From the NCBI GenBank assembly GCA_003550305.1, contig QKYT01000659.1, positions 1 through 64,000 on the forward strand: a DNA stretch of 64,000 bases, in the 5' to 3' direction. Source of the DNA: Glomus cerebriforme. Its lineage: Eukaryota > Glomeromycota > Glomeromycetes > Glomerales > Glomeraceae. Within the stretch, counting starts at the first letter, position 1. Each line of letters opens with the position of its first letter. A model generated the notes under the pieces. The model saw only the letters and a list, made by a program, of their open reading frames with translations. It did no database searches and had not been told where the DNA came from. This document shows, piece after piece, positions 1-64,000 of this stretch. The translations under genes were made by a program, and so were the position numbers.

Positions 1-216
1 AATCGTCACATGCCGAAACTTCTTATTTCGACTAGTGTTTTTAAGGCAGTTGACATATTCGTCGGTATGTAAATCATATTCTTCTTGAGTCTGAGGATTG
101 CATAATGGCATATACTGCGTGGGATTAGTAGTGAACTTACCAGCGGTCTTGCTCCGATTATTCCTTGATTTTTTAGCCTTACCTGATAGTTTGTCCGATT
201 CAATTAATCTGATTGG
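1..216 (-). CDS. Partial open frame running off the left window edge
   Basis: On the minus strand the frame is open from a TAG at 217-219 down to base 1, about 72 codons, with no stop. The encoded stretch is hydrophilic and basic at its start, then has MPLCNPQTQEEYDLHTDEYV, with two cysteines. It lies directly downstream of the broken polymerase-helicase gene in the same orientation and the same GC-richer block, so it may belong to the same mobile element. I do not recognise the family and there is no clear start codon at the 5' end. It may be an internal exon. Confidence 0.3.
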
Positions 217-346
217 CTATGTGCCTTAAAAAATAACTGAATATTTATCGCTCCAGAAAAAATCTAATAATTATGTAAGTACCGTAATTTGCCTCCTCTG
301 AATTGCATATATGCACCATATCACTAATCTGGATCACCGGCATGAA

Positions 347-3300
347 CTAGACTCTGTGATTTCGGTTGCAAAGAAGACAAGTAAGACGTATATTTCCTTT
401 GATATGCCCCAAACTATTGTAGATTCGATCTACTGTCCACTGGGATATATCTCCTGGCCGATCCCATTCGAATTTCATTTCTATAAGACATAATGCGCAT
501 TTATCTTCTTGAATATGATTTAACATGAGAATATAGTCGACTGTTAAATCGAATTCACGGCCTTTTTCCTTGTCCTGACCCATATATCCAATAAGTTTTT
601 CCTGAATAGATGGTCTCAATTCGTGCTCTAGCCGTCTATTCTTTTTTGCCTCCTCAATCTCTTGGGCAATTTCAGGAGGTAATGGAGGTGCCTTAACCCG
701 AATGAGTTGGCTTAAATATTCCACACGACCAACTGCTAGATATATTGGTTATCCCAAGCTAGGTTTTCATCAATGACCCAAACACTCTGTGGAGCTTTAA
801 GGGTCATGCCTTGACTAGTGTGAATAGTCATAGCATATCCAAGTTCCCAATCTATGACTTTTTTATCCGCCAACATATCTTTTAAGAATTTGTCAGGGAG
901 TGTATTTAAGGGCAAGTGTATTATATCATTTTTCACTAGTTCCTTTTTTTCGGATGAGCCAGGGATCGGAACAAGACAATTTTGTTTGCGTCCATCTTTT
1001 GGCCTATAGATTAATGGGATCGGCACATTGGGATATTTTTCTCGATGAAGTTTTAAGCATCTTTGGGAAGCAATTCTTCGGGAAAGTAGATGTGCTGATA
1101 AGATACGATCTGATGGCTTCCATTCAGCTTCAAGATATTCCTATTTTTCTGTGACCGGAAGTGCTTCACGGAATAGGTCTGACTGCACTCTGTTATTTTG
1201 CCGTCGCATTTTTTTCTTAAGCTCTTGTAATCTAGGACATTTAGCCCGATAGTCAGTCAATACTTCCTCATAGTAATCAGCTCGCTCTTTTAACCAGCTA
1301 TGAGGCATCTCTCCAAAGAATGGCGGAGGCTGAGCATCGTCTCCACAACAGATTACCTGACACTTCTGTTCTAGCAAATAGTTAATAAACATTTCGAGAA
1401 TATGCCTGGGTACCGTACATACCTCATCCCAGATAACTACTTGTGGAAATTTCTTTTCTCCCATACGTTCAGGAGTCCACTTTCTTACACCATTCCACCT
1501 AAAGAAGCTATGCCAAGTTTGGGCTTTTACCTTACGATCATTCTGGAAGTCTTTGGCCAGTGCATTCATATGAGTAAAGACTACCATGTTTATGTCCTTA
1601 AATATTCGGATTGCGCGTGTTGTCTTCCCAGAACCACCACCTCCATTGAGATATGAAACTCGGGATCTTGTAATAGGATCACGAATTGATGGAGCAACAC
1701 TTTCAGTAATATTTTTAATCGATTCCCAATGCCTATTTTTTGGCCAGTAAACAACGTTTGGGTCTGGGCCATGAATTTTCTCTCCTTTATCTCACCATTG
1801 GCCAGGCTGTATTTCTCGAATCTTTTCCTCTTTCAGTGGCTCAGACTCTTTGGTAACAACTTTACTAGGTTGGGTATTTTTCCGAGAACCTTGGCGAAAA
1901 TACCATTCCCCAAAGCAAACAGCACATACGAATGGCTTATGCTCATTACATGACAAATAGCCCGTTATTCTGTTCACGTAGTGAACCTTCACTTCTTTGG
2001 CAAATTTTTTGACTGCTTCTTTTGAATAAAAGACTCCTGCTCCACACATTGCACAAGAAGGAGCTCTATGCGGACATTGAAACTTACTGGTATCTGCCCC
2101 TCCCTTATGATTGAGGGGCGCTTAGCTTGCTTAAAGAAGGCAGATACATTTTCAATCTTATATAAAGCCTCTCTTCGTATATATATAGAATCTGTTGCGA
2201 TTCTTACTACTTCATTAGGGCCAAATCTTCGGAGCATTCCTAGTAAGTTTATATGGGCATATGCCAGCATTAAGGCCCGCAAATGTGTATATTGGGGCTG
2301 GTGACCCTCATAATACGTAAGTATATGCCCAAGCGGACATTTATCACTACCGGCATATGTTCCCTCTTTAATACAATCCTGGATTAAGAAATCAAGCTCA
2401 CCTTCGTCTATTATAACTCGATGGGTCAGGCGCTTTTCTTCGACCTTACTTCCTTGCGTAAACTTTCCTATAATTGCACAACTGATATCCCGATTCTTGG
2501 GCAACCATACCTTTGTCTGCTTGGTGAGAGAAATGATTGCTTCTTCTATAGTTACGCTTTCTAGGAGACCCACTTCGAGAAGATATTATAGAAGTACAAT
2601 AGGCATCCAACCTTTTGCTTTTCCACATCCTTCTCCAGCCCGACAGGCAAAATGTTTTCCATACCAAACAGGAATTGCTGAATGGATGTTAGAAACAAAT
2701 CTAAAGAATCTTACCTGCGCAAATCCTGTAATATCATCAGGTGGCAATTCTCCGTTCACTGCTACTCGGACAAGATGGTGTGTTGGATGCCCAAACCGCT
2801 TAAACCATGGTGAACACTCTCCTTGACCACGCATACTTGCCGGATAGCATTCCTTCATGTCTATACATATAACATCTTCGACTTGATAATTAGGTGCATT
2901 CCAGCATCCTCCATGCCCATGTTCGACACAAGATTGCTTTATATTTTCATGTACACTAGCTGGAGTAGGATGCCAATCATTGATCTCGTTGGCAAGTCTG
3001 CCCCCAGCATGATTATCACCTGTTCCGCTAACTCAACTATTTTAAGCAATTCTAGGGACTCCCGCTTTCTTTCTTCATTAATTATTCCTTCCTGAAATTG
3101 CCAGTCTACTGCATCTTCAAATAATTCCTTACATGCTTTTATAATATCTGTATGCTTCATCCATGTTCTAAATGTACGACCATCTTCTAGAACAAATTGG
3201 GATATTGACTGGATCTCTTCCAATGTTTCTCCTTCTCTAAGTCCAAGCCCAATAAGCCATATTGCTTGTGATCCTTGAAGAACTTTATTAATAACCTTCC

Positions 3301-4986
3301 ATGCATTATCATTATAATACTCCACCATTCGATCTTTTGGAAAGTGATGGTTTCTAGAGAATGCATGGCCATTGTGGACTACCATTTCTATCTCTTCAAA
3401 CCTTCCTGTTCGATATTTTCCGCTATTAAAGATAGTCCCATGAGTAATGTCAAGTAATTTAATCGGCCTCTTAAGTATTTTTTCCAATTCTGCTACATCC
3501 TCTACCCAAGCACCAGGTTGGCGCATTCTTTTTTCCCATGTGCCAATTTTTTGTTTACGTATATTAGTAAGCCCATACCCTCTTTTTGCTTTTTCAAAAT
3601 GCTCTATTACTTGCTGGGCTACATAATTAAGTGTGCCATCTTTCATTGGCATTAATCGTTTACTATCTAGCTCTCGAATTCTATATAGTCCATAGACGAC
3701 TGCATTTTCAGTAAGATCCCCTATATCAGATTCTATTGAAACTTCTCTAACAAAAAACTTCTCATCAATTCCTACCCAAAAGCCTGGCTTTGTTTTCTTA
3801 GTAAGAATAACATTGGGACCTCCTGGAACGAATTTCTTACCAGCCCTCTTTGATTCTCGAATAGGCTGATATTTATCAATGATTTTAAATGCATAGTTAT
3901 GCCTTCCACCATAAGTAGAATCGTTTCTAACAAATTTTACTCTTATAAGAAACCTATCGTCATCTATTACATTTAAAATCTCCTTGGCACGCCCTTTAGT
4001 CATCCCAGCTTTATTCATTTCCTTTTTCTCATAAACAGTTTCTATATACTCTTTCCATTCCGGACTCCCTTTGTCTTCTGCCTTATATTTCTTTATTAAT
4101 GCCTCTATTTGTTCCGAAATGATTTTTCCATTATCCCATCCCCTTTGTAGATATACCTCTTTTACTTTCTTTGCGACTTCTTTTTCGCTTCTAGCTGATA
4201 ATAATATATTTGTTAATTCTTTGCCCAGAACTTTTGCAAACCAAGTTGAAAATGTATATTCAGCACCATCTACTTTAAACATGTTTTTTGCTGTCTGAAT
4301 TCCCTTCTGCCATACTTCCCGATGCCTTTCATTATCTGGAAATGGAACCGGCCAGGGCACTTTTTTATCTAAGTCCTTTGGATCATCTTCGGAATCATCT
4401 CTTTGGTCATCTTCAGAATCGTCTCTTTGGTCATCTTTGGAATCATCTCTTTGGTCATTTTCAAAATCATCTCTTTGGTCAATGATCTCAAGAGCTAAGG
4501 TTTCTTTCTTCCAGTTTTTTCTTTGCCCTTTTCTGTATGCTTGAGTAGTCAGGTCAGGTCCAGCTTCAGAATCTTCTTCTATTGGTTGGAATACTTTGGT
4601 TTTCTTTTGCCATTTACTAGAAGACTCTTCCATTAAATCAAACCATTCTGCATCTGTTTTTGGAATCTTTTTATTAACAATGGTTGGGTTGTTTTTTATC
4701 TCAGGATTCGCAAGCCAGTTAGCCAAATCCTCTATGGGTAGATCTATGGCTTGGCCTCTTTTGGACCCTTCCTTTTCACGAACATGGATTGCAGGAGATG
4801 GAGGATTAGGTACCAGTAATTGAGGTCTGGGTATATTAGGGTTAGGTGGCTGAACTGGGTTAGGTATTTGGATTGCTTGCACTTAAACTTTCTGTTAAGA
4901 TGATTTGTTAAATCACGAGTCTTTTTAAAGTCATTCTTTCCACATCGAGGGCATTGAAGTACCATTTTTGATAGTAAGTGAATCAA
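347..4986 (-). pseudogene. Zinc finger - DNA polymerase B - SF1 helicase - HNH nuclease gene of a mobile element, broken
   Basis: Consecutive minus-strand frames read as one very long protein. In order they show a C2H2-like finger (CPRCGKNDF... near 4900-4965), a 600-residue N-terminal region with acidic DDQRDDSEDD repeats, a family-B polymerase with motif A (ICIDMKECYPAS near 2845-2870) and motif C (ATDSIYI near 2180-2200), and a Cys cluster (CAMCGAG and CAVC, 1920-2060). These are followed by an SF1/Pif1-like helicase with Walker A GGGGSGKTT (1618-1650), Walker B VVIWDEV (about 1421-1440) and TIHTSQG (about 815-840), and a C-terminal HNH nuclease (CALC, WTVDRI, GHIKGN, CLLCN). Lesions are frameshifts near 4880, 2998, 2065 and 740, and in-frame stops at 2586-2588 (TAA), 1792-1794 (TGA) and 1141-1143 (TAG). 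The frames are the same across each stop, so these parts were once one polypeptide. The catalytic Asp codons survive. A mobile element is inferred; its termini are not seen. Confidence 0.8.
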
Positions 4987-5249
4987 TTCAGTTGTTTGTA
5001 TTAATAGTACGAAAACTTTTGTTTAAAAAATAATTAATTTGAGCGTCTTGTCGCTCAACCTTGCTAGATTTTCCTCCTGAGCATTAATATGCCGAATACA
5101 TTTTGCTGAGGGTATATCCCGCAGTCCTTGGACAAGGGAGCGGTTTTGTGACAAGCCGACTAGCTCTGAACCTGACCTTTGTAGAAAGCATTCTGATACC
5201 TATTATATAACCCAATATTTTAATAGGCTTCGAGATAGGGCTATGGTTA

Positions 5250-5420
5250 ATGAGCAGAAGGTTTCGAACTAGTAACAGACTAGTGTCAGTCTAGTGTCAG
5301 CCTAGTGTTGGGCTAGTTATGGGCTAATTGCGAGTTAGTGTCTTTTTTCTTCACCTAGTTGCAGGTTAGTGACGGGCTAGTAATGGGATAGTAACAGACT
5401 AGTAACGGGCTAGTGTTGGG
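5250..5420. repeat. Degenerate CTAGTG/GGGCTAGT short tandem repeats
   Basis: About fifteen near-copies of a 10-11 base unit (CTAGTGTCAG, CTAGTAACGGG and similar) occur between 5269 and 5416, just past the 5' side of the polymerase-helicase pseudogene. They end close to the point where base composition falls from the GC-richer block to AT-rich DNA. They may be a terminal repeat of the element or an independent minisatellite. Confidence 0.7.
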
Positions 5421-6525
5421 GATCCCAGAAGTTAATATATACATGTATATGCATTTATATCATATTATTTTGTCTAGAGGTAATCCTATTTGCCTCATCT
5501 ATATCTGACTTTTTTACACCCATAGTAATACCCTCTATCCATACCCGATTTTTTTTCATACCATAGGTGTAAATTTTTATTATGACGAAATTATAATCAG
5601 GAAGGCACGCAAAAGTAAGAAGACGAATTTATGATTTTGATAAGTAAGAGAAGCTGGAGTATATTATTTGTCAACTATCATTTTTGAAGTTNTCAGGCGA
5701 AAATAACTTGGTCTGCATATACTTTCTACTNTGTGTAAATTTTTATTATATCAGGATTATAACCAGGAAGGCGCACAAAGGCAAGGAAACAAATTAGTAA
5801 TTTTATTGAGTGAGAGGGGCTAGAGAACATTCTAAGAATACAATTTTTATCGATATACTAAAACTATATTTTGAGAGCTCTAGAATGGTGAAATTAATAA
5901 GTAATCATTTTAGTAGCAGAGGGGATCTGGAATACTAATTTCGAAAACTATATTTCCTGGGGTCCCAGGTGAAAATAAATTGGTCTGCCCGCCCTCCCTG
6001 CTGCTAAATTACTATATATAGTATAATAATATTAATTTTTTTTATTAGTTATTTTATTAATATATATTTTTCTTAAGTATATATATACATATATTTAATT
6101 TTAATAATATATATTTATAGAAGTAACATTATATTTTAATTATATTTAATTTAGTTAAATAATAAATTCAATAAGTAATATTAATAAAAAGTAATAATTT
6201 AAAAGTTATTAACTATGAAATTTTTTAAAATTTATTTTACAAATTATAAAATAAAAATAAAAGATTTTTTAGCATATTTAATTTAAATATAAAAATTTTT
6301 TTTTTATTAATTAACAATTAGTATTTTATATAAATCAAGTTAATTTGTAAATTAAATTAAAATAAAAAAATTACTGGAAATTCAAAAAAATACTAATTAT
6401 CTTAATAATAATAAGATAATTAATTTTTTATTAATTTGTTAGATTTTATTTATTGCTTTATTATGTTAAAAAATGTATTCTAATTTATTTAAAAATATAT
6501 TTTATTTAATAAAATTAAGGATTTT
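5421..6525. repeat. Imperfect tandem copies of about 166 bp, then AT-rich DNA
   Basis: GTGTAAATTTTTATTAT starts at about 5567 and again at 5733. Each start is followed by related text (ATAATCAGGAAGGC, then AAGxAAGxAxACxAATT). The next stretch (GAAAATAA..TTGGTCTGC) also recurs, near 5698 and 5967. The copies are diverged. Two ambiguous bases (5692 and 5731) lie here, so the assembly may have collapsed or mis-joined repeats. From 6001 to 6525 the DNA is AT-only low complexity with no gene seen. Confidence 0.55.
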
Positions 6526-6914
6526 GTAATTTATCGCCATGGCGATGCATCACCACTGTCACGTGATTCATAATTCCGGCCGGAATTAAATGATCTGCAA
6601 TGAAATTGCCTTTTTAGAAATCTTGCGTAACCCAAAATTTCAATTTTCGAGAGAAACAAAATTGCCTTTTTTTGTATCGTGTAACGTTACCTAAGATCCA
6701 AATAAGGATATTTTGGCCAGCGTTATAAAATTTGGGCAAAATTAAACATGTGATGAATAATATATGACAAATAGTATTTATCATACCGAAAAAATTCTAA
6801 GTCCCTAGAATAAATAGTAAAAATGGAAAACTACGGTGTGACGCGGGGGGTGACAAATTATTATATAGTATAAGTCACGTGGGGTGGCGATGCATCGCCA
6901 TGGCGATAAATTAC
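6526..6914. mobile_element. MITE, 389 bp, with perfect 26-bp terminal inverted repeats
   Basis: Positions 6526-6551 and 6889-6914 are exact inverted copies. Each arm contains the perfect palindrome ATCGCCATGGCGAT, followed by GATGCATC (also palindromic), and the similarity extends weakly inward to CACGTGA. There is no coding capacity. Both flanks are T-rich, so a target duplication cannot be called. The inner part resembles the element at 58513-58708. Confidence 0.85.
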
Positions 6915-7302
6915 TTTTTTCTAAAATTAATATATTTATTTTATTTAGTATTAATTAATGTATTTTTTTAGATAATTAATTATTAATATAATAGTATTTT
7001 TGATATATAGTCAGACCTTTATATAGTTACCTAATTAATTTCTACAAAATTAGTGATTGTATAAAAGTATGCTTATAAAAATTAAAAAATCTTAATTTTA
7101 GCCAAAATTAGTAAATTATAATATAAATATTTTTTTTTTTAAAATAGTAATTTTACAAAAAAAAAAAATTTTTTCAACTTTTGAGTATAATTCTAATTTC
7201 TAAAAAAAATTTAAATTTTTATAATTCTGATTAAAAATATTTTTGGCTAAAATTATAGTGATTATATAAAGGTTTAATTATTAATAAAAATAATATATAT
7301 GT
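6915..7302. other. AT-rich non-coding stretch
   Basis: Poly-A/T runs and short repeats only. No reading frame, RNA gene or inverted terminus was recognised. Confidence 0.5.
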
Positions 7303-7520
7303 AAAACTCTGTACAAGCTGAGCTAGTTTGCAAGTTTTTAAGTCGAATTGAGTTTAAGCCAAGCCAAAGCATATTTAAATTAGCTTAGTAGTTCGCAAGC
7401 TAGCTTGAATGATGGAGTTCAAGCTAGCAATAAGCTTAGTTTAAAAATTCAAATTAACTTATATTTAACTTAAAAGCTCAAGTTAATAATGAGCTCAACT
7501 TGAAAATTCAAGTTAGCTTA
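7303..7520. repeat. Dispersed AAGCT/GAGCTCAA repeat, copy 1
   Basis: Short words such as AAGCTGAGCT, TTTAAGCCAAGCC, AAGCTAGC and GAGCTCAACTTG recur across about 200 bp. A related copy lies in the opposite orientation at 26525-26735, just outside the other end of the 17.4-kb element. Confidence 0.6.
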
Positions 7521-8982
7521 ATTTATTAGAATAAAAATTATACATAATAAATATATAAATAATTCAAAAGTTTAATTATTTTATAATTTAAATTTATTTG
7601 TTATTTTATTTTTTATTATAAAATAATCATTTATAATGATTGATCCACTAAGATCAAACTTCCACTATCCTTTGATACATAATTTTCTATATAGTTTTAT
7701 CTTAAAGATTATATTATTTCTGTTCAACCAAATCTGTTTCACCTGAAAATATTCTCTCTATAGGTATACTGAAAGTTATAAAAAATAATAATAGTATATA
7801 AACAAATAATTTAATAGAAAATTTATCAATTTTATATATTAACCTAAAACAGCTAGATAGTTATATGCCATTTTTGATAAGTTTAAATATTCTTTTTTAT
7901 ATAACTATAAAAAAATAAGAAAAAAGTAAATTCAATAAAATTAATTGTATAATAATTCATAATTAAATATAATATTAATATACTTTCCATCAAAAAAGAA
8001 TGTCTATTTTTTTAAAAGCTATTTTCTTATTAAGGTATAATTTAAGTTCATCCCTATTATCAATTTTTTGTTTTTTAAAAATATGATCAAAAATGGCATC
8101 TAAATCATTTGCTAAAGATTCTTTAACTTCAGTATTATTAATCTTGTATGTAATTTTCTACAAATTAGTAATTAATAATTTTACATTCTGTATAAATGGT
8201 TCTTCTTATTGGTTATTAATATATATAGTATTAAAATTTCAAATAAGGATCTATTACTATATATAATTAAATAATTAATTATAAATGTAATAAATTATGT
8301 AAAGCAATCAAAACAAAACTTACTTGTAGTTATTGTATATATTTCTTCTTTTGTAAATGCATAATATTTTTTATTTTTTTCAATTGATTAATTTAAGACA
8401 TATAATATTATATTATCATTCTTATCATTCTTATTGTAATTATCACTTTCTTTTATTTTTGGAATAGCATTGCAAAAAGGATCAACTGAAGTAAAGCAAA
8501 TGCAATTTGATAGAAATTAATGTAAAAGAAAATTTTAAAGTCTTATATTAAATTATAATGTATGTATCATATATAAATATATAAAATTATATATTAGGTA
8601 ATTAATTCTTTATATTTTAAGAAACATGTTTGTACATGAAAGGAGATGGAAAAGGGAGATATTCTGTTTTGAAAAATCATTACTTTGAAGAGTTCAATAC
8701 TCTTTTTTAGTAAAGGTTTGGTAATTATTAATAATAAATATACTGTATAATTAATTATTTATTTTATATATTTTTAATATTGTAAACTGAATTTATTTAT
8801 ATTTTAAATTTAATAATTGAAAGAGTACATAAAACAAATGAGAAAACACAAAAATAATAAAACATTCATGTGAGAAATATATAAAGAATTTGATTAATAT
8901 AATTTCTTGAAAATGATTATTTATTTCTTTTATTTCTTTTGTAGTAAATGTCTTTTTTTTAATTATTTAATATATTATTTTT
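7521..8982. other. AT-rich region with a possible minus-strand exon fragment
   Basis: Mostly AT-rich DNA. On the minus strand about 8155-7985 is open for some 55 codons (it contains NNTEVKESLANDLDAIFDHI and KKQKIDNRDELKLYL) and ends at a TGA. It has ordinary protein composition but no recognisable family or start, and is most likely a remnant. Nothing else is seen up to the left terminal repeat. Confidence 0.35.
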
Positions 8983-9580
8983 AGTAGATATCACTATCGA
9001 TAAGTAGCGAACACTCTTATAAAAGTGTTCGCTACTTATCGATAGTGATATCTACTTATAGTTATAAGGTTTTCTACTTATGAATATAGTGTTGTCTACT
9101 TATATATGAGTTACCTACTTACTTGTTTTTATTGCTCTATACCCTTATTATTATTTTCCTACATTATTTATCTTTTTTGTTTTTTTTTGCTATTTTCATT
9201 TTAAGCTTGTTAGCCATTGTAATTACTTTATTGGCTATTTATTGTTATTGGGCTTATTTAATTATTTTATTTATTTCTACTATAATATGATTTCTTATTA
9301 TATTTCTTGGAGATTATAGTTGGTCAGGAATGTTATATGGGTTATGTTTAGTCTTGCTATTTTTGAAGCTTTTTAGGCTCTCTTTATATATTTGATTTTT
9401 TGTATATAGGTTGTTGGTTTAACTCTTTTTTAATAATATTTTTTTATATCTTTTTTAGCATACTTCATGCCTTTGTGAGGTTATTTGAAATCTGATTTGG
9501 CATCCAAGATGTCATAGTGGGTGGGTAAAAAATATCATGTGAATTGTAACCTGTTAATCAGTTTTCTTTCCTTAATATCT
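8983..9580. repeat. Left long terminal inverted repeat
   Basis: It begins with a perfect palindrome: arms 8983-9015 and 9024-9056 (33 bp each, starting AGTAGATATCACTATCGATA) around an 8-base loop. Inward, the box CTACTTA recurs at roughly 20-base spacing to about 9122. The rest is T-rich and matches the right repeat inverted, up to about TTTCTTTCCTTAATAT. Confidence 0.85.
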
Positions 9581-9729
9581 TCCATACACATGGGTAGAGA
9601 AGTTAGAATAAACCTTTCACTTATCATATTATTTAAGGCTAAAGTTCCGCTTGATTGGGATAATGGTGAATATTAAATAATAACATTCAATTCTAGCAAT
9701 CAGCCAATCGGATAATTCACAATAGTAAA

Positions 9730-10736
9730 AAATATTTCCATGATTTCTATATTCTTTCCACAATCGGGAAATGGACATGAGTTTGGTATATTAAGCATAA
9801 GCTTTTTTTCAGTACAGAGTCTATAAAAAATGTGTCCACAGTGTAGTCAGGTAAACTTTTTGAAAGGAAATATCAAAATTTCATATTACATTCGGAGCAT
9901 GATTCTAATTCTGGAAAATTATATTTCTGACAGCTTTATCATCGAGACTTTTGAGAATATTATATTTGAGGTTTCTATACCTAACAAGAGAGAGATTATC
10001 AGATGAGGGAGTACTGTTTTTTTCTCTAGGCGTCTTGAGTGGTTCTGAAATCAGCTCATTATTTTGTTCAGAATCCGTCATACTGATTCCTTTTCTCTCT
10101 GGATAATAGGGTTCAAAAAAAAAATACTGACCTGTTTTTATATCACTTGTAAATTTCGCAGGAAAAAACATTCCCCAGATTTTTACCAGCAATTATACAC
10201 TGCATTTCGTCATTTGTTAATCTCTTGCAAATTGATAAAAATAAATTTTAGGTAATCAGTCTCACATGACGGAGTTTCTATGCTACGATCATGAATTTGA
10301 ATTTATTACTTAAAGTGAAGCAAGTAAGACAATATTCTGTTCCATACCATTCGCCATGTAATCCATAATTCTCATGTTTTCCATCGCAAATAGGACATGG
10401 TAAGCTTCACAATTGAGGTAATGCAAAATTATAATTATCAATCCCTCTGAAACTATTTCAGAATTTCAGGTATGTGAAATGTTCTAAGACAGTCTTAATA
10501 ATTAATTCTGGATCAGGTTTGGCTTTGAAAGTGAAAGGTTTGAAATCAGAGGCTTGAAATTCTGCTAACATATTTATCACAGCTTTTGGTAATTGCCATG
10601 ACTCATATCCAGTTTCTCTTTTATATTTTTTGTATAAATTGGAATGAATCTTGTCCATCAAAATGCATAGTAAACCAGTTAATTTGACAAGCCAATCCAG
10701 ATACTCAGGGATTAATACTTTATCAGACTTGCTCAT
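9730..10736 (-). pseudogene. Remnants of a zinc-binding/RING-like multi-domain protein
   Basis: Three minus-strand blocks follow one another. Block 10736-10458 is an intact 92-codon frame (IPEYLDWLVKLTGL, YKKYKRETGYESW). Block about 10420-10270 carries a Cys/His cluster (PCPICDGKHENYGLHGEWYG, then EYCLTC). Block 10192-9730 has an acidic stretch (MTDSEQNNELISEPLKTPRE) leading in a shifted frame to a RING-like pattern (CSEC, LHCGHIFYRLC, CPFPDCGK). The RING part is interrupted by a frameshift and an in-frame TGA. The blocks are probably exons of one gene together with the coiled-coil block upstream at 10891-12372. They look like a multicopy Glomeromycotina family, by recall only. Function is unknown; zinc binding is inferred from the cysteine spacing. 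Confidence 0.5.
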
Positions 10737-10890
10737 ATTGCCTTTTTATATGATTGCAAATTAATTTAAATTACAGTAGGTAATAGCCAACATAAATTAG
10801 CCTATAAAAAAAATAAAAAATATCACAGTGAAGTGTAAGCAAATATAGTATTATAAAATAATGAGACTATGCAGTTATCGCAATTTCATG

Positions 10891-12372
10891 CTATTCACAT
10901 TTAATAAAGTAAGATTTAGATTTATACCTACCTTCTATGCTTTCCTCATTATCATGATTTAAACTGCATAACGGGCATGATGTCTCGTTAGTAATGCCAT
11001 AATAATCAAAATTTTCACTACTAAATTCCCTATATAAATTAGGATATTGATCCAATGTCTTATTTCTAAAATAGGATCGGTCATAAGTTGGCTTAGATTG
11101 GAATGCAAATGATACACTTGCCGATGAACTCATTCCCAAGAGATTCACTTGAATCTCAGTCTTATTGGTTTTTGAAATCACGTGTCCGTTCCAATTTGGA
11201 ACGAAGTTTTCATAACCTACATTATTCATATTAGTAGCTTTTTTGGAAAAATCATTTATAATGTTCTGGATCTGGTTATTAGATAAATTTGAGATGACAC
11301 TTGCGCTATAGCTAATTATTTGGATTCTATTTATTCTTATCCCATCAAACAATATATAGATTTTTTTAGATTGGAAAGTTATTTTATGCAAGTTTACATC
11401 AGTAATGTCAGGAAGAAGGGGTTTGATTTTGCTGTACACCAATATTCTTGCTGATTTGTTATCAACACTATTCTTAGATTTAACATCCTCAACTCGATTC
11501 TCATATGCTTTATAGTAATAATACTAGTATAAAATCTTCTTACGTTTAAGCTTCATTGCTACTCTAAATAAATCAACTATATTCTGTGCCATAACTTTAC
11601 TAGATCCCATCAGAATTACTTCTAAAGAGAGTTCAGAAATCTGAATATCAAACGCCTTATTAATCTTACTATTACTAACTTCAGTGAAAGATAGTTCCCG
11701 TCTCAAATCTTGCTCCACTTTTTGATTATAAGGAATTTTTTGACACTTCATATTTATATTCTCAGAAGTTTCTACCATAAATGATTTTATTGGTGATATC
11801 CCAGCAGATGATTTATTACCAGAAATAACTGGAATCAATTCTTTGACTACCTGTTTTGGAAGGGTTACAGGTTCAACACTAGTCATGGAGAGATTCTCTT
11901 CACAGTAAATCAAGTCTGAAGTAACTGAGGATAAGTCTTTGGCAATCATCTTATGCTGAATCTTCTTTTTCCACCTCCTTTCTCTAATTTTGTCACCAAT
12001 GCTTTTCTTATTTACCTCAACCAAAAAAGCATCTATCTCCATTTTCTCTAATGTTTTAGTGTCAACATTATTTTGCTGGTCTATTATGGTGTTAGATAAA
12101 TCAATATTTGATACCGTTACCTCTGGCAGTACTTCTACAATCACTTCTTTATTATTCTGTAGTTGTTCACCCACCACCAAGAAACTCTGTTCCAATATCG
12201 TGAGTATAACCTCAAGTTCTTTATTTTTTTACTTTAGTTCCTCAACTTTAACATCATGCCTAACATTCTCCTCAATAATTTGCCTCAGTTTCACGATCTC
12301 AACCTCAAGCTCGTAATTCTTACCCACAAGTCTGGCATTTTCTTGCCTAAGTAAATCAATCTCAAATTCCAT
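10891..12372 (-). pseudogene. Coiled-coil protein with a C-terminal zinc-like motif, broken
   Basis: The likely start is ATG 12372. The first ~45 residues form a leucine/glutamate-rich coiled coil (LLRQENARLVGKNYELEVE). They are interrupted by an in-frame TAA near 12229 and resume in the same frame down to 11524 (KIRERRWKKKIQHKM, basic). The next block, 11510-10891, is in another frame and could follow an intron or a frameshift. It contains SASVISNLSNNQIQNIIND, WNGHVISKTNKTEIQVNLLG and, at its end, DYYGITNETSCPLCSLNHDN with a CPLC...H motif. This resembles a multicopy family of Rhizophagus genomes, by recall. No biochemical role is known to me. It sits head-to-head with the intact gene at 12998, about 625 bp apart. 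Confidence 0.55.
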
Positions 12373-12997
12373 TTTTGATAATACTTTATACAAGTATTCA
12401 AAATAAAAAAGTCATTGTGTCCATTTCAATTTGAAACGCAAATCACTTTTGCCAAGAAAAAAATGTTTATTAATATACGCAAAAAATAAATACAAGTTCG
12501 GAACATAGCCTGTGATACATACTATAATTTCATTTTACAAAGTGAAATGTTTCTATACTAATGCCTAAGAACTACACCAGTTTTTTACAACCTATGCTAA
12601 TACATTATCTCAACATTAGCTTCTTCATTTGCCCAAATAACTGATATTTTAGATAATATAAAATGGTCATTAGTTATACTTATATGAGATATGCAGTGAT
12701 AGAAAATAAACCAATAGTTCATAACATTAACCTTATGCTGAAAAGTTATGTTGTTTGCATTTCATAATTAGTTTGCAAATTCTGAAAAATTTTGTAACCA
12801 TAAGATCCATCTCTAATCACGTGACTAATGTGAACACTGATTTGACATAATGGGATATCATGTAGCACAAAACTAAATATAAATATGTATGTATAATATA
12901 ATTTAATTGTCTTCTTAGCTTAATCACTTTTCTTACTCATATCATCTTATTATATTCATTAAAAATTTTTTATTGATATTTTTAATAGTACATCAAA

Positions 12998-14204
12998 ATG
13001 GATAATATTAACTTTGCCTCAGCTAACTCTATTTCTGATAACCTTGATCCTTATGTTTTATTTTCAACTAAGGAAGAAATGGACACTAGAAAAGGTAACT
13101 TTAGCATTGTTATAAAAAATAAGAAAAAGGAATTCCCTAAAGTATTTTTCATAGATCTGGAAGATTATCAAAAAAATGGTGCAGAAAAGCAGAGTTGCAA
13201 AGGAAATTTACGAGCAATTTCTTCTGCTATACAAGTAAGTCTCAAAGTTTGGCTTTTGCTTTCTTTTATGCATGACATGATGTTGATGCCTGTTCTTTAA
13301 TGCACATCAGGAACAACAATCGAATTTCCCTCAGTACCGATTGTTCATAACTAATGACTGTGAGTGTGAACAGAGTTACGATCTCTATAGAAATCCCAGA
13401 GGATGCTCTCTGTTACTTAAAACAGGTGAAATATCTTTTTTAGCATCTCGAACAACTTTGTTGATGAATAATTATGATGGTGAGTCGAAACAAACGTCCA
13501 ACAGCAATCAACGCTTCTTGAAAAGTAGACCAGGAGAAAATTATAAGCATTGCATTTGGTGCGTCAGTTTCAGCTCACAAAAAGACAAAGGAAGAAGTAG
13601 CTTTATTCTGACAAAGCATCGACCGATACCTTTTTCCTCAGAAAGATGGAGTTATAATTTCAATTATAGTAAAGTGGGAATTCGGGAATTGTGCGGAGAT
13701 GAATGCCTGGACTTCCTTATGCCAGTTCAGAACAGATCTTCCAATCAAGATTTGAACAATATCGATTCAGACAAAAGAAGTAATGTTACCATGCGAGAAT
13801 TGCGAAGCTTGTCAGAATTGGTTGATGCTGTTAGGAATAATTGTAAATTTCATGAATTCGATGAATCCCAACTTAAATATAAATGGATAATTGATGAGGA
13901 AAATAAGGAATATTTCAGTGATGCATATGGCATCACTAATATTAATCCATTACTTGTAGATAATTATGGAATGAATATTTTATTTTTAGATAGTCGTGGC
14001 ATTCTATTTGAATGGTGTGAATTTACAAAAGACATGTATGTCTTAGGAATCAATAAAATGGAAGGCCTTGCGAATTTACTTTATCATCCAGAAAAGAGGC
14101 TCAAGATTATGGAAGACACTGGTGAGATGATACCTGATGTGGAACTTAAACAACAAGCAAAAGAAATTGTGAAAGCTCAGCTTGCTAATTTAAAAAAAGC
14201 GTAA
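12998..14204 (+). CDS. Intact two-exon gene of unknown function inside the element
   Basis: Exon 1 is 12998-13234 and exon 2 is 13311-14204. The 76-bp intron has GTAAGT...CACATCAG ends and joins phase 0 to phase 0, giving 376 residues and a TAA stop. TATA-like AT-rich DNA and a pyrimidine-rich leader precede the ATG. The protein is soluble-looking, with no signal peptide or membrane helix. It has a cysteine-containing centre (TNDCECEQSYDLYRNPRGCS, ENYKHCIWCVSF, LCGDECLDFLMP) and a charged C-terminal helix. I recognise no family. It is the only multi-exon gene within the 17.4-kb element that shows no stop or frameshift, so it may still be under selection, be recently acquired, or serve the element. 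Confidence 0.75.
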
Positions 14205-14657
14205 TATAAGAAAGATCAATTTGGTAACTGCATCTTTATAAAATATTATAGGATTCTTTTGCAGAATATTATAATACTTAGTATATATGAAAAGGTTCTT
14301 TGCACTTTGGATTTTAAACTATGTAATATAAAAATTATTATGATCAATAAAAAATAATTATCATAAAGGCAAGACTTTATTGTATTTTTTGTAAAAGTAT
14401 TATTTGAGAAAGTGTAAGTAAAAATAAATGTAAAAGCAGTGTTATTTAGCTCAAATGACATGATGGATGATAATTATTAAAATATTCAAAAGTTTGTTAG
14501 TATATATAAGATGATATAATATTCTGGCAAGAAAACCATTAGGTTATGTCAGTTTGATCATAATAAATTTGTCATGGTTTTTTTTGCCAAGAAAATTTTT
14601 TATTATTATATGCAAAAATAAATACAAATATTTGGGACGCGTAGCTCGGGATACATA
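14205..14657. other. Intergenic, AT-rich
   Basis: This is the space between two convergent genes of the element. Only AT-rich DNA is seen; a plausible polyadenylation zone for the upstream gene follows its stop. Confidence 0.4.
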
Positions 14658-15773
14658 TTATTTTTTGATAAATTTTTTGATCCTAACCCTCTTACTAGTC
14701 AGAAAACTATCTACACTAACCCGTTCCTTCAACAACCCTACAATTATACCGATTACCCTTTTTACGTTGCTTCGAAGTAATTCAGAATTATCTTTAACTG
14801 TGAACTTCGTAAGATTAATCTGATATTCATTACCACTTGTGGAGAAGATACCATCTGGAATATATATGATAAAATGCCACTCTGTACCTGTGATCACAAT
14901 ACCATAAATATAGTCAAAATAGTCATTCCTAAACACTTGATCCAATGTTCATTTCTTTTTATTGGTCTGGAATGCACTTTCAAGTTACGCCAAATTCTGA
15001 AGAAAAAAATAAAATGCTATTAATACTATTGAATCTTCTATAAAGCACGAACAGATAGTAAATTTACCTGCGCATATCTGATTTTAATATTACGAAGCTT
15101 TCCTTCAGTGATACATAGGAAGTCTTCTAGACTTTTGATTGCGTAGTCTACTCTGCCTGTTATATCCTCACTGGATATATCTTTCTGTAAAACTATAAAT
15201 ATATCTTGAGAGGTAAGTTTTTTAGCTATAGTGATGGATGCATGAAGAATCGATGAAATAAATTCACAGCATGTCACCTCATTGGCATCGGTCATAGTTT
15301 TCACATTTGAAAGTTTTAATATAATGTCTTCTATACAGTGTTTGAATGCCTTATCATCATCACTAATCTCCTCAAAGACTGCAGGCAGAGAAAAATAAGT
15401 TAATATATGTAATACTCCAATCTGGAAAATTAAGAGAGTAATCACATACCAGGAGTAAACTGCTTGATGTTTGTTATGTCTTTTCCATTGACCTTATTTC
15501 TATGTAACATTTCCTTCAAGTCATCGAGAGTTTTAAGTGAAGAATAGTTTCATAATTTCTGGCCAAGACTCTTAATAAATTCTGCAAGTCTTTTTGCAGG
15601 ACCAACTTTCATGTCATAACTTTGAATTTCCTTTTTACTTGTATTAAAAAATCACTACTAGCTATTTCTTCCTTATGTAAAATTTTGAAGTGAGATTCCT
15701 CTAACTTCAAGTTTTTCTTCTTCAAATATTCGATAAGCTTCTCCATATTAAAATCTTTAATAACATCCGACAT
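14658..15773 (-). pseudogene. SAM-like N-terminus multi-exon protein, broken
   Basis: ATG 15773 opens a SAM-like helical domain (MEKLIEYLKKKNLKLEESHF, then KVGPAKRLAEFIKSLGQKL after a frameshift near 15640). An intron with GTATGT...CTGCAG ends lies between about 15448 and 15381. The second exon (15380-15066) is clean (FEEISDDDKAFKHCIEDI, VLQKDISSEDITGRVDYAIK). A second intron (GTAAATTT...TTCTTCAG) leads to exon 3, where an expected Gln is TAA and an expected Arg is TGA before the frame continues (FDYIYGIVITGTEWHFIIYI) to the stop at 14658. It looks like a multicopy family I associate with Rhizophagus genomes. Function is unknown; SAM domains mediate protein contacts. The nonsense changes are the C-to-T type seen across the element. 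Confidence 0.6.
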
Positions 15774-16155
15774 TGTTTATAAAGAACCTTCTTCTGTTAT
15801 TGAACTTGGAGAAGAAGGTGTAGAAGGTTGTAAAGTCATAGTTTTTATATATGTAAGTTTATATTTGCGAAAAAATATGCACTTGACTGCAGTTACAGGT
15901 AAAGCTGATTTATGAATATAAAAGTATTTTGGTTTCAGCGCTCAGAGAGAAATGATAGATTTTTTTGTATTGATTAATGCTTTTACTCAATATATATGTA
16001 ATTAAGATGTAGTACAGAATGGTCAGGTGACATAATTTCACATGACATTTACAGCAAGAACATAATATATGTTTTATTTAAAAAATAAAAAAAAACATTA
16101 CCAGAACTCGACCTACAATACATAAAAATTTGCGACTATATCACTATTCATTTCA

Positions 16156-16536
16156 CTATTGGGGTGTTTTAATATCTAAATAAATTATAATATGAATATC
16201 TTTTTCAGAAGATTGCTTAGGAAAATGATCAAGAATATTGAGCATTGAAATCAGTGCCTGTCCTTCATCCTGTCTCCCACTATTCACGCTTATCATCACT
16301 CCTTCAGCATTAACCGATGCTAGTACTTTATCTGAATTTAAGGGAATTGCATGGACTACAAATTCAGTAATTAGAATATTATCAAATCGGGAAGTATGTT
16401 CTTTTTTAATTTGTGATCTGAGAGAATGGACGGATTTATTGTTGTTAATTTTGATTGTAACGACATGTTGTTGTGTAATTCTCCCAACTGAATTGCTAGG
16501 AACAACAAGACAATTAATAAGCCTGATTTCTGGCAT
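16156..16536 (-). CDS. Crinkler (CRN)-type N-terminal ubiquitin-fold domain protein
   Basis: The frame is intact, 126 codons, starting MPEIRLINCLVVPSNS. It shows the layout of the Crinkler N-terminal domain: a short beta-rich start (INCLVVP), a helix with HSLRSQIKKEH, and a hydrophobic core (RFDNILITEFVVHAIPLNSD) followed by LASVNAEGVM and the terminal strand DIHIIIYLDIKTP. CRN-type proteins in oomycetes and early-diverging fungi are modular. This domain normally precedes a variable C-terminal effector or enzyme domain. Here the frame stops right after the domain, and no attached C-terminal part is visible downstream (below 16156), so it is either a stand-alone domain protein or truncated. 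It lies between two broken genes of the element. Confidence 0.6.
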   Translation of the reverse strand: MPEIRLINCLVVPSNSVGRITQQHVVTIKINNNKSVHSLRSQIKKEHTSRFDNILITEFVVHAIPLNSDKVLASVNAEGVMISVNSGRQDEGQALISMLNILDHFPKQSSEKDIHIIIYLDIKTPQ

Positions 16537-17225
16537 TTTGCTTTTCCTAAATATTAATGTTCATAGTGAATAAAGTTTCATTCATACAGATGCAATAATC
16601 CTTTGAAACATTTTTTTTTCTAAAAATATACAATAAAATATATTACCTTAAAATTTTGTGGAAAAGTTGGCTGAACTTTCACATACTCCTACATGCTTTA
16701 TATCTTGCTGGGAATGAGTTAAGGAGGTATGAGGCGTAATTAGTATTGTCGTCTGATACTAAGAGTTCTATAAAAGTATATGTAAATGGAATCCTCATAC
16801 CTTTTCACATGGAGATCTACCAGAAAGACATATAATTGGACTTACACCTGGCAATCTCAAAATTGTGAGTCCTTCAGCCCTTCATAACATATGCTTTTAA
16901 TGTTAATATTTACTTTTAGAGCTGATCCTATATTACAACTAGACCTCCTTTCACATTTTTCTCATGATTGTTTAGAAAAAAATAAAGAACAAAGGTTAAT
17001 ATGTTTTTCTTTTAGAATATATGAAAATTATTATATTATACAAGACCTGATTGATGATCTACTTACTTTTCTATCGCATAGGAGTAACCTGCTTATGATG
17101 CAAAAAATTCTGATCAATGATCACCGCTCCAGATTAGTTAGATTGATAGAGTACCACCATTCCTTAGAGGGTTGTGTTAATTCTTGACTAAGAAATACAG
17201 AAATAATATTCTGTATACCATCTGC
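16537..17225. other. Non-coding stretch with a repeat fragment
   Basis: No convincing gene. The stretch around 17040-17165 (CAAGACCTGATTGATGATC..., TAACCTGCTTATGATG...) recurs in degraded form near 18233, 18995 and 19771, so it is an outlying copy of the tandem repeat that carries the fragments at 18377 and 19138. Confidence 0.45.
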
Positions 17226-18139
17226 TTATCTAAGATAATTATTAAATGCAGTAACAAAATTGTTCAGAGTATCAGCCGTACCCATAATTATCGGAGGAGG
17301 CGTATTGTTATTATAGATGACTTCTTCATCCTCGCTCTCATCCTCAGAGCTAGAACATTCAGACTCTGTTTCAGTGTATTCTGAATCATAATATTCACTT
17401 AGATCAAGATTTCTCATAACTTTATGATGTTTGAAAAATTTGGTTATTATGATTTCTCCATCTGAATCTGTTGCAGTAAAATCAGGAAATAATAGCTCGT
17501 AAAATGTATGCAATGAAAAAGATAATTCCCAAAGATTTTTTCTACAGTGATATTGTATTTTTTTCCTTTCTTATTCTTTGATCTCTTTAGGTTTATTAAT
17601 GTATATTAGTGGGTTTTGATATCTGTTAACAGCATATCCTGTATGTATTAGCCATACATTTCCTAAAACCAAATCGTATTCAGGCTTATTAATAACTACA
17701 AAATTTGCTGTATCTATTCCCAAATATGAAGGAGTACTTTCTCATCAAAGATATTTGGCAAAGTGACAGAAATTTCTTCTCTATCAATCCAACCTCTCCT
17801 CATCACTTTCTTATCAGCATTTGTTACGCCAATGCCAAGGTCTCTTACTGCAGGATATCTTGACCCATATTCTCTAGAAATATATAAATCCATTTTTTTG
17901 GCAAACATCTTACTAATGCTACCATAAAAGGATTTAAGATTAATCAGTACTTTGACAGTTATTTTAGCACAAGTGAATGTACAATCCACTATTAATCTTT
18001 TGCGAATTTCTTGAAGTGCCTCATCTTTCTATATATTATTTATACTGCAACATTTTTTAAAATTCTGTATCAATAAATTCTTTAGAATAAAGGGTATTAA
18101 TTTAGGCGCAAGCTGATCAAATAAATTAGCTATATGCAT
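17226..18139 (-). pseudogene. Retropepsin-like aspartic protease protein with acidic tail, broken
   Basis: From ATG 18139 the frame runs through an in-frame TAG (18029-18031), a frameshift near 17722 and an in-frame TAA (17571-17573) to a stop at 17226. The middle is retropepsin-like: ITVKVLINLKSFYGSISKMF stands where VKxLIDSGxSxxFIS is usual, and PEYDLVLGNVWL matches the second hallmark, PEYDxILGxxWL. The catalytic D-S/T-G triad reads N-L-K, so this copy could not be an active aspartic protease. The C-terminal part is very acidic and serine-rich (DSEYTETESECSSSEDESED). Similar proteins accompany Ty3-like retroelements, but no reverse transcriptase or integrase is present here. It may be an element-borne, domesticated or captured gene. 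Confidence 0.6.
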
Positions 18140-18376
18140 TTTATATAATTAGTAAAAATTTCAATCAGAAAAAATAGAGAGATTAGTTAGCTAATATTTT
18201 CTTTTGATATATGCAAAAATTAATATATCGCACAAGACCTGACTGATGATCCACTTATTTTTGTCACACAATCTGTAACTCAGTAAATTCTTCTGAACTA
18301 ATGATTACTGCTTCGGTTGATGATCAGTATTTCAGACACAAATTTGAATATATGCTAGCTAGAGATAAACAAAATC

Positions 18377-18973
18377 ATGATAAGTAATACTAATATTAAT
18401 TCTGATAAAAGCGAAGCTCAATTATATGAAGTGCTTTTGTATAAGAAGAAAGATATAATAGCTATTCAAAAAAAACTCAGTATGTTCTCAGACCCAGGGA
18501 AGGGACTTATTGAGAGTAGAAATCAAACAGTATTGAATTAAAGCAAAAAAGAAAAAATACTTGAAAATTCGTTTGGGCTGTTATTTGATTTGGTGGAAAA
18601 TTAATAGATATACGGGAAGATCTTAATGTGAATTGCCACCCCCATTCTTACTATATTATATAATAATATACATAATCTTGAGGGAGAAACATATGGGAAA
18701 AGGTCACTTGGGACATTATATCATTTGCTTTTATATTTGGAAGAGAATATAAGCATGATTCAGAATGTTCTTGGTATTGTTGATCATTCTGATCAGGAAA
18801 TAAGTGGATTAGAAAATTCCTTACCTTTAGTACCTTTGGCAGAAAATGATCCAGATGTGTTAATACAGAAATTCATCTATAGGAAGTGGAAATGTTTTAT
18901 TTTATTAGAAAGTAACTACCATTATTTCAATTGTGTAAAAATTTGGCTAGTGTCTGTGTCTAGAATAGGTTAG
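18377..18973 (+). pseudogene. Duplicated small helical protein, copy 1
   Basis: ATG 18377 begins a protein with the segment LYEVLLYKKKDIIAIQKKLS. A TAA at about 18540 ends it after 54 residues, and the related downstream segment (LLYLEENISMIQNVLGIVDH, then DVLIQKFI) is open only as a separate frame, 18725-18973. The two segments resemble each other (LLxxLExxIxxIQxxLGI), so the original protein probably had two copies of a short helical unit. The family is unknown to me. Confidence 0.4.
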
Positions 18974-19137
18974 CTAATCTATATTTTTTTTTGTCACATA
19001 GGAGTACACGTGAGGCTCCAGCAAAAAATCTTCTGAGCTGATGATCACTGGAATGATGATCAGTATTCCGGACTCAGCTTTTAAGGCACTTCGCTAAATT
19101 TTTCGCATTAAATATATTACTTTATTATAGCAATCAT

Positions 19138-19749
19138 GGCGAACATTAATACCAAAATGCTTGCTCAGTTTTATGAAGTACTTTTATATAAGAAGAAGGA
19201 TATAATAGCTATTTAGGAAAAAATCGGTATTGGTAAGAATGCAAATCAGTTGGCAGTGCCTCCAGATTCTAAGCTCATGAGAAAAACATTTGCTGATTCA
19301 TACGAATTGTTGTTAGAATTGGTAGGGATTTAATACCAATATAGGAGAATCTCAACATTGATGGTAATCCTGTTCTAGAAGTAAAATATTGAAGCAATGA
19401 AGCTTTTGCAGATATTTCGTTTGGTGAAATATTTAATTTGCTTATGTATTTAGAAGATAATATAATAGCAATTCAAGAAAAGCTTGGTATTATTGGTTAT
19501 TCTAATCAAGAAAGGGCAGAAGAAGCTGATAAAACTGCATGAGAATATCTTCGAAAGTTTAAGAAATTTTACAGCCCTTTAGAAGATGCTCCAAGTGTAT
19601 TAATACAAAAATTCATCAATAAGAAAGTAAAAATGTTTTATTTTACTGGAGAGGGACTACCATTATTTCTGAAGGTCACTTCTCAACAATTACATGAAAT
19701 TTTTATAAAAAATTCAACTAGCACTAATCAGTGCCCATGCCTAGTATAA
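19138..19749 (+). pseudogene. Duplicated small helical protein, copy 2
   Basis: ATG 19138 starts MANINTKMLAQFYEVLLYKK. TAG replaces Gln in IAIQ/IAI-stop relative to copy 1, and the frame continues (FADSYELLLELVG) to a TAA. A second segment (LLMYLEDNIIAIQEKLGIIG) is followed by TGA, then resumes (VLIQKFINKK). Damage is mostly nonsense without frameshift. Compared with copy 1 it keeps the more complete middle region. Confidence 0.4.
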
Positions 19750-19984
19750 GTTAGCTAATCTATATTTTTTATCACATAGACTATAACCCAACAAAAAATC
19801 TTCTGAGCTGATCACTGATCCAGATTAGTTAAATCGGTAGAATACCACTATTCTGGAACTAATATTCTTTTAACAGCTCTATCATCACTCTGGACTCACA
19901 TTTATCAGATAGCTAATTAGCCTTATTTTTATTATATATGTTTTTCTCCTGATCTTTCCTTTGAACTAGGCGCTTCCAAATCCT

Positions 19985-20215
19985 TTATTGCTTAATCATG
20001 TTTATTATTTCATCAATATTAGAATTGGATGAACTGGATTCAGATGAGCTAGTCTCAGATGATGAACTAGATTCAGACGAACTACTCTTAGATGACGAAC
20101 TAGACTCGGATGATGAACTAGTCTCCGATGATAAACTGTTCTCAGATGAGCTTGATTCAGATGAACTAGTTTCAGATGGAATAGACTTGGGCGGAATATT
20201 GGTTAAAGATATCAA
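19985..20215 (-). CDS. Serine/glutamate low-complexity frame
   Basis: The minus frame encodes (SSSSES)n-type low complexity ending DEIINMIKQ; the opposite strand is also open because of the repeat. It lies just downstream of the coiled-coil gene at 20367-20762 on the same strand and could be that gene's last exon. No independent start is convincing. Confidence 0.3.
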   Translation of the reverse strand: MISLTNIPPKSIPSETSSSESSSSENSLSSETSSSSESSSSSKSSSSESSSSSETSSSESSSSNSNIDEIINMIKQ

Positions 20216-20366
20216 ATGCTTTTAATAACTTTTCATTTTGATTATTATCTAATAAACTTAATATGTTTAATCAAAAAAATCTGGGGTTCTCTCAAAAAAT
20301 ATTCGCTTTCTTTATCTTAATCTTTCTTGATCATGCCCTTCTTCGTTGCTTATAAGGGACATCCTT

Positions 20367-20762
20367 TCATTCTCTTATTACATATGTATCAACCAAATCA
20401 GATTCTTTGGAAGACTCAGACGAATAGAAGAAACTCTTACCTTTTTTACCAATCAGTGAGGGTACTATTTCATGTATTATGTCGACCAGAGTTTTCCTAT
20501 CTACACATTCGTTCAGATCTTCTAATTCGGTCTCTAAGAACTTTACATCTTTCTCTAATCTTTTTACCCTCTTTTCTAAAGTGTTATGTTGGAAATGATA
20601 ATCTTCCAATTGTTTCTTTAGTGTCCTATTTTCACTGGAAAGCGCACTATATACTTCTGCATTTTGCTCGTTTAGTCTGAACATTTGGATTAATTTCTCC
20701 ATATATCTGATAACTTCCTGCTCGCTAGATATATCAGATGAATGATTTTGATCAGCTACCAT
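20367..20762 (-). CDS. Coiled-coil protein of unknown function
   Basis: An intact 131-codon frame from ATG 20762. Residues ~15-90 form a long amphipathic coiled coil (MEKLIQMFRLNEQN, RTLKKQLEDYHFQHNTLEKR, KDVKFLETELEDLN), followed by a serine/acid-rich tail (SSESSKESD). There is no membrane segment. It resembles the coiled-coil N-termini of other element genes in this window. The C-terminus may be spliced to the Ser-rich segment downstream. A structural or dimerisation role is inferred only. Confidence 0.5.
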   Translation of the reverse strand: MVADQNHSSDISSEQEVIRYMEKLIQMFRLNEQNAEVYSALSSENRTLKKQLEDYHFQHNTLEKRVKRLEKDVKFLETELEDLNECVDRKTLVDIIHEIVPSLIGKKGKSFFYSSESSKESDLVDTYVIRE

Positions 20763-20886
20763 TTTTGTGATATATTTTATATGCTAGATCTTGTCTTGAG
20801 CAAAAAAATAAAATTAATAAATGATATCAGACTGATAAATCAGTCCTTCCAACTCTCCAACCCATATATGTGATTAGTTTGGTTCC

Positions 20887-21423
20887 TTAGAAACCATTTT
20901 CATTGAAGAGCTTGCATAACTGATGACACTTTTTTTGAATTTTATTAGATCTTTGGATAAGGTCTGGATTTTTGGCATAGATATTAATAATCTTGGAATT
21001 CATCCCGGCTTTTATTAATTCCTCACGAAATCGATATTGGCATAAGGCGCCTATTATGACTTCTTTTTTATCATTATTTTTTGGTTCTAAAATTATACTA
21101 TGGCGATAAATATTCCACTTATTACTAGTCTTGGCACAACATTCTGCCCTTGTCACTATAGTAAACTTTTCCTTTCTTTTATCTGATACAAGAGCTTTTA
21201 TCTTTTCTTTACTAGATTTATATTAGGTTAGAAGATCTTTAACACATTTATGGGCCTTCCAATTCTGTAGTGATGCATTAAGCTCTTTATTATATTTACT
21301 TAATTGTTCTGGAGTGGACTTAGCAGATAAGCCATATTTTTCTAAGAACTGTTTTAGAAACGATTTAAAGTTATTAGTTTTGGCCCTCCTTCGGACCTTT
21401 GGGATTACTTTTGTGATATTCAT
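20887..21423 (-). pseudogene. Basic protein of unknown function with one in-frame stop
   Basis: ATG 21423 opens a strongly basic start (ITKVIPKVRRRAKTNNFKSF). One TAA at 21223-21225 interrupts, and the same frame continues through EKIKALVSDKRKEKFTIV to a stop at 20887, about 178 codons overall. The C-terminal half contains cysteines (ECCAKTSN, KKCHQLCKLF). Basic charge and position beside the helicase gene hint at a DNA-binding role, but no domain is recognised. Confidence 0.45.
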
Positions 21424-21592
21424 ACTAACAATAAGTAGATTGTTGGAGAGTACTTATATAGTACTTATAGCAAAAAAATAATAATAATTTAGAATTTTAT
21501 ATTGCCTATATGTAAAGATTATAAAAATCCTCTTACCCAAATATCTTTCTTTTATATAGCGCCTTCAGTTAAACTGGCTTCTTATTCGCTCT

Positions 21593-24500
21593 TTACCAAA
21601 GCATATCATTCTTCTGAAATATGCTTATTGTTTTTTTCCATTTTTCATCAGTATCAAGCCAGAAGGATGTGATTCTCTTATTCTCGAGAGAACAATGGAT
21701 TATTTCTTCTCCTATTAATCTTTCTCATACTGTCATGTCCATATGTTCTTTGGGATCATCCTCTAACTCTATAGCCCAAGTATACATTTATGAATCAGAT
21801 TCTATTCTATCACAGAATGTGGTAGAATCGAGCCTGTCTTTTTCAGTGATGGTCATGAAGATATCTGGGTTCTCACTAAATTTGATTGCCTTTTTTCTGA
21901 GACGCTCTTCACGCTGAGATTTGGACAAGAGAATAGTAAGTGATATCTCATTAGTAGGTTTGAAAGGCTTACTGGCTTTAGGCTTATCAATTACTAGTTC
22001 AGATTATTCAGAAGTCTTAGTAGTTTTGAATACCTTAAAGGTTAAGGCAATTGGAACATCTGCATTTTCTGCCACATAGTCAAAAAGAGCTTGGGTCGAT
22101 TCATCCTATTTATCCACTTTCTTATTCCTCAAAGAGAGATTCTCTTCTGGGTGAGGCGGGATTATTTTCTGGAGAATAGTTGGGATCACTTTAGTAACTG
22201 CCATTTCTGATACATTAAATATGGGTATGTCTGTGGTCTCATTAGCCGGGAACTCATCTGCCTTTAGCGTCTCTGGCTAAGGTATATCAGAAAATTCTTC
22301 CATATCATCTAGACCAGATTCACGGAACTTGGTTACAATTTTGAAATGGTTAAGAATATAGTGATATTCTCTTTTTTCATTATTTTGTAAATGTGTTCTA
22401 TCAATACCAATTTGTGAAAACTTCTTCCCTAGAATAGCGCTAGCAAATGTTTTTTCTCCATTATTTTTATACTAAGCAATTTATTCTTGATATAAATTTG
22501 TATAGTATGGCCTATCAATTTTTTCAACAGGCCATGAGGAAGTATGATCAATTATAAACCGAATAGGATTAGAAAATTGATCTCGCATTATTTTTGCTCT
22601 CATTTTTGTATTGGGAATATTTTGTGATATCCAATCTAAAGGTCGCGTTTAAGTAAATAATTCATAAAAATACCAGGTATATTTGGATTATCTAAAATTT
22701 TTCCTAAACATTTAAAATATTCCATATTTCCTTTACATCGAGGCGATACATCTAGACATATAATACATCCATCACCTATTTTAATGTGAAGTGATACATT
22801 ATGGTTACTTAAAACTATATACCTAACAAAGTCTTTAATTGTCTTAAGCTCAAGCCCTTTGCACTCTATTGTCACGTATAGTTCAGTTATGAGTAATTTT
22901 AAATGATCATTGGCCTTATACCATTCTCCAAAGGCCATTCCAGCCTCATTTAAAAGGATAAGTTTTTGTGCTTATATGCAACTATTAAATCTTCCCAATA
23001 CCTTCTTAAGATCTGATGTCGCAAAAAATAATTCTGACCCTAGTACTTCCTTTCTAATAAAATCTGTCAAGATATTTTTTCCAGAATGTGGAGGTGAGCG
23101 TAATACTAAAACAATATCAGGTTTCTTATTAGAATATTGTACAAGATATGCAAACCAATTGAGAACATATTCTGAAAGAACTTTATTTACATTATACCAG
23201 ACATTTTCTATATGCCAGATTATCAGCTCAATAAGAGCGAAATCTATTTCAATGATAGGCACTTTAAAACCAAGAAGAGGTTAAAAAACTTTGTATTTGG
23301 TGGGAGTAACATGATGGGTATAGGAGGAAATCAATGCCTCAATATTGAATTAAACCTTTTATGACCGCCTGATCTACTAGATTTACTAATTTTACCGCTT
23401 CTTCTTCTAGCTCAATTAAGTTAATTTCATACTTAGTAATTTCGAGCTTAGATGATATCTTAAAGAAATGATTACTATCAGAATTCTCAAGTTTTAATAC
23501 CTATAATTTTGTATCAATTTGAATGCATGCTATTGTTGATTGAACGGCTTCATATATAGCATTGCAAATGAATTTTTCTTTTATATTACACATGTCAATT
23601 AGATCACTCCAAATGAAGTGATCGTTAGGATCTGATATTCTGGAACGGTCTAATTTTCTAGGGCTCAGAAGCTTCTTTTCTCGATTTAAGGCAGTTTCAT
23701 TAATAATAAGTTTTTTTGAAGGATTTCGCATTTCAGGTTCCTGATCCTGATTGGCACGGTAGCAACAAAATCTATATGTTTTATTTTTTTGTATAATATA
23801 GGCATTTTCATTACTATGCTCCTGATCATATAATGGGCAGTATGATAGGAAGTTGTGAGTTAATGGAACAAATCTGGAATGTTATCTGAGGGGGTGAGAG
23901 AGTATACCCTTCGATACAATTATCTCTGAGTAATGTTTTCACAAAATCAAATTCCGTCTGAGTCATTTTGCCATTAGTATCATTACACCTTTTGGCTTCT
24001 AGTTCTGGAACGACTAAGAGAGGACTTTCTGCTATTTTTAATTCATTATTTGGCAGGCGAATCATGAAGTTAAAAATGGTTTCATCTTTGGGATATATTG
24101 CTTTTTTCACATGAATGTGCTCCTTTGCTTTTTTATCATACTTGGGCAAACCAAGCATTCGTAAGAAAAATGAACGTTTATTCACAATATTATCTATAAT
24201 ACTATTTGCTTGTAGAGCTACCAGAACTTTTTTATGAATGAATTTAGTAAACAATGCAACTTGAGCAATATTTTTAAGTCTCATACCAAAAGTTGAGATA
24301 TGAAGAGACATTTTTTTCACATCACTACTACTCACAATAACTATAGTTTTAGGATCCCACTTTAGGAATATCTTCAAACATATCTTTCTAAAAGCAAGAA
24401 TAAGTGAATCTAGTACCTCTTTACATGTTAGTTTAGGCTCAATAGTATCAAGCACTTCTTGTGGCAAATCAAAGTCTATAATAGATCGAAGTGGCTCATC

Positions 24501-24707
24501 CTCATCAATGAATTCGTGTAAAAAATGACCCTCACGATTTGAGAGTATAGCTTCTATTTCATCCTCATTGTTTATGCCTAGAAAATGCCTTAGTCTAATA
24601 CTATCATTACAAATTTTATAAAAGCATTTACTAATATCTTTAGCTTTAAAATCTTGTTTATATAGGGCGGAGACGTCGAGAAACTCTGAAAGCTCGAATT
24701 GGGTCAT
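21593..24707 (-). pseudogene. Primase (AEP/PrimPol-like) - D5-type SF3 helicase gene, broken
   Basis: From ATG 24707 an 293-codon block has archaeo-eukaryotic primase features: LRSIIDFDLP with the metal-binding D-x-D at residues 78-80, and SSSDVKKMSLHIST with the conserved His near 136. A shifted frame gives a Cys motif (YCPLYDQEH..., FCCYRA, about 23860-23740). The block 23262-22636 is a D5-type SF3 helicase with Walker A SPPHSGKN, Walker B LILLNEAG, a sensor-like LSNHN and CLDVSPRCKGN. The last frame (22638-21593) holds NNGEKTFASAILGKKFSQIG. It contains seven in-frame stops (22481, 22472, 22277, 22106, 22004, 21788 and 21725) but no indel. Other lesions are frameshifts near 23880, 23300 and 22640, and a TAA near 22973. 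In viruses and plasmids this pairing primes and unwinds DNA for self-replication. Confidence 0.75.
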
Positions 24708-24828
24708 AGTAAAAATTTTTGGATATGTTATCTAGTATACCATTTCAGTATAATATCCCAGTAAAAAAGTTTAAAATAAAAATAAATAATTATTATAGAT
24801 ATCAAACTAATACCCAAGCATAAAATCA

Positions 24829-25071
24829 ATGGGTGGAAAATACGTTTGCCATTATCTCTCTGATGAAGAAATAGTTTGTGGGAATGGAAGTATGTGACCA
24901 GAAGGATGTCATATTCACTGGAAAAGATGCCAGCGAGCTCTATGCATACAAAATGGATGTGTAAGACCGATGGCTTCTAAATATGAGTTTTGTAATTTGC
25001 ATGTAAATAAGTGCCATTCGAAAGCAAATTATTACCAGAAAAAAATGAATAAGATGTTTCAGGACTGGTAG
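24829..25071 (+). pseudogene. Small Cys/His-rich protein with one in-frame TGA
   Basis: ATG 24829 gives an 80-codon frame with evenly spaced zinc-ligand-like residues: VCHYL, VCGNGS, then TGA, PEGCHIHWKRCQR, CIQNGC, FCNLHVNKC. The frame resumes cleanly after the TGA and ends in TAG. It is divergently placed to the primase-helicase gene (about 120 bp between starts) and is the last coding trace before the right terminal repeat. The spacing suggests a zinc-binding fold; the family is unknown. Confidence 0.45.
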
Positions 25072-25772
25072 ACTCCAGAAGCATTAGAGTAGGCTCTCGA
25101 TAAAATAAAAATGTCTGATACAATAGAGTACTGGCCTTAGAAAAATCTACCCTAGGAAAATACGTCTTAAAAAATTTTTGACTTTCAGAGGCAGAAGCGA
25201 AATAGCAAATTAACTTTATTAAAATGCTAGAATAGTTTCTTGAATGGTTTGCCCTAGGTGATCTAGGTAATCTAGAAAAAATCAAACTTATTTACTTTTT
25301 ATTTTTTTTTATCTATAGGTATAGCAAAAATATAGTATACCCATAGCATACTTATAACATACATATAGCATACCGATAGATATAGCATACTGAAAAGATA
25401 TCATAGAAAAAATTCATTTTTTTTCTCTAGAACTTTATTTTACTAGGGCATCTAAGATACCTAGGGAAGGTAATATAGGAATAAGATAAAATAAAAAAAA
25501 GAACGATTTCTCCTATAACAAACTCTGGCCTAGGAAGTGACCCAGTAAAATTTCTGCCTTAGGACATGAAATCGGCATACATATATCAGCACAATAATTA
25601 GGTTGCGAAATGGTGCACTTCTGGTAATCAAATGGGTCAGGCCAAGATAATACATATTGCACTTCTGAGAAGCATAATATCTCAGCCTAAAACAATAACT
25701 ATGCAAGAAAGGGTTCAGAAAAAATAGGAGCAAAAACAAGAGTAACGAAAAGATAACATCACAAATAGAATT
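25072..25772. other. Non-coding end region of the element
   Basis: No gene seen. Around 25315-25400 a short motif (ATAGCATAC with variants) repeats about six times at 10-18 base spacing. Confidence 0.4.
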
Positions 25773-26404
25773 ATATTAAGAAAAGAAAATTAGTTAACGG
25801 GTTACATATCATGTGATATTTTTTACCACTTACCATAACATCTCGAATGCCAAATCAGATTTCAAATAACTTCACAAAGATATAAAGTATGCTAAAAAAG
25901 ATATAAAAAAATATTATTAAAAAAGAGCTAGACCAACAACCTGTATATAAAAAATTAAATATACAAAGAGAGTCTAAAAAGCCTCAAGAATAGCAAGATT
26001 AAACATAACCCATATAACATTTCTGACCAACTGTAATCTTCAAGAAATATAACAAGAAATCATATGATAGTAGAAACAAATAAAATAATCAAATAAGCCC
26101 AATAACAATAAATAGCCAATAAAGTAATTACAATGGCTAACAAGTCTAAAATAAAAATAGCAAAAAAAAAACAAAAAAGATAAATAACATAGGAAAACAA
26201 TAACAAGAACACAGAGCAATAAAAACGAGTAAGTAGGTAATTCATATATAAGTAGGCAACACTATATTCATAAGTAGGAAACCTTATAATTATAAGTAGA
26301 TATCACTATCAATAAGTAGCGAACACTCTTATTAGATATCACTATCGATAAGTAGCGAATACTCTTATAAGAGTGTTCGCTACTTATTGATAGTGATATC
26401 TACT
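25773..26404. repeat. Right long terminal inverted repeat
   Basis: Inverted counterpart of 8983-9580, with scattered substitutions and small indels. Its tip has an extra partial copy of the palindrome arm (26294-26332) followed by the terminal hairpin 26334-26401 (two mismatches). A 61-codon hydrophobic frame (26245-26060, minus) is frameshifted in the left copy, so it is probably not a gene. Confidence 0.85.
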
Positions 26405-26524
26405 TTTTTTTTAATTATTCAATGTAATTATAATTGCAATATTATAAATAATATATAATAAATACTTTAACTTAAATATTGTAAAAGCTAAAACATATGT
26501 AATCAATCTTATAAAAAATTTATT

Positions 26525-26735
26525 ATACTTAAAATTCAAGTCAGCTTGAGCCAGCTCAGCTTAAATTACTAGGTTTTATTTTGGCTCAATTCAACTCAAA
26601 AAGCTCAAGCTGATATTTATCATGACTTAACTCATTGTAGGCTTGGCTTAAAAATTATTTTGAGCTAAGTTTAAATCAATTTCTAGCTCAATTTGAGCCA
26701 GCTTATGTGAAGTTTTATACCAAATTAACTTGTAT
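26525..26735. repeat. Dispersed GAGCTCAA/AAGCTGAGC repeat, copy 2
   Basis: Inverted relative of 7303-7520, sharing AAGCTGAGC, TAAGCCAAGCC and GAGCTxAA words. It lies about 120 bp outside the right end of the 17.4-kb element. Confidence 0.55.
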
Positions 26736-27760
26736 TTGACAATGAGTCTGCAATTTTTTGGTAATATAGACATCATTGATGACAATAATAATAATATATT
26801 TATCTTTTACCTTTTTCACTTATCATTAAAGATCCTATTTACAGTTTACTTCACAAATTTACTTATTTCAATATCACTTTCTTTTAATTTCTGAATAGGT
26901 TTTTCTTTAATTTTATTAAAAGTTTCTATGACAAAATTTGATATTTCAAATGTAATTTATTTTAAGCATAAAAATCTGAATATGATAGTTAAGTTTCAAC
27001 TACATTCAGCTTTACTTTACATTTAAGTTCCACTCATAGAAAATTTCCCTTACATGTAGTTGAAACCTTTTTATGTAACTTTTGGCCAAATTTTTAAACT
27101 TAATTTAAGCCAAAATATGATAAAAATCAAACTTAAGTTTTGGCCAAAACTATAAAATGAAGTCTCAAAAGTTTCGGCCAAGTTTTAGTTATAATTAAAG
27201 TTATTAATTATACTAAAATTTTGGAGATGCCAAAATCTCAATCAGATCTCTAAAAGTTTTGGCTACATACTTAATTTTACTATTATATTAACTTAGTTGA
27301 ATATAATGAGTTTAACTATCCTATTAAGGATTGATTTGTAAGACTCTTTCAAGTTGCAAAACAGAAATACTTTATTGCAAAAAAGATTATTAAAAAAAGA
27401 ATAATCTTAGATTTATATATAAGATTGCTTGCTGAAACTAGAGAATTTTAGTAGAATGGTATATATGAAACTACTGAAACTAATTTTGCAAAATTACCTA
27501 AAATGCTAAAATGCCAAAACTGCAAAACTTGCTAAAATTATTTTAGCATTTTGGTATAGTATATCATATAATATATATATAGTTTCAGTATTACTTTATT
27601 CAGTTAGAATCTAATCAGTCATTGATTAGATCTAATCGTATTTTTGATCTTATTTAAAAATCAATATATCTTTTTTTATTTTTAAAAAAAAGATTTTTTT
27701 TTTAAAAGTAAAAATTTTTTTTATCTTTCTTGTAAGGATGTTGGATTTCTTTGGATAAAT
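26736..27760. repeat. AT-rich DNA with small inverted repeats
   Basis: GTTTCAACTACAT (26993) and ATGTAGTTGAAAC (27054) form a 13-bp perfect hairpin. From 27070 to 27270 AAGTTTTGGCC and its complement recur. At about 27470-27590 a small MITE-like palindrome has inner arms AAAATGCTAAAAT / ATTTTAGCATTTT and outer ACTGAAACT / AGTTTCAGT. No gene seen. Confidence 0.5.
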
Positions 27761-28175
27761 TAGACTTGAAATGTAAGAATAAAAATATGAAAATTTTTTT
27801 AACATAAAAGAAATGTACTAAATATTTCTTTTTTTATTTTTTTTTAGATTTTCAGAGTTCTTATTTGGAAATTGAAATGTAAAAAATTAAAGAAAAGAAG
27901 ATTTTTTAATATTAAAAGAAATATACTAATATTTCTTTCATTATTTTTTTTTAGATTTTTAGACTTTTTACTTGAAATATAAGAAATTAGAAGGAGAGTA
28001 ATTTTTTTTAATATTAAAAAGAAATGTACTAACATTTTTTTTTCATTTTTTTTTAGGTTTTTAGACTTCTTAAATAACCTGAATTTAGAATATAAATAAT
28101 AGAATAATTTTTTTAACATTAAAGAAACATATTAATTATTTTTTTCTTTATTTTTTTAGATTTTTAGACTTTTTA
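27760..28175 (+). repeat. Minisatellite, about four units of 102-109 bp
   Basis: The motif TTTTTTTTAGATTTTTAGAC ends each unit (near 27845, 27953, 28055 and 28156), preceded by ATTAAAGAAATGTACTAATA variants. Minus-strand frames through it are an artefact of the repeat. Confidence 0.7.
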
Positions 28176-28690
28176 GATGATCCAATTTAACTTCGATTCA
28201 TCTGTGATATATGTTACTAATTCAAATAATTTACTTATGACTTAGGACCATGACATTTATTATCTAATATTAGTTTCATTAGAAATTGCGCAATAATCTA
28301 GCACAGTAATCTGGCGTAATGGCTATTAATGCATATAGGTATTTCTAAAATGGCCAGTTAACCAAGATATATTAGCTTGTTATAATGTCATATGAGTTGT
28401 GACACAGTAAACATTTCTTACGATGTGAAAAAAAATAATTGCAATTTAGCTAAAAAGCACTGTGCAGTTAATAATTTTATTTTTTTTAACTCCAATACAT
28501 TAATTTATCATATAGATTTTTTTGTGACATTTGTAAATAATTAGTATTATTTTTTTTTACAATAAAATAATCACATGAGAATCACCTATAAAATATAAAA
28601 TATTTTTCATAAACATCAGTGAATCTCTAAATTTGTATAAACTTTATTTGAGAATATTTGATTCTTATATAATTCTCCGCTTTCCAAATA
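28176..28690. other. AT-rich non-coding stretch
   Basis: No gene, repeat terminus or RNA gene recognised between the minisatellite and the transposase remnant. Confidence 0.4.
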
Positions 28691-29160
28691 TCACTTGAGC
28701 TTTTGAAGTACATCTAGGTTAGATCATATTCACGGTACTACCAACTGAATAATCCAATATTATCAAAAAATCTCATCATTTCTTTAGTCTTCTAATTAAA
28801 GATTTCTTCACCAGATAATTGGAGATGGCCAGCAAATTCTCCTGATCTCAATCCAATAGAAAACATCTGAAAGCAGTTAAAAGATAACATCCAGAATCAT
28901 AAGGTCTTTCCAAAACTATAGGTGAATTTAAAGTTGTATTAAGTGAAAAATGGGAAATTTTGGATTGCTCCATTTTTGAGAAAATTGTTGCTTCAATGTC
29001 ACAAAGAATAAATGCAGTACTAGAAGTAAAGGGAGGGCCAACACATTATTAACCATTTTTAGTAATTATTTTTCATGTGAATTTTAAAGTAAATCAATAA
29101 AATTTTGCTATTTTTAGTATTAATTTTAAATCGGGCATTAGTTTTAAATACGACTGTACA
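28691..29160 (+). pseudogene. Tc1/mariner-type transposase remnant (C-terminal part)
   Basis: Frame 28818-29050 carries the Tc1 hallmark WPANSPDLNPIENI, with TGA where the usual Trp follows. It continues to a natural end (SMSQRINAVLEVKGGPTHY, then TAA at 29049-29051). Upstream only degraded text remains and the catalytic DDE/D region cannot be read in one frame. The end ...AAATACGACTGTACA at about 29135-29160 looks like a Tc1 terminal repeat; no matching left terminus is seen. 5'-truncated and dead. Confidence 0.75.
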
Positions 29161-29628
29161 TAATAAAGTATAAGAATCAGTTTATGCTTAAAAAGTTTTA
29201 TTTTTTCAAACCTCACCTTTACAAATTAATATTCTTACATAATAAGGTGATACAAAGTAATAAAATTAGTTCTCATAACCAGCTGGGTTAATCTGTATTA
29301 AATTTTAAAAAAAATTTTATATATTATTACTATACTGGGTATAATTTTTTAAAAAATTACAAAAAAATTTCATATAAATTTTACATATAAAATTTTTTTG
29401 AAAAAAAATTAAAAGCTGGATTGCCAGGTCATTTTCAAAATTTTTATGTTATGAGAACCAATAAATTAAGTTTGTATAGCCTAAGTTATATTTTTCTTTT
29501 TAGAGAAAGTATTCATGATTTACATGATTATTTATCTTTAATAAACTTTAATATAATAAATACAATTAATTTGTCTTTAAAAAAAAAAAAATACAGTATC
29601 TTGCAATTTTAAAAGATTAACATTATAT
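29161..29628. other. AT-rich non-coding stretch
   Basis: Only low-complexity frames (for example 29421-29612, ending in a poly-A run). No gene is supported. Confidence 0.4.
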
Positions 29629-30056
29629 TATTAAATTTACAATTTTTTTTTTTTTTTAAAGATAAGCTGACTTAGCAAAAACTTTATTGATTAAACTGTA
29701 AGGTTATTTTATGGACCCATAAAGAATACAACAAAAATAGCTATGCAGAAATAAACCCTTACACTATAAAAGTAGAAAAACCCAACTTGTCGCACTTACG
29801 TCATATAAGTTTTCAGAGGAAGCCTGTAGCCAGAACCTCCTTAGATAAGAAATACTTTAAATCACTCCTATATCCCAGTACCAAAAACCAAATAAAAATC
29901 TTCAACCAGATTTTCCGTATCTTCTTGTCAAGCGAAATGCCCTACGTCCAGTTTATCTGAATCTCCCCACAACTCAAATGGGTCTTCAAACTAGCATGAA
30001 ACATTAATGAGGTTATAGAAATTGGCTGCTAGTACCAACTATTAAATTTACAATTT
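29629..30056 (-). mobile_element. Poly(A)-tailed retro-insert with 17-bp target duplication
   Basis: TATTAAATTTACAATTT occurs at 29629-29645 and exactly again at 30040-30056. Between them lies ~394 bp that begins with a T-run on the plus strand, i.e. a poly(A) tail on the minus strand, with AATAAA about 25 bases before it. These are the marks of target-primed reverse transcription (LINE or SINE machinery). The insert is more GC-balanced than its surroundings and encodes only short frames. It may be a LINE 3' end, a SINE or a processed mRNA tail. Confidence 0.75.
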
Positions 30057-30940
30057 AAATTTTATTATAAATAATATATATTTAAAAACTTATAAAAAAT
30101 ATAATTTATAATACTAATCTAAATTAAAAATTTACTTTAATTTATTTGACAATTATTTTTTTTATGATTATTAGTTTAATTATAAAATTCTATAAAAAAA
30201 ATGATATTTTTAATCAGAATATTTTAAAGCAAAAAAATTTAACAATCAAAAAATTAATAAATTTTTTAATTTTGGCCGACGATAATTTGGGCCAAGATTA
30301 GAAAGTCACGTGAAATGAAAATTTTCTGAATTTTTTTTGTCGTTGTAGTCCAAATGTAACCATATCCCAACCAAGTTAGTAAATTTAAATGTTTAATATC
30401 TCAAACTACCATCTAGTTGGATATAAGATTTTCCCAAGTTTGATTTGGAACATGGTAGAGTTCGGACTACATTACACCTAATTGGCTTTTTAAATTAATT
30501 AATTAATTATGTAATAAATTTACGGTTATTATTTATTTTTTTACAGCTTCAAACAAAAACCAAAAAAATAATACAATAAATCTTTTATTACAAGATGAAA
30601 TTTTTACAATTCGCAAGTGTCGATCTTATTCGCTATTTTATTTTTGAGAACTATTATCAGGTTTATTAGGATCATATACAAAAAAAAAAAAGCTATATTA
30701 TTATCGCTACCAAAAACCCCAGCCAAAAGTATGAAAAAAGTACACTTGTATATTTTATTAGCTGGAGAGATTTCTATATATTTAAAGGAATGAAGGAACG
30801 AATGAGATTAAAAAATTAAACGAATCCACGTTAAAAAAAAAATTAAAGGTATTATATAAAATTAGTCGTGACCAAAAAAAGAAAAAAAAATCTAAAAGAA
30901 AAATATTACAATTAAAAAGTTTTTTTAAAAGTTTTTTAAA
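30057..30940. other. Intergenic, AT-rich
   Basis: Contains TTTTGGCCGACGATAATT (about 30270), similar to the arm of the inverted repeat at 54262-54400, and a possible diverged MITE to about 30490. Otherwise no feature. Confidence 0.35.
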
Positions 30941-31558
30941 TTACCAAACTTCGACACGTTCTAGATTTTTTCTATCATTTTTAGGTTTTTCAGTATATTT
31001 TTTGTTTAAAGCCATGGTTTTCTTCAATAATTTATATTTTTTAAATTCAGGATCTCTATTAGTGTCACCTTTAACTAAATCTTGATTACATTCCAATTCA
31101 GCATTGGTAATTAAACTAGACATTAACTTTTGAGAATGAACTTTATGAAGTTTGTCATTATTACGACGAGTTTCTTTCCAATTTTTAGATGATACTGTTG
31201 GAGAGGAAATGGCGTCATAATCTGCGTCATGATCACCTTTTAATATGGTATCCGCGGGTTTATCATCCTTTTTTTCGTCTTTCGAAGAGGTAGAAGGAAG
31301 TTTCTTTTTATTTGATGGAGTTTTATTCGGTATATTATTAGCTTTAGAGGTTTCTTCTTTGTTTATAGAAGAGGATGACGATTTACGGTCGCCCCATTTA
31401 GCAGCGGCAGCATATGTTGGATTTTTATGAGCTTGAATAAGTTGAAATTCTTCTTCGTCATCTACAGAATGAACAGAGTGAACGGTAATACGTTGAGCCA
31501 AGTCAATATCCTCTTCGATGTCCCATTCGCTGATTTCTTCCCAGTGTTCGTTTGCCAT
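30941..31558 (-). CDS. Disordered Ser/Lys-rich protein of unknown function
   Basis: Intact single-exon frame of 205 residues from ATG 31558. The N-terminus is acidic (EEISEWDIEEDIDLAQ) and is followed by NPTYAAAAKWGDRKSSSSS, a Lys/Ser/Thr/Pro-rich middle (NKKKLPSTSSKDEKKDDKPA) and a basic C-terminal helix (KKYKLLKKTMALNKKYTEK). No signal peptide, membrane helix or known domain is seen, and the composition predicts intrinsic disorder. The A/T-rich 5' flank begins with a long T-run at 31598. Codon use matches the host genes downstream and there are no lesions. Function unknown. Confidence 0.75.
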   Translation of the reverse strand: MANEHWEEISEWDIEEDIDLAQRITVHSVHSVDDEEEFQLIQAHKNPTYAAAAKWGDRKSSSSSINKEETSKANNIPNKTPSNKKKLPSTSSKDEKKDDKPADTILKGDHDADYDAISSPTVSSKNWKETRRNNDKLHKVHSQKLMSSLITNAELECNQDLVKGDTNRDPEFKKYKLLKKTMALNKKYTEKPKNDRKNLERVEVW

Positions 31559-34125
31559 AGTGTTTATGAAATATTTTAAGGTTACGTGTGGGAGTTTTTT
31601 TTTTTTTTTTCGGAAAAAAGGAGAAAATGTACAAATGATTTAATAAGATATGAAATACTCTTTCTTTTTGTTGAAAGGAACTATATTAATTGAAAAAATT
31701 TTCAAACAAGAGAAATTCAGACGCATTTTTATATTAAATTCGTAGTACATTGTTTCTATTTATTTTATTTATTGTATTGAAAAACTGACGTATCGGCCGT
31801 GCTCAAAAATAACAAAAGTATGCGCCGCGCGGGAAAATTTATTTATATTGTTTTAAGTATAAACGGGACCTCCTTTTCCCCCTGCGGGAAAAATCATCAT
31901 GATTACTCAAATTGAAACTTATCTACGTTTGTTATTATATTATAATAATTATTATGATTGATTATTTTGTTTATAATCCCAAATTTGGGATGCAATGATG
32001 CTAATGCCAATAACGATAGTTTATTTTTAGCATGTGCTGCAACTAAGTGCATTTCTTTGTATGACGAAAAGGAATTCTAATAATGAAATCGGAAATTCCT
32101 AACAGACTGATAAAATTCGCAATTTTTGATTTAAATGTTTAAAAAAAAAATCTTTAAATCATTACTGCGTGGTTCGCAGCATTCATTGTGCAATATCCTT
32201 ATGTATAAACGCAGTAATTTTGCGCAACTTACGGCGCAGTTTAACCAATGGTCCATTTTAGAAAATTCTTGTAACACTAAATATTTGTCATTTAAAAAGT
32301 ATTTCATATTTTCTTTATAAATAATAAAGTCATATCAAGATATCAAATATGTTTATGTATAATTATAAATAATAATTTATTCATTGCTTAAAATTGCTTA
32401 AATTGCTTTATATTGCTTATATAATTATCATTTCTCGAGTTTATTAGTTGGTCCATGTGATGTACTCAACCCCCAAAAAAATGTAGTTTATCTCGTGTCC
32501 CTTAGAACTGAAACAAAGAAACGAATGCATAAGATATTGGAAAGATAACGGTATTTTTGTTCTCTATAAATTATGATTTTCATAAATAGTTGAGTACGAG
32601 ACTAGATTTGTTTATATTATAAATTAAAAACGCGGTAATGTCTTTTATCATCACATTATCGGGCGCATAAGATTAAAAAAGTCACAAGGTCTCTCACAAA
32701 CGAAAAATGAGTCAGATTTTTAATAGTGTAATTTTTACGTAAAATTCCGTTCTACGGATCATCATGATACCATGAAAAATATAAAAGACGTGTTATTATT
32801 TAAATGGCTGTGCATTATTACAACATAATAGATCTACAAGTTTCCCGGATGGTCATCTGGTAGTACATTGCTTTATCATCCAACTTTAATTCAAAAGTGA
32901 GGTTTATCAGAATCTTTAACGTTAAAAATTTTGATATTTTTTTAAATGAAAACAACAATAGTAAATTTAAACTATTATTTTTCAACAATAAAATTCTAAT
33001 TTTGGTCATAAAAACCGGTTTATCTACTTTCATTTCTTTAAATTATTCTATCTAATATTTAACCCATGTAGATGAAATTACAGATATAATATACTTTTTA
33101 GTCGATTTTCAAATGATAAAAAATTCCGTTTTTTTTTTATTGTGGAAAATCTTACTAAAAATTATTTGTTTTTATTTCCTATAGTTTATAAAGATTTCCC
33201 AGAAAAAAATTCTGAAAATTGAAAAATATTTTAGTTATTATGTATCCATTTGACATAAAAGATAAAAGATGTCATTTGATAACTGTCAGGGTTAAAAAGC
33301 TCAATGTATGATTTATATTCATTCGATTATGACACCGTCATGTGAAGAAATTCAATAAACAATCACATCATTCAGTTCTATATAACAGCTAATAGATGAA
33401 TTTTTACGTACCACGCAAAATTTTTTAATACGTTGAATCAAAGCTTTTGTTAAGAACAAATCAAGACCAGATCTCCTGCCACGCCTGCAGATATTTCAAC
33501 TAAATATTATTCTTGGCTCTGTAATGGGCTTAAGATATCAAATACATCAATCAATCAGCTGTATCATTGTATCATTGTATCATCTAAAAAAAAAATTTAA
33601 CGATATTTGTTTATTAATTGGTAATATCAAATATTCAATATTCAATAACGATTTTGCTAAATAAACCGACCTTTACCCGTTACAGATTTTGATTTTTGTA
33701 TAACTTTTGTAAATCCGTAAATTCTTTTGTTTTAGTAGTTTCAATACCATAGCATCGCTTATGTATACTTTAATCCTTATTTTGATCCGGTAATAAAAAA
33801 ACTATTATTCAAAAATTTTTAACCAATCTAAAACATACATAATATTGTAAATCATAAGAGAACAATATAATCTGAAAAGCAATAAAAGTAGAGAGAAAAA
33901 AAAAAATTTTTTTTTTTTTTTTGTCTTTTATTTATCCTCGATCTGCAAGATTAATTTGATTATCTAATATAACTGATGCGTGGCTTAGACAAAATTTTTT
34001 GTTTGATTTTTCTTTCTTTCGATTTAAATTCCCTTTTTTTTCTCCTTCTCTTATTTAAAATAATTAATTAATTTATAAATAAATAAAAATTTATACATGT
34101 TCAAGTTTAATTAACAAGTTTTAAT
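31559..34125. other. Long intergenic region
   Basis: AT-rich, with isolated GC-richer words near 31790-31880 (GCGCCGCGCGGG). ORFs here are short and of random composition, and no conserved domain is seen. A triple ATCATTGT repeat lies at about 33561-33580. The T-rich and A-rich tracts at 33895-34060 probably belong to the promoter of the Myb gene. Confidence 0.5.
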
Positions 34126-36420
34126 ATGACTTCGTTTAGGAAACTCTGTAATCAAAAAAGTGTAGCATTTTTTAACCAAGTTAGATCACTATTGTTTGCT
34201 CGTGAAGTTTGTTATAATGATTATTTTCATAAATCAACTCTTTATACAAATAATGTGAAAGGACAATTTAATTTTTTAAAAAGAACATTTTTTACAAAAA
34301 ATGAATTAGATAATGAAAATAAGTTTAAAGGAATAATTGAAGGAGTAGGAGAATTAGAAGATTTATCAAAAGTAAAAGAATTCTCATTAAATTCAATTAA
34401 AGATGGAATGATTGATAAAGAACCAATAATTAGTAACACTAAATGGTCTAGATTAGAAATAAAAGTTCTGGATAGTCTTGTTGAAAAGCATGGAGAAGAT
34501 TGGGAATTAGTTTCCCAATATATGTTTGATAAATCTCCGCAAGAATGTAAAATTAAATATGAATCAATAAAAATTCAACCATATTCAACCACATTTACAG
34601 AAGGATTCACAGATGATGAAATTGATCATTTGAACAATTTAATTCGAAAACATGGGCGCAATTGGCGTATGATTGCAAAAATGTTTCATGGTAAAAAAGC
34701 ACTTGATATTGAAAGTTTCGTAAATAATAATCCAGATAAGTTTCCATCCCTTTATAGAAGTCCGATATCTATAAAACGATACGGAGGATCAGCTTGGACA
34801 GATGATGAATTAAAATCTCTTAATGAACTTCTTATAAAGTATGGACGAAATTTTGATGCAATTTCAGAAGAATTACCTGGTAGAACTCCTAAAGCCGTAG
34901 AAAGAACCATTTCGAAACGTATGTTAAGTCTTCCTGCACTTCATTCAGGAAAAGTTTCAGAATGGTTTAGATCATCAACTATATGGAGTGAATCAGAAAT
35001 ACGTTTATTAAACGAATTAATTGAAGTATATGGATTTAATTGGGAAAAGATTTCAGATTATCTTCCAGGTAGATCTCCTACTTCTTGCAGCACAAAATTT
35101 TATACTAGTTGGTCAACTTGGAATCATAAAGCGACCGCTTTAGTACCTCATAAATGGCCTAAAGAAGTATTAGAATTTTTAGATCTTTTGATAAAAAAAT
35201 ATGGAAAATGGCAAATAATACCAGTACTTGTACCAGGATTAACCCCAGCAAATTGGTTTTCACCTTTTTTTCCACAATCTAGAGGTTGGACAACAGATGA
35301 AAAATTAATTTTACAATATTTAATAAAAACACATGGATATAATTGGGAAAAAATTTCAGAATATTTTCCTCATAGACAACGTTGGACAATTATACGTGAA
35401 GTACTTGGTAATATTGAAGATTATGAATCTACGCATAAAGATCAAGAAATTTCGATATCTAAATTAATAATGCCAAAAAAACGCAAAAGACGTTGTTCTT
35501 ATTGGTCGTACGAAGAAGTAGAAAAATTATATGAGCTTAAGGAAAAATATTCTTCTAATTGGTATAAAATATCGAATGAACTTCCTGGAAGAAATCCTGC
35601 TTCATGTTATCTAAAGGATTTCGTATTATTAAGTGCATGTAAGGAACTTAATAATAAGTTATCCGCTCTTGAAATATGTCATTTACAAGAACTTCTCAGA
35701 GATCATGGAACTAAATGGGAAACAATTGCGAAACATATAAATAAAGATCCAAATGAAATTAAGGACATTGTAAATGAATATCCTAGAATTTTTCCACCTG
35801 TAATATTCGGATCACAAATAAAAAATACAGGTCATTGGTCGAAAAAGGAACAAGAATTATTTAAAAATCTTGTCGCGGTACATGGAAATAATTGGAAGTA
35901 CATCAAGAATTTTTTCCCAAAGAAATCATACAAACAAATGTTTGAATATTATTATAAAAATCAAGAAAATTTTCCTCATGAATATTCTTTAAATACTAAA
36001 TATTGGATATTTAATCGTGCTACTTGGAAAAAAGAAGAAAATGAATTATTAAAAGAATTATTGCAAAAATATGGTGATGATTTTGAATATATTGCACGAC
36101 ATTTTCCTGATAGATCAAGTTCTGCTATTAAGGCTCATGTTCGTAATTTTCCTGAACTTTTCTATACTGAAAATGAACAAAATTATCGAATAGAATCAAA
36201 ACATAAAAAATATCAAAAAACATCAAATATGATTTGGACAAAAGAAGAAGTAAACAAATTATTAGAATTGACAAAATCTAATCCGATTAATTGGGATAGT
36301 ATTGCTGCCAAAATTCCTTATAGATCAGCAATTGCTTGTAAAGCTAAATATCGTACTCTAATAAAACCAGAGATGACGGTACCAAGATTTTCAGATACTT
36401 ATGAAGTTTTACAGGATTAG
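34126..36420 (+). CDS. Multi-repeat Myb/SANT DNA-binding protein
   Basis: Single-exon, intact, 764 residues. Eleven Myb/SANT-like repeats can be counted, starting near residues 107, 160, 224, 287, 344, 388, 460, 512, 571, 634 and 704. Each shows the pattern W/F-x-x-x-E-x-x-x-L...YG-x-x-W-x-x-I...PxR-(S/T)-x-x-x-C/A, for example WSESEIRLLNELIEVYGFNW with LPGRSPTSC. PKKRKRR at 450-456 is a likely nuclear signal. The first ~30 residues (MTSFRKLCNQKSVAFFNQVR, then SLLFAREV) are basic and free of acid until E27, like a mitochondrial presequence. Myb repeats bind DNA with two or three consecutive units, so eleven suggests an extended site or scaffold role. Multi-repeat Myb proteins are numerous in Glomeromycotina. 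Target genes are unknown. Confidence 0.9.
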   Translation: MTSFRKLCNQKSVAFFNQVRSLLFAREVCYNDYFHKSTLYTNNVKGQFNFLKRTFFTKNELDNENKFKGIIEGVGELEDLSKVKEFSLNSIKDGMIDKEPIISNTKWSRLEIKVLDSLVEKHGEDWELVSQYMFDKSPQECKIKYESIKIQPYSTTFTEGFTDDEIDHLNNLIRKHGRNWRMIAKMFHGKKALDIESFVNNNPDKFPSLYRSPISIKRYGGSAWTDDELKSLNELLIKYGRNFDAISEELPGRTPKAVERTISKRMLSLPALHSGKVSEWFRSSTIWSESEIRLLNELIEVYGFNWEKISDYLPGRSPTSCSTKFYTSWSTWNHKATALVPHKWPKEVLEFLDLLIKKYGKWQIIPVLVPGLTPANWFSPFFPQSRGWTTDEKLILQYLIKTHGYNWEKISEYFPHRQRWTIIREVLGNIEDYESTHKDQEISISKLIMPKKRKRRCSYWSYEEVEKLYELKEKYSSNWYKISNELPGRNPASCYLKDFVLLSACKELNNKLSALEICHLQELLRDHGTKWETIAKHINKDPNEIKDIVNEYPRIFPPVIFGSQIKNTGHWSKKEQELFKNLVAVHGNNWKYIKNFFPKKSYKQMFEYYYKNQENFPHEYSLNTKYWIFNRATWKKEENELLKELLQKYGDDFEYIARHFPDRSSSAIKAHVRNFPELFYTENEQNYRIESKHKKYQKTSNMIWTKEEVNKLLELTKSNPINWDSIAAKIPYRSAIACKAKYRTLIKPEMTVPRFSDTYEVLQD

Positions 36421-36943
36421 GATTAAATAAAATTAAAAAAACAATTTATCATAATGAGTTGCATTCAATCCTTTGGGATAAAAAATTAACGCAAGTAAAA
36501 TAAACAAAATCGCCATTTTTGTGTTAATTTAATCAAAATTTAAATTTTAATAAATCAAATTATCGTACGCGTGCCAGATTAATGACCCGATTTTATAGAA
36601 AGCAGCACTGTTATGACATTTAAACTTGAAGAGAAATAAATAACCGATAACTAATTAATTTTATTGTTAAATAAATTTAATGTCCAAATCGCAAGATAAT
36701 AAATCATGAAGACCTATTACTGTCACGTGATCTTTAAAAGGGAGAAACAATCAAATACTTTAATAGATGTTTAAACGATCTTTTTTATTGTTTTTAAAAA
36801 TAAAAAATTTTATTGTCCATCTTTAGAAATGATTGGCTTAATGTAATGTATTACCATATTAGTATTATAGATCAGGGATCCACGAACCGGTTTTTTCAGG
36901 TTCAAAATTTCCCGCGCCAAGATTTTTTTATATTTCTATAAAA
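36421..36943. other. Intergenic region / promoter of the RhoGAP gene
   Basis: AT-rich. CACGTGAT lies at 36724 and a TTCCCGCGCC word at 36908, just before the start codon. No gene. Confidence 0.4.
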
Positions 36944-39900
36944 ATGGACCCTCTCAGCGAAAAGGATTTGATACAGAGTGCTGAGCGTCAGCGTAAAGCA
37001 CAGTCTTTAGATTCACATAACCTTCTTAACGATCAATTTTCGAATCCCCCTCCTTCACCTAATTCTCCAAGAAAGTCACGTCCAATCTCCATGTTTGTTC
37101 ACCCACAGGAAAAATTAAACCAAACTTCTGAAACATTAAATAACAATAATCTTAACATTATGCCTACACCAGAAAATACAATACCTCCCTCAACGCCTTT
37201 TTCTTTAGCTTCAGAAGTTGATGTAGCTTCAATTAATTCCGTTAAAACTGTGGAAACAAATAACACTGGAGATCAAGAAAGTTTATATTCCGATATTTTA
37301 GAAAGAGCTAATAATCCACAAGGAATCATAAAGATGCTTTGTGAACTTGATGTATGTTAAAATTTAATACAAAATGAATGTGATCTGAATTTTTGATGAT
37401 TTTTTTTTTTTTAAAAAAAATGTTCTTTTTATAGGGTGGTCTAGGTATAGCATTGGAAAGAGTCAAACAAGATTCAGTATCAGCAAAAGCATGTATAATT
37501 TAATTCATATTTTATTTTTTATATTTTGAGGTCATTTAATTAAATTATTAATATTTGATTATATTTAAATGTTAATATTAGTGATTACATTATTTTTAAT
37601 TTTATTAGGAAGTTGCCATATTCTTGAGAAAAAGAGCTTTACTTGAAGAAGAATATGGGAGAATGATGATAAAATTGGCAAAAAGTCTACAAGAAAGTCA
37701 TAATACTAATGATACAAAACAAGGGTTGGTCTTTCAAAAAAAAAAAAAAAAATTTTTTTGAAGCTTTTACATTATATTATAATTTATTAACATTTACATT
37801 TTTCATTGTGATCAGTTCATATGGTGATAGTTGGTTAAAAATGTTAAAATTACATGAATCTATAGGGGAAAATAGAGTTAAATTTGCAGCTGCTATTCAA
37901 GAAATATCTGAAGATGTATCTTCTCTTTATAAGGAAACAGACAAAACAAGAAAACATGTATGGATCTTTCATATTAATTTAATAATCTACTTATTATATA
38001 TAGTGGTAAAAAAAAAAATTTAAAATATATTCTTATAATTTAAAAAGCTTAAAGATTCCGGTCATAAACATGAAAAAGCAATTCAAGATTCAGAAACAGC
38101 CCTAGAAAAGGTGATTTGTTGAATTTGTATTTAACACTATATCAAAAAAATTGTATAACTTATTACCTTTGTTATATTTATAGGCAAGAGGAAAATATGA
38201 GTCACATAGTGAGGATTGGGAACGTACTATTTTACAAAAGAATGGAGATATTCCTCCTACTTCAAAACCGAGGACTTTGACAAAAGTATTTTCTAAACAA
38301 TCAAAGTCTCCAACGCAGGTTCAATTATATTATTTATTTGAAAATTTTAGTATAATAGAAAATAAATTAGATTTGATCATTTATCATGAAAATGTTCTTT
38401 TAGCTAGTTAAAATGGAAGAGGATGCTAGAAATAAAGCCGAAGCGGCAAACGCAACTTATAGACACCATTTAACTACTACAAATGCAACACGACACGACT
38501 ATTATGAAGTACATTTGCCACGCATGATTACGGTAATATATATATATATATATAAAAAGATATATAATAAGCTTTGAAAATATTTATACGAAATTTTTTT
38601 TTTTAAAAAAAAAAAAAAATTAAGACTCTTAAAGATACCGCCGATGAATGTGATATAGGTCTCCAATATCATCTGGCGCGATATTCTTACCTATTTGAAA
38701 ATACCATGATGAGTGACGCATTGGTTATAACCCCAGTCAACGAAGACGATGGTATTTATGCAACGAAAAAAAAAAATGATTTTTTTGCAAATCTAAATTT
38801 TTTGCATATTAGATTCAATAAATTTTACGATCACTTTAAAGGTCCTGCTTTACGAAAAATTGTGGATCAAATCAATAATGATGCGGATTTTTACGCATAT
38901 GTTCAGTCTTATGGTGCAAAGACAAGAAAGATTAAGAATTATGATATTCCATATGATCAATATAATATGGTAGTTATCAATTGAAAATTTATATTGAAAA
39001 TATTTATTTCTCATACAAGCAATTTATTTACATTTTCTTCTTTATTACTTTTTAGTCTGTGCAAGCTGTTAATATAATGAATCCAAAGAATATTTTTGGT
39101 GTAGATTTGGCCGAACAAATGCAAAGAGATGGTCATGAGGTCCCATTAATATTGGTTAAATGTTGTGATGCAATTGAACAATATGGTAAGGTTACCGAAA
39201 ATTTTATTTAATATTTTGTTTAATTAGTGACCTGAAAATATTTTATATAGGGGGGTTGCAAAGTCAAGGTCTTTATCGTGTTTCGGGAGTAACCTCATAT
39301 ATTCAAAGATTAAAGACGTTATTTGATAGAAGTATGTTTTTTTATATAATAAAAACATGTATACTAGAGAATGATTGTTTAAAGTAATTATAACTTCATA
39401 TTCTTTTTGTAGACGCAGAAATGGTTGATTTGAATTCGGAAGAACATCTTGCGGACGTGAATAATATTACTGGAGTTTTGAAATTATGGTTTCGTGAATT
39501 ACCCGATCCACTTTTTACAAGAGAAATGTATCAGGAGTTTATTAATTCTTCAAGTAAGTTATTATTAATTAATTATTGAAGTATTCAAAGAATTTGATGT
39601 TAATATGTATTATTTCACTAAGAAATTACCGATGATAAGAAACGTGTTCTTGAGCTCCATGAACGTGTTAATAATCTTCCAGATGCAAATTATAGTACTC
39701 TAAAATATTTTATGGGTCACTTAGACAAGTAAGATTATCACTAATTATTAAATTGATCTTTTTTTGAGCAAAATATTCTAATAAATTGAAATACACTTTA
39801 AATACTTTACAGAGTGGTAAAAAACCAAGAATATAATAAGATGAGTGTACAAAATCTTGGTATAGTTTTTGGACCTACATTAATGGGAAGTCCAAATGTA

Positions 39901-40053
39901 AATGGTCCAAATTCTACATCTATACCACCATCATTATCGGGTATCACATGTCCAGTACCACAAAGTGACGGACCAGCACTTAATGATATGGGTTGGCAAT
40001 GTAAAGTTGTAGAAACAATTTTAATGAATTACCATTCTATTTTTGTTATGTAA
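36944..40053 (+). CDS. F-BAR and RhoGAP domain protein (Rgd1-like)
   Basis: Fourteen exons: 36944-37351, 37435-37488, 37609-37724, 37816-37957, 38048-38110, 38184-38318, 38404-38532, 38625-38751, 38842-38969, 39056-39185, 39251-39331, 39413-39553, 39623-39728 and 39813-40053. They join in frame to 2001 nt, 666 residues. The N-terminus is Pro/Ser-rich. An F-BAR domain follows (FLRKRALLEEEYGRMMIKLA, SYGDSWLKMLKLHESIG, YEVHLPRM), then a RhoGAP domain with the arginine finger GLYRVSG, KLWFRELPDPL and QNLGIVFGPTL, all key residues present. F-BAR proteins bind curved membranes, and the GAP part speeds GTP hydrolysis by Rho GTPases in polarity and wall integrity. Intron 2 appears to use a GC-AG pair. 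The 90-nt intron 38752-38841 lacks stops, so its retention would stay in frame. Confidence 0.88.
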
Positions 40054-40780
40054 TGAGTGAAGCGATAATATGAAATTAATTTATGATGATTTCGTCCTGG
40101 TGACAAACATCACAGATTTATAATAGAAAGAGATCAACGATGAACTTTTGGTTAAATTCCCCAAAAAAAATTTTCAGTAACTGGTAATACATAACAAAAT
40201 ATTTATATTTATTAATCCTAATTATTTATTATTGTAGTATAATAGGTAGGGAAAATTGGAAGTGGTTTATATGTGAGGGTTAAATATTGTTTATTGTATG
40301 TAATCTCTATTTTTATTTTTCAAAAAAGTTCAAATCTAACGCTAATCATAAAAAAAATTGATAATAATAATATTCTATATATTAAATAATACATATAGCT
40401 TTTTTTATCACGTGACATTAATCATCACACATTAGTATATGCGTATATGTACTGTGTATTATCGTGACAAACGATCTATTATTATGACCAAACTAAAAAA
40501 ATTATATGATTGTTCATGATATAGTTCAAACCCGTACTGTCGGATTGTCGGTAATCCACCTTTTTTTTTTTGATCGGTCAATCCAAAGGACGCTCAAAAA
40601 ATTTAGATCTAATAAAATCAGCTGTCATGGAATAGTGTCTAAACAGGATTTAGATCCGGTTATATTTGTTCCCTAATCCTATTTTAAACCCTGGCCTGAT
40701 ATCCTTGGCAAAAAAAAATCGACTTTAAAAATGCTGTTATTTGTCTTTTTTCTCGTACCTTTCGAACCAAGAAAAACGCA

Positions 40781-41575
40781 ATGTCTCAAGATATAATAAC
40801 ATTAAATGTAGGCGGAATCAAGGTTAGTTAATAAAAAAGCTTAAAAAAAATATTTATTATGGTCTTATTGGTTTAATAAAAATTTTTCGTCGGGTCTATA
40901 TAGTATGAGACCTTTAGGTCAACGCTAACCAACTATCCTAAAACCCTACTTGGAAAAATGTTCTGCAAAAATACGAGTCAACCGACCAATGAATACTTTA
41001 TCGATCGAGATGGCCAAGTGTTTCGTTATATACTACAATATTATCGTAATAACGGTAAAATATATTGGCCAAATTCAAATCAATCGGTTTCAAATGAAGA
41101 GCTCGTGGACGAATTGAATTACTTCCAAATACCAATACCAATACATACCCATGATTCATTTAGTGAAGAAACACCACAAAGAATATCGAAATTCCATCTT
41201 GGAAGAATATCGAAATCGCCGCGGGGTGGCGAAGAATTAGAACTGTCTAATGAAAGAATATCTAGACCATTGCACCCTGTGCCATTAACAGCCAACCTTC
41301 CAACTTTTATCAGTGCTTTCGACAAAGTAATGAAAGGAATGGAGACCTCTAATATATCCGCAGTTCAGATTCGATTTGGGGATGGCTATATTGTAATAGA
41401 ACCTGAAAACCGCTCATATGAAGAATTATTTCGACCTTTTGAAAATAATGGTTTGGAGTTGGTTCATAAAAATGGGCATGTCATGCAAGAAAATTTTAGT
41501 TTAAAGTACTTCAAAATTTCTTGGAATCAAAGTGAAAGTAATGATGAGATTGTCGTTCTGCTTATGAAAAGATAA
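40781..41575 (+). CDS. BTB/POZ (KCTD, T1-type) protein, copy 1
   Basis: Exon 1 is 40781-40822 (MSQDIITLNVGGIK) and exon 2 is 40904-41575, with an 81-bp intron in phase 0; 237 residues. The BTB/T1 fold is clear: LNVGG at the start, YETFRSTLTNYPKTLLGKMF, then EYFIDRDGQVFRYILQYYRN. The middle is a Ser/Pro/Arg-rich linker. The C-terminal ~75 residues form a second conserved domain (VQIRFGDGYIVIEPENRSYE, IVVLLMKR). KCTD-type BTB domains oligomerise and often recruit partners to Cullin3 ligases; that role is inferred. The 5' flank shares CCGGTTATATTT and a CCAAGA-A/C-AAA...ACGCAATGTCT leader with copy 2, which lies 0.6 kb downstream. Confidence 0.88.
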
Positions 41576-42136
41576 AATTTTTTTCTCCGAGTCTTCGTTT
41601 TTTATGACTTTGTAATTCTTTTTTTTTTATTATTATTATTAAGTATATATATGTATACAGTATATATATACAAAGTGAAAAAACCACCGTTATTAAAAAA
41701 AATTTATATATTTATTTTTCTCTTTCCTAATAAATTTTTATATCGGTTTTCCTGTTTTCCTACATGAGTGTTCCCACCTAAAATAGCCTGTTAAATACAC
41801 AAAAATAAATAATATAAATTTTCATCCCAATACGTACTGTAAATATATATCGAAATCAGCAATTGAAACAATGAGCCGGCAAAATACATCGCCGTTTAAA
41901 GTACATTTGCATATGTGAATCCTCAAATACAAGTTTGATTTCTTGTTTTCATTAAACAACTTATTTTTAATTCGAAATATCGGTTCATTAATTGATCCGA
42001 TTGACGACTTGACGCTGCGTCTAGAACCGGTTATATTTATGATATTTTAGTGGTACAATCAAAATCATAAGGCGTAAACTTCTTAAATTTTATCTTCTTT
42101 CTCCATACTCTTTTGACCAAGACAAAAAAAAACGCA

Positions 42137-42976
42137 ATGTCTACTCAACCTGATGATAAAATAATATTAAATGTGGGTGGAACTAAGGTTAGAGCTTTTA
42201 AAATATATTTATTTACATTATTGACTTTGCATATAATAAAAGTTTTTTTTTTTTTTTGTCGTGTCTATAATAAGTATGGTACCTTTCGGACCACGATAAC
42301 CAAATATCCTAAAACCCTACTTGGAGAAATGTTCCTCAAAAATATGATTCAACCAACCAACGGAAATGAATATTTTATTGATCGAGATGGCCCATCATTT
42401 CGTTACATTCTTCAATACTATCGTAATAACGGTAAAATAAATTGGCCAAATTCAAATCAATTGGTATCAACTGAAGACCTCATGGACGAATTGAATTACT
42501 TCCAAATACCAATACCAACACAAAATCATGATTCATCAAGTGAAAGAACAGAAAGAACACGCACATCCACGAAACCGATGCGACCCACACCATCAACAGC
42601 CAGCCTTCCAAATTTTATTAATGCTTTCGACAAAGTAATGGAAGGAATGACCTCGAATAGAGGAACACAAACATCACACCCATTCTCATTCTCAGGATCG
42701 AGCTCGATGTGGTACGAAGCTCCTGAGACCTCAGCTTCCTCTACAGTTGCAGTTGAGATTCGATTTGGGAATGGCTATATTGTGATAGAACCTAAAAACT
42801 ACACTTACGAGGAATTATTCAGGCCATTTGAGAATAATGGTTTAGATTTGATTCGCAAAAATGGTAGTGTTATAAAAAACAATCTTACATTTACTGGTAA
42901 GTATCTCGGAATAATATCTTGGAACCAAAATGAAACAAACAACGAGGTTATCGTTCTACTTATGAGAATGTCATAA
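42137..42976 (+). CDS. BTB/POZ (KCTD, T1-type) protein, copy 2
   Basis: Exon 1 is 42137-42187 (ending ILNVGGTK) and exon 2 is 42275-42976, with an 87-bp T-rich intron at the same place as in copy 1; 250 residues. Same architecture as copy 1: the BTB core (YGTFRTTITKYPKTLLGEMF, EYFIDRDGPSFRYILQYYRN), a linker, and the C-terminal domain (VEIRFGNGYIVIEPKNYTYE). The linker differs most: copy 2 has THPFSFSGSSSMW-type text and lacks the FHLGRISKSPRGGEE segment of copy 1. The copies are clearly diverged but both are intact, so both are probably expressed. A longer frame through the intron is an artefact. Confidence 0.87.
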   Translation: MSTQPDDKIILNVGGTKVRAFKIYLFTLLTLHIIKVFFFFCRVYNKYGTFRTTITKYPKTLLGEMFLKNMIQPTNGNEYFIDRDGPSFRYILQYYRNNGKINWPNSNQLVSTEDLMDELNYFQIPIPTQNHDSSSERTERTRTSTKPMRPTPSTASLPNFINAFDKVMEGMTSNRGTQTSHPFSFSGSSSMWYEAPETSASSTVAVEIRFGNGYIVIEPKNYTYEELFRPFENNGLDLIRKNGSVIKNNLTFTGKYLGIISWNQNETNNEVIVLLMRMS

Positions 42977-45832
42977 CCATTTTCAATTTTCAATGATATC
43001 TTTAAATATTAATAAGTTATTATTAATTGATAAAGTCTCGAATTGAAAAAACTTCAAATTTTCTACATGTTCCTATAACAGTTAAAAATATACAATAAAA
43101 TAAAGATTCATTCTAAAAGTTCCTCGCTAGATATATATCACGTGTCTCAAAATACATAGCATTCGAAAGCACATTTGATCGATGCATAGCTTTTCTAAAC
43201 TTGCTAGTCTTTGATTTGCATCACAACAGGAAAGTAATAACTTTTGAAAGCTCATAAACAAATACAGTCACGTACCCACATTATAAATGGTTGTGATTTG
43301 GTGAAAGAAAATTTCTTCGAATTCTGGAATATTTTGAATATGAAACATTGTGAATTTATAGAATAATTCATGTATAATTAGAAAGATTTTTAACGTTCCC
43401 AATTAAATACACTCTTGTATTATAAAAAATTTGTACTGAATTCGCGATATTCATCAGAAACATATACATCTCATGAAATTATATCACATAATATTAGTAT
43501 AACTTTGTACAAAAAAATACAATTTTCGGACATTACCAGCATGTTGCAAATATTATAACGCGTGTATTCGGGAAGGAATGTTAATCGTTGAACACTTTTA
43601 ATAAATGAAATTAACACATAACATATGATTGGCTGATCAACGATATATTAAATTGCTGTACGCTGTAAATAAGCGTTCGTAATGTAATTCTTGTTTATTA
43701 TTATTGTTTCACTATTTATGATCCCTACAGAAAGGAAAAATTAAAATATAAATAAATTGAATAATAATTATTTATAAAAGAATAGTGATAGACGACGAGA
43801 AAAATAATACTATAATTGTTATTTTTGGATCGAGAGATCATTTCATTTAAATGAATTTTTAAAGTTTTTTTTTTTTTCCTCGAAATTTTACTTAATTTCG
43901 AATTCTAGAATCTCCTTCTACTAAGATCTTACAGTATAATAATTTTTTTTAAAAGAAAAAAAAAAATCGTAAAGAACAATAAATTTAACAATTTGTGTAA
44001 CATAAACGTTTAAAAAATTTTTTTCAAGGGTTAATTTCTTTGCTTAATTTAGAAATTTTAAAGAATATAAAGTATTTTTAAACAATATGAATAAAAAATT
44101 TTAGGAACAAATAAAATAAAAAACTCGCCAATATGAAACAAAAATCCGAAACCATAACAAAAACAAACTTATGGAATATTAAGTAATAATTGTATATTTT
44201 CATGCATAATATGAAACATCAAACATCCGTATTTTTTTTTTTTTGATGATTTGGAAGGATATAAACAGTACATAACAGATAACAATAACGTTACAATTAC
44301 GCCAATAATGATTAAGTTTAAAAAAAAAAAATTGTTTAAATTTTTTTTTAGAAAAAGTCCTTCCTTTATTACATGAAACCAATTTATTCCAAGGTGAAGC
44401 AATCCTAAATAGGACAGCTCGTCATTTATTATAGGATAAAAGATAATTATTGTTTTGCTGTTTTACTAATCACTGTAAATTAAAAAACGTTTAAAATTTT
44501 CATAATTTATAAATTTTACTCCCTGAAAATTTAAAAAACTGGTTGTTTAGTAATCAAAGACAAAAAAAAAATGATTTATTCAAAAAAATTAATAAATAAA
44601 CAATAATAAAAGACAAAGGTCAAAAAAAAAATCCATAACAACGAATGATAAATATGACTCAGCAAACAAGGACTAATTAAATATTAATTTCTTCGTTTAT
44701 TATGTTCATTATGATTATATTTATAAAGGTCATTGTTTTATATATATATAATTTTTATTATATATTCTTTTCAAGTTCCGACAAATCAAATCTAAATTGT
44801 TAATAAAATTTTTAATTAAGAAATTTGGGTAAAAAAAAAAAAAATAAATAAATAAATTAAAAAAATGGACATTTTGTAATTGTACCCCGTAATGATATAT
44901 TAAAAAAGAAAATGGGCGAACCTCCTCTTTATTTATTCTTTCTCTGGAAAATAGATTACTGCAGATGAAAATAACCGATATATGGGATGATATATGTGCA
45001 ATTAATGCGCTGTCTTTATATAGAAATTGAATTCAAGCATGAAATAAATTGCACTGCATGATATGAAAGTTATTGAACTTTATTTTATTTTTTATATGTT
45101 TATTTTTGTTTAAAAAAAAAAAGAAACGACATTTTTCCTTTCCACGAACTCGCGAATCCACGTGATCTCTTCTCTTTCCTTTATGTTGTGTTTACATTTC
45201 TTTGTTTGAAATAAATTTCTTTTCTTTGTTTTTTATTCATAGATGTAACCAATTTAACGTAGTGCATGACTAATGATACTTATTTAAAACTTATTTATAA
45301 TTATTATAATACAAAAATGAGTTTATTGTTAAAAAATTTTCCAAGTTTTAAACAAAAATGTCTTGTTTGACTTGCTGTTAATTCGTGGCTTGCTTTCTTT
45401 TTTTTTTTTTTTATGAGGCTTTTCTAAACTTTTTTGAGGGCTTTTAATATAAATTTTTAGATTAGCTGCATATTACAGTTAAAAACTGCGTTGAATTTTT
45501 ACTACTAACTTTATTAGTAATTGTATCGAACATAATTTATTTATACATATTTATACATTGTCCTCTAATGTTTAATTTTATTTTCCATTTGTGGCTATAC
45601 TAAAATTTATTTAAATTGTTTATCCGTCTTTTTAAATTTTAAAAAAGGTTAATTTTTTTCTTTTTTTCGTATAAAAAATCTGCATATTTTCCTGCTTTCC
45701 CTTTTATTCTTATCCTTTTTACTCCTTTTTTTTTTTTTTTTTCCCTCCTTCTTACCTCAAAATATTCTAATTAAATTTTATTTAAAATAATAGAAAATTT
45801 TTTTTATATTCTTAAAAAAATAAATATATATT
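42977..45832. other. Long intergenic region
   Basis: AT-rich with many A/T homopolymers and no gene recognised. ORFs near 44169-44402 (minus) come from homopolymer-rich text. TCACGTGT lies at 43139. A polypyrimidine tract at 45720-45760 precedes the RGS gene. Confidence 0.5.
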
Positions 45833-47757
45833 ATGTCGTTATCAAATAATAATAATTCTCTTCATAGATCTTCTTCAAGACGTCGTCCTTCCGTTATTGA
45901 TATAGTTTCTTCAAAAATTAATGAAGAGGATATAAAAAAATCTCTGCTGGCAGCGAAAACTCCAAATATAATTTCAAAACGTCGTGGATCGACTGTTTCA
46001 ATAGATTCTATACAATCAAATTCTCGTAGAAATTCTATCGTTATGATAGATTCTATTACTACTAGTACTACTTCTTCTACTACTTCTTCAACAGCTTTAT
46101 TAAGAGAAATTACTACTACTACTACTACTACTACTTTAATATCAGAAATGATTTTATCTCAACCAATGGATACTGATGAATTTATAACTAAATCATCATC
46201 ATCTTCTTCTTCAAAATTACATTTTCCTTTACCTCCTCCTCCTCCTTCATTCCCTGATTCTTTTTCTGAATATGATGAGGATGATAGAGATATTTTTTAT
46301 GATGATGATGATAATGATGATGAAGTTGATGATATATTTTCTGATGATGATTTAAAAAAATTTAATCATAATTATAAAAAAAATCAAAAACATACTAGAA
46401 CTTTATCTCAATATGCTCAACAACAACATCAACATCAACATTCTCGTTCCCTTTCTACTCCTTCTATAATACCTTCTTTTAATTCTCAACGTCCTTTAAT
46501 TCCTTCAATAAATTATGATAATCATAATGAATATAAACAACGTACTATAATATCTTCAAAAAAATTGGCTAGTTTTTTTGGTGATAAACCTCCTATAGAT
46601 ATTTGTGTTAAAGAAATTGAAAAAGAAGGTTTAAAAGCTATGTTACATTCTAAAATACCTTTATGTTATTTCTTATATTCTTTATTAGAAGAATATTCTT
46701 GTGAAAATTTGGTAAGTTTTTATTATCATTATTATTATCATTATTATTATTATTATTATATATTTTTTTTAATAGTAATAATAATATAAAATTAATCTTT
46801 TTTTTTTTTATTCTTTTTAGTTTTTCTTTTTAGAAGTAGAACAATATGAATCATTTGACTTTGTAAATTCAACTCAACAATATATGACTGCACAACATAT
46901 TTTTGATACTTATTTAACTCGTAATTCACAATTTGAAGTAAATATTGATGATAAAGTTCGTAAATCTGTTATAGCTTCAATAAAAAGTCAACGTGATCCA
47001 ATACATTGTTTTGATGAAGCGAAAAGAGCCATTTTCGTATTATTGGAAGTCAGTTTTGCACGTTTTATTCGTAGTCCTACAGCTGAATTAATGAAACAAG
47101 AAATAGGTATTTATTGTTAATAAATTAATCTTTATCAATCTGTTTTTTTATAAATAATTAATGATTTGTTTGTTTATTTATTTATTTATTTATTTATTAG
47201 GCGAGATAACAACTCATTATAATGATAAAGCAAGAGACGCAGCAGTTATGTTATTATTTCGATATTTAGAAAAACAAAACGGATCATTAAATTTAAAACC
47301 TGTTAAACCTTTCATAATTAATACTCAATCATCCGTGGGTATTAATGACATTGATATAATATCACCTCTTCCATCACCAAGTTTATCAATATCACGGAAA
47401 CGAAATGATTTAATGTGTACTATGATTTATGAATTTTTGAGAACTTTATTAGAAATCGATGTAGAAAATTTTTATTATGAACATTTTAACAGGAATAATA
47501 AAAATAAGAGTAATGAAAAAGTTTATGAATCTTTATATAATAATAATAATTATAATAATAGTAGTAGTAGATTTTACGCTGGTAGTAATGGATCTAGTGG
47601 TGGTGGTATCGATGATGATATTGATATATGGAGTAATGATGATGAATGTATTGAAATGGTGAATACCGGAAAAAAAGTTTCCACAAGAGATCAATTAAAG
47701 AAAAAACCATTTAGAAGACCAACTATTAAATCCAGAAGAAAAGTGAAAGGAGCTTAA
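45833..47757 (+). CDS. RGS-domain protein (regulator of G-protein signalling)
   Basis: Three exons, 45833-46711, 46821-47106 and 47201-47757, joining to 1722 nt, 573 residues. The first ~240 residues are low complexity: Ser/Thr runs, poly-Pro (PLPPPPPSFPDSF), acidic DDDDNDDEVDD and QQQHQHQH. The RGS domain begins near residue 275 (MLHSKIPLCYFLYSLLEEYS, ENL, FFFLEVEQYESF) and spans both introns, ending around FARFIRSPTAELM. The C-terminal ~190 residues are Asn/Ser-rich with a basic tail (KKKPFRRPTIKSRRKVKG). RGS proteins stimulate GTP hydrolysis by G-alpha subunits, damping receptor signalling. The acceptor at 46820 keeps FFFL; an alternative 12 bases downstream would drop it. Trinucleotide-rich coding (ACT, TCA, GAT) suggests repeat-length polymorphism. 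Confidence 0.85.
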
Positions 47758-48319
47758 GAACACAAAATAAAAATAAAAATAAAAATAAAATTGTGTAAGA
47801 TTTTTTATGATTAATTAATTAGACCAAAAAAAATTTTTTTATATAATAGAAATTTTTTATTTTATATATGTATACAGTATCTTTTTTTTTATAGATTTTC
47901 GTAAAGAAAAAAAAAATTTTTTCAAAAGGACTTTTTTTTTACATTTTATATTTGTATTTTTTATTTCATTATTTCATTATTATCATTCCTTTTTTTTTTT
48001 GTGTATATGTTTCAATATCAATTTCTCAAAATTATTTATGTATAAAATTTATTAAACAACATTTCATATATATATAAACCAAAAAGCATATTTTCTAATG
48101 AACTATTATATCCTGTTTATATATACATTGTACTTTTTATTTGTTTTCTTGTTAATAAATCTTTTTCATTTCTATATTTATTTTTTAATACTTCTAAACG
48201 GTTGACTTCTAAGTGGCGCAGCTCATTATCGCACATTATCAACCCAGAACATAAAAGCAATAATGACAATGACATTCCATTTATAAGTAACCTTTATAAT
48301 AAGAAAGATAATTTTTTTT
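47758..48319. other. Intergenic region between convergent genes
   Basis: AT-rich 3' flanks with T-runs. No further gene. Confidence 0.4.
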
Positions 48320-49543
48320 TTAATAACCAAACTTAACCCTTTGTATAACTATAATACCAATAAGAATACTAAATACTAAAGTAACAAAACTCCAAATACT
48401 GGCCTTTCTACAACGTTGTCTCCATTTATAATCTTCTGTACTATTAGGTCTATGAATACTACCAAACCACCACATAGGTAAAAATAAAAAACCAAACCAA
48501 AAAAAATATTTTCCATACATTTTATTTTTATCTTCATATATAATATTATTGATATTATTATTGATATTATTATTATTCTTCTTCTTCTTTTCTTGGGCTA
48601 AATAAATAGAATGTGAATTATAATTACTTATTTTAGAAAGATTATTAAAATTATTAAAATTATTATTTTTATCAAATTCAATATCATAATATGATCTTTT
48701 AATATTAGAATAACGTCTTGGAGGAGTATAATTAACTGAATTACGAAAAGAACCTGATCTTGAAGATGAAGAATTTCTAGAATGAATAATTGAATTACGA
48801 TGATGATGTAATAATGGATTATGACTTATTGAAGAAGGTCTTTTATTATCTGTCATAAATGCAAAGTTATTATGAATTTGAATTGGATGATCCGGTTTAA
48901 TTTCTTGTAATATTTCATAAACGCAAGAAATTCTATCATCATTTATATTACTAGTACGTTTTAAAGTAGAAATTGTTGTAGTAGTTTTTGCTTTTAATGG
49001 TTTTATAGGTGATAACGTTTCATTTTCTTTAATATTCATTGAATTTATACTTTCATCAGGTGTTTGTACTAATTCAGCTGAATAAGGTGAAGGAGGTGTA
49101 GGAGGTGTTCCTGTGCTTGAAGTAGAACCTCTAGATGAAGATACTCGAAAGTTTTTCTTTATTTCACGAAAATAATCTCCTTGAATAAAATATTCCTCTT
49201 GGGAAGGATTTTCTTTGTATGGTCCTTCCACGAAAATTCTTTCTTGAAATATTTCTTCTTCTTTTGAATCAGTTTCTTTGGAAGAAGAAGGAGGAGGAGG
49301 AGAAGGAAGTGATCCTTTTTTTTGTTCGTTTATGTATTGTTTATTACTAAAAGGTATTGTAGGTATCGAATCATTAGAATCATTATTATAAGTATTTTCC
49401 TTATTAATGTTATTAATGTCCTTATTATAAATATCTCCTCCATCTCTTGTTAACCATTCAACCACTTTTGGATCATATAATTTTGTATATTCATCCTCTG
49501 AATTGTTTTTTACATTTATTTTTGATGATGAAATTTCAGTCAT
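48320..49543 (-). CDS. Protein with long disordered N-terminus and two C-terminal membrane helices
   Basis: Intact single exon, 407 residues, ATG 49543. Residues 1-340 are disordered, with Pro/Ser-rich (SLPSPPPPSSSKE, TGTPPTPPSP) and Asn-rich tracts and an Arg/Ser stretch (NSSSSRSGSFRNS) that could be phosphorylated. The C-terminal 66 residues hold two predicted membrane helices: KYFFWFGFLFLPMWWFGSIH (about 345-364) and ASIWSFVTLVFSILIGIIVI (about 382-402), joined by a charged loop with WRQRCRKAS. The FLxxPxWWxGS signature is one I associate with uncharacterised fungal membrane proteins. The N-terminus is probably cytosolic, giving a tail-anchored hairpin. The substrate or partner is unknown. 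It is convergent with the RGS gene. Confidence 0.75.
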   Translation of the reverse strand: MTEISSSKINVKNNSEDEYTKLYDPKVVEWLTRDGGDIYNKDINNINKENTYNNDSNDSIPTIPFSNKQYINEQKKGSLPSPPPPSSSKETDSKEEEIFQERIFVEGPYKENPSQEEYFIQGDYFREIKKNFRVSSSRGSTSSTGTPPTPPSPYSAELVQTPDESINSMNIKENETLSPIKPLKAKTTTTISTLKRTSNINDDRISCVYEILQEIKPDHPIQIHNNFAFMTDNKRPSSISHNPLLHHHRNSIIHSRNSSSSRSGSFRNSVNYTPPRRYSNIKRSYYDIEFDKNNNFNNFNNLSKISNYNSHSIYLAQEKKKKNNNNINNNINNIIYEDKNKMYGKYFFWFGFLFLPMWWFGSIHRPNSTEDYKWRQRCRKASIWSFVTLVFSILIGIIVIQRVKFGY

Positions 49544-52030
49544 TATTAAAACATAAGTAATAAAAAAAAAATTTTTTTATAAATATTATTATTTTAAATT
49601 TATCTTTTATGTTTTCCGTTTTTTTTTGGAGAGAAAAAAGAGAAAAAAAAAATTTTTTTTAATAAAAAAAAATTAATAATAATACCGGTAATAAAAAAAT
49701 TTTTTTTTTTTAAAAAAAAAAAAATAAGAAAATTTATATATATACGCGTTTTAATTTTTAATTTGATTTTCCCGATTTTCCCGAGCATTACTTAAAATAA
49801 CAAACCCATTATTATTCTAAGTAAAGCATAATTTAATAACCCAAAATGATACATTTAAATAATAATTTACGTTTAAAGAGGGATTTACGGATTATCGAAA
49901 AAAATATATTTAAAAATTCTATTTTTAAAATAGATTTCTATTTGTGGAGGGGTTCATTCTACTAAGGGTGCTGAGTACGGGTTCTATATAATTCATAAAA
50001 AACCTAAAATACTGCTCCTCGGTAAACGACCAAACTTTCAAAGATCTACATTCCCTCCGGAGAGTTGATTCAACGATTTTTTATTTATAATATATATTTT
50101 TTTTTTCATATCCGATTGCCAAGAAAATTAAGGAAATAGGACTGCAGGGGAGATTCTTATTATTGGACGAAAAATATTATTTAATTGGCCACGACATATG
50201 ATTATTTCCAAGATATTTTACAAAATAGGTTATATCTGAATATTATCATTTTGCGGAGTTTTTTTAATTATTGTACTTCAATGAAAATAATCGAAATAAT
50301 AATAAATAATAATGATGCGATATGTTTATCAATTAATCTTTTAAACAGATGTAGATTTTAGATATTGCCAAGGAGAATGACATGATAATATTTAACACGG
50401 GAACTGTTTGTGAGACACAAATATTGTTTTCCAATGATTTTCTTTTTATTGCCTTTTGATAGTATTTGATTAATCAATGATGACTATCAATAAGATCAAA
50501 ATGTCCATAAATAACTTTAACTTTACCATAGAGGCATAGCGGGATGAGCTGGATTGGATCATGGGATGATATGATACGTTGATGTGTGAATTTTTTTAAT
50601 CGATTCTATTCCTTTTTCAAAATTTTTTTTCCTCTCTCGTAAAAACATTTTTCCTTTGCATAAGTTTATTCACTTATGTCAGATTTTCTTTGGTATCATA
50701 TTCATTTCTCTGAGTATGAATTTTTAATTTGCATGATAGCGTATTATTAATATTTATTGTAGAAAAATTATACGAATTATACGACTGTGCCACTGTGGCA
50801 TTTAAATGTGAAAGATTTTTATTGTTTTTATTATTATTATTTACACGTATTATTTATTATTTATTATTGCTCAACAGCGCAGTAATTACTATCTTACATT
50901 ATTTTATATATATATATGCGGGTCAAGAAAGTAAGTCGTACAGGGCCTAGAAGATAATATTATATAACATTTTCGCATTTCAAAATCGAGCTCCGGCATT
51001 TATCTGAACTTTAAAAAAAATAAACAAACTGATTTTGTTTTTGTCCAATCACATGTATCTGTTTAGCCAAATTCACAAATTATGAATGGATAATTATCCC
51101 CCCCTTTTTTTTTTAAAAAAAAAAATCTTTTTACGAATATTTGTTCTTAGTAGATAAACTTGAATTAAAAGGGTACGTAATAAAGCGAAATGTTATAAAT
51201 TTATTTTTTTAAAGAAAGAGGAAAAAAAAAGGATAAAATAAATATTGTGCCACTCACGTTTTTAATTATGATAAGATTGCCACGTAAAATAAAACTGATT
51301 TCTAAACGTCAGCCTTAAAAAAAATACCTTAATCAAAAGCCACGAAAAAAAATCTGATATAGATATATACCGGTAACTGATATTTGCTTCTTTCCTTACT
51401 TCATATCATTATAAAAAGTGATTATTCTCTAAATTTTAAATGGCTTGATTTGGTAATTTTAAATGCATTAATATTTAAATAACCATAATTATTAAGTGCA
51501 TGATACATATTTTTATATTTACATTTTAAAAATAACATCGAATATAATGTTTAAGGAATAAGGATTGTTTCATTAGTTATTTTACGCGAATTTTCTCTTA
51601 ATTAAAAAGTTTTTTTAAAAGGATCGCGAATCGATTGGCTTTCTTGATTACTTTTTTTTTGCCACTCAATAATTTAGCAACACATAATAAATTTAAATCG
51701 ACAAAAAAAAAGCAAGGAGCAAGCCTCGTTAATCGTAAAGCCTCAAAAAAAAAAAAAAAAAAATAGTTCTATAATAATGACTTATAATAATATAACAGAG
51801 CCACGTCAACTAAGCCATAATATGTATCTTTTATAAACAAAAGAATAAATTAATGAAATGAATTTAAGTCTTTAAAGAAACCTTTTAAAATTGTAATCGA
51901 AGATTAATATTTTGTTTTTATTTTTTTTTTTTCGAAAGATAAAATTTTTTTTGATCTTAATCCATTAAATATAAAAGAGAATTTTTTTAAAAATAGGATT
52001 TTCTTTTATTTCATAAATACTTTAAATACT
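49544..52030. other. Long intergenic region
   Basis: AT-rich with mononucleotide runs. No supported gene. The unresolved 5' end of the MFS gene probably lies in its last ~300 bases (an ATG at 51777 is one candidate). Confidence 0.45.
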
Positions 52031-52041
52031 TCTTCAAAGTG

Positions 52042-52558
52042 GCGTTAAATCGAGATTATATCGAATATAATAAACTCGATGAAGAGAAAATTGTTATACA
52101 AGAGGAGATTGTAAATGATCATTATTTCATTTTTCTTTTTCCTTACTAACTTATCTAAATAAGTTTTTTTTTTTTTATGTTTCTCTAGGATGATGGTTCG
52201 AAAAAGGATTCAACTAATTCAATCAGTAGTACGTCAAATGACGATTATGAATTACAATTAGATGATGAAAAATCTTTACTAGAACCAGCATCACCTACAT
52301 TTATTGAAAATGATCCAAAAAATTGGACTGATTTAAGGAAAAGGACTATTCTTATCATAGTGTCTATTGCTGGAATGCTTTCTCCCATCGCAAACACGTA
52401 AGTGAATAAAATATGTCTTGGTCACGTGTAGTTCCCAAAAAACCTGATTGTTTCTTTTTTTTAATGAAAAGAATATTTTTTCCGGCAATATTGACTGTAC
52501 GCGAAGAAATGCACACAACAGAACCACTTATAAATACAGTAGGTAAGTAATGATATTC

Positions 52559-52596
<38 letters not shown>

Positions 52597-54021
52597 TAGT
52601 ATACATATTTTCCTTTTTTTTTTTTTTTTTTAATATTCAATCTTTTGTAAATATTAGTTGCCATATTCGTATATCTTATGGGAATTGCTGTAAGAATTAA
52701 TTTTTTTTCCCTCTAATATATGTAATAAAAGTATATACGTTTTAATATTTCTACATTCTTCTTTTATTTAGCCATTATTTTGGGCGTCATATTCAGATTT
52801 AAGAGAAACAAGAAGAAAAGTATATTTAACAGCTAGCACAATGTTTGTAACATCAGCATTTTTATGCACATTTGTAACTAATGTTTGGTGGTTAATGATC
52901 CTTCGTGCAATTCAAGCAATTGGCTCTTCAGCTGTGTTATGTATCGGTGCAGGAACGCTTAGTGATATTTACATTCCGACAGGTAAAGTTTTTATCTAGT
53001 TCATATCAAATACATGTTAAATTCACGTCAAATTCGCATTAAAATACAAATTATTCTAATCACTTCTTGAACAAATTATTTCGATATAAAAGAACTTGGT
53101 ACAGCATATGGATTATTTTATCTCGGATTTTTTGTAGGTCCTTTAATTGGACCATTGATAGGAGGATATTTAACACAATATATTCATTGGAGAGCAATAT
53201 TTTGGTTTTTAACAATTTATGGAAGTACATTACTTCTAGTAATATATTTCTTTTTACCGGAAACTTCAAGACCAAAACAGACATCAAAAATTCCATTATC
53301 GAAAGCACAATCAGAGATTACATTAACATCACTTCCACCACAAAAATCTTATAATCCATTAGCACCTATTTCATTATTAAAATATCCAAACCTTACATTA
53401 GTAATTTTATATAAAATTTGGGTAACATCAACGATTTATGTTCAAAATATTCTTATACCAGAAAGATTTGCTATAACTTATGGGTTAACAGCATCACAAG
53501 TTGGGTTAGTATTTTTGGCACCAGGGATCGGATTAATGAGTGGAAGTTTAATAGGTGGTAAATTATCTGATTATATTTTGAGTAAAAAAATGAAAAAAAG
53601 TGGTGGTGATTATGTACCTGAATTAAGATTACATAGTGCTTGGTTTGGTAGTATATTAATTCCATTAGCATATTTTAGTTTTGGTTGGTTACTTGAAAAT
53701 GGGGTTTATTTCGTTTATCCTCTTATTACAATGTTTTTAGGTGGTTTTGGTACATTAATGGCATTTAATCCAACTTCAACTTATTTAGTTGAATCTTATC
53801 CAACACGAAGTGCTTCAGTTGTAGCGTTAAACAATTTTATGAGAGCTTTAGTAGCTGGTAGTATGTCAGCTCTTGCTGCTCCTTTAAGTGATGCTGTAGG
53901 TACCGGTTGGACTTTTACTTTAATGGCTAGTGGAAATGTACTTACTATATTTTTCTTAATACTCGTTTATTTTTATGGTAAAAAATGGAGAGAAAAAATA
54001 CGTAAGGAAATTCCTAAATGA
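52042..54021 (+). CDS. MFS transporter, DHA1 drug/H+ antiporter type
   Basis: Readable exons are up to 52110, 52189-52397, 52472-52542, 52658-52689, 52772-52982 and 53093-54021. All introns are GT-AG and the last five exons total 1452 nt in frame (483 residues). A hydrophilic acidic N-terminus is followed by 12 likely membrane helices, with the motif A-like FWASYSDLRETRRKVYL, RAIQAIGSS, and the antiporter motif C-like GFFVGPLIGPLIGGY, then HWRAIFW and FLPETSRP. This matches fungal DHA1 (Qdr/Aqr-like) exporters, which move drugs or organic compounds out of the cell using protons. The first coding exon is not resolved: the exon ending at 52110 is open but has no ATG in frame, so a further 5' exon is needed. 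The 52542-52658 intron has long T/A runs. Confidence 0.8.
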
Positions 54022-54869
54022 TTTTATTTATTTACAAGTTTTTATTTGGTTGATTTTTTTAATTGCAAGGGTATTTTGTTTCACTAATTATTAACGTGTA
54101 AAAAATTTTTTTTACAATAANAAAAAAAAAAAAAAAAAAAGTTTTGAAATTCAACTCAAATCATCATCTTTAATATTGAAATTTTCGAAATTCAATAAAA
54201 TAATAAAATCTAAAATTTAAATTTATTTTTATTGATAAGGAATAACTTAATTATAATGTTGTAGCTCAAATCGACTTATGTCCCAAATCAACCATCGGCC
54301 TAAATTAGGAAAGTATCGTTGGTACTGTCTTAAGGCATTATTGTAATGGGCCGATGATTTAGGCCGATGGGACATGGTAAAGTTTGGCCGACTGTACAAA
54401 GGCAAATGGTAAAAAAAAAAAAAGGAAAAGACCTCCAGAAATTAACCAAATTAGAGGTTGTGATGAATATTCATTATTAATAAAAAACCAAACCTTTGTT
54501 GGTCATTTTATGGTACAAATTTTCGTCCATTTGATTAACATTAATATATAAATAATTAAAAAGGAAGACTCTTTTTTTTATTCTCTTCAAAATTTAATTA
54601 TAGATTACCGTTTTTTTTCTATATTTACATAATTATTTTAAAAAAGATCGAATAATTCTATTATAATTTATCTCATTAAAGCCCTAATATAAATATTACA
54701 TAGTTATAATATATACAAATAGGAAAATATTAAGTTAAAAATAAGCACTTAGGCACTTAGGATTAGGGTTAGGATAAGTGTTTATGATTTTAGGTTAGAT
54801 AGACCCGAAATGATAATTTTTTTTTTCTTAAAAAAAAAACAGTACGAATAAGTAAAATGATTTTCATAT
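54022..54869. repeat. Intergenic region with a 138-bp inverted repeat
   Basis: At 54262-54399 arms with TGTCCCA...CATCGGCCTAAAT (54279-54305) and its complement (54356-54374) surround a ~50-base loop, with weaker similarity extending outward: a small MITE-like hairpin. Telomere-like text TTAGGATTAGGGTTAGG lies near 54757. One ambiguous base is at 54121, before a poly-A run. Confidence 0.55.
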
Positions 54870-56696
54870 TTAATTTTCATATTCTGTAATCAATTCACCA
54901 CTTCTACTTATACTTTCAAAGACGATCAAAGCTCTTCTAAGTCCTTCATCCGATACTTTGGTTCTTCTTGCCAAAATCAATTTTTTTAAAGTTCCCAAAT
55001 TTACCGCATATTGTGTAATCAAACAAAGATATTCGTCATCAATACAGTTACTTCTCGGAAATTGTAAGATTTCCAATGGAGCTCTGCAATTTCCAAGTAA
55101 CCAATGTATCACCATTAACCAAAAAGTTCCTTCAATAACAACCATCAAATTCTTTAATTTTATTGGAAATGTTCGAGATATACATTTCCAAAATTGTTCA
55201 TCATCCATCAATTCCGTTCCTATTGATATATGAAGTTGTTGAAGATGATGACAAGTATTTAAAAGTATAAAAAATTGAGGAAGAATTTCTCTACTTATAT
55301 GAGTTTCTATTTTAACTAAATATGGACATGTCAAAGAAATTGTTGATAGGACGGATGATGGTGGAAAATCGCCCACTCCTCTGGCTATTAATCCTAAAGG
55401 TCTTCTCACATTCCATACTTTTCTTCCTAATCTGATATCTCTTAACGAACCACAAGTATTTTGTATCATCCTCGCTAAAGGATGTTCGGATGAGGAGGAA
55501 ACCCGATTCGATGATGATATAGAAGGATTTCCTATTAAAGTAGTTCCTACTATATTACCCGTAATATGATTTCCCATAATGGGTACAACTGATGGTGGAG
55601 CAAGGATTGTTCTCAAATCTCTAAATCCAATACTTTTTCTGAACACAAATTTTTTTAATTTTCTAAAAGTAGCAAAAGCCAAAGGTTCAACAATATCATC
55701 GTTTAATCCTAAACACCTTTCAAACACCAAAGTTTGCAAATTTACACAAGCGGTCACAGGTGCTAAACTAATACTTACTCTAAAATCAGCTCCATTAAAT
55801 TCCAAATAACTTAATGAACTAGCTTGAGTGCGTAATCCTCCGATTAAAATGGGTAAACAATTAGATCCACCTCTTCGTAAGATTACACGACGTAATCCAT
55901 GTTGAGCTGTTAAGAGACTTAACATCATTTGAGGATCAGCGTGTCTCCTTTGCCATGATGAAAAACTTATTTCTAATGTATTGAGGTTTCGAGATGTTTC
56001 CGAAAGTACTTGCATGATTTTTCCATCTGTCGCATCTCCTCCATATTCGAACTTTTTTAAATATACTAAACAATTATTTGCTCCAGGATAATTCGGAATT
56101 TGTAATAAATCATCAAACCCATAAGCACTACGAAATTCCTCAAAACTTGTTGGTGTGTATTGAATATCTCCAGGATGATGTGACCAAAACCTTCTATCAA
56201 TTAAACCAACCAATCTTTGCGTATTCAACGAAAGAGATTCAAGTACTCGAGTTTTCGAAAAAAAGAGTTTAACGAGTTCGTTAACAACTAACTTGACAAT
56301 ACGTAGATCGTCGAACATTTCAACGGCACATCTGATTTGTCGACCTTTTTCGTATCCTTCTTGTAACCATGCTGATGTTGATTCATATAAATCATCAAAC
56401 CTAAATCCACGAATAAAAGATGGATAATCGAAAATTCTAGTTGAATTATTAAGTGGAATATTAATCCCTTCAGATAATAAATAATTTTTAACTATAGGAG
56501 AAAAAGATGAAGTATAGATTTCGATGATATCTGCACTAGGCTTTTTAACTAGTTGGAAAGGTCGTTTCCATAGGAATTTTATTACACTAATACACCAAGA
56601 TCTGTTTACTAAAAGACAAGAATGTAAAGTAGATTTTTCATATTCTAAAATGTGAAATATTTCTTCCAAACATTCTCGCGGTAAACGATTTGCCAT
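54870..56696 (-). CDS. F-box protein with leucine-rich-repeat-like C-terminus
   Basis: Intact single exon, 608 residues from ATG 56696. The F-box is at residues ~3-47 (LPRECLEEIFHILEYEKSTL, SCLLVNRSWCISVIKFLWKR). The rest consists of loosely repeating leucine-rich segments (LNTLEISFSSW, SLSYLEFNGADFRV, NLQTLVFERCLGL, CHHLQQLHISIGTEL, NLGTLKKLILARR). F-box proteins link substrates to the SCF ubiquitin ligase through Skp1, and the LRR-like part would choose the substrate. F-box genes are very numerous in arbuscular mycorrhizal fungi. The substrate is unknown and no lesions are seen. Confidence 0.88.
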   Translation of the reverse strand: MANRLPRECLEEIFHILEYEKSTLHSCLLVNRSWCISVIKFLWKRPFQLVKKPSADIIEIYTSSFSPIVKNYLLSEGINIPLNNSTRIFDYPSFIRGFRFDDLYESTSAWLQEGYEKGRQIRCAVEMFDDLRIVKLVVNELVKLFFSKTRVLESLSLNTQRLVGLIDRRFWSHHPGDIQYTPTSFEEFRSAYGFDDLLQIPNYPGANNCLVYLKKFEYGGDATDGKIMQVLSETSRNLNTLEISFSSWQRRHADPQMMLSLLTAQHGLRRVILRRGGSNCLPILIGGLRTQASSLSYLEFNGADFRVSISLAPVTACVNLQTLVFERCLGLNDDIVEPLAFATFRKLKKFVFRKSIGFRDLRTILAPPSVVPIMGNHITGNIVGTTLIGNPSISSSNRVSSSSEHPLARMIQNTCGSLRDIRLGRKVWNVRRPLGLIARGVGDFPPSSVLSTISLTCPYLVKIETHISREILPQFFILLNTCHHLQQLHISIGTELMDDEQFWKCISRTFPIKLKNLMVVIEGTFWLMVIHWLLGNCRAPLEILQFPRSNCIDDEYLCLITQYAVNLGTLKKLILARRTKVSDEGLRRALIVFESISRSGELITEYEN

Positions 56697-58512
56697 AATG
56701 AAGGAGAAAAAAGAACTCTTTTACAAAAATTCACAAAATATATAAAATAAAAATTAATTGTTAAATTATAGATTATATCATAATAAGTGAAAAAATGGTA
56801 ATATATAAATTCACTTACAAATTATAACGTAGATGTTTAGTTTTTTCAATTAGTGAATTTGATGAATTTAAATAATTGTCTCTTTGGTACTTGGAATTTA
56901 AATCAATATAATAAATTTATGCGATCAATAAATAAAGTGTTTATATGGGGAATAAAAAATATTGTAAATATTTTGCGAATAATAATATTTAAAAATTAAT
57001 TATCACAAAAATAATCTATTAGTGATTTTGTTAAAAATAAGTTTGTTAATACATAAACGAAATAAAAGTTTCAAAATGAGGGAAACTTTTCGAGGAGAAA
57101 AAAAGTATATTCTTTTTTTCAAATGCGGAAAATTTTCAAAATTCCCTTTATTAGTTATAAAAGCAATACTGTTATTTAGCTATTTAGCCAACAGCCACTT
57201 GCGTAGTTTGTACAATATTAAAATTAGAATTATTGGGGCAATCATGATGATCTCTTATGGTCTTAATCTAAAAACGGCTATAATTCGAATTATAAAACTA
57301 AGGACCGTAAAAAAAGTTTGAATATAATTGGCTATCACAGTTCACAGTGGCTAACTATTATTGAATATCTTTTTCTCATAATTGTGTATTGTCTTTTCTT
57401 GAATTGATAAAGTCTATTTGGAATAAACATTTTTTTATAATTTCATGTACATTTTCTTGTGCAAATTATTTTCTTAAAGATTTATTTATCTGCAAAAAGT
57501 ATCATAAAGTTAATAAACTGACACATCTTTTCCTGGTTCAAAGACCCGTTTATCAGGTATTCATAATCTCATTGCTTAGCTACATTAGTGTATAAAGTGC
57601 TTGTAAATTGTGTGTTTTACGTCTTTATGTATTTATGTATTATAACGCAGATATTAGTTAAAATTATGTTGCTTTTTGCTTCAGTAGGGTAAACTTGGAA
57701 GTACTGGGACAAAAATTCCAAATAGTGTATACTAATATCTGAGTGCCTTCTTGCCATTTCCTAATATACAAATTTTATGGATTTCTTATTAAGTACCCAA
57801 ACACTTTGCAATACCAGAAACCATATTGAGAATTCAATATAGAATTCAAGATTAAAACAAGACTGGGTTCAATTCCTGATATACAAAATTTCTGCTATTT
57901 TATTTAGCTTGGAAATAAGCCTTAGAATAGCAAGATTTAAACTACTTGATATACCATTTTAACTCAAATTTAATCATATTTAGGATATCAAAAAAATATA
58001 CCATTCTATTTTGCCTTTAGGACTAGCAAGAGCTCAAAGGATATGAAATGTAAGAAGAATCTTCAAAGTTCCCAATGCAAACCCAATTTGTATAGTAACA
58101 TATTATGCTATACTGCTTGCTTTAGAAATGAATAAAGAGTACTAAGGACTGAAGTGTTCAAGTATGCTCTTTGCGAGTCTGTGTAAGCTTAATATTTATA
58201 CTATATTTTTATATTATCCTAGAATTAATTCTAGAAGTGATTCAAAGACATAAATAAAATCCCTTTTAAGTTTCATTTCTTTAAAGTAAAACTTAAAAGA
58301 TTCAAATACCAAATTCATGATTTAAAAGTTATTGAATTAATTTTAGCATACCAAAAAAAATTAATATACAGGAAACCATTTTATAGCCATATTTTTTACG
58401 CAAATATAAGGACATTAAGTCTCATCTCTAGATATAAAAATGTTAAATCTCACCTTTAAGTCTCACCTTTAAAAGTTACCAAATTTATAAATCAAATAAT
58501 TAAAGGGTTTTT
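56697..58512. other. Non-coding, AT-rich, decayed repeat DNA
   Basis: The promoter side of the F-box gene, followed by degenerate sequence. Frames at 57022-57595 have random composition. From about 57700 to 58480, short words (ATATACCATT, GATATACAAAATTT) recur irregularly. No gene is supported. Confidence 0.4.
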
Positions 58513-58708
58513 ATTTTCTGTACATCCGCACAGATTGCATCATGTGATATATAATGATGACAAATAGGATTTTCACACCAAAAAAAAACTAAGTTCAAAA
58601 AATAAGCGGTAAAAATTAAACATGGTAAGTGTGACATAGGGTGACACCTAATCCTAACCTAACCCTAACTCCACTGGGGGGATGCATTCTGTGCGGAGTG
58701 CATAAAAT
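58513..58708. mobile_element. MITE, ~196 bp, imperfect inverted termini
   Basis: ATTTT-TG-AC--CCGCACAG near 58513 and its complement ending at 58708 form ~28-bp arms with a few mismatches, continuing into TGCATC. The interior (ATGACAAATAG, GTGTGAC...GGGTGACA) aligns with the interior of the 6526-6914 MITE. It also contains telomere-like CCTAATCCTAACCTAACCCT at about 58648. Confidence 0.65.
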
Positions 58709-60640
58709 ACAAATTCCTATAATTAAATATCAAATTCTAGCATATCACTATTTTTTTGATATAGAAAATCATTTTGAAGCTATTTTTTTTGCATAATATT
58801 AGAACAAAAAAAATACATAAGTCTCACTACTAAGTCTTACTATCTTTTTTCTCATATTCATTCAAAAAAAGTTAACCTATTAGAATATGTTATTTTTATC
58901 TAGATAAGCTATTAGGATTTGCTATTAGAATAGGTTATTTTCTGCAGATTAATAGATTAAGGGAGAATCTCACCTTAGAAGTATATATGTTAAGTCTTAT
59001 CTCTAAAATATATAAATTAAGTATTATCTTGAAAATTAACCTCTTTATTATACAGATCAAATATTAGAGCTTTATCCTAAAGCCTATTAACATACTGAAT
59101 CATATAATAATCTTTAATATATAATTGGTAATTATCATAAGTTTTTTTTCTCATAAATTTGAAAAAAGAAACCTATTAAAATAGATTATCAGGATGGGTT
59201 ATTTCCTGCAGATCAAAAATTAAAGGAATGTATAATTTGAAAATAAAAATTAATAATTAAATAAAAAAGTATTATAATTAATTATATTAAATTGAATAAA
59301 AGTTTATATATATATTAAAGTGAGACTTATTGATCATATATTTAGATCAGATAAGAAAAATACTTCTTGTGTTTGCTGTAAATATAAATTTAACAAAATC
59401 TAAACTTTATCAGCATTATAAAAGTAATAAAAACTAATATACTAATAATTAAAATCTCATAACTTTTAATTCATAAACTCAAATAAGGAATTCTAATACC
59501 TGCATCTTATACATGAGAAAGAAATTGAAGAAAAGAAATTTTAAAAAGAAAAGCTTCTTCATTACAAAAAGTATCTGAACCTGAGTAAAAAGTTCTAATA
59601 TATGAAAAAGTTTCTACATATAGGTTAAAAACTAAGTGCTTAAAAAAGAGAATTCCAAAGCTATAGATGCCATCCAAATTATTTTGGGATGTCATAAATA
59701 TAATTTGAAATGTACAAATTCATTTAGTTTATATATAATTTATTAAGTAAAGTGCCAAAATAATTTGGGATGCCAAAAATAATTTGGGATTTTACTATAT
59801 GTTCAAATTGATTTTGGGATTTGGGTGATATCTATACCCAAAGCAGGACCTGACTTAACAATCCAAACATATAGAGAAGAGATTACCCTAATTCCTAAAT
59901 CTTCTGAATGAAAGGAGAAAGATAAGCTTGCTGAATAGATAGACAATTATACTCTTCTTAAGAAATTGGGTATGATAAAAGAAACAGAAGCAGTAATTAA
60001 GGCAGAATTATTTGGAAAATTAAAAAGAATTAGAAAATCAGAAATGCATATGCTAGAAGAAAATACACATTTTAAGAAAGTACATGTAGAAGATTTAAAA
60101 AGGCTATATAGAAATCTGTCCTCATTAAGTAAATAGAAAACTATATAGTTCCTAAAATATTAAGCTTATAACTTCTGTTTAAGAAGAAATTACAAGAGTT
60201 TTTCAAATAGAACTTAAAAAAAAGAATTAGATAAAAACTGAATTAGTCATTTATTGTAAATATTATAAAAGAAAAGAGGATAAAATTACTAAAGAAATAA
60301 TATATATTTTTGCAGAAAAATATCATAGAAAAGAAATGTGACTTATTCTTTTAGAAGAAGATATAGAAGAGCATTTAACTCATTCTAAAATAAAGTTGCC
60401 TGTCTAAACCTCTTCAAAATCCTATGATTAGTTTTGTCAAAATTTTACTATAGATTTATTATAGTTTTGGTAAAGTTTTGGCAGTTTTGCCAATTATAAT
60501 AGGTTTCAGCAGTTTCACTTTTCTCCAGAGTTTCACCAGTTTTTTAATATAACTTTAATATAGTTTTGGCTGAATTTCACTTTTTGGCAAAACGTCATCT
60601 TGCCTAAACCCCTAGGTTTTAGCAAGCAACCTTACTTTAA
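58709..60640. other. Decayed repeat DNA upstream of the polymerase remnant
   Basis: Repeated AATAATTTGGGATGCCAAAA words with an inverted partner occur at 59660-59830. From about 59870 to 60130 a plus-strand stretch has protein-like composition (KKLGMIKETEAVIKAELFGK, KVHVEDLKRLYRNL) with in-frame stops, possibly an upstream part of the element below. TTTTGGCAGTTTTGCC-type palindromic words lie at 60460-60600. Confidence 0.4.
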
Positions 60641-60649
60641 GGTATATTG

Positions 60650-63600
60650 AAAGCATACTTTGCTTATCAGAATGAACATATAGAACATTTTGAAAGAATA
60701 TTTTGAGCAAAGAAGCTCAAACCATATCTGAAAAAGGTTAAGCTAAATGGTATTCCTATACCTATACCAGTTTATATATATTTAATAAGATTGAGGAGAT
60801 GAATCCTAATATCTCTATCAATATATATCTGAGAGTAAAAAAAAAATTAGCTACTTCTAAACCCGTAGTTGCTAATAAAAATTTTTATATTTCAAATTCA
60901 TGTAAAATAAAAAATTGTAAACATAATAATCCAAATAATTATCATAAAAAAAATATTATGTAATTCATCTTATGATTCTTATAGATGTTAATAAGTCTGA
61001 GAAAATAGTAAGTACAGGTAAAAAAACTATTTTTTCTGGATCAAGAAGCCAAATGGATTAATTTATAAAAATACTGCATATTATAATGAAAACTGAAAAG
61101 CATCTTTGCAACTGATACTTCTAAAACTTTTCTTTAGAAAAATTCCTAGTTCATCATCAGAAATGGTGTTTCAGATTAGATAAAGCTTCTTAAAAAGTCA
61201 CTCTATCTGTGAAAGAAGTTAATAATTTTGAGAAGTTCAAGAATTATGCCCAAATAATCAATACCTTATGTATTATTATAGCTGACTTTGAAACTGATAA
61301 TAGGAAATATGATAAAAGATATAGAAGACAAATGCACAAGTTTGCTAAGCAGAAAACCAACAGTTTCTGCTATTTAATCTATTGGATTGATACTGAAGAT
61401 GTATGGAATTCTTTTCTATACTGGGGAGAAAATACTATACAGAAATTTATTTGAAGAATAAATAAGAAATTAGTTTGAATTAATGAGATCTTAGTAGTTA
61501 AGGCAGAGTATATTGTAACAGATGAGAATAAAAAACAATTCGCTAAGACAGATAACTGTTGGACCTGTAAAGACAAATTTGCTATGGATAGAGATAAAGT
61601 AAAATGCTTAGAAAATAAAGCATCATGGTTCAATAATAAGCTAAAAAATATAGCAAAAGATTCAAAAAACTATAAGGCCTTAATAATACAAATTCTCAAA
61701 ATAGCTAAAGCAATTAATTAAGCAGAATTTATGAATAATAAGATTTGGAAATACTGTCATATTACAGGTAAGTTTCGAGAGACATTTCACAATGTTTATA
61801 ATCTTAAACTCTAAATCAAACTTTAAAAAACACCTATTTCAGTAGTTTTTCATAACTTTTAGAATTATGTCTCTTACTTGATTTGTAAATCTGTTAGATA
61901 ATATGTTAATACACATTAAATCAAAATCATAGTTGAAATATTTGAATAATATAAGTTTATAAAGATAGATTAGCTTAAGTATATAGATAACATGCAATTT
62001 ATATTATAAATAACAGTTTGGCTAATATTACAAAAAATTTGGATAATGACCATCCAATCACAATTCAATACTTTAAAGACTTCTCTTCTGAACAAATTTT
62101 TTTAGCATATCATAAAGGAATTTATCTTTATGATTACATCAATTCTCATGATAGGTTTAAGAAAATGGAACTTCCTTTATTTTATAAATTTTATAGTACT
62201 CTTAAAGATAAAATTACACAAGATAACTACCAACATATCCAGAAAGTATAGAATACTTTTGGTTGTAAAAATCTAGAGGAGTACCATAATCTTTATCTTA
62301 AAATCAATATACTTAGTCTTGCAGATATCTGGATCAAATTTCAGAAGACATATATAAAATATTATAAGTTTGATCTTAATTATTACAGTATGTCTTTACA
62401 CTGGTTTTATTCTAGAATACTATACTTAAGATGATAAGGGTAAGCATTAAACTCTTCATAGAAATAGCTATGTATGACTTCATTGAAAAAGCTAAACATG
62501 AGAATATATCTATGGTCTGTAAACAATACTTTAAAGCCAATAATTCTAAGATAAGTAAAACATTTAACTCATCCAAACTTACATTGTGGATTTTATATAT
62601 AAACATAACAAATCTTTATAGTTAGGCAATAAGTTAGTTCTTATCTATTGGAAATTACCAATAGAAAGCAAGCCAGAAGTATTTATTTAAAAACTCAGCT
62701 ATGCAAAAATAATATCTTGAATATATTTTTAAAGCTAGTAAAACAAATACTGCATGTGAGTATTTTCTAAATATTAAGACCTATTTTTTTATAAAGATCC
62801 ATAATTATTTAAGGAATCTGTTTCCAACTTTAAAAAATATTGCAGTAAAAAAGAATTGGTTATATTTTTATAATGCTGAACTTGTGAAGAAATTAAATAG
62901 TAAATGCTTTTTTTGCTACAAAAAAATTAGGTTTGCATCTTGAACTATAAAAGAATTATGTTATTCACTATTAAGAGTTTTAATACTATGTGAAATTAGG
63001 CATGATAGTAGTTGAAGTTTCAAAAATTCCTTCATTCAACTAAACTAATTAGCTTGTACTATATATTGCATTTAATACAAAAAAATGTTAAGAGATTAAG
63101 AATGCTTTTGAAAAAGACTTCTTTAAACTCATGAACAATTTAGTATATAGCAAAACTATGGAAAATATTCAAAAATATTAGAATGTTAAGCTAATGAAGA
63201 TGAATAATGAATGGAATAAAAAAGTATTCTTGAAAAAGGTTTGCAAATCCTCTTTTAAATATGAAAGATAATTTGATAATATACTTATAGGGATACATAT
63301 AAAAAAGACAAATGTAACTCTTAATAAGCCTATTATAAGACTTTGAAATATATATGTAAAGATAGAGTGCACTATTGCATCACTATTATAGAAAAATTTT
63401 ATGAGGGTAGGTTAGGATTCGCATACAAAATGAGAAATTTTTAATCAAAGTTAAGTTATTAGAATGCATATTTTTAACAGATTTTCTTTTAAGTAGAAAA
63501 GTTAATTTGCATATTTTTAGTATAATTTGCAGTTCATATATATTATATATGTAATTTCAAATATAAACATTTTGATAAGTTTTCCATTACTTAGAAATTA

Positions 63601-64000
63601 TATATTTGTTATAAATGATGAAACAATATAATAAAATTACTATAAAAATTTTTTTATTAATATTTTTTTAAACAAATATTATTTGCGAAAAAATAAACAA
63701 TAAGCAAATCATATGATTAAAGGTTAGGAGACCAGTTTGCTTATTTTTTTAATTATTCAGTATAAAGTGTTAATTTTGTATACTAATCTTAATCATCTTA
63801 TAAAATACCTTTGCATACAGGCGGTATAACTATTAATAAAATCTTAAAAAATCATTTTACCTTACATATATATTTTGGGTCTTTCTATTATAGTTGAAGT
63901 ATCTGTTTTGGATCTTAGCAAACTTCACATATATGAATTCTGATATGAATATGTAAAGGGAAAATATGGTGATAAGATTCATCTTAACTATATCATAGAC
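60650..64000 (+). pseudogene. Endonuclease VII-like + DNA polymerase B gene of a second mobile element, decayed
   Basis: Read in order: LKPYLKKVKLNGIPIPIPV (about 60720-60770); CVIIADFE-like text, here CIIIADFETDNRKYDKRYRR (61250); a Cys pair CWTCKDKF with YCHITGKFRETFHN (about 61560-61795), matching a recombination endonuclease VII treble clef; exonuclease-like VVFHNF...; and polymerase-B text (62018 onward: FKDFSSEQIFLAYHKGIYLY, YLKINILSLADIW). Motif A reads LYINITNLYS, with Asn for the catalytic Asp. The region KKTNVTLNKPI lies at 63297, followed after an insertion by VSVLDLSK and YEYVKGKYGDKIHLN to the window edge. Many in-frame stops but few indels. PolB with this nuclease is known from Polinton-like and linear-plasmid-like elements. 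Clearly non-functional. Confidence 0.7.
63338..63884. mobile_element. 547-bp non-autonomous insertion with 8-bp target duplication (hAT-like)
   Basis: CTATTATA is present at 63330-63337 and 63885-63892. The ends AGACTTTGAAATATATATG and (inverted) AAGACCCAAAATATATATG form ~25-bp imperfect terminal repeats. Ignoring the insert and one duplication copy, the polymerase frame runs straight through. An 8-bp duplication is usual for hAT-type elements. There is no coding capacity. Confidence 0.7.

Follow-up and report, generated by a model that had tools for sequence, protein, structure and literature searches.

Structure and gene content of the element

The window, i.e. the whole stretch of 64,000 nucleotides that was analysed, contains one element of 17,422 bp from tip to tip, delimited as a single unit by inverted arms and palindromic tips (Table 1). 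The two arms are identical at 541 of 595 aligned positions, with 38 gap columns, and each carries one tip palindrome of 70-74 nt. Long inverted repeats at both termini had been claimed in a sequence-only reading, and arms of about 595 bp bear this out; the start and end proposed there were exact to the base, with 5'-AGT...ACT-3' outermost and five T on either side. In the genome-wide counts the unit is locus C799.

Table 1. Features of the element and its flanks.
Feature	Position	Strand	Remarks
Left copy of 5-bp target duplication	8978..8982	.	TTTTT, low complexity
Whole element	8983..26404	.	Inverted arms, palindromic tips
Left terminal inverted repeat	8983..9578	+	90.9% identity to right arm, 595 aligned positions
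Left tip palindrome	8983..9056	.	37-nt arms, score 34; predicted hairpin
Open reading frames	10461..12411	-	
Gene X, unknown	12998..14204	+	Multicopy in genome; 305-codon open stretch in second part
Crinkler-type gene	14661..16536	-	PF20147 in frame 16156-16536; pieces 14661-15651 match C483 Crinkler-type gene
Remnant	17948..18139	-	37% similar to frame L070:4543-4902 of C483 element
Gene C, internally repeated, broken	18398..19605	+	Common to C483
Coiled-coil gene	20445..20771	-	Common to C483 (72%)
Gene A, unknown	21028..21447	-	Common to C483 element (59%), 1 stop
D5-type primase-helicase gene, frame-broken	21596..24707	-	tblastn with P0010, P0007, P0001; PF19263
DUF5906 (SF3/D5-like helicase) domain, PF19263	22786..23103	-	58 bits, one TAA inside
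Right terminal inverted repeat	25773..26404	-	Plus a partial tip repeat beginning near 26293
Right tip palindrome	26333..26402	.	35-nt arms, score 29
Right copy of 5-bp target duplication	26405..26409	.	TTTTT

The D5-type gene is located inside one end of the unit and has, compared with its relatives by tblastn, three frame changes and several stops. The gene had been read as an AEP-type primase joined to an SF3 helicase; the PF19263 match upholds the helicase, while the evidence for the primase is weaker. Neither the window piece, searched at E 0.1, nor five relatives, searched at E 5, gave a Pfam primase match. The window piece contains IIDFDLP, SLHIS and RSFFLRMLGLPK, which we take to resemble primase motifs. 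A fold search with the low-confidence predicted structure of a D5 relative (pLDDT 47.4) ranks mpox E5 (D5-type) first and second and human PrimPol third, closely followed by designed proteins; none of the matches reaches E <= 0.001. A primase half of the D5-type protein is thus weakly supported. In profile searches the D5-type gene of the family matches PF19263 and PF03288, and the helicase domain matches 6k9c and 6k9e (E 1.2e-9), presumably the primase-helicase of phage NrS-1; the likeness to that enzyme lies in the helicase domain, the N-terminal part of the family's protein being unmatched. Scans of viral contigs gave four loci at which the match to the D5 query covers just 69-80 residues and one more locus with a 26% match, and otherwise none.

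Among the non-host cargo noted earlier between the ends is the N-terminal domain of a Crinkler (PF20147, 32.7 bits, cut-off 24.6), and Crinkler matches recur downstream of the helicase in several copies, that in the window among them. The N-terminal piece of the C483 Crinkler-type gene has no match in the window copy, and frames 11524-12195, 10891-11442 and 10461-10745 gave no Pfam matches. A polymerase, an integrase and a packaging ATPase are not detectable in the window copy. The window copy is therefore regarded as a decayed derivative, its helicase gene being frame-broken and these three genes undetectable.

Related copies in the same genome

The D5-type helicase gene is found at 42 loci in the same genome. 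Two fuller copies were delimited: C860, of 31.8 kb, with two tips, GAATT on both sides and inverted repeats of at least 312 bp, and C483, of about 37 kb, with one readable tip and terminal inverted repeats of at least 1.36 kb. C483 thus supplies a second copy with the tip of the window unit and long inverted ends. Inside each of the units C799, C860 and C483 the arms are 91-96% alike. An exact 5-bp repeat flanks both units in which both tips are readable (TTTTT in C799, GAATT in C860); the chance of one such match is 0.005, with two repeats in all, one of them a T-run. Many of the gene matches listed for the family carry stops, and no one copy was found with two tips and all genes, C860 being without a listed A32 match.

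The type-1 tip core, CACTCTTATAAGAGTG, occurs at 22 places with at most one mismatch, and 20 of these lie outside the window, one of them (C790) a chance match. A second tip core occurs at 12 places with at most three mismatches. The reversed-pattern control gave 0 for both cores. The two kinds together make 34 matches, at least one by chance, and mostly a single end was found on a contig. With inner sides chosen by eye, the inner side resembles those of other places at 19 of the 20 type-1 places outside the window (medians per place 39-107, 95th percentile of the shuffle 33.8). Over 230 pairs of type-1 places the similarity was 57.8 for inner sides, against 20.5 for outer sides, which are not alike, and 25.5 for shuffled sequence. 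This inner-side comparison led to rejection of C790:167674 as an element tip, the match being a chance palindrome. C405:48249 and C405:108267 were rejected as a 60-kb pair, as the element lies on the same side of both.

Polymerase, integrase and packaging ATPase in fuller copies

At the end opposite the helicase, fuller copies carry a family-B DNA polymerase gene. The pieces of this gene in C483 match PF00136 (48.3 and 33.4 bits), and PF03175 did not reach its cut-off in these pieces or in four relatives, with one weak match of 13 bits. The best PDB chains for three polymerase pieces are 8ywg/9l8u, which we take to be the African swine fever virus polymerase, with 141, 115 and 89 bits, the next best giving 26.5, 44 and none. 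The polymerase is likely of asfarvirus type, judged by these similarities; the predicted structure of one piece was poor (pLDDT 39.6).

In several fuller copies a match to the retroviral-type integrase domain rve is found 7.3-8.6 kb downstream of the polymerase, and one integrase piece shows D...D...E. Among the five polymerase-rve pairs the Pfam cut-off of 32.6 is passed in C673 and C546 only, the others scoring 31.9 (C483), 27.0 with two stops (C860) and 25.8 (C313). A match to the A32-type ATPase likewise follows the polymerase at 9.2-12 kb downstream in several fuller copies, above cut-off in five of six polymerase-A32 pairs; that of C483 (PF04665, 29.1 bits, cut-off 22.8) has the Walker A motif GRTNSGKT. 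A capsid search with PF04451 gave no matches, its controls being silent too and the interiors of C860 and C483 mostly unread. The earlier statement that no packaging ATPase or integrase gene is visible holds for the window copy but not for the family, fuller copies having matches to both.

Gene order and strand

The order counts took in 42 D5, 41 polymerase, 69 rve and 145 Crinkler loci and 34 tips. D5 and polymerase genes face each other in six pairs (0.33 expected) and never share a strand, whereas polymerase and rve are paired on the same strand five times (0.09 expected) and never on opposite strands. Within 15 kb, A32 is found downstream of the polymerase on the same strand six times (0.07 expected) and in no other arrangement. 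Tips lie at most 6 kb upstream of four D5 and four polymerase genes and downstream of none of either. With 14 of the 69 rve places compared with A32, two pairs are on opposite strands and one is in reverse order; the A32 match at C1104:14318 falls outside the tip at 17122. The gene pairs found keep one order and strand, the polymerase reading inward from one end and the D5-type helicase inward from the other.

Relation to known elements and viruses

Like Polinton/Maverick elements (gene list in the accessible text of PMC4028283), the family is large, with long inverted ends, a family-B polymerase, an rve integrase and a packaging ATPase. That it is an ordinary Polinton/Maverick as known from Rhizophagus irregularis (Glomus intraradices), merely decayed, would agree with the integrase and packaging-ATPase matches of fuller copies and, in the accessible parts of the papers, with early G. 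intraradices Polintons in which no capsid gene was detectable (PMC7805220), the presence of R. irregularis in a tree of protein-primed polymerases (PMC4409740) and Maverick among recent expansions (PMC8647823). This origin is nevertheless improbable, as the polymerase is not of the protein-primed type; a plain protein-primed Polinton was rejected on the PF00136 match and the sub-threshold PF03175 result, and the chains 8ywg/9l8u are by far the best in the PDB. Further differences are the D5-type helicase at the end opposite the polymerase, the palindromic tips, the Crinkler gene and the lack of a capsid match. The target duplications are 5 bp long in both units, whereas those of Polintons are 6 bp. 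The tip cores at 34 places, mostly one end per contig, would fit a smaller repeat that had inserted twice, independently, on either side of unrelated sequence, a further explanation of the inverted arms. Its probability is negligible, however, given arms so alike within each unit, a 5-bp repeat that brackets the unit as a whole and the upstream position of all eight tips that lie near a D5 or polymerase gene; it was rejected on tip orientation and flanking repeats.

The polymerase (likely by type), the D5-type helicase and the A32-type ATPase are giant-virus core genes shared with Asfarviridae and the asfar-like R. irregularis region, and the hairpin-closed inverted ends of African swine fever virus are a likeness to the palindromic tips of the family. 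The copies might be dispersed remnants of an asfar-like giant virus that had integrated, comparable to the 1.5-Mb R. irregularis region, with inverted ends that are incidental. The accessible text of PMC5294986 places R. irregularis DNA polymerase sequences within Asfarviridae, with which the best-matching PDB chains agree, and a giant-virus region does exist in R. irregularis (PMC10640383, accessible text). Against such remains, which we consider very improbable, stand units that recur with similar tips, a single gene order and flanking 5-bp repeats, C799, C860 and C483 already suggesting copies with both tips at one size scale. At 17.4, 31.8 and about 37 kb these are far smaller than the 70 kb or more given for Nucleocytoviricota genomes in the accessible text of PMC10640383. 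The markers that this text names for the region do not include an rve integrase, and the helicase is nearest to the NrS-1 primase by sequence. D5 and A32 were not detected in that study of five R. irregularis genomes, as far as its accessible text goes, despite which relatives named R. irregularis occur among the family matches listed here. Scattered giant-virus debris was rejected on gene order and polymerase-A32 pairing.

Polinton-like viruses and virophages are similar in being host-integrated, of 15-30 kb, with a primase-helicase and an integrase (PMC10120064), and in having a packaging gene and inverted ends (PMC4642659; accessible text of both). They differ in that here no capsid was found, an asfarvirus-like polymerase stands beside the D5 gene and the named relatives, among the matches listed, are Glomeromycotina. 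Ginger2/TDD transposons share the Gypsy-type integrase but have TGTNR ends, against AGT/ACT ends here; a polymerase, helicase or ATPase is not known from them. Among the titles and abstract openings listed from open-licence PubMed Central papers, none described an element of this kind. Transposon surveys of R. irregularis (including PMC8647823) name 'Maverick' families with no structure given in their accessible text, so that repeat libraries may already include some copies with this label.

Interpretation

Taken together, the window very probably holds a decayed copy of a multicopy Polinton-like family. In this family the fuller copies are likely to be replicated as linear DNA by enzymes that they encode, and to be inserted by an integrase of their own. 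The family most likely represents a Glomeromycotina lineage of Polinton-like elements that would replicate from their palindromic ends; the organism-named relatives are all Glomeromycotina among the matches listed (the best 120 of 127, 213 and 307). The earlier suggestion of a perhaps Polinton-like, self-replicating family thus gains support as a multicopy mobile family with a D5-type helicase, but does not apply to the window copy itself, in which the helicase is broken and neither polymerase nor integrase nor ATPase is detectable. The view that it fits no named class is abandoned, because the integrase and packaging-ATPase matches of fuller copies allow a place next to Polintons and asfar-type viruses.

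In the proposed mechanism the D5 protein would prime and unwind and the polymerase would copy the element DNA. Each palindromic tip, to judge by the palindromes, may form a hairpin and so prime synthesis at the DNA end or seal it, and such tips would replace the terminal protein of true Polintons. The integrase would join the linear ends to host DNA by 5-bp staggered cuts, which would leave the 5-bp flanking repeats. The ATPase is predicted to package element DNA in a particle, the coat protein of which was not found. The window copy appears to have lost the polymerase half, and for its movement it would have depended on enzymes supplied by fuller copies.

A bolder reading, tentative and somewhat less probable than its negation, is that arbuscular mycorrhizal fungi have a lineage of small DNA viruses that has not been described before. 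Such viruses would be palindrome-ended, with an asfarvirus-type polymerase and a D5 primase-helicase taking the place of a terminal protein, a Polinton-type integrase, A32 packaging and Crinkler effectors in their own gene set, and would form a bridge between Polintons and giant viruses and a vehicle spreading Crinkler genes.

If the interpretation is correct, Glomeromycotina have a large family of their own of small virus-like replicators of hybrid make-up, combining giant-virus-like replication genes with a Polinton-like integrase and palindromic ends. This would bear on the relationship between Polintons and giant viruses and on how protein priming can be done without, and would provide a setting in which the asfarvirus-like polymerase genes of Rhizophagus, reported as signs of giant-virus infection, could belong. 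The Crinkler genes beside the helicase would make the spread of plant-symbiont effectors by self-copying elements directly testable.

Copies and tips in the assembly

The window corresponds to G000:C799 in the assembly (112.5 Mb, 1117 contigs). The assembly contains 30 matches to PF19263 (DUF5906), the domain of the D5 helicase, and 58 matches to the N-terminal piece of the D5 gene of the window copy. Merging of the two sets gave 42 D5 loci, four of which (C730, C953, C958 and C1101) are based on 28-29% matches alone. One DUF5906 match of 72 bits (G000:C813:40409-40750) has no counterpart among the N-terminal-piece matches listed and perhaps represents a second D5 lineage.

The tips, the terminal palindromes of the inverted arms, have two types of core sequence. 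The type-1 core was found in 22 places with at most one mismatch (none in the reversed control) and the type-2 core in 12 places with at most three (none in the control). The latter was first met in C738, where a palindrome scan found it 1.8 kb upstream of the D5 piece; of its 12 places, those viewed in sequence are the tips in C738 and the two in C860. For the type-1 core, the 20 places outside the window were all compared, the inner side of each being picked by eye. The inner sides resemble one another above the 95th percentile of shuffles in 19 of them, and the outer sides have no mutual resemblance. The place in C790 failed the inner-side test. In 17 of the 20 places the outer arm starts with ACT or AGT, always equally far from the centre, and in two with ATT; the place in C790 has neither. 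Such a constant start is what one expects where an inserted unit has defined ends. The tip motif is repeated just inside the tip in both tip types, an arrangement that would fit a role as binding sites of a protein involved in replication or integration.

Positions of features in the window copy and in the two fuller copies, C860 and C483
Copy	Feature	Position	Remarks
Window	Inverted arms	8983-9578 and 25773-26404	541/595 aligned positions identical, 38 gap columns
Window	Alignment of D5 relatives	24707-21596	three frame changes, several stops
C860	Unit	214130-245926	31.8 kb
C860	Two type-2 tips	around 214140 and 245889	
C860	Integrase (rve) match	226273	two TGA, E 4e-4, 27.0 bits (cut-off 32.6)
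C483	D5	10.0-12.6 kb	
C483	ATPase	32.4-33.2 kb	
C483	Integrase (rve) match	34388-34660	31.9 bits (Pfam cut-off 32.6)
C483	Polymerase	40.7-44.1 kb	five open pieces, two above PF00136 cut-off
C483	Right tip core	45755	
C483	Expected place of left tip	L069, from before 7901 to about 8640	run of N

The window copy and its surroundings

The arms of the window copy end in palindromes of 74 nt (left) and 70 nt (right), and a single hairpin of -55 kcal/mol is predicted for the left tip (ViennaRNA, default RNA parameters). The copy is flanked by TTTTT on either side, and its G+C content is about 30% compared with about 18-23% in the immediate surroundings. Arm divergence is 9.1%, against 4.3% in C483 and 5.4% in C860 (the last over 312 positions); with the highest divergence, the window copy would be the oldest of the three if the arms were alike at insertion.

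The helicase half of the window copy has gene A, the coiled-coil gene, gene C and the later parts of a Crinkler gene in common with the C483 element. The other half consists of gene X, a separate multicopy gene with 49 matches in the assembly, and frames without matches. The window gave no match to polymerase (10 queries), ATPase (4) or integrase (1) at E 1e-3, and none to the C483 frames L070:5162-5590 and L070:9426-9854. At three places, window 12998-14204, G000:C712:13174 and C790:256364, gene X has a convergent Crinkler match about 1.6-2 kb away, and the pair may be copied as a single block.

On the minus strand at 350-4882 there is a block of about 40% G+C that contains a frame of 647 codons and a series of other frames, one of which matches a superfamily-1-type helicase (AAA_30); the block resembles a portion of a further mobile or virus-like element adjoining the window copy. 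A 769-codon open frame at 34111-36417 has ten Myb-like stretches (PF00249, 279 bits). Two similar adjacent open frames are found at 40904-42973; the second, which was the one scanned, has a BTB/POZ match, and the DNA of the two forms a direct repeat of 186 nt (40988 and 42365, 87%). There is also a marginal snoRNA match (SNORD36, 33281-33376, 30.3 bits, gathering 30, E 0.86).

The fuller copies

The C860 unit is flanked by GAATT at either end. Its D5 matches start 339 bp inward of the right tip core, and 3.6 kb inward of the left tip there is a match to family-B polymerase that contains one TAG. None of the packaging-ATPase (A32) matches listed falls within C860. The inner parts of the C483 terminal repeats are 95.7% identical over 1,361 aligned columns. 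The length, about 37 kb, is an estimate, since a run of N covers the place of the left tip. The terminal repeat extends approximately to the start of the D5 and polymerase genes, both of which start with nearly identical residues.

Gene order

Expected counts assume an even spread over 112.5 Mb; repeats are not evenly spread, and the other orientations are therefore the better control. Six D5-polymerase pairs no more than 45 kb apart are in facing orientation (C205, C3, C483, C738, C796 and C860; expected 0.33), with no same-strand or upstream pairs. The integrase match lies 7.3-8.6 kb downstream of the polymerase on the same strand in five (C313, C483, C546, C673 and C860; expected 0.09), none being opposite or upstream; two of these, C546 and C673, score above the Pfam cut-off. 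A32 is found 9.2-12.0 kb downstream of the polymerase on the same strand in six (C200, C205, C483, C625, C673 and C738; expected 0.07; five above cut-off), and no other arrangement occurs within 15 kb. Comparison of 14 of the 69 rve places with A32 gave four same-strand downstream pairs, one same-strand pair in reverse order (C543) and two on opposite strands (C380 and C523). Within 6 kb, tips are found upstream of D5 (four) and of polymerase (four), and downstream of neither. The majority of polymerase, rve and A32 places fall outside such pairs.

The polymerase match at G000:C625:34900 is within an unusually long open frame of 3405 codons. In C1104 a packaging-ATPase match (G000:C1104:14318-14830) lies outside the tip at 17122, with the D5 gene on the tip's other side, and perhaps belongs to a second adjoining element.

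Crinkler genes

PF20147, the Crinkler N-terminal domain, has at least 148 matches in the assembly (150 of 205 candidates scored), or at least 145 loci after merging, most of them outside these elements. At least eight Crinkler matches share the strand of a D5 locus and lie downstream of it at a distance of 3-11 kb (expected 0.33), two of which (C730 and C953) depend on weak D5 matches; none is upstream or on the opposite strand among the PF20147 matches listed. At least five lie 15-45 kb downstream of a polymerase on the opposite strand (expected 0.79), with none on the same strand among the matches listed, and at least one shares the strand of the polymerase at a distance of no more than 12 kb (expected 0.32). 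The window Crinkler scores 32.7 bits and is absent from the assembly-wide match list; that of C483 scores 22.3 bits, under the cut-off. Pieces further along the C483 gene have matches at 14661-15651 of the window, and its N-terminal piece has none there. From these counts and the two genes, Crinkler is recurrent in the elements, not universal. One Crinkler match (G000:C541:13847) is within an unusually long open frame of 4742 codons.

Protein affinities

Three polymerase pieces matched the PDB chains 8ywg and 9l8u with 141, 115 and 89 bits (next best 26.5, 44 and none); we take these chains to be the African swine fever virus polymerase. The helicase matched PF19263, PF03288 and the "Primase" entries 6k9c and 6k9e, presumably the primase of phage NrS-1. 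The integrase piece contains the residues D, D and E, the second D being separated from the E by 34 residues (hand count). In the ATPase, GRTNSGKT occurs together with IFED, which is Walker-B-like.

Among the relatives listed, those bearing an organism name are Glomeromycotina for D5 (120 matches listed of 127), polymerase (120 of 213) and ATPase (120 of 307). In Diversispora epigaea the D5 protein Glove_207g24 and the ATPase Glove_207g15 are each on a contig sized 70,800, and the relatives P0079 (D5) and P0244 (ATPase) are each on a JGI contig sized 35,741. From the equal sizes we infer that each pair shares a contig, a likely linkage of D5 and ATPase elsewhere.

Mechanism and classification

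The unit, its tips, the 5-bp repeats, the gene set and its order in the pairs found are direct observations. Replication would be linear, with the end palindromes acting as hairpins; the integrase would make the 5-bp repeats, and the element DNA would be packaged.

In PMC7805220, the capsid gene of Glomus intraradices Polintons is described as not yet identified. For five R. irregularis genomes, PMC10640383 reports that major capsid homologues are lacking and that D5 and A32 were also not detected. The latter is at odds with the R. irregularis proteins among the D5 and ATPase relatives listed here; our sequences may be too distant from giant-virus profiles.

The family may alternatively be read as a virus lineage. 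We consider it very probable that the family is Polinton-like in way of life, differing from Polintons in polymerase type and duplication length, with replication genes likely of the same type as those of asfarviruses; the integrase scores, the provisional source organism of the PDB chains and the mismatch with PMC10640383 lower this confidence slightly. DNA polymerase sequences of R. irregularis have been placed within Asfarviridae, according to PMC5294986.
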